The translations under genes and the position numbers were made by a program. Of a stretch of 64,000 nucleotides of DNA, positions 1 to 64,000 are shown one piece after another (the first letter of the stretch is position 1; every line of letters begins with the position of its first letter). The DNA is taken from the NCBI GenBank assembly GCA_016647705.1, contig CM028335.1, positions 15,645,905-15,709,904 on the forward strand, in the 5' to 3' direction. This stretch comes from Eucommia ulmoides. Taxonomy: Eukaryota > Streptophyta > Magnoliopsida > Garryales > Eucommiaceae. The notes beneath the pieces are model-generated. The model saw only the letters and a list, made by a program, of their open reading frames with translations, was not told the origin of the DNA and ran no database searches.

Positions 1-238
1 TTAAATCGATTTTGGAGATAGAAGTCGATGTTATTGATTTGTAGTTTGACGATATTGTTATTGATTTGATGATGTTGTTGATTTTATCTGTTTCGACAAA
101 GCGTTGATTATTTATTGAGTTGTAGTTTAATGATGATATTATTAATTTGATGATGTGGTTGAGTGTGGGCAGAGTTGTTGTGAGAAAGGTAGAGATGAGT
201 TGTTGCTGTTGAGGTGAGGTAGAGATTGGTGCTGGATA

Positions 239-338
239 TTCACCCGCTTGGCATAGTCCAGCGGAGCGGTGTTTCACCCGTCTGGTATAGTCCAACAGAG
301 CATTGTTCACCCGCATGGCATAGTCCAGCAGAGCGTTA
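239..338 (+). repeat. Minisatellite, three 33-34 bp units, inside LTR copy 1
   Basis: Three tandem units start at 239, 273 and 306. Each opens with TTCACCCG and contains GGCATAGTCCAGC or a close variant, followed by an AGAGCG-like end. The array sits immediately upstream of the conserved block of the LTR. The other two copies of the same LTR carry different minisatellites at this place. Confidence 0.8.
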
Positions 339-348
339 TTATGTCCCG

Positions 349-450
349 CTAGGAAGGCATATCCTACGGGTAGTACGGTACCGTTGCAACTCCCGATCGT
401 GAGGTTAAAACGATCACTATAGCTAGCCAGTGTGTGTTGCGGTGGAGTGG
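349..450 (+). other. Conserved inverted-repeat block of the long LTR family
   Basis: This block recurs at 4826-4910 and 24897-24985 although the flanks diverge. It contains TAGGAAGGCATATCCTA (inverted repeat), the palindrome ACGGTACCGT, and GATCGT followed 9 bases later by ACGATC, which could form a stem-loop. Conservation of the stems suggests an RNA or DNA structure used by the element, such as 3'-end formation or packaging; that role is inference. Confidence 0.55.
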
Positions 451-1004
451 TGGTTTGAGATGTGGTGTTTTACTTATATTGGGTGATTTATTATTTATTA
501 TGGTGATTGGTATGATTTTATACTAGATGGATTTAGATGGAACTTATCTATATCATTTTATTTTCACTGCTTATATACTAGAGATTTTACGAACTATGTG
601 ATGTTTATATACTTACACTTGATCCATTTAGATGTTGTAGAATGATTTATTATTATAAAATATTTTACTAAGAAGGCAGTATACTTGCAGGTGGAACAAA
701 TTTATGAGTCGGTCCCATACTGGCACTAGTTAGAGTTATGCGTGTCATGCGATTGAGTCATATGGGAGTATTTTGAGACAGGCTATCAGAGGTGAACCTA
801 AGAAAGGTTCATGAGATTTATTTTCTTATTCTTATTTTTGGGACAGGTGTGTCCCTATATCAAAAAAATTTGTATATGTTGTACAGATGATTTTATATTG
901 TTTTATGTATATTGTCTTTTTATGAGTTGGTTTGACGGTCAGGTGATGTCATGTCGACGTCACGTCGGCCCCACGGTGACGGGTGTCCGGGGTGGGATGT
1001 GACA

Positions 1005-1642
1005 AAATCGGTCAAAAAAGGCCTGAACTGGTCTGAAAGAAGTTACCTAAAAAAAAAATGGGAAAGTGGCAGAGGCTTGCTGAGTGGTACTGACGTGGCG
1101 GTTAACGGAAGATGTGGCGATCAAACGCACTGACGTGGCACTGACAAGTCACTGATGTGGACCTGCTGTGCGCCACCGTAGCGCTGACGTGGCTTACGTG
1201 ACTGAAGAAAAGAGGTTAAAGATTGCCGGCACGTGGATCTAGACTGTAGGGATTTCAGGCCACGTGTGTGGGCATGTGCGGTGTCGTACGATCTTGATTG
1301 TTGCATTGTTTGAATCGTCTCGTTGATACGGTTCCGATGGTATATCGTGAGGTGAATTTGGAACCCTGGTTGAGGCGGTAGAGCCCAAAATTTGAGACGA
1401 CGAAGAGTGGTGGTACTGCTGGCTGTTGGAGGTGCGTGAGAGCGCGTATGGACTTTGGTGGCGGTGATTTTGGTGGAGTTATGTTCGTCTATGCAAGACG
1501 AAGTTGGTGGTATGATATTTGTTGATACCGGAGAAGGGATAAAGCCTGCAGTAGCGGCGAAAGTCTCAGGAGAATATGGGCGACGACGGCGGCGAAAGCG
1601 TTAGGGTTGTGAAAATTTTATTGAGAACCGATCCAGGAAATA
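1005..1642. other. Gene-free stretch with a cluster of TGACGTGG motifs
   Basis: No convincing coding region. Between about 1088 and 1265 the motif TGACGTGG or a near match (TGATGTGG, CACGTGT) occurs about six times. TGACGTGG is a known bZIP target (hybrid C-box/G-box). The stretch lies just inside the primer-binding-site side of the copia LTR remnant at 1660-1836, so it is probably decayed retrotransposon interior read on the minus strand. Confidence 0.4.
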
Positions 1643-1836
1643 CTTGCTCTTGATACTATAGTAAGATAATTGAGAAGTGAGGAATGAACCATGTATTGAT
1701 ATATTGAGAAAAAAATATAAGGTTACATGTATTAAGAATATACAGAATAAAAACTATACATGAGTATTTATAGCGGAAGTGGGGTTAGGGTTTTGCCCTA
1801 TGGGCCAAGTGGGCTAAGCCCATTATTTCACTAACA
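1643..1836 (-). mobile_element. Ty1/copia-type LTR remnant with primer-binding site
   Basis: Read on the minus strand, the LTR begins TGTTAGTGAAATAATGGGC at 1836, has a TATA-like CTATAAATACTC near 1775, and ends near 1660. It is followed by TAGTATCAAGAGC, one mismatch from the usual initiator-Met-tRNA primer site TGGTATCAAGAGC. This order (TG start, TATA box, end, primer site) is that of a 5' LTR of roughly 177 bp. The opposite LTR was not found. Confidence 0.55.
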
Positions 1837-2189
1837 TGTTCATGGGAAAAGGTTGAAGCAAATATAACTGCCGGCAAAAGAAGCACTACAAGGAGTCGAC
1901 TTTTAAAATAGGTGAAAAAGTTAAACTTTAATTTCCAAAAAAATAGAGGATAAATATGTAATTTTATATATGTAAATGAATTCACGATTTTACTTATACA
2001 TATAGATGGTAAAAGAAAAAAACTTTTAACTTTGATAGTTAAGCTAATAGTCTCTCTGTCTCTCTCTCTCACACACACAGATATATAATACATATAAAAT
2101 AGTAGAAAATGTTAACCTTTAGTTTCCAAAAGAAATTAGAGGATAAATATGAAATTCCAACTGACCTTTGTCCCTTTGTAAAGACTTCA
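1837..2189. other. Short gene-free spacer
   Basis: AT-rich sequence with a short TC/AC microsatellite near 2050-2080. No coding region or RNA gene recognised. The last five bases (CTTCA, 2185-2189) form the left target duplication of the next element. Confidence 0.6.
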
Positions 2190-2689
2190 TGTAAGACCCG
2201 GACTTTAGCATGTACGTCACTATTTTCAATTTAGTGCATTTAGAAAAATTTCAGCGTAAAAAAAATTAGTTGATTAAAAACCAAATTAAAAGTTTATGGG
2301 TCAAATTTGCAAAATTGTCAATTAAAATCTAAAAATTTAAAATGTGAAGGGTGAAATTATACTTCTAGAAACTCATTAATGTTGAATTGAACTAAAATGA
2401 AGATTTTAAGAAATTAGGGGGGAGGGAAGAGTATTTAAGCACATGGGTCTTTATATAAACTCATATATATAGACATATATTCATGCATGTATGTGCAATG
2501 AAGGCCGAAGACAGAGAGAGAAGAGAACCGGCGATGTGACGTGAAGAGATCAAACATCCATCCACTTAATTCATGCATATATATAGGATTCATTCACGTT
2601 AGAAGGATCGGGAAAGCTTAAGAAGAAGAAACTCATAAATCTAAAGAGAGAGGAAGAGAATTAGAGTGTGTCCTATTCACCGGCAGTGT

Positions 2690-3740
2690 ATGGGTATCGT
2701 CGTCATCGATCAATCGTTGATCAATAGTGTGTGTTTCAGTGTGTGCATGTTATTAGATGAGTGTATATTTTGTGTGCACTGTGAGTGTGTTTTGATTTAA
2801 TTGAAAACTAAACAGGGCCGGTAGGCGTGTTTTGACCCTCGCTGTCGATGTTGTCGGAGTTTGTGTGTGGGTTCTGTCCTGATGGGCCCTCGATTGTGAG
2901 AATGTATGGGTGTGTGCATTCTGTTCATCGTTGATGGTCAACAATGATCGTGTGTGTGTGTTCGTTCAAATGTTATAGGTGTGTGCATTTTCTTCGTCGT
3001 CGATGGTCGTTGGTGATCGGTGTCGTCACCGTCTGTGTGTATGTTGCTACTTTGTGTGTGCGTGTGTATGTGTTTGGCCGTCAATGGTGTGGCTGTGTGC
3101 GTGTCGTCATGAGTGTAGGATGTGAGACCAGCGTATATGTGTGTGTGTTTCCCCGCCGGTATATGTGTGTGTGTGCACTGTTTCGACAGCGTGTGTGGGT
3201 GTGTATGTAATTGGGGGTGTTGTGCGACTGTGGGTGGTGTGTGTGTCGTTGCCGTCGATCAACCGGCGATCGACAGTGTGTGTGAGGGTGTTTCGTTGTG
3301 TGTGGGTGATCAGCTAAGGGTGTGTGTGTGCCAGTAGATTCCAAACAGAAATAGAGAAGAGAGAGAGAGGGGATCGGCGGTGGATGCTCATTCGGTGTTG
3401 GGGGTTGCTGGTTCATCGATGTGTTCGGTCAGTGGTGGGTGTCCGTCCAATGCCGGTGTAGGAGTGAGCGGGCTTGTGTATATGTTCCGTGATTGTGTGT
3501 ATGTGTTCTGTTGAACGACTGTATGTGTGTGTATTGTTCCTGCTCTATGTGTGTGTGTATGTCCTGTATGTGGGAGTGTGTAAATGGGTCTGGGTGGTGT
3601 TGTCGTTCGGCGGTGTGTGTGTGTGTAGATCGCCGGAGTTGTCGTCGGAGAGTTAGAGAGAGAGGAAGTGGGTATGTGTGTGTGGGTGTGCTGTGTGTAT
3701 GCTGCTGCAATTGTATGTGGGTGGTCGGTTGTGGGTTAGC
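2690..3740 (+). repeat. GT-rich low-complexity tract in the solo LTR
   Basis: About 1 kb dominated by interrupted TGTGTG runs, mixed with GTCGTCG-type segments and short GATCGGCG-like strings. The equivalent tract is at 22855-23720 in copy 3. The low frequency of T-A dinucleotides leaves frames open on both strands, which explains the many overlapping open frames here. Confidence 0.8.
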
Positions 3741-4617
3741 CGGTGGACTGTGGCAGGAAGAAGTCGAAGAGACCGGCGGCTGCAGCAGAACAACAAACAG
3801 AAACGGAAAGTAGAAGCAGAAAACGGGAAAAAAATAAAGAAAAAGAGGAGAAGAAAAGAAGAAATTACATAAAGAACCCCAATAAAAATTCAAAATCCGT
3901 CTCGCGACCCGTGAACGATTCGGAATGGGTAATGTTTTTCGTTAAATTTATTTTAGTTTTGTTAAATTAAATTCTAGTATAAAAATTTTGTAACGGGAAT
4001 AATAAATTTGGGACTGTTAAATGAAAAATTAACCGAATAATAATTTTACATAATAAAATGTGGGGACGAGAAAACAACGAAAATTAGGGCATGCATTACA
4101 TGATTAGGTGATTTTATATAAAATATTAATTTAGGCCCTGTCACTATTAGGTTCGCAGGCACTTGAGTACTGATAGAGAATAGGCGGTTAAAGTCTTCAA
4201 AAATGGATAATCAAGTGAGTGTACTATTTTCTTGCCAAACTATTTTCTACGTATATATATGATGACATATGTGTTTACTTACACTGTACGATTTCATAAA
4301 TGATATGGATTAAGCAGGTTTTTGGGGTGAGTTGGTAAAATGAATTCTTGGGGAATTTTGTTGGTTTCTAAAAAGAAGTATTAAAAATAATTTTCGTTGG
4401 ATATAGGGGGGTTTTGAAAAGAGAGTGGAAAATATATGGTTTTCTAAAAATGCTTGGTTTTCTTAAAAAAAAAAAACAAAACAAAGGTGAAAAAACAGTT
4501 TTTACTGAAATCGGTGGTAGAACGGTAGAAAACTATTTTTTTTACTGAAATTGGTGGTACTTTTAAAAAGGAGAGTGAAAAATGTGATTTTGGAAATTCT
4601 CCTCGAAAAGGGATGTG

Positions 4618-4835
4618 ATTTAAGGGGTGTGGATTTTTTACGATATGGTGTGAAAATGTATTTCTTCCCGTAAGGGATATGGATTTTTAACTATACTGAT
4701 GATTTTGATGATGCCATAATTGTTCTCCCCGAAAGGGGTGTGGATTTCTTCCCATGGGATGTGGATATTTCTCCCTGTAAGGGGTGTGGATTATATTTCT
4801 CCCCAAAAGGAGTGTAGATATTTCGTAGGAAGGCA
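4618..4835 (+). repeat. Minisatellite with GGGGTGTGGAT units in solo LTR copy 2
   Basis: About six degenerate units of roughly 30-34 bp, each with a core such as AGGGGTGTGGATTT followed by TTCTCCCC or TTCTTCCC. It lies directly upstream of the conserved structured block at 4826-4910, the same place as the different minisatellites in the other two copies. Confidence 0.7.
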
Positions 4836-5456
4836 TTCCTATGGATATTACGGTACCGTTGTAACTCCCGATCGTGAGGTGAAAACGATCACTATAGCTA
4901 GCCAGTGAGTGGTGTAGTGGTGTGGTGTTTTGAGATGCGGTGTTTTACTCATATTTGGTGATTTATTATATGGTGATTGATATTATTTTATACTGATTGA
5001 GTTAGAATGAAACTTATATATATTGATTTACTTTCACTGCTTATATTATGGTGATTTTTATTAGAAATGTGATGTTTGTATACTTATGCTTGATCCATAT
5101 TTAATTGTGGTAATATTTAGAATGTATTATTATTTTAAAAATATTTTACTAAGAAGGCAGTATACTCGCAGGTGAAATAGCTAAGAGTCGGTCCCCTACT
5201 GGCACTAGGTCAAATCCAGAGGTGCGATAGAGAACGAATATCTTGGGGAGATTTAGGGTTTCGTATTCGTGTTGTTAAAGGAATAAAAATTTTGGGACTG
5301 GTGTTCGTAAATGAGAGAATGTATATACTTATGATTTGTTCTGTGATTGCATTTTTATTTTTATCGTCTATAATAAGTTAGATATTCAGGTGATGTCGTG
5401 TCGACGTTACGCGGGCCCCACAGTGACGGGTGTCCGGGGTGGGGTGTGACACTTCA

Positions 5457-6223
5457 ACATAAATTGATCACTTGGCATGTGATCGCCTATACCGCTACCA
5501 TGTGCATGGATAACTAAAACACCTTTATAATTTGTTGTCTAAATCTCCTAACCAACACAATATATGGACAAAGATGCACCTAAAGTTGTTATTGGCGAAA
5601 CAAGCAACCAGGCTTCAATAATACCAACTACAAATACTAATGTCATCTTTGCTTCCACCACGACCAGCTCGAATGTCAACTTGTTTGGAGAAGAAGCATC
5701 AGCTAATGATGCTTAATGCCCCACTCTAATCTCTCAGCGCTGATCGTGTCATCGCCTATATATACTCTGGCATTCAATGCCTTAGGTAAGGATCAAGTAC
5801 CCAATTAAAGCATATTATAGCCTTTTCCTTCAAGCTCTTAGTCTCACGCAGGAAGGACTTCACAGGGCATAACCCCGGTACATCTTTGTGCAAGTACCAA
5901 CTCATACTGAAAAAAGTTTATTGTTGACCGCAAACCACTCGGATAACTCTGAACTCCGAACTCAGGACTTCCACCTTAAAATAAATTAGAATAATGTTAT
6001 GTTGAGTTGCAATTATATTACTGATAATTAAAAAAATCATTAACAAAGTATTTCTTAAACTTTGAATCAAGGTTAACTGGGGTTGAGATTACTTATGCTT
6101 TCAACTTGTTTGAAGTAAAATTAAATTTATTTGATAGCATTACATAGATTTTATTTTAGGGTTTTTGAATGAGGCTCTTAATATCTAATATTTCTTAATA
6201 AACATACGATCGTCTTTAATTTA
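5457..6223. other. Gene-poor stretch with one 50-codon open frame
   Basis: No recognisable family. An ATG frame at 5564-5716 (50 aa, Thr/Ser/Asn-rich, ending EEASANDA) is the only clean frame, and it has no visible domain or splice partner. It could be a decayed gag start or chance. The remainder is AT-rich. Confidence 0.3.
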
Positions 6224-7169
6224 AGAGCAAAATCTATTTTTGACCCTCTAAGTATTGACAAATTTGTGTGTGGTCCAATAAAATTAATGAATTTCAGTTT
6301 AAATCCTTTAAATATGCATTTGGTTTTAAATAGTTATTCTGTAAAATTTTCATCTTAAATGAATGGAAAAACATTATGTACACTGCACGCAACATTTTGC
6401 AGGCTATTTTGGTCTTTTTTCTTCTCTCTTTTAGAATTTTTTTTCTTTTTCTTCTTCTTCTTCTTCTTCTTCTTCTTATTATTATTATTATTATTATTCC
6501 TTTCATCTTTACCAAAGCCCCACCATCTCCCTCCATAGTCCACCAGGAAATTTGTGAAGATTAAAGGCAGAGTCTGGGATGAAAAAGACATGGTGGGGGA
6601 CACTAGGTGCATGAGGACAAAATTCAAGATGGATCCAACAATGAGGGTGGAGAACATGAAGTCGAGCTCAAAACCATGATGAGAAGTCATATCCTCAAGC
6701 ACGCATACGATCACAACCACCAACTTTTCAATCAGAACCTTGAATGGGAATTAGGGATCGACGGCGACCCTGGATCTCCATCCACTCAGAAATGATCTAA
6801 TGGATCCAAATCCATCCCCTGATGATGACAAATCACCGAAATCTCCAGATCCACGCCAATCACCATTGTCATTACCTCCACCGCTTTCGTATCCAACGCC
6901 ATGACTGTCACTGCTAGCGACACACAGAACTAGCAAATTAGGATTCAAGTATTTTGTATGGAGAAGTATTATAAAAAAGAGATTTCTAGGATAAAGGATG
7001 GGTGACGAGGAATTGGGTTAGGTAAATTTATGAAGTTGTTGATCGCGAGAGAGACGGCATTAGTGGCATGCAAGGGGAGAGTAACAAATCTTGGTTGACA
7101 TCGGTGAAGAAGAAAGGAAGAAGAAGAAGAAAAAGGAAAAGAAAAAGAAAAAAAAAATAAGAAGAAAGA

Positions 7170-7203
<34 letters not shown>

Positions 7204-7396
7204 GACCAAAATAGACTTGTAAAATGTCATGTGCAGTGCCCATGATATTTTTTTTTTTTTTGATGGAATTGTTAATAGAATGACTATTTAAAACTAAACG
7301 CATATTTAGAGGGTTTAAATCCAAACGTACTAAATTTACTGAACTACATAGAAATATGTCAACATTTAGAAGGTTAAAAATGAATTTTGCACTTAG
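6224..7396. mobile_element. Long-TIR fold-back element (MULE-like)
   Basis: The two ends are inverted repeats of roughly 200 bp. The left end (6224 on, GAGCAAAATCTATTTTTGACC) matches the reverse complement of the right end (GTGCAAAATTCATTTTTAACC, up to 7396). Further inside, the left TTTTGGTCTTTTTTC faces the right GAAAAAGACCAAAATAG. The flanks TTTAATTTA (6215-6223) and TTTAATTTT (7397-7405) agree in 8 of 9 bases, as expected for a Mutator-type 9-bp duplication. The interior has TTC and GAA microsatellites and a GC-richer core (6540-6960) that may be captured sequence. No transposase is present. Confidence 0.7.
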
Positions 7397-7405
7397 TTTA
7401 ATTTT

Positions 7406-7839
7406 AAGTCTAATTGTATTTATTTTTTATTTTATCCCTCCCTATTAATATCAAAAACAATATTAGCATCTTCACATTATGTTGATATTAACACTATCTA
7501 AATGTGAAACAGGTCATTCATAAATTTTATAAATCCTGGGTAACGCATTTTTAATGTTACTTAAATAGTTGATTAAAACTCAATATATGTTACTTGTAAG
7601 GTTTTTATGACTTGAATGGAAAACAAAGACTTATATGACGGATTAAAGCTATCATCAATCTTTTAACACCATCTTTTTTGGATGAATTCTATTTGCAATT
7701 GAATTAAAATCTATTTAATAAAAGGATAATTCCGTATATGACACAAAACTCATAAATTAAATAATCTTCATCCTATATTTTTTTTAAACAAAAATCATAA
7801 TTCCGAAAATACACAATATTTCATAACAAAAATGCCTCT
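7406..7839. other. Gene-free AT-rich stretch
   Basis: No coding region, RNA gene or clear repeat border seen. Confidence 0.5.
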
Positions 7840-8290
7840 CAGTCATTTTTTTTTCCGTAATAAACACTTAGCCATCACTAAAAACATTCACCATCACTGC
7901 CACCCATATTGAACACCATTGTCATTGCATCAAAATCACTACCAGCACTGCCTCCCACTACTGAAGCCACATCAATCATTCACCATTGCAAAAAATATTT
8001 AGCACCCTCATAAATTTTACTACCACCATAATGACCATTGACCACCACATCAAACAATTACTATCACCGCCACTACCATAATAAACATTAACTACCACCG
8101 CAGAAACCACTAAACAAAACTGCCTACGACCATCATTGTAGCGACAACAAATATTCACCACTAGAACAAATATTCATCACCACCACAAATTTTACAACCA
8201 TTATTGACCACCACAGTAAATATTTTTTATCACCATCACCATCACCTCCACCATAATAAATAATAAAAAAAACCAACACTAAATAATAAA
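7840..8290. repeat. Degenerate CAC/ACC trinucleotide repeat
   Basis: About 450 bp of imperfect ACC, CAC and CAT triplets (CACCATTG, ACCACCACA and similar). It leaves open frames on the minus strand that encode only Val/Gly/Tyr-rich low-complexity strings, so no gene is called. Confidence 0.6.
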
Positions 8291-8933
8291 AAAAAAAATA
8301 TACAGCGAAACACACTAAGCGATATGAAATTTAATTTCAACATAGATTATCTTAGCTCTTCAATGGGATTAAAAGGCAGAGACCAAAGACATTCGGTAAT
8401 TTGTATCCTAAATAATTCCTAGTCGGTATTGAATTGTCAAAACATGTCTTTAGCAATCTAGGCTAGATTGTTGGGGGTGTTTTCTTTCATGAGAATAGTG
8501 AATCTCAAATCACTAGTATGAGATACTAGAATAACTACAAGGGAATTTAGTGGTGTAGTAAGGAATTGAATGTGATCATCCTTGATATCCTACACGATAG
8601 TTTTGCTTAATGTCAAAATAGGATATCTGAGTTATAATTGTATTTGTGAACTTTTGACTCAAGGTATTGTATATTATGTGTATGGGTTGCTATACTTTGA
8701 TCATATTGAGTGTTGTATTCTAGTTATAAAACTTGCAAAGGTATCCATTGAGTATAGTGAGATATACATGTGAATATACGAGCTAGTATGCAAGATATAA
8801 TTTCTCACTCTCAGTAAAGAGAGACATGTCCTATATGATTCGATTTAATATAATTTGCCCAAACTTCTGACCAGAGAAACGTGACGATTGAAATGAGATT
8901 TCAATTGGTGTTACAAGAAAATATATTATCGAT

Positions 8934-8974
<41 letters not shown>

Positions 8975-9405
8975 CTAAAGTAAAAGCATAGATAAATTTG
9001 AACTGAGGTTTAAAGAGAACAAATTTCCGCCTTAGAATACATTGGATATTACAAAAAAGCCCAAAAAACATAAGAAAACTTAAAAATGTCAATTGGATTG
9101 AATTCAATATAAGTAAATATTTCAGGAAAATTTTGAAATTCCTAAAGTTAATGGGTACTAAAATGACAATATCAAAAGTAGATTTTTTTCATGAAAATCA
9201 CTTTTAATATGATTAAATTAGTTACTACCCTTTTAACTTAAGAAAATATCACCAATTACCTTTATTTCTCATTTTGATCCACTTTTACTGTCACTGGTTT
9301 TGTCTAATTGACACAAAAAATACTTCTTTAATTTTCTTGTTTAAAGTACTAATCTCCAAACAAAATCAAGTCAAAGTCTTAAAAAAACAAATAATCCACC
9401 ATGAC
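8291..9405. other. Gene-free stretch with a TA microsatellite
   Basis: AT-rich. A (TA)n run occupies about 8936-8969. Nothing coding is visible. It may belong to the LTR that continues on the far side of the nested insertions, but its left border was not found. Confidence 0.4.
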
Positions 9406-9670
9406 AACTTAGTTACTTAAAGTAACTAAAGCCTAAAGACATTGTTTGAAACTAACCAAATCGATTTTTATCATGTCAAGCATTCAAGACCCATCAAATC
9501 ATGGTCTAATCAAGTACGAAATGCCTCATTAATGAGATCATTTAATAAGAGATCTTGTGAAGATTTTCCTAGCAAATATCTTGATCGCTACTTAGTTACT
9601 TGGAAGTAACTAACGGTTACAAAATTAACCAAATTAGTTTTCATCACATCAAGACATTTAAGACCCATCA

Positions 9671-12490
9671 TGTAATGGTCCGATTTTCCAGGGCCATTAG
9701 ATTTCTCCTATAGAGAATTCTACCTCAAATATTTCACGATTCATAAATAAATTAGTATTATTATTAATTCAGCTCTGATACCACTCTGTAACAGCTCTAT
9801 TTCCCAGGACCGCCACGCGATTTCTCCCCTCGGATAATTGAAACTAAAATCGAATAATTAGTATTTTATTTTATATAAATCTGGGAATTTCTACAGAAAT
9901 TATATTCAAAATTCTTCTCAAATACAAAGAGGATAGAAATAGATTTACTTATTGCAAATTACAAGAAAGGTAACTGCTTCAGGATGAGAAGCGCGCACTT
10001 GTGATCAGGTCCATTTGTTTTGGATTTTTTTTAATTTCTAAATTTCAAACTTTTGCTTGGATGGATTCATGATTAATAATTTATATATTTACATCACTCT
10101 ATAATTTCTCAAATTTTAATAATTAGAAATTCAAATACAATTTTGATTATCGAATTCATCGATTCAGTTTTACAACAGAAAATAATAAATACAACTTTTC
10201 CAATTCGAATTTCTAATATAATTTCTGGCGTCGTTTCACTCTCTCTGGGCCTGCAATCAAAACTATGGGGTTGTGAGCTAACGCTCAGTAGAATTTCAAC
10301 CCATCTAATACGTGTATCCAATCAAAGTCCAAATAAACACATAACAATCAAATCTCAAATAGACACATAAACGTGCGTTTCACATAATAATTATAAATAT
10401 TTCATGCGAACTAACAGTTATAATTCATCAATAATAATAACATAAACTACATAATAGAGAGATTAAATATAAATATTAAAAGGGTTAGAAATTCTATATG
10501 AAATCTGAAGTTGAAATTCGAATAAGAAATCAGAATAATTTTCTCGCCAAAAACCTTTCGTATATATATGTACTGTAATTTTCTTTTATTATATACATAC
10601 CTATATATACTTATGTGTTGGCGATATTTTAATCGCTTTGAATTACTCGCAAGTGCATGAAGTCAAGTTTTAATAGTATAGAAAAAGTAGGGTTGTCGTA
10701 TCCACAGGGATTGGTTTAAATTATCGTTAAGTACCGCAATTGTGGTAATCTAACTTTATCTAGGCGATCCAATTATAGGGTTCTTTTTTTTTTTTTTTTT
10801 TTTTTTTAGAGAAATAAAACTAAACTAAAATGATAACTAATTAAACTACAATACTAAGAATAAAATATATGAGAATAAATTATTTAGGAATTAATTTCAT
10901 TCACTTAAACGTGTTTGATTTAGTCTAGTTTACATTAACGTTCATTAATCTATCCAACAATCTAGGTGTCTAAAACTCACTCACTACCTCTCCCAAGTGT
11001 AAAGTGAATGAATATGCAATTCATGTCAACACCGATATCCCTATCTAGCGTCTAAACGATCACATGAGTCTTGCCTTAACCTCACAGATTGCACACTTTC
11101 TAATAATCTCCCGAAATATTAGAACGTCACGTTATGTTTAAACCCTAGTCCGAATCCGGGGTTACCTCTCCCGAGTGTTAAACCCTGTATTCTCAAATCA
11201 ACCAAAATATCATAACAAGCATATAATGGAAGTAAAAGAAAGGTAAACACAATTGAATAAGGATGAACAACCAATAACGAAACAACGATTTACTCAAACA
11301 ACATACTTTGTAAACTATATCAATCTCTAAATAATATATGTTTAGCTCATGGCCATAACCAAATATTCAACTAAAAATGAGATAAGCATGATCAAACAAC
11401 AAATAAAAGTTAAGAAATAAAGAGAGAAACAAGGGAGAATGGCCGATATCTGAAGAATGAATGGTTCCATGTCTGTAAAATCCTCTCCGATCTTGTTTCC
11501 TCTTCTCCAATTATGTGTTCCTCTTGTTTGGTCTGATCTATAGCTCCCCAAAAACTCTCCAAAAAATGTTCTTGATAGGTGTAGGAATGAGGAAAAACAA
11601 ATAGAGGTCCAAAATATCTCAAAAATATCTGAAAATATTTTTCCAGCTGGTGTCGGGTCGCTGTAGCGATGGGAAGGCAGAAACTCACTACTAAAATGGT
11701 GCTGCAACTATCAAATTATCGTTGCAGCGATGGAAATTATCACTGCAATGATGCTCATGGCAGTGCCGACATCAAGTTCTTCTTTTGGTCGTATCTTTCA
11801 CGTCCAAACTTTGATTGAGGTGATTCAAAAACCTATGGAAAACTAAGATGTAGATATAAAACTTCCATGTTTTGAGATTTTATAAAATAGGATTGAATTA
11901 TGGTAAAAAAAATGGTCTTGAAGTTACAACAGTTTCACATATTTTGCACCGTTTCTCCCATTTATTTATAAATCTACAAAACAACACAAAAACATATTAA
12001 ATTAACAAAAATACTTGAAAACACACAAATATTTGAATATAAAAGTACTTGATTTGTTGATAATTAAACCACTCATCATTATGCATACTTTACTTCTCCC
12101 CTAAATTGTCACTTTCGTTTTGTTTTTTTTTCATGAATATAATTCTGACTTCCTTATATAGTGATCTCATTTTATTAGCATATATATGTGTGTGTGTGTG
12201 TGTGTGTGGCTAATATTGGTTTCCTTCCTAAGGAAGGAAATCAAGTTAGCCATTTTTTTATTTTTTATTTTTATTTACACAACGCCCCTTTAAAATAAAA
12301 TAAAAATATTAATTAGATCCCAAAATTCTTAAAAATATATTTTAAATAACACAATAATCTCAAAACTTTTAAACATCAATTTAAAATTAACATTTAACCC
12401 CCAAAAATTATCAAATATTATTTAGACCACAAATTTACAAAACAGTCGAAAAATAATATTTTCAAAAATATAAATTGTTAGGGTATTACA
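9671..12490 (-). mobile_element. Truncated LTR retrotransposon, host of a nested solo LTR
   Basis: Borders are set by a perfect duplication, CATCA at 9666-9670 and 12491-12495. On the plus strand it consists of a truncated LTR piece (TGTAATGGTCCGATTTTCC, from 9671), a primer-binding site in reverse (GCTCTGATACCA at 9772-9783, complement of TGGTATCAGAGC), then the other LTR from 9787 (TGTAACAGCTC) to 12490 (GGGTATTACA). The element therefore points leftward and has lost almost all its interior. Without the nested insertion, the right LTR is about 1.23 kb. The same LTR family occurs at 62604-64000. Confidence 0.85.
10616..12078 (+). mobile_element. Solo LTR, 1463 bp, Athila-like
   Basis: Starts TGTTGGCGATATTTTAATCGC, ends CCACTCATCA, and has a perfect 5-bp duplication TTATG at 10611-10615 and 12079-12083. 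The segment CGCAAGTGCATGAAG ... ATAGTATAGAAAAAG ... TATCCACAGGGATTGG (10650-10715) resembles a motif I associate with Athila-type Ty3/gypsy LTRs; this is recall, not a search. It sits inside the LTR of the element at 9671-12490, so it is the younger insertion. No gene inside. Confidence 0.85.
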
Positions 12491-12999
12491 CATCAAGTTA
12501 TGGTTAAGTCAAGGCATTAATGTCATAAATGACTATTACTGGTTCAATTCAATGTATGCGTTTAATGGCATTAAATGGAAGATTTATTTTTACCAAAATA
12601 TCTTAAGGGCAATCTAGTTACTTGAAAATAACTTGTGGTTACAAAACTAACCGGATCAATTTTCATCACATCGATACATTATTTACCTTTCAAATCAAGG
12701 TCAAGTCATGGTATTAAATGACTTGAATGAGCATTAATGACTCCATGCAATGTGTGCATTTAATGACATTAAATGAATAAGATATTTTCTAAATCAAGTA
12801 ATTCGATTACCATGAGTAACTAATAGTTACCAATCAAAACCAAACCAAAATCCATCAAATAATACATTTAATAGGCATTTAATGGCACATGTAAAAGCAT
12901 TATTTGATCATTAATGACAAAGATCTTGTGATCATTACCCAAATCCAATGATTACTTAGGAAATCTACGTAAATCTTCATCACATGGCTCTAAACCTAG

Positions 13000-14607
13000 C
13001 ATTAATCAACATTAATGGGTCATAAGTAGCCTAAATAGATTGTTTTCATTCAAAAACAGGCTTGGACATTTACCTTCTCTCTCTAGGCCTGAATTTCTCT
13101 CTCAGGTCTTAGGATTTCCTAAGCATTACACTCCATAAACACACTTAAATCTTGTAAAAAAGACTCCAAAATGGTGTTCTTGAGACACTTAGAACAAGAC
13201 CTCAAGAAGTTATTGAGGAACAACCAACATGAAACAAGAAGATTAAAAAAGGAGAAGAAAGAAATCACTTAGGGAAAGACTACTCCCCTAAATTAGGTAA
13301 GTATTCTCAAATTCCTCTTTGATTTTGCTTAAATACCTTTATATTACTTGTATATAGTATATTTAAGTTGTTCATAGAAGTTTAGATCATGTACATAGTG
13401 TAAATATCATAGTTCGTATCAAGAACATCAAGAACGCTATGATTTGTGTATAGCATCTTTGACTTTGTCAAAAACACGTGAAATCAAATTTCAATGAATT
13501 TAAAACAAACTTCTGATGAAGAACTACTAACAACTAACATTTGCTTTTTCGCACTAGCTTAGATCACAGTCTGGCACTAAGTCTCGGGCTTGAGGACTCT
13601 TTGTGGCTAAAATTCGAAATAAATGGAGGACCTCTATTTCTTTGAGATAAGTGTGCGCCTTCTTCAGAAAAAATTTCGTCTTCTTAGTTACGAGGATGAC
13701 TGGCACCCTATATATATTACTCTGTCAAGACCCTTGTGGCTAAAAGTTGGAATAAAGGGAGGACCTCTATTCCTTCGGGAATAAGTTTGCACATTTTTTA
13801 GAAACATTTTCGTCTTATTAATTATAAGTAGGTCTGGCATGTATATGACATATTCTCCTATCTTTTGGACTAATAAAGTAAACCTTAACATTAAACTTGT
13901 CTAAGCAAGTAAGTTCGGTTGGAGTGTTCTTGACAAAATCAACGTGCATATCCACTTACCGTTTATGTTATGATTGTTCTTGCCTTGTCTTAAATAAACT
14001 AAAAAAAGAAATAAAAAAGAAATACAAAAAAATCATCTTGTTGGGTTGGACTACGTTTTGACCTGATTTTTGTCAAAGACTAGGATACGTAGGCAGCCCT
14101 ATGTGGGTTCGGTCATCTGTTTAAATGAAAAAAAAAAAAAAACAATCTTGTGGTGAACTACGTTTGGACCTGATTTCCCGTTAAATCCGAGATATGTAAG
14201 TAACTTTTATAGGTTCGGTCGTCTACTAAAAATAAATAAAAATATTTTTATTTAATCTGTTTTATATGTTGCTGCTTTAAAAAAGTAAATTTTTCTTGTT
14301 TCCTTACATAAAAATGCATAAAAAGAGAAAACATTAAAAACAGGAATTATTGTGTTAACCAAAACCGAAGGAAGTTACTTGAACTTGTTTAAGTGTAAAA
14401 ATTCATTTGGACTTAGATACTGTCTTCGAACAGGTGTCTTGGGGTGCTTAACATCTTCCCAAGCATAACCTACCCCTGAACTTAAAAGAAATCTCTGGTA
14501 AAGACCAATTGTTTTTAAGTAAACAAAACTTGGACCATATTAAAAAAAAACAAAATGATTTTATAAAATCCCGGTGACATAGCTTACCATTTATCTCAAT
14601 GCTAGGT
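13000..14607 (+). mobile_element. Tat/Ogre-like LTR, 3' part
   Basis: Contains CTTGGGGTGCTTAACATCTTCCC near 14438 and ends next to GCTAGGTGGCGACTCC (about 14603-14618). TGGCGACTCC is the usual Tat/Ogre primer-binding site, complementary to tRNA-Arg. The same arrangement is at 25745-25930. Two internal duplications are visible: about 13589-13695 with 13730-13835 (shared GAGGACCTCTATT), and about 14050-14120 with 14150-14225 (shared GGACCTGATTT, GGTTCGGTC). The left border is not resolved; it probably includes the 185-bp array. Confidence 0.65.
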
Positions 14608-17600
14608 GGCGACTCCATTTTTAAAATAAATCTCGGCCCCAAAAACGTTTCAAAATCAGCGCCTAGAAAAGCCCTCGAAGTATATTTTCTAAAATGAACG
14701 GATTTTTTAGGATTTTGAGAGGGGGAACAAAGCCTTGTTTTCCTCTTCTTCCCACTCTCTTCTTCCTCTGTTGCCAAAATCTGGGGTGCATCATATATAT
14801 ATGTATATATATGTATATATAATCGGACTCAGATTTTTTGACTTCATCCATAGCCCACTGGGTTTTTTTGGGAGAACAAGATAGAGAGGTTGTATAGTAT
14901 GGAAATCATAACTGGGGGGTTCTCTGAGAGGTTCACATCATTCTCCTGATGAAATTCCTATCAACTGGATATGTGGATAATCGTGACTCACTGTCACAGT
15001 CGGAAGAGATGCCTTGGAAAAATTATTTATCCTAAAAAGGTAAAATTAGAATTGTCTAATTTTAATTGATTAATTAATTAATTGTTTCTACCATTCAGCC
15101 TTTTATATAAACCTAATAGGTCACACACAATGAGAAACAAAAGTTCGAAAAAAGCTTTAAAAAATAATGGGTAATAATGTTGAACTATTTAGAAGTTCAG
15201 GGACCAAAGTGAAATTATGAAAGGAAGGGGTCCAGAATTTTGAACCATAGACAATGTCCATAAATAGGGAAATCCATAGTGGCCATCCATTATTGATAGT
15301 TTCATCCATCACAGATTTTCAACCACCTCTTTTTATTTCATTATTGTTCTAATGTTTTTATTTTTACTCCCTACTAGAATTAAAATAGATCTACCTTAGA
15401 TCCTTAAGGTTAGAATTAAATTCTTATAGATCTCAAGAATACTATCCTTATGGTGTTTCTTGTGTAGATACTGTTAGCGGCATGTCACTTGTGTTGCTTC
15501 TAATATAATTATTCTTGGTTGCCGAATCGAAAACAGATCGAGCTGCCCTTGGAAGAGCCTTCTTAGATCATGCCTTGGAAACTACCAGCATTGAGTATGA
15601 AGCACTGGAAGAGATAAATGGATTAAATATGATTTAATATTTTCTTTTTATATTTATTTTAGACTAATACATATAGCTCCGACTTTAAGGAACCATATTT
15701 ATTAAATGTGATTTAAATTTTTTATATTATGGCTCTCAAATCTAGTGTTTTTAATATATGTTTCCTTCAAGTGGCATAAGAGCCACATCCATAATTAACA
15801 CAAAATAATTTTTTGGTTATGTTTTACGGAATATTGGATCATAGTAAGATTGAAAAAAAAAAATTATTTTTGGATATTCCCGCAAACAATAGAGAAAACA
15901 TATAGATCTGAAAGAGTTTCTAATTAATTTCAGAAATTATTTTTATTAAAAAATAAAAACTAGAAATTGGTGAATTCGAGGGAACCACATCATGGCAAAA
16001 AACCTAAATGCCGGTGGGAGTTCAAACCACACGACAGCCGTGCCATCACCATTGCTACCGTGCAACATCGCACACGGTGGTGCTATGCCATTAGAAACAC
16101 TACCATGACAGTACCTACCGACAGCAGTGCATCACTACCATGGTAGAGAGCCCACTGTAGCAGTGTGACAGTGTTTCCTATCTAGGCGACTCATTTTCGT
16201 TTTGGAAAATTCCCGTTGCCTGCAATTCTATTCAGCTTCTACAAGATTTGGTTTTTTGGGATATCTAGGAAGAAAAAGGTAAGAGTTGACTTATCTATCA
16301 AATTTGACTTTTGAATCCTGCCTTAATCAGATTTGATATCTTTTAAAATATCTTTTGAAAATCTTATCAAATCAAATTTCGTGTCTTATTCAAATTTAAA
16401 TTTTAAACTTTCTAAATTAAATATTTAATAAATCATATTAAATTATTATGAGATAATAATTTATAGATAATGATTATTATTTATTTTAAGTTTGATATTA
16501 TCCATATTTAAATTTAAAATCTTTTTTAATTCTTTTTAATAGATATAGGCTTTAAATTTAAAATATGGAATAATTTTAAAAGTTCACCTGTTTTTTTATT
16601 AATTCGGTTTTAAGATTATGAGGTAATTTTAATATATATATGAAATTTGGATATCCAACTTTCATATTTAAATTGGATTCTATATTAATTAAAATGAGAT
16701 AGTTTTTAATAGATATAGAATATATTTGTTTGAACTAATATTCTAATTAGATTAGAATGATTGTTATGAGATAAGAATAATTTCCTAATTAAATTAGAAA
16801 ACGTTAATGTTTACGATCCAATTAGATTTTCGTAACATAATTAACCAGTTTATTTTTTTTTACATGATATGTTTTGTATAAGTTGATTATGGGATGATCA
16901 TGGATTGAAACCGTTTGAGCCATGTAATTAGTTTGTGTAATAGTATTAATTTTGGAGATTGGAAGGTTTATTCTTATCAGGTTGTAATTTATTTTATTGA
17001 GGGTGGACTTGCATGCTCTATTTCATTTTTTTTCTCCGTTGTATTGATCCCCTTCTTGATACTCTTTTCACTCTCTTCGAAATGTATCCTTCTCTTTTAT
17101 TATATTTATTGTATTTATAATTTGACAAGAAGAAGAAAAGACACAACAATAATAGGAAAAAATAAGAAGCCCAATCAGGAGTATGGAGCAGTGAAGGCCA
17201 AATCATTGAAATCCCAAGAAAGAAATCCATGAGATGCATCGACTTCGAATAAATAATTAATTACATAACTTAACTAACTTTGGCCTAGTGGCTTGAGTCA
17301 AATCGAACTATAAGCCCATGATAATTCTAGCTCATTTATATGCGTGTATGTGGCAATTATATTTACGTTGCTTTGATTTTCTCCCGATTAGTATGCCTGT
17401 ATGGGGTATTGTTTATTTTGTTATATGTATGAGTTGAATATTAAATAAATTAAGTAAACGACAAGATCTAAATAAATATACCTTAAATCAAATATTAAGT
17501 TGAAAATAGGAGCATATGAGATATGCTCGCCATGGTCTTCTACCAGGGGATCCATTAGGAATAAGGTTCCAAGAGCCTAAAGTCGTCCCTTAGTTGTCGG

Positions 17601-18271
17601 GTTGGGCCGTGTCCATGAATATCGAACTCCCAATGAACTTATCTTTATCATTATAACACTCAAAAAGTATATTAATGTGTTCTTTTAACTGATAATGTGG
17701 GGAGCTCATTGGGACTAGCTTGGATCATGCCAGGTGGGTGTAGTTTAACTAGGGAGATATACCTTTAGCTGTCAGGCAAGGTATGATCAAACTAGAGACC
17801 GAATATAGATTAGATCTTACTCAAAAAGTAAGTGGCATGAGTTGCCTATTTTCGATGATCAGTTGGCCCTTAACTGTCAAGCAAGCCCTCCTAAAAACTT
17901 ATGGATTATCCAACTCCCTACTAGGGACATTTGGAATATACCTATTTCTCCAGAGGAATGTGAGATTCAAAAAATTTAGTCGGAGTACATTTAGTTTCAT
18001 AAAATACCTCTGATCTAAAATTATTGTATACTATTTTTCTTCTTAACTTAAAGGTTGTATTTACTTTCTCTGTAGATATCATAATGTTAAAATCATTGCA
18101 AAACATTCCTTTATAGGACCTAAGTTCTCTGATTAGGTGAGAATTCTTAAGTTAGTTTTACCTTCTTTGAAATTGGATAATATTCCGAAGGGTCTGTTCC
18201 CACGGCATATGCTACCAACATTGATGAGCATGTCACAATCTAGAAATAGATAGATTATGATAAGCAAGCTA
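14608..18271. other. Non-coding retroelement-derived stretch
   Basis: No gene found over 3.6 kb. The primer-site-like TGGCATAAGAGCCA at 15772-15785 resembles TGGTATCAGAGCCA of copia elements with two changes, so sequence left of it may be an LTR and sequence right of it a non-coding interior (LARD-like). AT-rich; long Phe/Lys-rich frames (for example 16915-17232) have no domain signal. The origin of 17500-18240 is not recognised. Confidence 0.4.
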
Positions 18272-19560
18272 TGTTGACCCCAAGGGTGTGAACCCCGGAG
18301 ATGGAGATTTTGATGATAACAAGATATTTATGGTTTTGTATTTCATGTGTGTTGAGTATCGAAGTACAGGAAATGAAACGTTGGAGAAACAATACCACGG
18401 AGAATAATGAAGAATGAAGATGAATGATCCAAAGAATTAAAAAAGAAAATTGATAAGGTTCAGAAAGACCAATATAATGAAGATCCGATGATCAAGATTG
18501 AAGATACAAGCCAAAGAAGATAAAGACGAGATTCAAAACAAGACAATATTCCTTCCCTACAATTCAATACACATTGACTCTACTTGGACAAACACAATCA
18601 CACTTGCATCACTTATGTGGTCATTACTATGATATATGTGTGCTTGGAATGCTTATAGAGGTGTAAAATTGAAATTAGGCCAATGAGAACTAAGAATGAA
18701 TAAGAGTTGGTTGAAAAATAGGATAAAAATAAAATTTTCACGAATAGGTAGACTGGCCCCTTGTTTCAGTCAACCGATTAAGATAGTAGCCTGTGAGCAA
18801 TAGAAATCAGCCTGAACCAGTTGATAAATTCAGTAGTCAACCGATCACGACAGTAGGTTATGATCTGAATTAACAATGAGCTACCAGTGAAACAATTAAC
18901 TTAGCTAGTCGACCAATTAATTGAGTTAGTCGACCAATTAGACTAGAGAGTAATTTTAAACAACTAACCAAGAACATCGTTAATCGATTTTCCAAACCGG
19001 TCAACTGATTGTCGTGTTTTTTTTGTATACATTGAGCTAAAACAGAAATTCGAGCTTGAATTAAACACAAAATTGATTCAAATGTGTTTAGAATGTTAAT
19101 TAAAGTTTTATATTTGATTTGAATTAATTATTTGAAATTAAATGATAAGATTGATGGGCAAATTGTGAAAAATAAAGTTTTCATTTTATGCCCTAAAATG
19201 TAGCTATTTGTCTATCAACAGATTGTTGCTCAAATCAGATGAATTAGAATGTGTGAAATCATCAAATTAATTGTGCTTAACATTCATATTATTAATTACA
19301 ATAAATTCATTCCATCCAAGAATATCCTTGACGGTATCGTCTTTTGAATTTCCTTTTCAAATGACAAAACGTCATTTTTCAGTTCGTTTAGAATATATGC
19401 TATGGCAATAAATAAATTACAAGGACAATCAGAGAAATTTGTTGAAGTTGATTTGACTACACTGGTTTTTAAACATGGTTAACTATACATGACCCTATCA
19501 AGATGTATATCATTTGATTGATTAATTGTGCTTTGTCTTGAAGATGGATCTCTATCCACG
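18272..19560 (+). mobile_element. Possible copia (SIRE-like) LTR remnant
   Basis: Preceded and opened by TGTTGACCCC ... GGAGATGGAGATTTTGATGATAACAAG, a string typical around SIRE-type polypurine tract/LTR borders. It contains several GTCGACC/GTCAACCGATT strings like those in the copia LTR at 28730-28940. No target duplication was found, so borders and identity are tentative. Confidence 0.35.
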
Positions 19561-19985
19561 ATAAATATTATTTATTCAGAATTATTATTTTAATTGTCTC
19601 AAATTATTGTATTTAAACTTTTACTAAAAATTCTCAATTTTCTAAAAAGTGACTTGAGTATTTTGCCATACGATTCAGATTTCAAATTGATTTAATTATT
19701 CATCAAGATGTTGTATTTTACAATGTGTTGAATTTTAAATTGTGCCTTTAGTTCACGGGTAAAAACTAGTGTATATATATATATATATATAATAAAACTC
19801 AAAAATGAAAAATTAGTAAACAAACCTACCCCCAAAAAAAAAAAGCAAAAAAATCAAAATTAAAAATGGAAAAGAAAAAAAAAATTAAAAACAAAAAAGG
19901 ATGATATGATAATTTTATGGGCACATACTCCAACGATAGAGTGTCCCCAAGTATTATTGAAACTAAAGGGAGTGATTTTTGTATT

Positions 19986-20833
19986 AGGTCAAGTTTATCG
20001 TGTTGTTTACATCATAAATGTATTTTAAAAGGAATTTTATGAAAACTAGTATTTTTAAACTTTTTTACGCAACCCACGCTACATGAGGTTGGTAGCCCCA
20101 GGTGTAAAAAACATCAATTTCCTATACCAGGGGTTCACAATCTAGGGTATACGATCACTTTATTTATTTTTTATTTTTTAATAATCAAACTCGAGGTTGT
20201 GAACCCTGTGTTCTATATAATATATGTGTGTGTGTTATGTAAACATATTTTTTTTTATTGATAATTACATTAACTATCCCTCTTAAAATAAAGAAAATAT
20301 TAATTATACTCCAAAATTATTAAAATTATATTTAAATAAGAAAATAGTCCCAAAACTTTTAAAAGTCAATCAAAGATTAACATTTGACCCCCAAAAATTA
20401 TCAAATATTTATTTATACCATAAATAATATATCAAATAATCTCAAAAATATCAATTATTCCTTTATACCTTAATTTTTTATACTATATAAGACAAACCCA
20501 AAAAAAATTAAACTTATATAAAATAATATTCTCAAAATATAAATTTTTGAGGTATTACAATGGGTTCACAACCCCGGGTTTGAGTTTTGAAAAGAAAATA
20601 AAGCCTTGGTTATAGAATGGCTTGCATAAGTTTTAATATAATGTTTTTTGGGGCAATTTTGAGTTAATTAATGGTGGTATATCGATCTTTTAAATAAACC
20701 CAATTGTTTTATACATAAATTACGTTTAAAACACCCCATAATGCAGTTTACAACACTAAAAATGGATAAGTGAATAATTTTTAAAAAATCGTCAAAGTTA
20801 GCCAGATGAGCTATTTCTATGACAATGCAATTT
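19986..20833 (+). repeat. Dispersed repeat Q, plus copy
   Basis: This segment has an inverted copy at 26856-27293 plus 31404-31775, the latter split by the copia insertion. Shared strings include CTTTTTTACGCAACC, AACATTTGACCCCCAAAAATTATC, GGGTTCACAACCCCGGGTTTGAG and CATAATGCAGTTTACAACACTAAAAATGG (broken here into parts). Its middle (about 20218-20567, ending GAGGTATTACA) is also shared with the LTR tail at 12256-12490, so the repeat is composite. Confidence 0.7.
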
Positions 20834-21219
20834 TTTTGGGTAATTTGGAGCTAACAAATAGTAGTTTATCCGTACACAAAATAAACTCAATTTCTTTTGT
20901 ATACAATCGATGTTCAAATATTACTTAGTGTAGACACGACATTTTGACAGTCCAGCAAAATGACATTTTAAAATTTATTTTATTTTTATTTAAAAAAAAA
21001 TGAGAAAAAAGAAAATAAAAAATGAAAAATGAAAAAAGAAAAGAAAGTAAAAAAGAAAAAATAAATAAAACTGAAAATAAATGGAAAATAAAAGGTTTCC
21101 TTGTCAAAATGAGATTAGGTTTCTTTTTTCTTTTCCTCTTAGGTTTTGTTTCCTTTTTCTTGGCGAATTGGGACTAGGGTTTCCTAAGGTTTCTAGGATT
21201 TTTCACTCTCCATCCTTAT

Positions 21220-21227
21220 TATAAATA
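21220..21227 (+). promoter_or_regulatory. TATA box of the Tat-like LTR
   Basis: TATAAATA followed by GGACCATCCTCC. It lies about 290 bp into the LTR, after a run of AGGGTTTCCTAAGG-like sequence, as expected for the U3/R boundary of an LTR promoter. Confidence 0.5.
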
Positions 21228-22542
21228 GGACCATCCTCCTCATAGTTTAGACACAAAAATTCAGAAAGAAATCCTTCAGGAACATTCAAAAATTGGGAGA
21301 AGCCACCCCCTAGAAGAGTGATGCCCAAAACACCTTTTTGGGAAACCGTTTGCGAGAGAAAAAAAGCCGGAGTATTGGGATTCTTGGCCTAGAACAAGTA
21401 TATTTTTATTTTATTTTTTAGTTTATTTAAATATCTCTATAGTTTAAATTCTTGCAAACTTTATTCCATTTAGTAGTCCGATGACTCAATAAAAAATGTC
21501 GAGACAAAGTTCTCCATTCTCAATCTAAACCTTTGAGCGTTTAGACGAGGACACCATATCGCTGTATTTTTTACTTTTTGTATTTTCATTTCATTTTATT
21601 TATTTTATTTTATTTACAGATTCATAAAGAAAAACTCAAAAAAATAAAGTCGTTCGATGATCCGATAAAAACGTCGGGATGAGTTTCTCGTGCTTAAACT
21701 TAACCTCCGATCGTTAGGTAGAGGATATTTTCATTATTTATTTTTCTGTATTTTTTATTTATTTGATTTATTCTTGTTTCAAAAAAACAAAATCCAAAAA
21801 AAATAACAAAATATTTTATTTGTAGGAATTAACCCTTACGAACCTTAAGATGAATCTGGCGATTCGATAAATCGAATGAGAGTTTTTCGTGATCTCGTTT
21901 CCTTTCTCCGACTCAAGTAGAATTTAGAAACGAATGGTTTTAGAAAATCTCTTCCCTCAGTAAATTTTTTGTAGGATTTCATTTAAGTTTCAGAAAGATT
22001 AATTCCAACAAAAATTGTTTCCGCAAATCTTCCCTCAATTCTCATATCCATAGAATTTGAGGAAATTTCAAATGGGGACTTCTTTAAATTAATTGGGCAA
22101 ACTTAAAATAAATATTTTTTCGTTTAGCATATTTATTTTTGTATCATTTAAACTATATATTTAGGACACTTTCACCACTTATACTTTTATTATTTATTTA
22201 TTTTTCACGCCATTTTTTTATTTAGCTACTACGCGCACACCACTTATTTTTTATATTAAATCATTATCACGCATAATCACGTTAATTCATGTAATGTTTT
22301 CATATTCGATTCCCGTTATTTATATCGTTTCACATCGACACATTTAAATTAAATTCTTTAAAAAAAAATTAGTCACTTTTGCATAAAAAATAAATTCATA
22401 TAGATGTTAGTTTTTGCATTCATATTTTACTCTCATTAATCTATTTAGTTTGCCTATTTAAATTAAAGAAATCTCTCGGAAATATACATAAAACTCCCCG
22501 AGGACTATCCTTGTCAAATTCTTAATATTGGATAAGAGGTTA

Positions 22543-25500
22543 TGTAAGACCTCGATTTCCCACGTATGTCATTTTATTTTCATTTTAGAGCATTTAGAAA
22601 ATTTCAGAGTAAAAATTGAGTTAATTGAAAACCTAATTAAAAGTTTTTGGGTCAATTGAAAATTTAGAAATATTTATTCTAAACTTTGGGATTCAAATTG
22701 TTACTTAAATTCTAAACTAAAAATTTTAAGGGTTCAAATTGCGATTTAAGAAATTTGTAAATAGTACATTGGGCTAAAATAAGGATGTAAAGAAGTTAGC
22801 GAGAGAAAAGAGTAATAAAATAAAAGATTTTTTTTTTAAACACATATATAACATATGCATGTGTGTGTGTGTGTTTGCTGGCCGAACTGTGAACCGAAAC
22901 AGAAAGAAGAGAGAGACCGACGACGTGACAATATTAGATCAAACATCCATCCACTTATTTCATGCATATAATTACCCATGCACGAACACCATGAATGAAA
23001 ATCTTAAAAGGAGGAAATCGGAAGAAATTTCAAAAAATTTAGAGAGAGAGAGGGAGGATCGAAAGAGGGTCGTCGGGTGTTCATGATCGCCGGTAGAAGG
23101 GGATTCTGTTCTGATCAGCCAGCGATTGTGGGTGTAAGAGGGTGTAATCATAGTTGTTGTGTTCAGACGTGAGGGTGTGTATGGTTGTTGTTCGGGATCG
23201 CTAATGGTGGTGGGTTCTCCAGCGAGCAGTGTGTTTCGGTTACAGGGGTTTGTGTGTGTGTTCCTGTGTTTTGATCCACGACTGCTATGTGTGGGTGATC
23301 GGTGTGTGGATAGGCATGATTGTTGTGTATGTGTTGTATGTAATCAGTCGTTGAGTCCCTGCCTTGAATGTGGGTGTGTGTTCCAATTTTCGACGGTGAA
23401 CAGTAGCCGAGCCTCAAACACAGTCCGTGTAGGTGTGGGTGTATTTGAACAAGTGTATGAGTGCGTGTACGATCATCGCAGTTTGTTCGATGATGGTATG
23501 TGCATGTCGTCGTCGGCAGCGTGCGTCACTGTGGGTCGTTGGTCGGTCGACGTTGTCTGTGGGAATGGCCGCTGATGTGAGGGTATGTGTGTGTTTGGCT
23601 GTTGGGCTACCGGCGGTGTGTGGGTTAATTGGTCGGTGAGTGAGTTTCGGCGGCATGTGCGTCGTCGTCGATAGTGTGAGGTTGCCGGAGGTTGGTGAGG
23701 AGAGAGAGAGAGGACGACCGGAGCAGCCAATTGAAACAAAAGAAGAAAAGGAAACGGGAAAAAAAGAAGGGAAAAGGAAAAAAAAATTACATAAACAACC
23801 CCAATAAAATCCAAAATCCATCTCGTGGCCGACGAACGATTCGGAGCAGGTAAAATCTAAATTGATTACTATTGTTATTAAATTGAATTATTAGCAAACG
23901 GGATTATAATTTGGAATTGTTAATTCTAATAATTTTTGTCACCGTCTATATTAACAAATGCGTACAGTAATTATTAATGAAACGAAATTTACCGAATAAC
24001 AATTTTTCATAATAAAAAATGGGTACGGGGAAAATTACAGAATTGAGGGTCTGCATTGCATGAATCGGTTATTTTACATAAAATATTAATTTAGGCCCTG
24101 ACACTATTAGGTTTGCAAGCACTGGAGTATCGGTAGAAGATAGTCAGTAAAAACTGTTCGGAACGGATAGCCAGGTGAGTGTACTGTCTTCTTGTCAAAT
24201 TATTTATATATATATATGATGGAAAATGGTTGTAGTTAAATTAAATGAATTCAAAATAATATGGATCAAGCAGATTTCTGGGTGGGTTGAGAAAATAGAT
24301 TTTCGATGAATTGTGTTGGTTTCGAAAGGAAGTTGAAAATAGTTTTTCGCTGAAATTTAGTGGTTTTAAAATAAAGTGGAAAATATCTGTTTTTCTAAAT
24401 ATGTATGGTTTTCAAAAAAAAAAAAAAAAAAAAAAAAAAGTGAAAAAGTAGTTTTGGTAAAATCAGACGTTTCCTTTTAAAAGAAAGTGAGAAATATGAT
24501 TTTCGGATAAAAAATCAATTTTTGGAAAAGAGAAATGAATGTGTGATCTGACGATGTTGATTTGATGATATCATTACGTTGTGATTTGATGATGATGTTA
24601 TTAATTTGACGATGTTGATGATTAGACGATATTATTGATTAGTAATTTGACGATGTTATTGACTTCACGATACTATAGTATTTATCTGCTTCAGCAAAGT
24701 AATGATTATCTGCTTCAGCAGAATGATGGTATTGATTTAACGATATTATTGATTTGACGATGTTATAGTATTTATCCGCTTCGGAGGAGTAATATTATCT
24801 GCTTCGGCGGAGTGATATTTATCTGCTTCGGCAGAGTGATGTTAGACGTTTATACAACGCAGTGATTATCCGCTTCGACGGAGTGATGGGTGTCTGTTAG
24901 GAAGGCAAATCCTACAAATGGTACGGTACCATTGCAAGTCCCGACCGTAAGGTTAAAACGATCATTAGGGCTGGCCAGTGTGTGTGTTTGAGGTGTGTGT
25001 TTGAGTTATGTGCTTAAAAAGTGTGTTTGAGATGTGTGCTTAAGATGTGATGTTTTACGTATATTGGTTGATTTGATATTTATTATCATGATGATTAGTA
25101 TGATTTTTATATTAGTTGGATTTGAATGGAACTTAATTAAGTCGTTTTATTTTTCCTACTTTTATACTGGGGATTTTACGAGTTATGTGGTATTTATAAA
25201 CTTACGCTTAATCCATTTAGATGTTGTAGAATGAGTTTTTATTATTAAAGATGTTTTTACTAAGAAGGCAGTACACTCGCAGGTGAAACAGTTAGGAGTC
25301 GGTCCCTTACTGGCGTTAGGTAGAGTCCTACGATGGAGTCGTGTGGAGGGTTGAGATGAGCTTTCTGAAGCAAACCTATGAGGGGTTCATGGTATTATAT
25401 TTTGTTGTTAGTATATTTGGGGAACGGATGTGTTCCCATAACAGAAATATGTATAGCTTCATATAGATGATGATTTATTTATATATATGCTTATTGCCGT

Positions 25501-25589
25501 GTAATAGATGGTTGGTTGGTTGTTTTTGGTAATGTCATGATGTCGTCACGTCAGCCCGGGATGTCGTGATTTCGGGATGGGTCATGACA
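22543..25589 (+). mobile_element. Solo LTR, 3.05 kb, Tekay/Del-like, complete (copy 3)
   Basis: Starts TGTAAGACCTCG and ends GGGTCATGACA. The flanks are GGTTA at 22538-22542 and 25590-25594, a perfect 5-bp duplication. It shares ends and internal order with 2190-5451: GT-rich tract (22855-23720), a string near GCACTGGAGTATCGG (24119), an A-run near 24412-24440, a minisatellite, the conserved structured block (24897-24985), and ACTAAGAAGGCAGTACAC (25258). No internal coding region, so a solo LTR. It was inserted into the Tat-like LTR. Confidence 0.92.
24677..24890 (+). repeat. Minisatellite with TATCTGCTTCGGC units in solo LTR copy 3
   Basis: At least six degenerate units with core TATCTGCTTCGGCGGAGTGAT start near 24677, 24705, 24772, 24796, 24820 and 24868. 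One similar unit is seen at about 86-110 in copy 1. It lies just upstream of the conserved block. Confidence 0.75.
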
Positions 25590-25930
25590 GGTTATACCAA
25601 GGGGAACATTCCAAAAAATCCAAAAACTTATCCCACTTTATTTGTGAAAATACCAAAAAGATTTTATAAGAAGGAAATTATTTTAAAATAAAATAAAACA
25701 CATGGACTAAACTAACTGGACTTAATTGGACATAAGGTATCATTTTTGGACGGGCATCTTGGGGTGCCTAACACCTTCCCTGAGCGTAACTGACCCCCGC
25801 GCCTTTAAATAAATCTTTGGTTTGATCGTATTTTTTAGAGTCAATTTTTTACTTAGGCCTTTTAAATTATTTTCTAAAAATTCGGTGACCTAACATACCA
25901 TTTAAATCCAATGCTAGGTGATGACTCCTT

Positions 25931-26580
25931 ATTTTTAAAAGGGCCTAAGTATATTTTTTGAGAAAATCGACGCTTTAAAAAATCCATATCTCCTTAAAAT
26001 TATTTATTATTTAATATTATTTTTCTTTCGAAAAATCGGGGTGCCTCACTTAGTTTCCTATAAAAGATATCCAAATTAAAACTAAACAATTTCCAAAAAG
26101 TTTGAATCTAAAAGTTACGAAGAAAGAAATATTTAAGAAACCAAAAATTAATTAACAAAACAAGATAGTTCCACTCATCTTTCAAGTAGAATGTCGTAGA
26201 CAGTTGTGAAAAAAAAAAAAACATTTCCATGGATAGGATGTTGTTTATATAGGAACATGAAAGGGGTCAAAATGTAATTAGTGTTTTCAATTTGTTTTAA
26301 TCATCTAGCTAGTACAAAGTTTGGAGTTAGGTACGTAGAGTAATATAAATAGTATTTATTTCAATTTGGGAGCTAGCTTTATTTGAAAATAAAAATAAAT
26401 ATTTTTCTTAAATAATGGGGGCTTCAACAATGGGTGTTTTGATAATGGTGAGGTCGTAGAAACAATAATCCTTTGAAACTTGGAAGTGTCTATAATTAAG
26501 TATTCTCAATAGAAATTCAATTATGGAAGCAGGACATTTAGAACTTATGGAGTTGTAATATATACTTTCAAACGATCAGG
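25931..26580. other. Gene-free stretch after the Tat-like LTR
   Basis: Begins as interior sequence of the Tat-like element (counterpart of 14620-14790), then AT-rich sequence with no recognised feature. Confidence 0.4.
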
Positions 26581-26860
26581 GACTTGTGGCTCGATGAGGT
26601 AGTCGAAATAACAACAAATAGTGATATTGATTGAAATGCAAATTTTTCACAGTCTACATTAGCCAACATTGATGATACTAGCCCAACAAGCAGCGAACTT
26701 GTGGAAGGGAATTTGAATCACCATGAATTATATTTCGAGTCACCTTTGATGGCACTTTTTGGACTGTCAAAAAGTGATCTAGAAATGATGTTGGATTTAG
26801 ATGGGGAAGAAAAAGAAACAGAAAACGAACCTCTTCAAAAGCAATGCAAGGAAATTTAAG
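26581..26860 (+). pseudogene. Possible 3' coding fragment of an unidentified gene
   Basis: A frame without ATG runs from 26581 with one in-frame TGA (26632-26634) to a TAA near 26860. The translation is acidic and not low-complexity; it includes LYFESPLMALFGLSKSD and LEMMLDLDGEEKE, and looks like the C-terminus of a plant nuclear or regulatory protein. An alternative is a 54-bp GT-AG intron (26599-26652) that removes the TGA. I do not recognise the family. The frame stops where repeat Q begins, so it may be a captured or truncated gene end. Confidence 0.4.
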
Positions 26861-27293
26861 TCATAGAAACAACTCATCTGATCAACTTTGACAATTTTTA
26901 AAAAATTATCCACTTGTCCATTTTTAGTGTTGTAAACTGCATTATGGAGTTTTTTTTAAAGTAATTTATGCAAAAAAAATAAATAATAAAAATTAAGTTT
27001 ATTTAAAATACCGATATACCACCGTTAATTAACTCAAAGTTACTAAAAATATTATGTTAAAACTTATGCAGGCCATTCTATAACCAAGGCTTTATTTTAA
27101 AAAAAAAAAAAAAAAAACACTCAAACCTGGGGTTGTTAACCCATTGTAATACCCCCAAAAAATTATATTTTGAAAATATTATTTTATATAAGTTTCATAT
27201 TTTTTTGGGATTGTCTTGTATATTATAAAAATTTAAGATATAAATGAATAATTGATATTTTTGGGATGATTTGATAATTTATGGAAAACAAAT

Positions 27294-30200
27294 TGTTGGC
27301 CCAGTAGAATACCCAAGAGGGGTAGTGAATTGAGTAATTAAAAAATAATCAGAATAAAACTTGAATAAATCAAATAATTAATTTTAAGCCTAAATTAATT
27401 ATTATCTTTATAACACAGCGGAATAATATAATCAATCTAAGTGCACACCAAATAACAAAAATAATAAAGTAGTAATGCAGCACACAAAATATTTATACTG
27501 GTTCACCAAGCTACTCTTGGCTAATCCAGTCCTCCGAGCTCCATGGAGGTCGCACCCATTAAAACCAAGATCCCTTTAAAGTTAGGAACCAAATCCGAAC
27601 ACCGATTCTTTTACAGGCTCAGAATCAACCTTTACAATTTCCTTTTCTCAGGCTAAAGAAAAATATCTACTATTTACAGGCTAAAGAATAACCTAATTCT
27701 TTTTAACACTAAGGTACAAGAATCAAAACCTCATAAAACACTTCAACTATCATTTTCACGGGTAAGGATGAAACCTTTACAAAACACTCACACTAATTCT
27801 ATTCAGGAATAATTAATACTTCTATCTCTTTACATGAAGAGACTGAAACCCAACTACCATTAATTAAATATCTCCAATGATATTTAACCCGTCACAACTC
27901 ACCAATACAAAAATTGATAAGTAGTAAATCTCACTTAAAACTTCAACCACCCCAAATAAATAAAAACTCAATTAATATCTCAACTAGTGATAGAAATATA
28001 TGAGATACAGAAATTTGATTTTAACAAGAATATGGGTAGCAAATTGGAGCACATAATCAGATTGAATAAATTGTTTGAAAAAATATTTTCTTCAAAAATC
28101 AGAAATAATTTCTAAGATCAATTTACAAAATATAAAATAATAAACAAAAAACAATATGGAAAGATCTCACCCAAAATCCACAAAAATAATGATTAGAACA
28201 GTATAGCTTCAAATCCGGTATCAGTAAGAATAGATCGCAATTGATTATCAGAATCATTTTTATAATAGCTCACAATAACGTAGAATACTAACTCGTATAA
28301 AAACTCTCTCAAAATGATATAGAATGATTAATTCTCTTAGAAAGATTCTTTATTTTTAATAAAATTCGCAGGTCTATTTAAAGGAACATGTAATCAGTCT
28401 TTTAACGGCTAGTTTACAAGTGTCATGACAATAAAAAAACTCTTATAGACCCCTTATAATATAAGTACTTCATTTAGGTTCAATTTCACTTCATAACAAC
28501 TTTCAAAACACTCAAATAAACCCCAAAGTATTTCTCAATCAAAATAAATAAGTATAGAATCTATTTTAAGTATCAAATTGAGAAATATTAATATTTAATA
28601 AACCATATTGAAAGGAATATGGAGAATATCCCCGAAATCTCTCTCAAATCCTAACAAAAAATGACTACTTTTGGATTCAAACTCGGATCAAATAGCATCC
28701 TGAAACTACACGTTCAGTCGACTGCCCAGTCAACTGAAAGATACTGGAAGTAGCCCATGCAGTTTATCGGTCGACCGCTCGGTCGACTCTTCGATTCAGA
28801 GAGTTTGTCATGCTTTCACTGGTCGACCTATTCGATTCAGAGAGTTCAGTTGTTTTCACCGGTCGACCAGTCGATCGACTCTTCGATTCAAAGAGTTCAA
28901 CCACCATTGGCCGGTCAACTCTTCAGTCGACTGCTCATTTCTGGATCTTTTCTCTGATCTCGTTTTTTACTCACTTTCTTTTACGATTTTGCCCATTTAC
29001 CCATTTTCTCTCTTAAATAAGCTCCACTAGTATTCTTATATTTCATTTTAGTCATTCAAGATTATTTCTTTTCAATTCACATAAGAGCAAATAATTACAC
29101 TTAACCAAAACACACATAAAAAGTAAAATTCATTTTGTGTCATGTGTGTGTTCCTAAATAAGATATTAAAAGTTAAGATTTACTTGAGTTGTTTTTTATA
29201 ATTTCTTCAAACTCTTAATTCCTCTTCATCATCTTGATATCGTCATTTAGCATCCTTTCAATTTGACGTCTTCATCACTGGAACTTTAAATCTCTGAAAC
29301 ACTCAATTAAACATTAGTTTCACCCAAATATCAATACTTAATTGTTCATCAAAATCTTAGAATCAACAATCTCCATTTTTTTTATGATGACAATTAACTT
29401 TAATGTTTTTTTTAAAATAAAATATAACCACACTCTCCTTGAATTCGAGGACGGGTTCTTTAACTCGTTAGAGTATCATAATGAAGATTTCAATAATGCA
29501 TAATTTAAAAATACTCAATAAAGCACATTTTTTTAAATTTCTCCATTTTGTTTAAAACACAGTAGTTTTAGAATACTTTCCTTTAATAAAACATTACTTA
29601 TTCCCTTGTTAATAAAACACCACTAATTTATCTCCCTTTGTCATCTTCAAAAATAAATTTAGTCTAGGCAAACATCATTATGCCTAGCCATACCCAAACC
29701 GCGAATGATTTTCACAAACTAATCTTCCCCTAGTGGTTTGGTAAAAACATCAGCAAACTGGTCGGAGGTATCAATATACTCAATAATAATATCCATTTTT
29801 TTAATGTGATCATGAATAAAGTGATGTCTAACTCTATGTGCTTAGTTCGTGAGTACTGTGTAGGATTTTTACTTAGACATATAATACTTTTATTATCACA
29901 AAAGATCGGGACCTCCTCCATACATACTCCAAAATCATTTAACTGTTGCTTAATATATAAAATTTGAGCACAATAGTTACCAGCTGCCATGCATTCAGAC
30001 TCAGTAGTAGATAAGGCTATCGAATTCTGCTTCTTGCTTAACCAATAAACCAAAGCATGTCCTAACAAATGACATGATCCACTTGTGCTTTTTCGCTCAA
30101 CTTTACAACCGACAAAGTCAGCATCAGGGTAACTTACCAATTTAAAATTACCCCCCCTAGGATACCATAATCCTAGGTCAGTCGTCCCCTTTAAATAACG

Positions 30201-31398
30201 AAAAAATCGCTTAACCGCAATCAAGTGTGATTCTTTAGGACAAGATTGAAATCTAGCACAAAGACAAACACTATACATAAGGTCAGGTCTACTAGCAGTT
30301 AAGTATAACAAGGTACCAATCATACCTCGATACATTTTTTCATTAACCCTTTTGCCCGTATCATCTTTTTCAATTTTTGTAGCCTTTGTCATGGGAGTTT
30401 TGTTCTCTTTAGCTCCTTCCAAACCATATTTCTTTAATAGCTCCTTGGTATATTTAGTTTGGTTTATAAATATCCCTTCTTTGGATTGCTTAATTTGTAA
30501 TCCAAGAAAGAAATTCAACTCTCCCATCATACTCATTTCAAACTCAACCTACATTATCTTAACAAACTCTTGGCAAAAATTCTCATTAGTAGATCCAAAA
30601 ATGATATCATCAACATATACTTGTATTAATAGGATATCAGAATCAGTTTGCTTAACAAATAGTGTAATATCAAAAATACCCCTTCAAAAACCATTTTCGA
30701 TCAAATATCGGCTAAGTCTCTCATACCAAGCTCTAGGAACTTGTTTGAGCCCATACAAGGCCTTGCGAATTTTAAATACATGATCGAAAAATTTATCACT
30801 TTCAAATCCTGGGAGTTGTTCCACATAAACTTCTTCAGCTAGAAAGCCATTTAGAAATACACTCTTTACATCCATTTGATATAGTTTAAAATTACGTAAA
30901 CATGCAAAAGCGAGTAGTATTCTAATTGCTTCTAATCTAGCAACAGGAGCATAAGTTTAATCATAATCAATTCCTTCCTCTTGATTATAGCCCTGCGCCA
31001 CTAATATTTCTTTATTTTTGATTACCATACCAAATTCATCCTTTTTTTATTTCTAAATACCCATTTAGTACCAATAACTGAATGAAAATTCGATTTCGGA
31101 ACAAGACACCATACTTTGTTCTGCTCAAATTAAACTAATTCATCTTGCATTGTGGAAATCCAAGATTCATTAATTAATACCTCATTTATATTTTTAGGCT
31201 CAATTTGAGATAAGAAAACAAGATTGATTATATCCCTAATAGAAGATCGAGTACTTACACCTTTTTCGAAATTACCGATGATTTCTTTAATTGAATGTCC
31301 TGGTACTTTCTTTATAGTTCTTGGTAAAGTCGGATCCTTCTTCTTAGTTCCACCGAAATATTAATATTTAATTGTTCATCAAAATCTTAGGATCAACA
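27294..31398 (-). mobile_element. Ty1/copia element, SIRE-like, internally deleted
   Basis: The outer borders carry a perfect duplication, CAAAT at 27289-27293 and 31399-31403. On the minus strand the 3' LTR is 29368-27294 (TGTTGATTCTAAG to GGGCCAACA, 2075 bp). It is preceded by a polypurine tract (AAAAAAAATGGAGAT, plus-strand positions 29369 on). The 5' LTR is reduced to about 40 bp (31358-31398), which matches the LTR start. A deletion therefore removed the rest of that LTR, gag and the first part of pol. The LTR contains several GGTCGACC strings (28760-28935). Confidence 0.88.
29658..31345 (-). pseudogene. Decayed copia pol: reverse transcriptase and RNase H
   Basis: Read on the minus strand, the order is: an integrase-RT linker (31345 on), GTKWVF, a TYAPVAR-type string with a stop before it, the RT block KLYQMDVKSVFLNG (near 30880), KALYGLKQVPRAWY (near 30740), the YVDD catalytic motif (about 30610), MGELNFFLGLQI (near 30525), GTLLYLTASRPDLM (near 30310), then RNase H with a KSTSGSCHLLG string and the block LSTTESECMAAG (near 30000). 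The long clean frame is 30536-29730. Several stops and at least one frameshift (near 29815) break it, so it cannot make a working polyprotein. The motifs best resemble the SIRE/Maximus lineage. Confidence 0.9.
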
Positions 31399-31775
31399 CA
31401 AATGTTAATCTTTAATTGACTTTTAAAAGGTTTGTGACTATTGTGTTATTTGAAATATAATTTTAATAATTTTGGGATATAATTATTTATTTTAAGAGGG
31501 ATAATTAGTGTAATTAACAATAAAAAAAAATGTTTACATAATAAAACATATATATATATAATATTAAGAATTGCAGTGAAACAAGTTCACCGCCATATAT
31601 ATAGAAATCGGGGTTCACAAACCTGGGTTTGATTTAAAAAATAAAATAAAGCGACTGTATACCCGAAGTTACCAATTCCGAGTAGCCTAGGTTGCGTAAA
31701 AAAATTTAAAAAAGCTCGTTTTCAGAAAATTTCTTTTAAAAATACATGTAAACAACTCCAAGTTTATCTCATACT

Positions 31776-32642
31776 CTTTATTGTTAACCACATCTGAAAA
31801 TCCAAAGAAAATCTAAAGCATTTAATCATTAGTAGAACTTTGTCGTTATTGTCTAGCTGTTATTGTCATTATAGTAGTTGTATGTACTAATTATTTTATT
31901 TCATTTTCTTTGGAATCTTTCTATAAGGTGTTGGAGCCACAAGTTTACATTGTTGCAAGGAGCATATAACAATGTAAAAATCTAAAAATGGCTCAAATTT
32001 GTCTCCTTTTGCAATTCCTTGGTTTCTTCACAAGGGAAAAAAAAAATCGTAGACCAATATCCAACCTTTCTATGAACAAGGACGACAACAACCAAAAAAA
32101 AAAAAAAAAAAAGCCTCAATTTCAGTTTGTACCACTAAAATATGGGTTTAGTTGCAATCACACCTTAAAGTTTCAATTTTATCACACTACCCGTGAAATT
32201 TCATAGTTTTGTTTACCTGTCTCTGTTGGATTTAGCTCATATTAGATATGGAAATGACTGGTGATCATGTTATAAGCATGAGAGAAAATCTCATTTCATG
32301 AGTTAGTTCTTGGAGTTGAGAGAGGCCCAAGACCACCCTACAGTCTCTTCCTACTAGAGTCGACCAATTTACAAGGATTTTGGTTGTGAATGATTCCCAT
32401 GACGTGTTCGGAAAATGTTTATCAGTTATAAAATTTGTGGGATCGGGTCAAAATTGATAATTAAGCACAAATATAAAAATTGAAATATAATGGTACCAAG
32501 TGAAACTCTATTCATACTTTATGGGCACAAAGTGTAATTTCACAAAAAGGCCAACATTTGAATCTTCCACTCAAATTCTCTGTCGAGTTATTAATGAAAT
32601 ATCATTGGTTGATTAGATTCCATTCGGCCAGCTTAACTTGGT
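31776..32642. other. Upstream region of the oxidase-hydrolase gene
   Basis: AT-rich and non-coding. It contains a poly-A run (32094-32111) and no recognised element. The last 500 bp presumably hold the promoter of the gene at 32720. Confidence 0.4.
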
Positions 32643-32650
32643 CTATAAAT
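32643..32650 (+). promoter_or_regulatory. Candidate TATA box
   Basis: CTATAAAT, about 70 bp upstream of the ATG at 32720. The distance would place the transcript start about 40-45 bp before the start codon. Position and consensus only. Confidence 0.4.
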
Positions 32651-32719
32651 TAATAGTTAATTTCCACCAACTAAAACATATTGTTAAACTTTTCTCCAAG
32701 AAATTCTCACTAAAAAAAT

Positions 32720-35700
32720 ATGAATTCGGAAGGTTTGATGGGTTGTGGAACCGATGATGGCTATGATGCGGTGGTTGTGGGGTCCGGTTATGGAGGTTCA
32801 GTGGCGGCTTGCCGGCTGTCAATGGCCGGAGTTAAGGTTTGTTTGCTTGAGAAAGGCCGGAGATGGGAAGCTCAGGATTTTCCGACAGACAGTTTCAAGA
32901 TTATGTCGGCTGCCAGAATTGAAAACAGGCCATTGGGACTCAGCTTTGGACCCAAAGATGCTTTGTTTCGGGTCCTTTTTTTTTCATTTTCTTTTAATAG
33001 TGTGTTTTCCTTTGTTCTAATAATTTTGTTTCACTTCCTAGATATTTTTGGAACAAAAATAAAAAAGTCTTATTGGTTTAGTGTTTTTGTTCTAATATTT
33101 TTGTGTCTGTTCATAGAAAATTGGGAACAACCATAATTGTTTCTTGTTTCTAGATTTGTTTCTTTGTCCCAACTTTTCTCGTATGAGAAACAAAAATATG
33201 GGGAAAATTTAAGGGTTAATTTCACTTTGTACCTCTATAGTTAGATCGAATTTCACTTTACACCTCTATATTATTTTCGTCATCACTTACATTTTTATAC
33301 TTTAATATTTAAGTGTAACAATTAAAAATTTAACAAAAAATACTATAGGTATACAAACAAGAAGATTCACTAGCAGCAATGGCCTGCGGGCTCGGTGGAG
33401 GCTCGTTGGTGAATGCCGGAGTGATGCTTTCGACCCCGGTTCGTGCGAGAAGGAACCCTAAATGGCCCAAAGAATGGGAAAGAGATTGGGAGATCTATGA
33501 AGCTTCTGCTTTGTCCATGCTCAGGGCACAAAGCATTCCCACCAAGTTCAAAAATGCCAAAATCATGGAAAAAGTGTTGGGGGGAGAGTATGAAGAAACT
33601 AGTCAAGACCCTTTGAAATTGAGCATAAATTTTGCACCAAAAGAGCAAAAATCCAATTTCGGGAAGTCTTGGGGAATTGATAGTTGTTTGGCATGCGGAA
33701 ATTGTTTGGCAGGTTGTCCTTACAATGCCAAGATTTCAACTGATAAAACTTATCTAATCTCCGCAGTTGAGGTACATTTTTTTCTTCTTAACATTTTTCT
33801 TCTTATATGGATTAATGGCACTTTACCCTCCTGAATAATAGTTTGTTTATTTTCGTAAGCACTAAATGTTGTTTTAAACTAGAGTATATCGGTTAAATAA
33901 TTAATAAATTTTTTTAAAATGACAAATTTATCCTTATATTAACCCAACTTGACGTGGGTATATAAAGGGGAAAAAAAAAAGGAAATGGACATTACCCAAC
34001 CCGGCACAAGGATATAAATCTCAATTAATATTAAATGATTAATTAATTTTGACTTTTTGAGATTTGACTATTAATTTTACAGAAAACGTAATAATTACAC
34101 TTCAATTTATACCAATTCAGTTAAATTACAGAGTAAAATACATTTAAGCCTATATATATAGGCTAAATTGCAATGAAATTTGTGTGCAATCTTATTTTGT
34201 CCTTTGATATTTTAGTTTTTAGAAATTATTCCATGGATCAAGTTGATTGATCAAATTTGATTAATATAATATTTTTTTAATTCTCTCTGATGTGCAATTC
34301 TATTTTTAATTTGATTGAGCAGGCGGGATGTACTATTAGAACCGAATGCCAAGTTCGATTTATTGTAAGAAACAAAGAAGAAGATGATAATGATAAAATA
34401 ATTGGAGGAAAAAGGCGGCGTTGGCTTGTTTTCCTCAATGGAATCGACTACATAACTACCGATTTTGTTATCCTCGCAGGTATCACTGAATTTTGAATTT
34501 TCTCCTTTGGTTGGGAGGAAGGAAAAAAAAAAAAAAATTATTTTTTTTTTTAATTAGAAAAGAAAAATAAAAATAAAAAGAAAATAATTTACTATTTACT
34601 ATTTTATTCTTAGATATTACGAAAATAAATTAAAAATTATATTATAAAATGTATCATTATAATTTCACTCTCTTTTCGAAAAATTACTTTTTTTTTTTAT
34701 TTATTTATTTTCTTCTCAAATTAGTGAGAAAAAGTTTTGGTTAGAAAATTATACATTTTTCTTCTTCCTGTTTTTGTTTCATTTGTATTAATTACCAAAC
34801 GAGTTTTTTTTCTCCTTTTATCATCTTATCTTATATCCTTTTCATTTTCTCTCTTTTGTTGCTGATTTTAGCTGGGGTGTTTGGCACAACGGATATACTA
34901 TTCCAATCACAAATGAGAGGATTGAATGTGTCGGAGAAGCTTGGATCAGGATTGAGCTGCAATGGCAACAATGTCGCTTATCTTGCTGGAAGCTCGACGC
35001 CTTTAAATGCTTACGGCTTGAATAGAAATCAATTTCCAAATATCCACATTCCTGATCGTCCTGGACCGTCTATCTCTTCATCCTACACTTCCTCATTAGG
35101 CTTCACAATTCAGGTTTCAATTAAAATTCAATTTTAATTATATAAAAATATTATTAAATTATTCTATAGTCTTGTGTTTTTTACTTTTAAAGTTTTCTCA
35201 CATAAATATTTATGGAGAATTTACTTTTTAGTCTTTATAAACTTATTTTTTAGTCGTTACCGACATTTTAGTTAACGTTAACTATGATATCTAATACACA
35301 TTCTACGAATTTTAACATTAAGTCAATAAATTCAATCTAATTGATGTTAATCGAAGAGATAAAAAATAAAAAGAAATTCTACTGGCGTCAAATTCCTCTC
35401 TCTCTCTCTCTCTCTTTAGTTTTTCTATCTCTTATCCTAAAACCCGTTGCCCCCCTTCTCCCGCACCCGATCCCCCCATCCTGCCTCATCGGTTCCCCTC
35501 ACAACTCCCTGCACCCTACCTGTCCTCTTACCCCTTCCTTCTACCCATTACGGGTGGGGGTATTGGCGATTGCAGAGGTGGGGTGCCAACGAGGATATAT
35601 TTAAAATTACCAAGTATAAAAATTATATTATTAAATCACTAAAATAAAATATTATATTATTAGGTATATTTTCACATTTCTATTAGTAAGTAATCCAAGA

Positions 35701-38700
35701 AACATGACAGGTATAGGAACCACTGAAAGTGCCAAAGAAACAAGTGTTGATTATATCTCATAATCACAATAACACAGAATTAATCAATAAACTAAAGTAT
35801 ACATAAATATTAGGACACAACAATAAAGAATGGTAATCGAATGCATATCTATCTCGGCCATTGCAGGAGATTGAACTGTCGCAGCGAAATACATACTAGG
35901 TTTTTCTTTCTATAATTTAGATTATTGTGGTGACGGCTCTCAATGGGAGAAAATCCCTTAATCTAGACTAGGGATGGGACCTAGTTATATATACTGGGGT
36001 TTCTTGTTGGGCCCTCCCATAACGGATTTCAACGAAATCTTAAACCTACACTTGTCACTTAATTGGACTTCTACATAAAAGATGCCACAGCCCAAATCAA
36101 AATATGATCACTGATTATTTGGACTGCTTAAATAATAAATTATCTATTAACCCGTTTTTGTAAAACAATTAATTCAATAATAACTTATCATAGTTTATTT
36201 ATCATATAATCAATCAAAGAAAGGGATATATGTATTATCCCTATAATGCTTATTCTATTCATTTACAATTAATAAGAACTACATGTAGCATGGAGTTTAT
36301 CGTATATAAATAACAATGAAGCAAGAGAGTGAATAGAAAAAAAAAATCAATGTCTAATTTTCATTATCATAAATCAATTCAATTATTTAAAATAAGGCAT
36401 CAATTAAAATAAAGTGGAATTTATTCATTTACAGCAACAAAACAATTTCCTCAAATATATCAATATGTTGATTTATTAATGCTTAATTTTTAGCAATCAG
36501 TCACATTTCATATTCCTCCATTTAACTTTCAGATTTGTACATTTCATATTCATCCATTTAACTTTTAGGTTTGTAGTAAGAGATTATGGTAGTAGAATGT
36601 AACTGCATCATATATTTCACTATCATAATCTCTAAATGCAATGAGTATTAAATGGAACAACTCGAAATGTAACTAAATGTAATAAGAGATTACGTCAAAC
36701 AATCGCAATATTACAGTGTACTTAAATTATGATACCATAATTTTCTTTAGTGTAAATCTGAAAATTAAATGCAACAATCAGAAATTATAATTGATTATTA
36801 AAATTAATTTAATCATAACTGCTAAAATAATCCAAAAAAAAAAAAAAAGGTTTGATATGCTCCAAGTGATATCAAGAAATCATGATTGAAAAAGTTAAGC
36901 AATTGACGATCAACCGCAAAATAGAACTCCAATTCAATAATAGGATTGTTTACTATCTCATTTTTATTTTATATTAACCAAAAGATAAAACGTTAAATGA
37001 TATATAGAAAGCCAAGAACCACAGATCTGGACAGTTGAAAAATAATAAGATATTCCATGAAAAATTCAGTGATGAATTAAACCACCATAAACAAGCTAAA
37101 ATAAAAAAGATGACATCAAAATCCAAATCGGTTACAATAGATCTGCACAGAATAATTTGTCAAACATGTTTCTATTTCTGGAATACTCTAGAACGGAAAC
37201 ATAATTCACATCCCATCTCATCCTACATTATTGAAAGTTCTCATATCATACTTCATTCAACTCAAAATCTAAGAAATTGGAACAACTGAAATTATTAAAT
37301 TAATTTTTTGTGAGTTAAAACTAATTAGGAGAGTACACATCAACAAATCTTAATCTAGGGAGAGTGAGTATTACAATCCTATTTCAAATCATCCAATATA
37401 ATTTCTGTAAAATTTTCAACAAAAAATATTGCCTAAAAATAATTTTAAGCTAATTAAATCTCATAATAAATAATAATTAACTAAAAAATATTTTTAATCC
37501 TAAAAAAATAAAATAAATTTTACAAAAAATTAGAGGACAGAAAACCAAATGCACAGAAAAAAAAAAACCCCAAAACAAGCCACGAATGGAACCGCGCGCG
37601 ACCCCATGCACCTATGACGTGTGTGGGGTTTGCTGACTGTGGCTGGAGGTTGTCTTCAACCTCCAGTCGGGTCTCAATTGGGTCACACGACCCGATTTTG
37701 ACCCACTTCTGTAGAACCCTAAAAACTTCTGTTTATATTTAATTTTTTCGTAGGTTTATATATATTCATGTATTTCTAACATGTCTATAACAATTAAGTG
37801 AAGAAAAAATTAGAGAATTATCACCAAACACGAAGAACAAGTCGCGATTTTTCTCTCCTCCATGGCCAAAACCTAAAACTTGGTATTAACCTTTATTTCC
37901 ACCGAATTTTATATGGGTTTATACCTAATACTAATTTAAAACTTTTATAAGATGTTTAATTGTATCAAAACCACGTCTATATCCCTCGATTTTAAAAACA
38001 AATCTCGGTTTCACTAGGACTTCAAAGTCGAAAATTAAACCACGAAATACTTCTTAATTACACAACCAAATAACATGTATAATATATCAAATTAAAGATT
38101 AAATCAAGAGGAATAAAAACTCTATGTTTTTACATTCAATCAAAGCAAAACAATACATGAAATCACGGCCCCAATTTTCGATTTCGGGAGTTTCCTAGGG
38201 TTCGTAGCCGAAACTTCAACTATGAAATACTCTATGATTATGCGACCAAATAGCATGTATGATATATAAAATTAAAGCTTGAAATAGGGGGAATAAAAGC
38301 TCTAAGGTTTCATAGTCAATCGAAACGAAAAATCACATAAAATAATGCCTGCAAGTTTCTGTTTTGCTTAAGAACAAAAAATAAAAAAAAAATCTAAAAA
38401 ACAATTGTCGATCCTAAATCATGTACGTAGACTTTGATACCACATGTTGATTAAATTTCATAATCACAATAATACAGAATTAATTAATAAACTAAAGTAT
38501 ACATGAATATTAGGACACAATGATAAAAAATGGTAATCGAATGCATACCTGTTTCGACCATTGCAGGAGATTGAACTGTCTCGACGGAACACTAGGTCTT
38601 CCTCCCTATGATCTAGATTATTGTGGTGACGACTCTCAATGTCAAAAAAAAAAACCCCTTTAATCTAGACTAGAGAGGGGACCTAGTTATATATATTAAG

Positions 38701-41700
38701 TTTTTCGTTAGGCCCTCCCATAACAGATTTCAACGAAACCCTAAACCTACACTTATCACTTAACTAGACTTCTACATAAAAGACGCCACAACCCAAATTA
38801 AAATATGATCATTGATTATTTGAGTTGCTTAAATAATAAACGATCCATTAACCCGTTTTTGTAAAACAATTAATTCAATTAATGTTAACCCATAAAAATA
38901 TTTCAACAACAAGAACAACTACTAATTCATTGGCTAAAATATTCCCGAAAATTTGAAAACTAAATGATAAAGGTTTTGTGAGATTAGAATTCAATGAATT
39001 TCAAAATTCTATGTACAAATATTTGTGTAACCAAATATGGTAATTATAAAATTACACAAATAAATTCTTGATTTAAAATAGTTATCTAGATAATGAATTT
39101 GTAAATAGGTGTATAGGGTCACCTAGTTTTGTTTTGTTTTTTTGTTTTTTTTTCCTTTTTTTTTTTTTTTTTTTGAGTTTTTTTATATTTTTTAAATAAC
39201 CCAAAATATCTTAGAAATGACTCCCAAAATAAGCTGGTTAAAACCAAAAATTCAAAAATAGTTCGGGGATTCAATATGCTTAAGGAAGGTGCTTGGCACC
39301 TCAAGACATCCAATTAAAATTATTACCTAATGTCCACTTGAATTTAATTACTCTAAGTTAACTACAAGTATATAAGCATAAGTATATAAGCATGACTAGA
39401 TTAATCCCAGAGAAATCTTAATGAATAAATATTCCCTTAATCTTAGTTAAAAAAGATTAAATGAATAAAGAATCAGGCTTGAACTAATGACTTCTAATGA
39501 AAAAAGATTAATGAATGACATGCTGGTTATGTTACCAAATAATTATGCAATTAAAATATCTATATGACCTACTTCTAATGACATATTCCTTAAAAAATAT
39601 TAATGATTTTTTTTTTTTACATGATTCCGTGGTAAAAAAAATGCAATTTTTAAATTAAAATAGAATCGGAGCATGTTAGTGGTTCCTTCGGATCAAAGTC
39701 GTAATTACAGTATTAAATAATACATACTTGATTAAAAAAAAAATATATATCAATTTCATCTAATTTATTAAATAACAAAAATTAAACATTAGACAAGTAG
39801 TAAAAATCGAATAAATAAGATACACAATTAGATGCGTAAAAAGATATTTTTCAGACAAGCAAAAAGTTTGAATTTACCAAAAGAAATTCATTTAAATTTT
39901 ATTATTTGACAGTTAAACAGGGTAAAAAAATTTAAAACAAAATATAAATTTTTTAGTTTTTTTTTTTGTTTGTTTGTTTTCATTTTTTTGTTGAAACCTT
40001 TTTGCCCTCAACAAACCCAGCTCAAAGTTTGTTTAATTCCAGATTTTATTTTTTTAATGATAATTGATATATTTAAATTTTTTAATATGTTATTAGCATT
40101 TTAATTTTATTATTTTGTTCTCGATGTATTTTTCGCTGTATTATCTTAATTTTAAATTTTCATTTTAGAGGGTGGTAATGTAATTTAAATAGTTTTCAGT
40201 ATTCATATTTTATATTTATCAAACAACGCATGACGTTTCAATAATATTATTTTCTTTTTTATTCTTTATTTATTTATTTATTTCGAAGCATTCACCACTT
40301 AATTAATTTAACACTTAAAATCTCGATACTTAGCACTTAATCATCAGTTTTATCAGATAACACTGTAAACTTGTTCTTATACGTAGTTATTTCTGATGTA
40401 GAGCGCAGTTCTCCCAACGGCCTATCCATGCTTTCTATTCAAATGTATCGAAACCTATGGATGCCCATCGAACTATTCAATCATAAAAGCAACAATCGAC
40501 AAGTTGAAGCACGTTTTTGGCCTGAGGCATGGCCAAGACATGATCTTAAATGCGATGGGGTACGATGATAGTGATGGAAAAATCTCATTCGACAAAGAAA
40601 CAAATCGAATCCTCTTCAAACCGCCCAACGATCCTCTACTTCATCGCAAAATCGAAGCCTTTCAAAAACTAGCAAAGAAATTAGGAGGAACCCTCTTCAT
40701 GTCAAAGTACCGAAGCACAGCTGTTCATCTTCTTGGAGGCTGCAATGCTTCATCGGATGATTCGGGCGGGGTTTGTAACTCTAGAGGCCAAGTTTTTTAT
40801 GGGAAATCTCCCAAAAGTGTTCATCCGGGGCTCTATGTATGCGATTCCTCCATCGTTCCTTGCTCGGTTGGCTTGAATCCTTGCCTTACAATAGCTACAA
40901 TTGCTGAGAATATAAGTAGGAAACTTGTGGGGGATGTTATTGAGTATAAAATTTCAAAAGGGTTGGTGACTTTGAGTGAAAATTGGGGTACAAAACAAGG
41001 GTTGATCACTTCTTGGAAGGTAGAAAATGGGTTGAGAAATGTTGTGGTTTGTCGAGAGAAAATGGAAGGGCATGTTGGGGGTATGTCGTGCTCGGCTCAT
41101 CTCAAACTCAAGTTGAATTGTGGGAATTTGGCAGGTTTTGATGAAAAGAGGGTGGATTTTGGAGAGGATAATCCTCTTTTGAGAGGAAAAGTTGGTGGAT
41201 ATGTTGTGTTTAGAGCTTTAGAAATGGATAGATTGCATGTTATAGAGGGGGAAGTTGGTCTTTGTGAAGTGGATGTTAGAACTCCTTACACACAATACAT
41301 GATTTATCGGCTTCTCCTGGTATCTGCCTCCGGTTCAAGGTTTGACTTTTATCGTTAAATTTTGAAAATCATATCATGTGTGTTTTTCTTTTCTTTTTTC
41401 AATTTTACCCTCCCTTGATCTAACTCATCTCATGGGCGAATCCACCTTGAGCGGCCTTGGCCCCACTTTTTTTTTTTAATTAATGTACAAAAACTATATA
41501 ATTAACTTTTCCCATTACAAATTCTAAATTACTAAAAAGTATGTAGGAATCCACCTGGATGGGATCCGGCCAAACCCAATCTAGACTAGACTTGACTTAG
41601 CCCAACAGCACCCGATAACAACGGTTTTCTATTTTATACGGTCGGAAACGGGTCTAGAAAACCCTGACCTGATAATTCGGGTTGAGTCTCGGGTCCAACC

Positions 41701-44007
41701 CACATAGGCCAACCTGATCCGATAAACACCCCTAATACGAAGTACATAGTTCAAGGACTAAATTGAGAGAGTTGTAGGGACCAATTTGACACTATCTATA
41801 AACTTGGAGGGCCAATAATGTAATTTAAATACTTTCATTATGATGTAGATATATTCTTGAAGGGAAGAAAGTGATGAATCCTTACCTCTTGGGATTATAT
41901 GCATGGAGGGAGTCGACCACAATGCATGTGAGTTTCAGAAGAATAAGCCAAGAATCGATTAATCTCAAAGGGGAGCTTCGTATTTCCGCGTTTGAGTTGA
42001 TTAAAAGCACTTTTAGTCTTGGTGGGGCAAAAAGGGGAAGATTTTTATGCCTACTATTGCAATCTCTTCTCAGAACATATGTTCTTCAAGTTCCTAGAGT
42101 GATCCAAAAGGGCTTCAACTCATCAGAATTTAAACAAAATTTGTCTTATCCCAAAGATACTCTCCACAAGATCAAAACAGGTAATTTCAACTTAAATTTT
42201 TTGTGCATACAATGTGTTATAATAATTTTTAGAAGTCCAAATTTACTGTATTACATGAAAATTATCGTAATTTTTTCTTGTAAAAAATTGTATTAATTTT
42301 TATGGCGTACAATAACTTTAGACTTTTAATGGAATTATTAGATTTCTAAAAAAATTTACTGCACTAAGTGAGTTGGATGAAAATTTGAGGCTATGACCAA
42401 AAAAAAAAAAAAAAAACCTTAATTTTAAGGCTTCGTTTGGGATTACTTTTTGTTCTGAGGATAAATGAAACAATAAAAAATGCTTGTTTAAGAACTTGTT
42501 TGGTTGAGTTCTTGAAAATCGTTTCTGAAAATTTCAAAAACAACTCTAGAAAACAATTTTTGAAAATTTTGAGTAGTTGTTTAGTTTAGATTTGAAAAAG
42601 TTATATAAAATAAAATATTTATTGTTAAAATTATGAATGAATGTGTAAGTGAGAAAATTAATGGTTTATTATGCTTAGTCTAGTAGTCAAAAAATGGCAT
42701 ATCTAAATTGGGAATTTTAAAAAATTATGACTAATTTTATAATTTACTAGTTTTAGTTTGGCAATTTAAAAAAATTCTATATTAATTTAAAAAATTTATA
42801 CTTAATTTTTGTAATTTCACACACATGTCAAGAGGTTGATTTTATAACTTTTTGTGTTTAATTTGGTAATTTGAAAATTTAGGGGGGTTTATATTTAAAA
42901 GGTATTATTGATTTCATAATTTGAAAAAAGGGTAAAAACTAAAAAAAACAAAAAAATTATAGGAAAAATTATATTTTTGGTTTCTATGTCAACCTTCAAA
43001 TTTATCTAATTATATATTTTATCCCTCTACATTTGTTTCATTCCTGTAAATTTAAAATATTGTTAATGATTTTAGACAAAAAAATAAACTATGGTAAAAT
43101 GGCATTTTAATTTTTTTTTTTTTTTTTTTCTTTCATCACTCCACTGAATCTAAGACATTTTCCATTAACAATTCATATTTCTCTTTTATTTTGAGAGAAA
43201 TCGTTATGAGCAAAAAAAAATTAGAAAAAAAAAAATCTTACCTAATGGAATAATAAAATGATAAAACATCCACATTAGGAGGTTATATAATTAAAAACAA
43301 TTTTAATTTTGTGAAATTGAAATGAAACTTAAATGTGCAATTTAACAAATTTAAGGGGCCGAAATATAATTTTCCCAAAATGATTGTCTGTCTCAAACGC
43401 AAGTTATCTAGCCAAACAACCAGAGTTCAAATTTTTATTAAAAATCGCCTTCTTCCTTGTGTAGACGACGGGTTCATAATCAGTTGCAGACAATGGAAAT
43501 CGAGTAGGCTTGAAGAAGATAGAGAATTGAATCCAATTCTCCTCATCAACGGCTATTCAACCGAGAGCTATTGGCTTCCATCAGAACCAAACGATTTGAT
43601 CAGAACACTTCTTCAAGAAGGCTACGAGACATGGCTTCTGCAGCCCAGATTTCACCCTTTGAATCCTTCAAATCGGTTTACGATCGAAGATATTGGAAGA
43701 ATCGATATACCTGCAGGTACAAGATCCTTAGATTTTTATATGCAGAAATCAATTTGAAGATTGATTTGAGTTTTTTCTGTTTCTTCTCTGCAGCGATTGG
43801 GAAGATGATTGAAGTTCGTGGTGAATCGATTAGGGTTCATGTGATTGCACATTGTGTGGGAGGGCTTGCAATTCACATGGCTATAATGGGGGGACACGTT
43901 TCGGCTTCAAGAATTGCTTCGTTGTCTTGTACAAATTCCTCCATGTTCTTCGAGCTCAATGCTTCTTCAAGATTCAAAATGTGGCTTCCCCTCATCCCTG
44001 TAAATCC

Positions 44008-44041
<34 letters not shown>

Positions 44042-45288
44042 TAAATGGATTAGATTCGAATCGCATCGGGGGTGATCTGAATTTGATTAATTTGTTAGTT
44101 GGTTTATTGAATATGGATAACAGACCAAATTGGTCGATTGTGGTCCAGCATTAACTGCACAATTAGTCAAGAACACTGCTTGAAACTTAATTTCGAGTTG
44201 TGTAGACATTCATTAATGGCGACTGGAGATTCACTTTAAAGATCACAAGACTTTAAGTACCCGTTTGGCGCAATGTTCCTTACCGCAGTTTGAAATCCTC
44301 AACTAATTTGAGGCCTCAAACTTGCGATTTTGAGGGCTCCCCGCAAGTCCGCCAAACGGGTACTTCTGTTACTACATTGTCAAATAAGCTTTTAATTTTA
44401 TCTCTTTTAATTTTATGGATTTTTTATCATTTTTAAAATTTTAAAAAGTACTTAAAAAACATTACCAAATGGTGTCTAAACTCCAATTGGGACCTCATGC
44501 AGATATCAATGGCGATACTAGGCAACAACATGTCCCTCCCATTGCACCAAACCCTAAAATCCAATTTCCGACAAAAACTCCTAAAATCAATAGCTCGTCT
44601 CATGCCACGCCATGAGCGGTGCACCCTTGACGAATGTGAAGTTTTTTCAGGCATATTTGGAAACACGTTTTGGCACGAAAATGTCAGCCAAACAATGCAC
44701 TATCACCTCAACAAGCAAACCCTCCCGAGCCTCCCAATGGCTGCTTTTCCTCACCTCAGGAAGATAGTCAATGCCGGTTTCATTGTGGATGGCTCCGGAA
44801 AAAATTCTTTTTTGATCCATCCGGAGAGAATGACCCTCCCAACGCTGTATATCTCTGGCGGGAGGACTCTGTTGGTGAGTCGCCGGACTTCTTTTTTGGC
44901 GAACAAGTACATGAAGATGCACCAACCGAAGTTCAGGCACGAGAGGGTGTGTTTGGATGGTTTTGGGCATTCGGATTTGTTGATTGGGGAAGAGGCTTGT
45001 GGTAAGGTCTTTCCACACATTTTGAGTCATATTGGGTTGGCTGAGAAGGGTGGTGGTTGTGGTTGCGAAGGAGGAGGAGGGGGAGGTGGTGGTGAAGGGA
45101 AGAAGTGGAGGTGTAATAGTCAAGAGGCATTGGATTGGTGTGATGATCCATATGGGGAGGAAGCCAAAGGAGGGGGAGCTGGGTTGTGGATTTTTGGCTT
45201 TTTGTTTTCGATTTTGTTGGTTGCTTTGATTCTGCGAGTACCTGTTTGGCGGACTGTTTGGAAATCTGGTTTCCAAACATACATTTAA
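32720..45288 (+). CDS. GMC oxidoreductase / alpha-beta hydrolase fusion protein
   Basis: Exons: 32720-32971, 33349-33771, 34323-34479, 34872-35113, 40402-41339, 41849-42180, 43465-43716, 43794-43999, 44503-45288. All introns are GT-AG and the frame closes at 1195 aa. The N-terminal half is a cholesterol-oxidase-type GMC flavoenzyme: FAD-binding GSGYGGS (residues 21-27) with the fold's Glu44, GGGSLVNAG (100-108), and the catalytic pair HLLGGC (His467) and GLNPCLT (Asn517), as in type I cholesterol oxidase. A four-cysteine motif CLACGNCLAGCP lies at 197-208. Residues about 530-780 are unassigned. The C-terminal part is an alpha/beta hydrolase with AHCVGG (Cys886 at the nucleophile elbow) and GFGHSD (His1090). 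It then has a Gly-run (about 1123-1133) and a membrane helix (about 1161-1180). No N-terminal signal is evident. The likely role is oxidation of a sterol-like or long-chain alcohol coupled to acyl or ester chemistry at a membrane; the substrate is inference. The start is the first ATG; Met7 is an alternative. Confidence 0.9.
35745..38908 (-). mobile_element. Non-coding LTR element in intron 4 (LARD-like)
   Basis: Ends are TGTTGATTA (35745) and TTTCAACA (38908), with the perfect duplication ACAAG at 35740-35744 and 38909-38913. The right LTR is 38445-38908 (464 bp). The left LTR is 35745 to about 36175 and lacks the last ~35 bases of the match. Next to the right LTR, ACTTTGATACCA (38431-38442) is the reverse of a TGGTATCAAAGT primer site, so the element points leftward. 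The 2.2-kb interior has no coding potential, so the element is non-autonomous. It enlarges intron 4 to 5288 bp. Confidence 0.85.
38914..40401. other. Rest of intron 4
   Basis: AT-rich intron with a poly-T run (39159-39174). It contains a fragment resembling Tat/Ogre LTR ends in reverse (GCTTGGCACCTCAAGACATCC near 39291). No exon or RNA gene seen. The acceptor TGATGTAG ends at 40401. Confidence 0.5.
42200..42420. repeat. Repeat fragment in intron 6, related to 55130-55290
   Basis: Shared strings include ATTATCGTAATTTTTTC / AGTTATCATAATTTTTTC, AAAAAATTGTATTAA / AAAAAATTGCATTAA, and TTTTTATGGCGTACAAT / TTTTATAGCTCACAAT. Order and spacing are the same over about 150 bp. The element type is unknown. 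Confidence 0.5.
44255..44365. mobile_element. Small MITE in intron 8
   Basis: Perfect 16-bp terminal inverted repeats: AAGTACCCGTTTGGCG (44255-44270) and its complement CGCCAAACGGGTACTT (44350-44365). The whole is 111 bp with a second inner inverted repeat (CCTCAACTAATTTGAGG). The TIR type (CCGTTTGGC) resembles plant hAT-like MITEs, but I see no clear 8-bp duplication. Confidence 0.75.
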
Positions 45289-46443
45289 ATGTTGTAAATG
45301 GAAAAAAAAAAAAAAAAAATCCCTGGAATCAAATGACTCAATTGTTATTATTGTTTTATGTCCAAACATTGTCTCAATTTCTTGACCTTTTTTTGGAACA
45401 AATTCAATTTTTAGAGGGTCGATCCAATCATTTACTGTAAAAATTTAGTGGGATTTGGCATTTTTTTTTTTATAACTAGAGATTTTTCATGTTAGACACT
45501 ATTTTGATTTAAAAAGATAGTAAAATAAAAAATAAAAAAATGACCAATTAAATATTAATGTAAAACTTAAAGGATACATAATGTAATTTAATTTAACTGT
45601 TTTAGAAATGGGTGTGTGAATTTTTTAGGCTAGAATTTTTCTCTCACCTCAAATTTTTATAATTTAATCTCATCCCATCTATTCCCTTAAAAATCAATCT
45701 CAACCTTTAACAAAAAAGAATTTTTTTAAAATGTAGATGTTTTGGAATTTGAAATCGAAGATGTTGGTCTCGGTATCTAGTTAACACCTGTAGTTGATCT
45801 GGTTAGAAGATTTTGACTTGAATTTTGCTGATGTAGAGTCCTGATGGTCTTAATTAGTGAATTTTTCGGGTAGCGCAGTTCAATGATTAGTCGAAGATGG
45901 TACGGTGCTAGTGGGAGGTTGGCATAAAACTCCTCCGGAGTCGATCATCCACAATTCTGTGTTTGGCTAACAACGATACTGATGGTCACAAGTGGTCAAC
46001 ATAAATAAGTTAGTCTAAAGTCACAAATTTTAATTCGTACATGTGGTCAGATAGAATTATCCCTCGTAGGTAGAAAATGCTATCATAATAGAAAAATTGA
46101 GGGAATTACACTTATTTACCAGGGAAGTTTTCAACTTAATCAATATGAAGCAAATTCAAACCTTCTAGTGATCATTTGGAATGGAAATTTAAAGAACAAA
46201 AGTACATAATACACCCAAAAAAAAAAGGGGTGCAATGTGTAATGTTTCTTAAACAAAGGCACCACTAACAACCGTTAAAGCTACGTCCTTATCTTCCTTC
46301 GTCTTCCCTCCAAATTGTGCTGATTCTCTGGAAGATAACACTAAGTCCACTATCTCTACTTGCAGACAAAACTCTCTCTCTCTCTCCATTCTTTAGACGT
46401 GCTTTCTCTTTGTTTGGATGAGGAGGAGCAGAGGATAGATAAA
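45289..46443. other. Intergenic region between the two genes
   Basis: Starts with an 18-19 base A-run at 45302-45319, soon after the upstream stop codon. No coding region. The last 90 bp hold the 5' leader of the next gene, with a CT microsatellite (46370-46388). An in-frame upstream ATG at 46360 would add 28 Leu/Ser-rich residues, but the family normally begins close to the ATG at 46444. Confidence 0.6.
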
Positions 46444-47354
46444 ATGAGTTGCTTCTCTCTCCACTGTCATCTACCTTCCATTCACGCTTCGAAGCTCGAT
46501 CGCTCCAAAACCCTATTGTTGGATCCCTCTTCTCATGTAAGCCCTTGTCGCCGCTCGTTCAACAACAATTTGCGGGCTCGAATCGTCTGTTGTTCATCGC
46601 CAAATGATTCGTCTGGTTCGGTCCCTCCCGGCGAAAATCTCCGAAGGTCTGATCTCTGAATTGAATTCTAGGGTTTCGTTTATTACTTTAATTTAATCCG
46701 TTGTGAGTTGAATTATTGAGAAATTCAAGGAAGGAAAGGTAAGGAAGCTTTTTTGGATCAACTGTATTTGTTTGTGTGGAGAAATTCAGAAAAATTAGAT
46801 AAAATGAATTATCTTTCAGAAATTATGTTTTACAATTTTGTTGTCATTCCTGTTTTCTGTTTAGAGAATTTCATGTCATTCTGGATGAATAATTAAGTCT
46901 TCCGTATTCAATTTAATTGGGAAAATTATTTCGTAATCTAATCTCAGCCTTTCATTTTTCCCCTAAATGAATCCCAACCTTCAATGAAAAAAGACATTTT
47001 TCTAAAGTAATCTTATTTTATTATATAGAATAGTGATGCCCACTGAACCACTTATAAATTTAGATGGAAAGTAAAGGTGCTCTATCAGAATTTCGAGGTG
47101 AGCGCATTAGGGGTTTAGATAGAAGGGCAATGGGTGTTAGAGTGAGTGACAGAGAGAAGTTTGAGGTTAGCGCGGTGAGAAGTTGCAGAAATTTTAGGGC
47201 ATGTAATGTGTGAGAATTTTTTCTGACCTGAAATTAAGATCAATTTCAACCATTTATCCTTTAAAATTAGATTTGGACAGTTAATTGTCAGTGCATTCAA
47301 AATCCGTCCGGATTTAGTAATAGACTAGTTTATGTCCTGTGGCTAAAACAACAC

Positions 47355-47390
<36 letters not shown>

Positions 47391-48518
47391 TCATATTTTT
47401 TTTCTTGAATTTTCGCACGTGTTTTGTTGTCCTTCTCACTAGAATGGATCCGGAGATTATGGGCTTTTTTAGACATCTTTTCTTCTTTAGAATGTATTCT
47501 ACATATGCTTTGGCCATGTCAATATCAAATGTAAACAGAAAGTAAATGCAAATGTAAAATTTCAGGAATTAATGCAATGAAATTAAAATATTAGGACGGC
47601 AAAGTGAAACTTGGTCAGTAACGAAGGGGTTCAAAGTGTAATTAAGTCTAAATATGTGTCTTAGCAAACAAACTTCCACCCATATACATATACATTTCCT
47701 CTCTCTATACAAATCCCCTCCAAACTCCTCACCCTCTAGTCCTAGTAGTTGTAATAGTGCCCCTCCCATGTGAGTCACCGATTCTCACCAGCCGAGATGG
47801 CAGCATTGGTAGCCTCTCGTTGATGTCGTTCATGGTGACATCACCCTCCACTCCCCCCCGACTTCACCACTGTGAATGGGTACACCACCCTTGTTACGGC
47901 CCTCCTCTTGCCAACACCAACCATTAGAGAGAGAAGATAGAGGGAGGTTAGTTCTGAACATGGATGGGAGAAGATACTAGCGTAGGAGCTTTATCTTGCC
48001 GTGAGTTGTCTCGACGTCGAGGTTGCCTTGCATTTCGTCGGAGTTCAAATTAGAGAAGCGTGGGTTCTATATGTTCTCCAACAAGGTATGGGTTGAGGGG
48101 TAGGTTGGGTGACATAGTGCATTTAGAGAACGTGGCAGGTGCCATGTCAATGGTCCGGTATCGGTTTGGTGCCAAAACAAAAACCGTTAAACATATACCA
48201 AATCAAAACCGCAGCCAAAACCACCGGGTTTTTTTTTAAATAGTTTCAAACCAAACCTTTTAAATTTATACAAAACCAAAACCAAAACCCCGAAACCATT
48301 AAAGATTTTTCAATTTTATAAAAAACCAAAATCAAAATTGTGAAACCACAGACCGTTGTTTTTTATATATAAACAAAATCATAACTAAAATATAAAACAT
48401 AAATTTCAGAAAAAAAAAAAAAAAAAAAAACACAAAACTATTAATTAAAATGCAACCCTAACACACACACACACATATATATATGAGGGATTAAAGTGTA
48501 AATAAATAAATAAATAAA

Positions 48519-48570
<52 letters not shown>

Positions 48571-51500
48571 GAGTTAAATTGTAAATATATAAAAAAGTGA
48601 GGATATATATGTCATAAAAATATATCTAAAATATCTGTTACACGGTTCGATTTCGCGGTTACTATCTCAAACCAAAATAAAAACCGTTTCGGTTGTTAAT
48701 TTCAAAACTAAAACCGCAACCAAACTATTTAGTCGGTTTCAAAATCAGACCATTTGGTTCGATTTCGCTTGGTTACCTGTCGATTCGGTTTTTATTGCCA
48801 TCCCTCGCAGGTGGGGCTCGCAGTTGGTGTGCAGGTGCCATCCGTGACTTGCACGTGTCACGGCCTTTTTTTATACTTCTCTAGATTGTAATTGAAATTT
48901 GCGTGGGTTAATCTCAACCATCAATCAAAATGTCTTTTCGTTATGATTTATACATGGATTGTTAGATTTAATCAATTTTTTAGAGCAATATAGATCACTC
49001 TATTTAGAAACCTGTTACTTGTTAGTCTCTTACTATTTTTTTTTTTTTATTATTATCATTATTTACGCAAATTGTTCACATGTGATATGTAGGAAAAATA
49101 ACATTTTAGGCTTATTGCAGCAACTTTTGCATTATAGAAGGACCAGACACCGTTCAAGATTTCGTTCAGATGCAACTGCAAGAAATCCAAGATAACATCA
49201 GAAGTAGGCGAAACAAGATTTTCCTCCTCATGGAAGAGGTGGATTTTTTTATTTTTTTTTTAATTTCTCTCCCCTAGGAGTTTTATACCATGAATTTATT
49301 TCTTTTTTGTTCCCTTTGTCACTGCTAATTTATTAGTATTTTTTAGATAATTCTCATCTTAAGTCTGGGGTTTTTGAAAAAAAATAGTGAAATTTTGTGC
49401 AGGTTCGAAGATTACGAGTGCAACAACGTTTAAAGGGCTTGAAGGTTATCAATGGGAGCAGTGATGATAATGAGATGCTTGACATCCCATCATCCATACC
49501 CTTTCTTCCTCATCTGGTAATTCTTGAAACGGATTTCTGTTCTCGGGAAAACATGGAACATAAACAAATATGTTGAATCCCACATTGATGTTGAGCCACC
49601 CGATATTTGTTCACAATGGTTTGTCAAAGTCCATCCTGCGTGTGAGTTAGGCCCATTGAATTTCTACGTGGTATCAGAATCAGACTTTTGTCTGATATTG
49701 GGCTTTTTAAATCCTACATCAATGATGGGCCCCCCCAATATCCGTACACAGTGGTTTGTCAAAGTTCACCATGCGCGTGAGGGGGCATGTTGAACCCCAC
49801 ATTGATGTTGGACCTCCCGACATCTGTTCGTAGTTGTTTGTCAAAGTCCACCCTGCACGTGAGGTGACATGTTGAATCCCACATCGCTTGTGTTACCTGA
49901 TCCTGAGCTATATATAAAGCCAAGGGCAATCCTCCTCTTACAAGGCGTCTTTTGGGAGTGAGTTAGGCCCATTGAATTTTTACAAAATATAGATATATAG
50001 GAGATCCGGGAACAAAAAAAAAATCATTTATTTTTTCCAGAAACTTGTTCTATTTCAATTTTTGTTCAAGTTTTCTGGTAGCAATGTCAATAACATAAAA
50101 ATTTGATGTGGTATTTAATTTGCATGTTTTTCTTTTTGAGTAGACACCAAAGACGTTGAAGCAGCTCTATCTGACAAGCTTTTCATTCATCTCCGGAATT
50201 ATAGTGTTTGGTGGCCTTCTTGCACCAACAGTAAGCTTATTTAATTAGTGTTTCCATTCCCAAATTTATGTTTCTGTTCCCTGAAAATTTGGAATGTAAA
50301 CATAATCTGGGAACAATTCCATTCTGTTCACAGAAATTTATTCTAAAACAGATTCTTCTTGTTTCCATATTTTTGGGAATGTTTCCAGTTTGTTGAGAAC
50401 AGAAATGGGTTTGTTTTCTCTCTGAATTTTCTTTGTTTTTACTGTTTTTGAGCTTCACCGGAACCTCATTTAACTCAAAATTCTGCAGCTTGAGCTGAAA
50501 TTGGGTATCGGAGGCACCTCATATGAAGATTTTATACGCAATATGCATTTACCTATGCAATTGAGGTATTCACCTAATTACATTTTTCTTTGACCTTTCT
50601 TTGTTCTATTAATTTTAATGTTTAGGCATCTTATGTGTATTAAATATATTAATAGACATTATACTTAGGTGGTGTTTGTTAGTGTTCCCCCTTTTTTGTT
50701 TCTGTTCTCCAAAAACTGGTAACAGACAGAAATCGGGAGGGAAAAGCTGTTTATTTTATGTTCCATAATTTTAGAACGAATTTCTGACAACGTAATAGAA
50801 TTGTTCCCAGATTTCTATTTCTGTTCATGTTTTCTGGAAACAGAACAGAATTTTGGGAGCGGAAACACTAAACAAACGCCACCTTGGTGTTTCTGTTTCC
50901 TTTTTTTTTTTGGGTTTCTATAAATGGAAATCTGGGAACAAAAACATTTGTTTATGTTTAGTTCCCAAAAAATTGTTATAGAAACGTCAGAACAGAACAA
51001 ATATATATTTTTAGGCCTATTTTTCTTAATCCCAGATTTATGTTTCTGTATGGGAACAGAAAAATTAAAAAAAAAATAGAAACTCACACTTTTTTAATAG
51101 AAAAAAATGTGTAGGCCTGACTCTACTTTTATCTTCTCAATTCAGTCAGGTTGATCCTATCGTTGCATCCTTTTCTGGTGGGGCAGTTGGTGTGATTTCG
51201 GCTCTGATGCTAATCGAAGTTAACAATGCTGAACAACAAGAGAAGAAACGGTGCAAGTACTGCCATGGAACTGGTAAGTCTCAATTTTTGTTCCCAGATT
51301 TCTACAGAAACAAAAAAGAATTGCTTCTGTTCTGCTCCCAGATTTTTAGAACCAAAATGTTGGGAACAGAATTTTTTTTTTTTCAAATTTGTGTCTCTTC
51401 AAGTTTTCTGGGAATAAAAATTTGGTGTGTTTTGGTACAAGGATATCTGGCTTGTGCACACTGTTCTGCTAGCGGAGTTTGCTTAAATGTTGAGCCCATT

Positions 51501-52397
51501 TCGGTGTCAAGTGCTTCTGATCGGCCATTGCAAGCTCCAACTACTCGGAGGTGTCTAAACTGCTCTGGTGCAGGAAAGGTACTTATTCATTTCTTTTTTC
51601 TTTTTTTCAAAAATTTGGATCAATAAAAGAAAGAACCCACCCCCCACCCCCCACCCCCCCCCCCACCCCCCTAAACACACAACAAAAAAAAAAAATTGTT
51701 TTTGTACTATTCCAAGATTTTTAAGAACAAATTTCTGGGATGATGATTTAAGGCCCCATCCCATTTAGTGTTTCAGCTCCCAAATTCTTGTTCCTTTCCC
51801 AGAATTTTGAAATTTAAGAATAGAAACATGTTTGATAATATGTTTCTGTTCCCAAATATTCGCAAAAAATTGAGATTCAATACCGAAATTCTTGGAATTT
51901 TGAAGAAAAAAAAACTTGTTTCCATTCATTCCCCACATATTCTCTTAAAGGGACAAGATCGGTATTTTTGAAATATATTTGAAATTCTTAATGAGCTCTC
52001 CCCACATATTTTTTTCTTTTCTTTTTTTCCCCTTTTATTAATCGATTTAAGGAAAAACACAATAAAGCTCTTTTCTATAATTTTATTTAGTTGTAATTAA
52101 TCTTGTACATGTGTTTTTATTTTACTATAATTTGCAAAAATTGATTGCCTAAAAGAAATATGAAATTTGTCTTTTATATTTAAAGTAAAATTAAAAAAAA
52201 AAAATGGATATGAGAACTAGTATTGCGACTAAATGTTCTTATGTGGTTTTGTTCTAAAAAATTATAAAATAATTTAAGCAAAACTGTTTTTTCTGTTCCC
52301 AGAATTATTGATAATTCTCATCTCATTTTCGTGGGAGTAGAAACAAGAAAATAAAAATGGTAACCAAATGCCACCCAAACAACCTGTTTTTTCTTCT

Positions 52398-52437
<40 letters not shown>

Positions 52438-53012
52438 CTATTCCAAATTTTCAGGGAAAGGAAACAAAAAAGTAAGAACAAAAACACTAACCAAAAGCCA
52501 AAATTCTGATGAATCTACACAGATACATACATATAATATGTGTGATATGTAGTCGTGTTTATGAGATGAATAAGTTCAAACCTTAGAGATTTCTGATATA
52601 TAATTCTGTATGTCAACTAGAATTTCGAAACAGCCTCAAAATTATTATGCTAGGTGGCATTTGGTTAGTGTTTTATGCTTCTGTTTTTCTTTTATTTTCT
52701 TAAAAAAATTGGAACGAAAACAGAAATATGGGAAAACAATATGTTTATGTTCTGTTCCCAGATTTTTATAAATGGAAAATTTGGAAAAGAACAGAATCGT
52801 TTTCACATTTCTGTTTCTGTTCCAACATTTTTATTTTTTTTTAAGGACTGGAAAACGTAAGCTGCCACCAGCCAAATGTGACCCATATATTTGATAGTCC
52901 GGTTTTGGTGCTCATGTTTTTGCATTTTTGTTAGGTAATGTGCCCTACCTGCCTGTGCACTGGGATGCTCATGGCAAGTGAGCATGACCCCCGGATCGAT
53001 CCTTTCGATTAA
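46444..53012 (+). CDS. OR-LIKE: ORANGE-family plastid DnaJ-type zinc-finger protein (OR-LIKE)
   Basis: Exons: 46444-46646, 49121-49238, 49403-49516, 50144-50230, 50489-50565, 51146-51273, 51442-51578, 52935-53012. All introns are GT-AG, 313 aa, the usual length for the family. Order: Ser/Arg-rich plastid transit peptide (about 1-55); a conserved FCIIEGP ... MQLQEIQDNIRSRRNK segment (70-100); two membrane helices (about 153-172 and 203-220) around ELKLGIGGTSY and SQVDPIVASFSGG; then four CxxC pairs of the DnaJ Cys-rich type, CKYCHGTG (236), CAHCSASG (247), CLNCSGAG (280) and CPTCLCTG (291); and the family C-terminus SEHDPRIDPFD. Known role: ORANGE proteins are plastid holdases that stabilise phytoene synthase and promote carotenoid accumulation. 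The TPKTLKQLY and LIEVNN strings favour the OR-LIKE paralogue over OR, by recall. The Arg-rich stretch near residues 95-98, in the region of the melon golden variant, keeps Arg. Confidence 0.93.
48170..48800. repeat. AAACC/GGTTT-rich repeat with long TA run in intron 1
   Basis: The left part has AAAACCAAAACCAAAACC-type runs (48180-48340) and the right part has GGTTTC, CGGTTT and ACCGCAACCAAAC strings (48640-48795), together resembling a decayed fold-back element. Between them is a TA microsatellite at about 48521-48567. It lies wholly inside intron 1 of the ORANGE-family gene. No gene. Confidence 0.5.
49571..49984 (+). mobile_element. TRIM element in intron 3 of the ORANGE-family gene
   Basis: 414 bp, bounded by the perfect duplication AAATA (49566-49570 and 49985-49989). 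The 5' LTR is 49571-49668 (TGTTGAATCCCACATTG to GAATTTCTACG). It is directly followed by TGGTATCAGAATCAG, the initiator-Met-tRNA primer site. The 3' LTR is 49870-49984 (TGTTGAATCCCACATCG to GAATTTTTACA), with a TATATATAAAG string near 49910. The middle repeats the unit CACATTGATGTTG ... GGTTTGTCAAAGTCCACC. No coding capacity, as typical of terminal-repeat retrotransposons in miniature. Confidence 0.88.
50240..52860. repeat. Repeated TTTCTGTTCCCAGATTT-like strings in introns 4-7
   Basis: Introns 4, 5, 6 and 7 each contain several copies, in both orientations, of strings such as GTTTCTGTTCCC, CCCAGATTTCTG, AATCTGGGAACA and GGAACAGAAAC. They often form imperfect hairpins. Exons are free of them. 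They probably derive from several insertions or a local expansion of one MITE family (see 50667-50884). Confidence 0.6.
50667..50884. mobile_element. MITE in intron 5
   Basis: About 218 bp with inverted ends: AGGTGGTGTTTGTTAGTGTT at the left and AACACTAAACAAACGCCACCT at the right (two mismatches and one extra base). The interior is made of inverted TTTCTGTTC / GAACAGAA strings. The GGTGGCGTTTG type of end is common among plant hAT-like MITEs. No convincing 8-bp duplication. Confidence 0.65.
52652..52869. mobile_element. Related MITE fragment in intron 7
   Basis: Starts AGGTGGCATTTGGTTAGTG, the same left end as at 50667, has the same kind of interior, and ends near GTAAGCTGCCACC. The right end is poorly conserved and no duplication is visible. 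It stops about 65 bp before the last exon. Confidence 0.4.
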
Positions 53013-53676
53013 CAGACAAGTTTTGTGGCTCCCCATCCTTTACGGTTAACTCCTCTTTATCTTCGAACAGCAATACTGACATCAAACAAGATACGTTGTT
53101 AGCGACATTTTCAAGTGCCACGAGATTTTCATTTTTCCCTTCGAACTACGGTTTGAGGTCATTAAATTGTGCGTGAGGTTCAATTGAAGTGACCATATCC
53201 GCTGATGAAAAGGGGTTATATACGATTAGCAACAATATTTTGTACTATTACACAAGTTTTCGCAAAAATCAGTGGCGAAGCCAATTAAGTCCTGGGGAAT
53301 GCAAGGTTCCTCTCAATTTTTCAAAAATTATACATTTTTCCTACATTTTTGTTTTCTTAAATCAATTAAAATTCTTAAAAATTTAATATAATCTCTCGTG
53401 ATTTCTTTAAATATCTAGTAATTTAAAAAAAAAAAAATTATCTTCCCCTTGATTAATACTCTGGATCGGTCATTGGAAATATTATGGTATTTGCTTAAAA
53501 ATGTTGAGGAGGTAGTGTTTGGAAGTTCATAATCTGTAAAATTTAGGCTTTTTACAATTTCAATTTTGAAGCTCCAGCTAAAGATGGGCACACCTCGTAG
53601 CATTTCTAGTTGACAATTTATTTTTAAATAATTTTATTATTTTCAAAAAATTGAGGAATATAATTGATTGTTTGAA

Positions 53677-53708
<32 letters not shown>

Positions 53709-53856
53709 TTATTTGTAAGTTTTTGAAAATAAAAACAAAACACGAAAACAAGCAATTCTCACATAATTGAAAAACAAAATAATGGTTTGTTTGTCGGAAA
53801 AATAACTCTGTCCGATTATATATCGAAATTTAAAAATGAGGAAATTTAAACAAATC
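53013..53856. other. 3' flank of the ORANGE-family gene and spacer
   Basis: The first part is presumably the 3' untranslated region. AT-rich, with a TA run at about 53680-53703. No other feature recognised. Confidence 0.5.

Positions 53857-53935
<79 letters not shown>
53857..53935 (+). tRNA. tRNA-Leu (anticodon UAG)
   Basis: Acceptor arms GACAGTT and AGCTGTC pair over 7 bp with one G-U. The A box TGGCCGAGTGG and B box GGTTCAAATCC are both intact. The anticodon stem CCAGA/TCTGG (53884-53888, 53896-53900) closes a 7-base loop with anticodon TAG at 53891-53893. A CAA motif lies just upstream (53851), and a T-run a few bases downstream (53945-53950) can stop RNA polymerase III. No intron. It looks functional. 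Confidence 0.95.
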
Positions 53936-53936
<1 letters not shown>

Positions 53937-54017
53937 TTTGTCAAGTTTTTTGTTTTTATTTTGTAATTTACCCATTTTTTGAAAAAATAACCACTTTTGG
54001 ACACAAATTATCAATCA

Positions 54018-54680
54018 AACCTATTAATTATAAATAAACTAAATAATCTAGTGAACTTGACTTCTTGAATAGAATAATCTAATTTTTAAATTTTTCAGAT
54101 TTTGCATGACAAAAATATTCACCACTGATTTACAGGATTGACTTGTGATTAACATTTGTTTATTAAGTTAAAACTCAAATAAAATAGGTAAGGTAGTGGA
54201 GATATTCTCGCAAAATCTATTCCAAAAAAAAAAAGAACATTTACCACAATTAATTATACTAAAAACTCTTACAAGTAATCACGCAACAAATTAATTTTAC
54301 CTTGTTCTTTACACGATTAAATTTGACAATCACAATAATTTATTTTAAAACTTCAAAATGACATATCATTCATATTTTTAGTAAGAAAAAATGTAATCCT
54401 GTTAAATTCAACATATTAAGTTATTTATGAAATTTAAAATTTACAATTCATGATTGTGTTGAATTCAATAATTTATATGAAATTCAACATGGTCAATTAA
54501 TTAAGAAAATTCGATTACTGGAATTCAAAGCTTGTTTTGAATTCAACGCACGTAAAATACAAATCAAATCGTGTCTAGAAACTCGGTCACATTCCAAACA
54601 AATACAAATCTTACGTAAATGTGAGATAATATGTTGAATTCAACACAGGTAGATTCAATCACTGAAACAAATATACTGTG
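54018..54680 (+). repeat. Segmental repeat R, extended copy 1
   Basis: Matches 61404-62410 (without the MITE inserted there) and, for its first 310 bp, 57766-58078. Shared strings: AAATAATCTAGT, GCATGACAAAAAT, TTATTAAGTT, CATTTACCACAATTAAT and ACAAATTAATTTTA. The second half is rich in TTGAATTCAACA-like palindromes. No gene. Confidence 0.7.
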
Positions 54681-55308
54681 TTAAATTCAACATTAACCTA
54701 TTTTTTTTTTTCTTTGATCCAAAACACACCATCAAGATATCATTTTAAAGATAAAAAACATACAATTATTTCAGTATAATTTGTTGATAAAAGATAAAAA
54801 TTATAAAATAATTAATTAGGTGATATTACCATAAACGTTTTAAATTGGTCGATTGTTGTAATTGCTCTCAAATTTCGGAATAAATATTAGTGAAAAATAT
54901 TAGGACCGTAAATATGGAATATAACGGATATTTAGAGGGGCAAACCTAATCATATATTCCAAAATGATTGCTCGGTTCATGGAAAAATCTTAGTGTTTAT
55001 TTGGTAGTTTTGGGTCTAAAAGAGGACCCTCCAGTAAATGCCCTTTGTTTTTTGTTTTTTTAATTGTCACTTTTCCACCTGTGTTCTATTTCTACTATGA
55101 AAAATAGAAAGGAGTTTTTGGTGAACAATCCAAAATTAATATAATACATAAAAGTTATCATAATTTTTTCATACAAAAAATTGCATTAACTTTTATAGCT
55201 CACAATGACTTTTGGACTTTTGTCAATAATTTTGGACTTCTGGAAAAATAATTGTTGCTCGTGTAATGCATTGGCTAAGTCTATTGACCAAAAAACCCAA
55301 ATAAAAAA

Positions 55309-55565
55309 GGATTAATTACATTTTACCCCTGTGATTAGACCGTTTTGCACTTTGTTTTCTTGTGGTATTCGTGTCACCACTTTGTCTCTAGTGGTTCGGT
55401 CTTTGTTGGACTTTACCCCTTGCAGCACTTTGCGTTGTTAGACTACATCAAGTGGTAAAATACAACAAAGCTTAACTATAAGAGCAAAGTGGTGACGAAA
55501 ATACCACAAAGGAACAAAGTGCAAAATGGCCTAACCACGGGAGGGTAAAATGTAATTTTTAATCC
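55309..55565. mobile_element. MITE-T, copy 1 (fold-back)
   Basis: 257 bp. Left GGATTAATTACATTTTACCCC and right GGGTAAAATGTAATTTTTAATCC are inverted repeats, and pairing continues inward (GTTTTGCACTTTG with CAAAGTGCAAAAT). The 9-bp flanks AATAAAAAA and AATTAAAGA agree in 7 positions, a decayed duplication. The same family is at 61712-61973 and 62411-62603. Confidence 0.75.
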
Positions 55566-55575
55566 AATTAAAGAA

Positions 55576-56259
55576 GAGATAATATCACTTACACCTCCCT
55601 CAACTATTGAACGGAACCGCAAGAATCCCCTTAACTTCAAAAACTACATGGGATACCCTTGAACTATTTGGTCAAAGGACAGTGATACCCCCTATTCATT
55701 TTTTATTCCAAAAATACCCTTTGAAAGTCATAATTTTTATTTTGACCATTTTCTTCTCAAAGTAAATGACTATATTACTCTTTTTATGACCAAATAATCC
55801 TTATAAATAGAGGGTTTAAAATAAAACATAATAAAATTTTAGAGGTATATATTGTAATTAGAGGAGTGCTTTTTTGGCCTTTCATAGTTCCCTCATCCCT
55901 GTTCCACTTCCAGCCCCAAATCGACCACCACCATTGCTGAACACCGCCACCGCTGAACACCACCATCATCGAACTTCGACGGCCACTTATCTTCAAACCC
56001 ACCGTCCCTTGTCTTCGGCAGTGGTGTTTTGGGTATGTGGTGTGGAGACAAAGAAGAAGAATAAGGGAACATGGTGAGGGTATTTTGGTCCTTCACTAAT
56101 TTATATTATTTTATTATTTTTTTTGCTTTGAATTAGTAAGAGCAAAATGGTCAATTCATTAAAAAAACTCTGACAGGGGGTCGTCGTGGTAGTTTTGAAA
56201 ATTAGGGGGATGTATGTGGAATATCACCATAGTTGAGGGGGTGTAAATGATATTACCCC
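55576..56259. mobile_element. Second fold-back element, adjacent to MITE-T
   Basis: 684 bp. Left GATAATATCACTTACACCTCC and right GGGGGTGTAAATGATATTACC are inverted repeats; inner parts also pair (ACTACATGGG / GTGGTAGTTTT region). The flanks ATTAAAGAA and ATTAAAAAA agree in 8 of 9 bases, suggesting a Mutator-type 9-bp duplication. The GC-richer interior (55890-56060, with CACCACCATTGC strings) has no recognised protein. Its left duplication overlaps that of MITE-T. Confidence 0.7.
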
Positions 56260-56740
56260 ATTAAAAAAAAAAAAAAAAAGGGATTGTTTTTTGACAGGGC
56301 TAAAAATAATTTCAACTTTTTTACTCCTAGTTTAATTTGTTTTTTTCTCACCACAATTTTTCACGTCACAAGTGTCTTCTTCCTACAATGGAGATCGTTT
56401 CTATACATTAGTCTCTCTCTCCTTTTTTTTTTTTTTTTTTTTTTTTTCCCTTTAAAGAAATAATAACTCACTATAAATCAAGATGATCAACCTTTTAAAA
56501 TATAAAAATATTATGATAATAACATATTTGTGTTTATTTAGAAAAGCCCAATAAAATTATATTCCTATTTATTTTAAATCTATTGGGTAATACTTGAATT
56601 CTACGGCTTAAAATAATTAACTTCAATTTATTTTTAATTAATTTTATTGATTGATTTTATCTTATGCTTTCAGTTGAAGGTACGATTTTAGTTGAAAAAG
56701 AAGAGAGATATGAGAAAGATGAAAACAATGAGTACAAAAA
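56260..56740. other. Gene-free stretch
   Basis: AT-rich with a poly-T run near 56424-56446. Nothing coding. Confidence 0.5.
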
Positions 56741-57747
56741 TGTTGTTGCTACACAATTATGAAAAAGAACAAAGTTACCGACTTTTCTTAAGTTGAGTCG
56801 CGGACTAGGTCGCTCTCTTTAAGACGTTTCGCGGCTCTGCCCAGGAATCGTGCAAGCAGTATAACAGCCCCGTTGTCCCCAGGATAAAACAGCTCAGAAA
56901 TCTCCTCTATCTAGGACGTTCTTTGCACTGTAGAAGTCCCGAAAACCAAACACCCCCACATACTGTTCTCAAAAAGAACAAACTGCTTGGAAATCGAAGT
57001 AATACCGAAAAAAAAAAAATTGTTCTAAGAATTAAAACAGTGAAAGGAGAAACTGTTTCAAAACATAATATTTCAGAACAAAACTGTTTTACTGTTTCGG
57101 AACCATTTCGAAAACGAAGAATAGTTTAAAAAATAAAAGAAGAACTGTTTCTAAACGTTTTCGTGTCTCTCAAAAAACTGAAGTAATCACAAGCATTTAT
57201 AGACCCAAAAACCGACACAAAACATTTCCAATCGGTCCGAAAATAATGGAAACGTTTCGTGAATTAATTCCCGAAGCTGAAACGTTTTGAAAACGGTTCA
57301 TATTGTTTAGAAAACGTTCAGACTTGAAAGGATTCATAACTGTTGCAGTTTTGATTTTTGAAATTGTGATTTATATAATTTATTAAATAATTTTTATCTA
57401 AAAAATAAATAAGTGCCACCTCATCACATGCGCGACTCGACTCGACACGACCAACCGGATGGCGGCACGCGCGTGGTAAATTAGTAGGGATGTAACTCAT
57501 CTCCCTTCCACAAAATGTGGGTACCCCTTGGGGCACACTCCAAGTATCCCATCCCACATGCCCTTAATTATATTCCTCATCAACTCTTCTCTCAACCAAT
57601 GTGGGATAGAGACTTCTCCCAACCAATGTGGGATAGAGAAAATAGAAGGAAATCACTTTTGACACTTGTCTTTTAAAAAGAATTAAAAATTCATATAAGT
57701 TCCAACAAATGTCGAACCTATTGTCGAACAAAAAATACCAATCAACA
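56741..57747 (+). mobile_element. Possible LTR remnant
   Basis: Opens TGTTGTTGCTACAC and ends ACCAATCAACA (57747), compatible with LTR ends. It contains a GC-rich opening (CGCGGACTAGGTCGCTCTC), repeated GTTTCGGAAC / AAACGTTTTGAAAACG strings (57050-57320), a TATA-like CATTTATAGACC (57195), and a duplicated CCAATGTGGGATAGAGA (57596-57640). No target duplication was found, so borders are tentative. Confidence 0.35.
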
Positions 57748-57765
57748 CCTAATAAGTACAAATGA

Positions 57766-58078
57766 ACCGAATAATCCAGTTAGCTTTACTTTTTAAACAT
57801 AATAATTCTATTTTTAAATATTCCGTATTTACATGACAAAAATGTTCACCATTAGCTTTCGGGATTTAATTGTGACTAAGATTTTCTTATTAAGTTGATT
57901 CAAATAAAACAGTTACCGTAAATAAAGATAGTGGAGATATTCTCGAAATATTTATTCCAATAAAAAAAGCATTTACCACAATTAATCATACTAAAAGATC
58001 TTGCAAGTAATCACACAATAAATTAATTTAATTTTGTTCTTTACATGATAAAATTACATAGGGATTTTAATTTTATAG
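57766..58078 (+). repeat. Segmental repeat R, short copy 2
   Basis: Starts AAGTACAAATGAACCGAATAATCC and ends ACATGATAAAATTAC. It aligns over its whole length with 61404-61715 and with the start of 54018-54680. Together with the 61404 copy it forms a direct repeat flanking the decayed mobile-domain gene. Confidence 0.75.
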
Positions 58079-58735
58079 TCCCTAAGAGATTTGCATCTTA
58101 TAAAATGAATCTTTAACAACTTAAATAAATTTTCGAGACCACACAAAAACTTAGCAAATGGTCCTTGACTTATACCCTTTCATTTTGGTTCTATTTATGT
58201 TTACTTGCCACCGGGCTCTCTGCAATTCACAGAGAAGAATATATGAGAAGTGACAGTTCCCACTATTACTCCATCGCTCAAAAAACCAGCCAATTCACTG
58301 GGATTCGTTCGTCCAAAATCGATAACAAAGAACCCAAATTATTCGGAAAAAAATTCTCTTTCTAATGATGTATTTTTTCAAATTTCTTGGGTCCGATTTT
58401 AGTGTTTGCGAACATTTATCATAGAAGTTTTTTGTTGCCCGTTTGGTGATCGACGACGTTTTCCTAAAATATCGCACATGCTTACCGCTAATCAATCGCC
58501 CCCCTACCATATAGGGCTTCCGTATTTCTAGATAATTGCTCATTGCGAAGACACACTCGCCTCTCAAACCCAAAGCATTCGACTGAAACTCTAAATTCGG
58601 GTTTGTAAACGGCGCTCCACCGTTTAAAAAAATGACGAAAAAGCTTGAAACACAGTCCTCTCCATCGCAAAAGCGAGAGAATCCCAAACATTCGCAAGGT
58701 CAGTGAGGTTTGCTCCGACGAGTATGTCGATTTGG
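58079..58735. other. Stretch with no supported gene
   Basis: GC-richer than its surroundings between 58200 and 58735, with open frames on both strands (for example minus-strand 58687-58295), but no domain, splice pattern or homologue that I recognise. It may be the 5' part of the decayed gene region that follows. Confidence 0.35.
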
Positions 58736-59490
58736 ACTGTGAATGTTCGTAAATATTGTGAATGTACATGATTTAGCTGACGTTGTAACTTTATACATAC
58801 TTCGATAATTACGTTCTATTTAGTATAATACAATGCACCACATGTTTTATGCTTTTGGGTGGTTGTTTTTTTATGTAGAATGTTCTTGTGGGTCACCATC
58901 TTCTTGTAGGTCACCATTTTTACTTTTGATAATGTTCTGAAAACTGTGCACTTTTTGTTTGTGGTTAGTGTGTGTGAATGTTCTTACATTTTACAAAGCG
59001 TGCTCAGATTTATTGACTATTCTTACATGAAACTTACCTGTTTGTTGATGTACTATCTTGTGTATGTTCAATTGATTGTGAATGTCCGTGCGTCTGTGTG
59101 AATGTCAAAATGTTAACATGCATGTGTTCCCATTGTACCCCTATATTTTTTCTTTATGCTATGTTGAAGGTCCGATTGAATTTTTGGGGTCCATGTTTCC
59201 GTGAGTTATTTTGACGAATGTTTACTTCCGGTTTTTGTTACTTTTTGTGAATGATCTGATAAGAGTGCCTAATGTGATTGTGTGCTACTTTTTGACAATG
59301 TCATAAGATTGTGAATATGTACATATTTGGTTGTGAATGTCCATCATTGTTCCAAATTTGTGAATGTTCTTACACAAACTTAACTTGTTGATGTAGTTTG
59401 TTGGTGTAAATGTTCAATCGATTGTGAATGTTCCTAGTCTCATGAATGTCCATATTTGCTATTTGTCTACATCTTGTGCATTATTTATGA
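58736..59490 (+). repeat. Dispersed GTGAATGT motif field
   Basis: The string TGTGAATGTTC, or a close variant (GTGAATGTCC, GTGAATGTAC, TGAATGTTTAC), occurs about a dozen times over 750 bp at irregular spacing, all in plus orientation, directly upstream of the mobile-domain-like frame. It looks like a decayed minisatellite or repeated protein-binding site. Confidence 0.55.
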
Positions 59491-61414
59491 ATGTTTACTT
59501 TATTGCATGTACATACGCTAACATTCCCTCATTCAAAAAAATGGTTTATAGCATTGCGGATTGTGAAGCCGAAGACTGGAAATAAGTCTCAAACTCAAAG
59601 CAGACAGTTTTCGTACCGATGTAATCTCAAACAAGCAGTTGACCTTCTTAAAGATTGCAAACTCACCGCGAAGCACATGGAATTGTTATCGAAAACGCTC
59701 TTTGCGAAAAAATTTGAGGCATTATATAACAATAAATTGTCATTGGAAAACGTTCAAAAGAACGACAGCCTGATAGAGCCAATTGTTTTGAGTTATAATC
59801 CGTCCAGGGGTACGTTCAGGCTGGGTGATAAGAATGTTAGGATGATACCGCTCGATATCCAGGTGATATTCGGGCTACCTTTGTGGGATGAGCCCGTTGT
59901 TTAAAATCGACACATGCAGGCCGACTCTACATTTCTCAGCAAACTAACATATCAACCCCGCGAGTTCAGTATCGCGTTTCTCAAAGCATTGATTGAAAAA
60001 TGGGTGTCGAGAACAAGTGAAGATGACGTACAAGATACTGTGAAACTCCTCTGTTTGCACCTACTGACGACATGTTTCTTTGCAACCACTGGTCAACAAG
60101 TCCCTAAGTGGTTGGTGTGCTATATTGAGAACATTGATGATATGTGTAACTACAATTGGCCACAGGCGATCTTTACGGATTTGGAAACTAGTTTGAAGAA
60201 GTCATACATAGAACCAAGGTCGGTTACGGGGTGTGTCATTACGCTGCGGGTACTTATTTGTTTTTAACATTCTGTGTTAGTCATATTGAATGTTTACTTT
60301 TGTAGTTCTGACTATCATTCCATATGTATATTATCCTTTTTACTACAGTATACCATTTTTTTTAATATATTTTTGACATTGGATTTTTCTTCAATTTAAT
60401 AATATTGGCTGTGCGAACACACCAACTTGATTAAACCAATTGATGGGCGAGATGTTTGCGTGCCACGGATGTTGAGATAGTGCCTAACCACATATTCAAA
60501 TGCAATTGGATTGACATTGTTGACTCACTTGCCGAATTATCAAGTGACTTTTTTTGCATTGATAAAACGTGTTTGCACATTTATGTTGATGGTTTGAAAT
60601 GTGAATGTTAACCTGAATCCAATCAACGTTCAATTACGTTAAGGTGAAGGGGTGCATGACGTAGGAAACGTTGACTGAGATTCGATTAGGGATCGTTGGG
60701 CACAATGAAAGTGACGAAGACCCCGTTGTCGAACAAACACCAGTGGACGTGATGCCAAAAGCGGACAATGGGAAGGCGCCAATGATCGAAGATGACGTTG
60801 ATGTTGGTGCAATGATTGATAATCTTGTGAGCACATATATCAATCCCGTCCTTACCCAACCAAGGAAAAGCGCCATGCAATCAATGTTCAATTTGGGTGT
60901 CGATTTTACCCAAGCCGAAAGTATTGTGCCCACCAAACAAACACAGGACATCACAGTAGATGACGTCTACCATGCATTGGACGAAATGCAAAAAGATTAC
61001 TACACGAGGAAGTTAGAGGCTGAAAAACGTAATGAAGCCCTGCTGAAAGTTTTGGCAAATGTAACGGTGAAGAACATAACCTAATAAACTGATATTGAAG
61101 GGCTAGCCGCGTCACTTGCAAGCCAAAAAGTTAAATACGATAATGATGTGGGTGCTCTCAATGTAAGGATCGCAGCTCTCGAAAAGGAGAAGGAGACAAT
61201 ACTTATTGAGATGGGCGTTCACGAAATCACGCAAAAACATAGGGATCAACCGGTGAATACCGAACTTAAGGAGCTAAAAAAGATATGCACAGATCTTGAG
61301 CTGGAGGTAAAGGTGGCATATCAGATCATGAAGGAGGCGAAGGAGTCACATAAGGCTAGTTGTAGAAGCTACATCTTGAAAATCAAAGAGCTTACAGACA
61401 AAAAGTACAAATGA
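59491..61414 (+). pseudogene. Decayed plant-mobile-domain-like transposon gene with coiled-coil tail
   Basis: The first part (59491-59904) includes GTFRLGDKNVRMIPLD and VIFGLPLWDEP, resembling the N-terminal half of the aminotransferase-like plant mobile domain/DUF1985 found in Ulp1-type MULE genes. An in-frame TAA (59902-59904) breaks it. The same frame goes on (59905-60267) with VPKWLVCYIENIDDMCNYNW, like the middle of that domain. A later piece, WLCEHTNLIKPIDGRD (about 60405-60455), fits the next exon, but I find no nearby AG acceptor. The tail (60671-61414) is acidic, then strongly coiled-coil (Glu/Lys/Leu-rich), with stops at 61081-61087. No protease catalytic domain is present. Non-functional as it stands. 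Confidence 0.6.
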
Positions 61415-62410
61415 ACTAAATAATCCAGTTAACTTTACCTTTTGAACAAAATAATTTTATTTTTAAAAATTCTCTATTTGCATGACAAAAATGCTCACGA
61501 CCGATTTTTATGGATTGACTTGTAATTCAAATTTTCTTATTAAGTTGAATTCAAATAAAACAGTTACTGTAACTAAAGGTAATGAAAATATTCCCAAAAT
61601 ATCTATTCCGAAGAAAAAAAAAACATTTACCACAATTAATTTTACTAAAAGCTCTTGCAAGTAAGCACACAATAAATTAATTTTATTTTGTTCTTTATGA
61701 GATAAAATTACGGGTTAATTACACTTTACCCCCTTATGGTTAGGCCGTTTTGTACTTTGCCCCCGTTGTATTTGTGTCACTATTTTGTCCCTCTGTGATT
61801 AGGCTTTTATTGCACTTTATCCCTCTCGTCAACACTTTGCCCCTATAGTTAGGCCTACATCAAAGGGTAAAGTGGAACAAAGTCAAACTACTAGAGACAA
61901 AGTGGTGACGAAAATACCACAAGGGGACAAAGTGCAAAATTGTCTAACTACAAGTATAAAGTGTAATTAACCCTAAAATTACATAACCATAATCGTCCCT
62001 TTTAAAACTTCAAAACAACAATATCATTCATATCTTTTGTAGAAAAAAAAAATATAATCCATGTTTAATTCAACACATTAAGTTATTTATGAAATTTAAA
62101 ATTAGTCATTCATAGTTGTGTAGAATTCAATAATCTACGTGGAATTGAACTTGGTTAGTTAATTTGGAAAGTTTGGTTACTAAAATTCGAAACTTGTGTT
62201 GAATTTAAAATGCGTCAAATCGTCGTATTTTGTTGGATGCAAAACCAATGACAGATTAGGGATATAATGTTATATTCAACGTGATAGTATTATATTTCGT
62301 CTTACATGTTCATTGTGTTTCAGTGTTATATTCAATATAATCCTGTCCAAAAACTCAATCACGTTTTAAACAAATACAAACCTTGCATAAATGTGAGTTA
62401 ATATGTTGAA
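61404..62410 (+). repeat. Segmental repeat R, extended copy 3, interrupted by a MITE
   Basis: Follows the order of 54018-54680: AATGAACTAAATAATCC, GCATGACAAAAATGC, CATTTACCACAATTAAT. MITE-T (61712-61973) then intervenes, and the copy resumes with CTTCAAAACAACAATATC and TTCAACACATTAAGTTATTTATG, to TAATATGTTGAA (62410). The repeat starts exactly at the last codons of the decayed mobile-domain frame. Confidence 0.7.
61712..61973. mobile_element. MITE-T, copy 2 (complete)
   Basis: 262 bp, GGGTTAATTACACTTTACCC at the left and AAAGTGTAATTAACCC at the right. A perfect 9-bp duplication TAAAATTAC lies at 61703-61711 and 61974-61982 (read from the two flanks as TAAAATTAC). The interior keeps pairing (GTTTTGTACTTTGCCCC with GGGGACAAAGTGCAAAAT), so single strands could fold into one long hairpin. 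The 9-bp duplication points to a Mutator-type transposase acting in trans. Confidence 0.85.
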
Positions 62411-62603
62411 GGGTTAACTACACTTTATCTCCCTGTGGTTAGGCCATGTTGCACTTTGCCCCCTTCTGGTATTTTTGTCACCACTTTATTTCATGTAATT
62501 AAGTTTTGTTGCACTTTACCATTTGATGTAGGCATAACTATAGGGGCAAAGAGCTAAAGAGAAGGGCTAAAGTACAATAAAGTCCTAACCACATGGGACA
62601 AAG
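62411..62603. mobile_element. MITE-T, copy 3, cut by an LTR insertion
   Basis: Starts GGGTTAACTACACTTTATCTCCC and follows copy 2 to CCTAACCACATGGGACAAAGT, where the LTR beginning at 62604 interrupts it. Its right terminal repeat is not in the window. Confidence 0.75.
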
Positions 62604-64000
62604 TTGTAACGACCGATTTTCCAAGACCGCCATGCAATTTTTCCTCTTAGAGAATTAACGCCAAAATTCGAATAGCCAATATTTTATTTTATAAGAAATT
62701 TGAGAAATTTTACAATGCTACAACTATAGTTATATTTAATTATTCATAAATCTAATATTATTATTTATAATCATGTCCTTAAAATTTTGAGCATATAACT
62801 AATTTTGTTGCACTACAAAATCAAATTTCCAAAGCTATACATATATATAAAATTCAATTATATATAATACACTTAAGCCTTTATCTAATAACAGTGAAAT
62901 AAAGAGCCCCAGTGAACTAGCGATTTATTTTTATTTTTTATAATTATGGATTTGTAGAGTTAATATAAATTTTACAACAATAAATAATAAATACAATTAT
63001 TATAAATATTAAATACAAATTTAAAAATAATATTCGAGTTTATAAATACAAATGGTAATATTCAAAAATAAATAATAAATATAATTATTATAAATATTGA
63101 ATATAATTGTTGTTACCGTTTATATTATTACAAATATTTGAACAACCCCTCTAATTATGATATTATTACAATTATTACCAATATAATTGTAATAATTGTA
63201 TTCATCAATTTCAACAATATTAAACCTATAATAATAATTACCGTTTATATTATTATTATAAGAATTTATTGGTAATATAATTATTATTACCAATATTATT
63301 TTTCAACTTATATATCTCGTGAAATTTTACAATTCATAATTAGTTATAGTTATCGATTTATCGAGTTGATTTTACAGCAGTAAATAATACATACAATTAT
63401 TTCAAAAATTAAATACAAATTCAAATAAATTTTTTTACGCAATTACATTCTCACTGGCACTGCAATCAAAATTATGGGATTGTAAGTTAACGCTCAGTAA
63501 AAATTCAACCACTTTAATACATATATCTAATCAAACCCTAAATAAACATATAAACGTGTATCTTACATAATTTTTACATAATATCTTTAAATATTCCATG
63601 AAAATTGACTGTTACAATTTTACAACAATTTGAATATGAATTATATAATTAAGAAAGAGATTGAATGCAAATATTAAAAAAAAAATTCTACCTAAGCCGA
63701 AATCCCGAAATCCGAGCCACAATATGATTTTTTTTTTCCCTTTCTGATATTTCTTTCTTTCTCCCCAAAAGCCATGGCGACCAGAAATATATAATATATC
63801 TGAATATATCTAGGAATCTATGTTTCTTTTCTCTCTCGCCAAAGGCCACTGCCACCAAAAACATATAGTCTATCTCCAAGGTTAATGATCATCCCTCCAT
63901 ACTATTATGTTTTGTTTTGGCTTTTTGTTTTTTGTTTTTTTATTTTATTTTTTATTTTTTTTATTTTTTTTTTTATTATTATTATTATTATAACCTTTAC
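62604..64000 (-). mobile_element. LTR of the 9671-12490 family, running to the window end
   Basis: Starts TGTAACGACCGATTTTCC. It shares with 9787-10560 the strings GACCGCCA, TGCAATCAAAA-TATGGG, GTGAGCTAACGCTCAGTA / GTAAGTTAACGCTCAGTA, AAATATTCCATG and GAGATT-AAATAT. The presumed left duplication is AAAGT (62599-62603); the right end is outside or not recognised. Low-complexity T-rich sequence fills the last 120 bp. Orientation is taken from the primer site of the sister copy. Confidence 0.7.

Follow-up and report, generated by a model that had tools for sequence, protein, structure and literature searches.

A predicted plant polypeptide joining a cholesterol-oxidase-type GMC module, a barrel domain and an acid-lipase-type alpha/beta-hydrolase module

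The gene model and its modules

The locus raises the question of whether one plant gene encodes both a GMC oxidoreductase and an alpha/beta-hydrolase and, if so, which reactions the two halves could carry out. The window, a stretch of 64,000 nucleotides of Eucommia ulmoides DNA, had been given an initial annotation of nine in-frame exons encoding 1195 aa. Our re-derivation of the GT–AG exons at 32720–45288 (forward strand, n = 9) gave exactly 1195 aa and a stop, with no internal stop in the spliced frame. Each of the eight introns is GT–AG, and we infer the nine-exon splicing from the DNA. In the protein, GSGYGGS starts at residue 21, His467 lies within AVHLLGG and is followed by Asn517, and AHCVGG and GFGHSD are found at 884 and 1087, respectively. 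The gene model and its modules, as read from the sequence, comprise the following features.

32720–32971, + strand: exon 1, residues 1–84; FAD site GSGYGGS at 32780–32800
33349–33771, + strand: exon 2, residues 85–225; holds the four-cysteine motif
33685–33717, + strand: CX2CX2CX3C motif (Cys197, Cys200, Cys203, Cys207), predicted iron-sulfur site
34323–34479, + strand: exon 3
34872–35113, + strand: exon 4, ending at residue 358
35114–40401, + strand: intron 4, 5288 bases, containing a direct-repeat pair
40402–41339, + strand: exon 5, starting at residue 359; closes the GMC module and runs on into the barrel, encoding its first half, in one unbroken frame
40726–40728 (His467) and 40876–40878 (Asn517), + strand: codons of the catalytic pair, in exon 5
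40936–42180, + strand: middle (barrel) domain, residues 537–781, spread across exons 5 and 6 and interrupted by intron 5
41849–42180, + strand: exon 6, ending at residue 781; encodes the remaining half of the barrel
43465–43716, + strand: exon 7; the alpha/beta-hydrolase module begins
43794–43999, + strand: exon 8; carries the AHCVGG nucleophile elbow, with the codon of Cys886 at 43853–43855
44503–45288, + strand: exon 9; Thr1056 (44866–44868, acid position), His1090 (44968–44970), a Gly/Cys-rich linker and the stop
45178–45246, + strand: hydrophobic segment, residues 1160–1182, predicted membrane anchor

The direct repeats of intron 4 (35745–36178 and 38445–38879) are 85% identical. A second copy of the gene was not found in the plant's own 947-Mb genome.

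That the exons encode a single polypeptide, as initially proposed, was backed by co-linear bacterial fusions in one ORF and by a middle-region profile that crosses the exon 5/6 splice. Residues 537–781 are a separate barrel domain, and a barrel profile built from bacteria only matched the plant segment at residues 618–725 with an E of 6e-15. This profile scored 18 bits on exon 5 alone, 12 bits on exon 6 alone and 49 bits on the two joined, and 0 of 200 shuffled sequences were reported at E ≤10. The existence of bacterial loci with the modules in separate ORFs (14 of 36) would fit two adjacent plant genes mistaken for one. However, exon 5 links the end of the GMC module to the start of the barrel in frame, the barrel runs in register into exon 6, and the module order matches that of the bacterial one-ORF fusions. 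Bacterial contamination is opposed by the eight introns, the repeat-bearing intron 4 and a position 15.6 Mb into contig C11. On these grounds we rejected both the two-gene and the contamination explanations, which together we regard as highly improbable.

Bacterial relatives of the fused protein

The initial annotation had mentioned oxidase–hydrolase fusions in bacteria, and co-linear relatives in one ORF were located. A tblastn comparison with a single bacterial ORF aligned residues 32–1111 in one piece (E 5e-71, 25% identity). Co-linear alignment of such ORFs covered approximately 90% of the plant protein, and identity to the fusions was 24–27%, the plant side of the comparison being a single sequence. 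Fusions recorded as 'alpha/beta fold hydrolase' or 'GMC oxidoreductase' (WP_149201188.1, WP_063474201.1, WP_338815766.1; about 1120–1170 aa) carry all three modules, arranged as in the plant protein; their records state no function. Unlike the plant protein, the seven aligned bacterial fusions showed no hydrophobic C-terminal tail. The module set was present in Myxococcota, Spirochaetota, Bacteroidota, Pseudomonadota and other groups of bacteria. Literature searches listed no paper on the plant gene or the bacterial module set.

Among the 36 bacterial module loci, the GMC, barrel and hydrolase modules share one ORF in 15, and one further locus has a fusion in which no barrel was detected, which gives 16 of 36 with GMC and hydrolase joined. 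The 14 loci noted above carry the modules as separate ORFs of the same stretch. Separately encoded halves had been named initially as evidence that would count against a fusion; that arrangement does occur, but since 16 loci keep the two halves joined, the split loci do not contradict the plant fusion. The union of a GMC oxidoreductase, an uncharacterised barrel and an alpha/beta hydrolase at 36 loci with recurring neighbours suggests one likely functional unit, so that a culturable bacterium could be used to look for its substrate.

A pattern scan of genome contigs with the plant protein alone returned no relative, because its patterns were not the conserved ones. When patterns from alignment A1 were used, at least 590 stretches matched, 199 of them encoding a relative, and the best 80 of these 199 were kept; the same scan of viral contigs returned no relative. 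In a tree of 28 rows, from which L006 and the split loci L012 and L150 were omitted, 14 of 15 bacterial fused rows fell in one clade and the fused label required two changes. The tree was rejected as a guide to the origin of the plant gene, whose branch is too long (3.3–3.7 changes per column) and meets another long branch.

The GMC module and its four cysteines

The N-terminal half matched Pfam GMC_oxred_N (4.9e-11, 43.3 bits, cut-off 23) and GMC_oxred_C (3.9e-9, 37.6 bits, cut-off 24.6), both above the curated cut-offs, and the NCBIfam model CholsOxChoxAB (1e-39). The nearest solved structures in both sequence and structure searches were cholesterol oxidases, with the Streptomyces enzyme, of the non-covalent FAD type (NF058674; PDB 1b4v), sharing the GMC fold. 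A GMC profile of the bacterial relatives matched cholesterol oxidase with an E of 3e-66, and in a structure search with a modelled bacterial fusion (pLDDT 89.2, pTM 0.71) cholesterol oxidases came first, followed by fructose and glucose dehydrogenases. His467 and Asn517 occupy columns that are invariant in alignments with relatives, and their catalytic role is assigned by homology; Asn517 aligns with the cholesterol oxidase Asn, the His stretch being out of register in the same alignment. The initial description of this half as cholesterol-oxidase-type thus agrees with the profiles and structures. The plain label of oxidase fits less well, given a motif that had been overlooked, Cys197/Cys200/Cys203/Cys207 (CX2CX2CX3C), which points to electron export.

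Cys197, Cys203 and Cys207, placed in the loop near the FAD, match the CX5CX3C spacing of the 3Fe–4S ligands of bacterial FAD-glucose dehydrogenase, with Cys200 as an extra residue. The published description of that enzyme places the cluster, held by Cys212/218/222, 12–13 Å from the FAD, and describes electron transfer to a multihaem subunit as well as a hitchhiker subunit (PMC6719666). The His/Asn pair and the cluster cysteines of the glucose enzyme have counterparts at the matching place in the plant protein. The catalytic subunits of the direct-electron-transfer FAD glucose and fructose dehydrogenases (PDB 6a2u, 7w2j) have the GMC fold in common with the plant module but are bacterial, act on sugars and carry no fused hydrolase. 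A region profile aligned through its positions 23–115 to glucose dehydrogenase residues 209–298, so that, if there is no gap, the motif cysteines would fall on residues 212, 218 and 222. In profile searches the motif region matched cholesterol oxidases (1e-11) above iron-sulfur dehydrogenases (1.5e-4 and 0.005), a 40-residue motif profile matched ferredoxins best (0.0002), and Pfam Fer4 matches to the plant protein stayed under the cut-off.

Across the bacterial module loci, the GMC ORFs kept all four cysteines in 41 of 41 cases, in a sample that was partly fetched by that motif: one of the two A1 patterns was the cysteine motif, which biases counts from that scan. Two sets free of this bias gave the same result. 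At loci found by searching with the plant protein, 8 of 8 GMC ORFs had the four cysteines, as did 17 of 17 from 16 stretches hand-picked among the barrel-profile finds. Since the spacing is that of the glucose dehydrogenase 3Fe–4S ligands, the GMC half is probably an iron-sulfur dehydrogenase and not a plain oxidase. If the cluster is real, the plant enzyme would send its electrons to an acceptor and not make peroxide, which would change both the assay and the choice of partner. Cysteine motifs can alternatively bind other metals or form disulfides.

In an explanation that we consider distinctly unlikely, the cysteines are structural or form a site for another metal, the hydrolase is a dead scaffold, and the protein works solely as an FAD-dependent oxidase or dehydrogenase of alcohols. 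Other GMC genes of the same genome speak partly for it. The loci L093 and L094, which we take to be long-chain-alcohol-oxidase-like, retain three cysteines of the motif (CGSC[CG]YGC). Neither L088 nor L090, presumably HOTHEAD-like, had any of the four in the frames read. These four loci matched GMC_oxred_C, and their frames were 530–616 aa long. None of the seven other GMC loci (L088–L094) showed the full CX2CX2CX3C motif in the frames read, where exons may be missed because about 3.4 kb was covered per locus. The loss in the plant of the asparagine at the hydrolase acid position also favours a dead scaffold, but Cys886, His1090 and Asp1092 were retained despite about 25% identity to the bacterial relatives.

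An O2-using cholesterol-oxidase-type oxidase fused to an ordinary serine-type hydrolase, for example a sterol oxidase with a steryl ester hydrolase, also has to be weighed. The nearest structures of the two halves, cholesterol oxidases and gastric or lysosomal acid lipase/cholesteryl ester hydrolase, would make such a substrate pairing chemically sensible. However, in the alignments cholesterol oxidase lacks the cysteines, and sterol chemistry is therefore not directly transferable; the barrel, the hydrolase and the tail of the plant protein are missing from it as well. The plant protein scored 136.4 bits against the cut-off of 850 of the cholesterol oxidase equivalog model (NF058674). Together with the cysteine nucleophile and the missing acid described below, this makes an oxidase–serine hydrolase fusion an unlikely explanation. 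Glu361 is the isomerising residue of cholesterol oxidase; a by-eye placement of Gln358 at that position was dropped because a profile of the region did not retrieve any cholesterol oxidase.

The hydrolase module and the proposed chemistry

The C-terminal half matched Pfam Abhydrolase_6 only under its cut-off. A bacterial hydrolase profile, from which the plant row, present during alignment, had been removed before profile building, matched exons 7–9 with 4e-52, and a profile aligned without the plant gave 172 bits on the plant module. The hydrolase modules are related to acid lipases: gastric lipase (6.4e-17; PDB 1hlg) matched over profile positions 3–325 and lysosomal acid lipase/cholesteryl ester hydrolase (1e-14; PDB 6v7n) had its best stretch at 3–116, both sharing the elbow and the HxD place. 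In the gastric lipase alignment the GHSQG serine corresponded to C and the KD aspartate to N. Whereas these lipases use Ser and Asp, the module set has Cys together with Asn in bacteria or Thr in the plant. Every bacterial module scoring above 100 bits (31 of 31) had Cys as the nucleophile and an HxD, and the plant keeps Cys886, His1090 and Asp1092. At the acid position, all bacterial hydrolase modules compared (24 of 24) had Asn.

In the plant the acid-lipase serine is thus absent, with Cys886 in its place, and the catalytic Asp–His pair is incomplete, His1090 being present and the Asp replaced by Thr1056. Glu856 replaces one of the invariant Asp residues of the bacterial modules. With the Asn gone and Glu856 present, the plant half may be weak or differently arranged. 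The initial annotation had listed complete landmarks for both enzymes, and GSGYGGS, His467/Asn517, AHCVGG and GFGHSD were all present; those of the hydrolase half are nevertheless unlike a normal serine hydrolase, owing to the Cys nucleophile and the missing triad acid, and its plain label of hydrolase was not upheld. A lipase fold with a cysteine nucleophile in all copies examined (31 bacterial and the plant one) hints at chemistry other than hydrolysis.

The reading that we tentatively favour, while giving it somewhat less than an even chance, is that one polypeptide, tethered to a membrane, couples two reactions whose substrate is a large hydrophobic alcohol or an ester of it. Two consecutive steps by the GMC and hydrolase halves are a reasonable inference. 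In the N-terminal module (residues ~14–536), of the cholesterol-oxidase type, His467/Asn517 would oxidise a secondary alcohol by moving its hydride onto the FAD. Electrons would leave through the predicted cluster at Cys197/200/203/207 to an outside acceptor, and the module would thus act mainly as a dehydrogenase. In the C-terminal module (~777–1110), of the acid-lipase-type alpha/beta-hydrolase fold, a Cys886–His1090 centre would take the acyl group of the same lipid as an acyl-thioester and so free or load the alcohol for GMC oxidation. The small beta-barrel (537–781) may bind or pass on the hydrophobic substrate, or hold the modules together. None of 13 bacterial members matched a Pfam family above cut-off in this region (best E 0.096), and Foldseek gave no structural match under E 0.001, which leaves substrate binding by the barrel a guess. 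Among the structural matches listed, kinship with lipocalin/calycin-type barrels that goes further than a general barrel layout is at most a tentative idea. A C-terminal helix, also noted initially, coincides with the strongest hydrophobic window, which begins at residue 1160, and is predicted to anchor the protein.

A further reading, which we hold to be doubtful, assigns the protein to a modular lipid system that plants would share with bacteria and that none of the papers searched describes. An iron-sulfur flavin dehydrogenase would oxidise a hydroxy-lipid, the barrel would be a carrier, and a Cys–His thiol on the acid-lipase fold would carry out acyl transfer or carbon–carbon cleavage and not hydrolysis; in this plant the three parts would form a single tail-anchored protein. 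If true, it would represent a plant cholesterol-oxidase-type enzyme with electron export via an iron-sulfur cluster.

The steps could also run as oxidation followed by cleavage: the GMC module would make a beta-keto lipid, which the thiol of the Cys–His centre would then cleave in a retro-Claisen reaction or pass on by acyl transfer, in place of ester hydrolysis, and in bacteria an acetoacetate-decarboxylase-like partner would process the beta-keto product. We consider this sequence, bacterial partner included, rather unlikely. PHA synthase PhaC has a nucleophile elbow with a cysteine, and the bacterial Cys–His–Asn modules are weakly related to it (PDB 6k3c, 9knj; the elbow region matched weakly in a profile search, at 7e-7; TIGR01836 3e-10). 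The NCBIfam PhaC cut-offs were far off, however, the plant reaching at most 13.7 of 622.65 bits and the best of five bacterial modules 39.5 of 365.3, and the Asn is missing in the plant. Some bacterial loci have metallophosphoesterase, patatin and acetoacetate-decarboxylase-like genes as neighbours. The decarboxylase family was confirmed in 2 of 2 ORFs tested, and 4 of 4 others tested had patatin fused with the barrel, which speaks for oxidation before cleavage, but these neighbours belong to split bacterial forms and not to the plant.

Three further observations concern the surroundings of individual bacterial loci. One Rhizobium locus lies close to PhaE and a CoA-transferase, which is in line with cleavage after oxidation. 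A 471-aa ORF before the Persicobacter fusion, taken from its first residues for a metallophosphoesterase, had no match to such a family and was discarded. A RoxA-like cytochrome gene adjoins one locus (L157).

Gene model, copy number and surroundings

The plant gene was rebuilt from the sequence as nine exons with 3588 coding bases, giving 1195 residues without an internal stop and with all introns of the GT-AG type. The initial annotation had described a nine-exon gene for one polypeptide of this length, in which a cholesterol-oxidase-type GMC enzyme is joined to an alpha/beta hydrolase and a membrane tail, and the landmarks that it named were recovered in place. When the E. ulmoides genome (946,670,599 bases, 391 contigs) was searched with the protein, 15 candidates were scored and ten stretches matched; nine are exons of the gene itself and the tenth belongs to a different GMC gene (30% identity). 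GMC_oxred_C was found in at least eight places, the plant gene among them. The gene is therefore single-copy at the sensitivity of this search. The gene and the other features recognized in the window are as follows:

32720-45288 (+): plant gene, nine exons.
35745-36178 and 38445-38879: two direct repeats in intron 4, each about 440 bases long and sharing 85% identity; they likely mark the two ends of an LTR-type element whose insertion made the intron longer.
29730-30548 (-): end of a Copia-type reverse transcriptase, 272-aa frame (RVT_2 30.9 bits, just below the 31.6-bit cut-off).
51069-51626 (+): reading frame with parts of a DnaJ-type zinc finger (CXXCXGXG), scoring 23.7 bits against a cut-off of 32.7; an adjacent gene probably has exons here.
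350-971 with 24898-25557 (72%) and 3807-4502 with 23739-24455 (71%): two diverged repeat pairs tying the first 5 kb to 23.7-25.6 kb; they probably derive from a dispersed repeat.

A tblastn search of the protein against 72,556 plasmid records gave matches in 39, and in six of these at least 80% of the query was covered in one place, at 23.7-25.2% identity. Five of the six were examined and each is a single bacterial ORF of 1120-1169 aa. Within the plant gene, exon 5 runs in one reading frame from the last part of the GMC module into the first part of the middle (barrel) domain. A middle-domain profile made from bacteria only scored 18 bits with exon 5, 12 bits with exon 6 and 49 bits once the two parts were joined, and reported no match against 200 shuffles. 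A hydrolase profile reached 4e-52 on exons 7-9 when the plant row was included in the alignment and removed afterwards; one aligned without the plant sequence gave 172 bits over residues 777-1110. In our judgement the gene very probably encodes one polypeptide.

The GMC module and its cysteine motif

Both Pfam and NCBIfam place the N-terminal module in the GMC family, with cholesterol oxidase as the nearest relative. The GMC profile search returned cholesterol oxidase at 3e-66, followed by glucose dehydrogenase (6e-22), cellobiose dehydrogenase (2e-18) and fructose dehydrogenase (1e-17). On the cholesterol oxidase equivalog of NCBIfam the plant protein scored 136 bits, far below the cut-off of 850. 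A structure was predicted from an alignment of 30 rows for the Paraburkholderia fusion (L009), a bacterial relative and not the plant protein (mean pLDDT 89.2, pTM 0.71). Among the best 50 of 1977 Foldseek matches to this predicted model, ranks 1-12 were cholesterol oxidases and ranks 13-21 fructose dehydrogenase and FAD-glucose dehydrogenase.

Residues 197-207 of the plant protein read CLACGNCLAGC, and the four cysteines are invariant across an alignment of eight sequences. The motif was present in 41/41 GMC ORFs of module-bearing bacterial loci versus 52/56 in other loci, in a sample partly fetched with the motif as search pattern. Two counts free of this bias gave 8/8 GMC ORFs for the seven loci that the plant protein itself retrieved, and 17/17 for 16 stretches hand-picked among those found via the middle domain. 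According to PMC6719666, a Burkholderia glucose dehydrogenase carries a 3Fe-4S cluster on Cys212, Cys218 and Cys222, 12-13 Å from FAD N5, and this spacing equals that of plant Cys197, Cys203 and Cys207. Cys200 would complete a ferredoxin-like cysteine set. The match of the motif-region profile to glucose dehydrogenase begins at profile position 23, residue 209, from where the motif cysteines land on 212, 218 and 222 if the absence of gaps is assumed; cholesterol oxidases, which do not have the cysteines, outscore glucose dehydrogenase with this profile. Ferredoxins were the best match of a 40-residue motif profile (2e-4), and Pfam ferredoxin models matched the plant protein only below their cut-offs. 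In our judgement it is fairly likely that the plant protein binds an iron-sulfur cluster.

L093 (contig C3) and L094 (C14), two further GMC genes in this genome that we take to be long-chain-alcohol-oxidase-like, retain three cysteines at the position corresponding to the cluster (CGSC[CG]YGC). Cysteine clusters in plant GMC proteins are therefore not confined to the gene described here. The products of these two genes might bind a cluster as well.

The hydrolase module, the C-terminal tail and a possible activity

A profile of 24 bacterial hydrolase modules matched gastric lipase (6.4e-17, over profile positions 3-325), lysosomal acid lipase (1e-14) and PHA synthase (7e-7). In the gastric lipase alignment the GHSQG serine stands opposite a cysteine of the modules and its Asp opposite an Asn. 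Cys and HxD were each found in 31/31 bacterial modules above 100 bits, the search pattern for the Cys having demanded a preceding His. The 24-row alignment shows no variation at this Cys, at the Asn, at the His or Asp of the HxD motif, or at two other Asp positions; the plant module retains Cys886, His1090, Asp1092 and Asp862, with Thr1056 replacing the Asn and Glu856 the other Asp. Given the predicted cysteine nucleophile and the acid-lipase profile matches, the module is by sequence a cysteine-centred relative of acid lipases.

The strongest hydrophobic windows lie at residues 1160-1182, preceded by a Gly/Cys-rich linker. When seven bacterial fusions were aligned, six ended before this segment and that of Ensifer had another extension.

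We tentatively propose a combined mechanism, which we hold to be possible rather than probable, in which the N-terminal half would oxidize an alcohol with export of electrons, the C-terminal half would carry out acyl-thioester chemistry, and both would act on one hydrophobic lipid held near a membrane. A steryl ester or similar lipid is a plausible substrate because of the acid-lipase and cholesterol-oxidase relations; in membership tests of these two families the plant protein fell outside both.

Bacterial loci with the same modules

Module profiles were scanned over 103 bacterial loci (L001-L087 and L144-L159), not all of them independent and several myxobacterial. A barrel or hydrolase module above 60 bits was present in 36. 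All three modules lie in one ORF in 15 of the 36. In another 14 they are spread over separate ORFs within one stretch, variously arranged and as much as about 5 kb from each other; in six the set is incomplete within the stretch read. The one remaining locus is that of Ensifer, whose ORF (1908 aa, L006:5821-11547) joins GMC and hydrolase modules to a C-terminal PhoD-like phosphatase, and the module profiles detected no barrel in it. With the centre genome counted each time, the middle domain occurred in 4 of 299 genomes in the phylum of the Paraburkholderia locus (G001), 4 of 247 in that of Aquiflexum (G002), 58 of 146 in that of Corallococcus (G005; some weak) and 8 of 149 in that of a Leptospirales bin (G006; one weak).

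Among the neighbours, 10 of 11 ORFs tested gave metallophosphoesterase Pfam matches, the ORF of L001 being the only non-match; nine of the ten are in module loci and that of L016 is beside a GMC gene alone; the matches of L002, L012 and L146 are below the curated cut-off and that of L017 equals it. Patatin was fused to the barrel in 4/4 ORFs tested, and is separate in L158. In L146, L150, L154 and L155 a patatin-like phospholipase is fused to the same barrel with separate hydrolase modules nearby, and GMC modules are also near these ORFs in L146, L150 and L155. Both ORFs tested for the acetoacetate-decarboxylase family belonged to it (2/2), and a P450 is present in L159. A Rhizobium record has PhaE, an iron alcohol dehydrogenase and a CoA-transferase nearby. 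Directly after the fused gene of another bacterial locus lies a gene for a RoxA-like cytochrome (L157:10200-12137), a possible electron acceptor.
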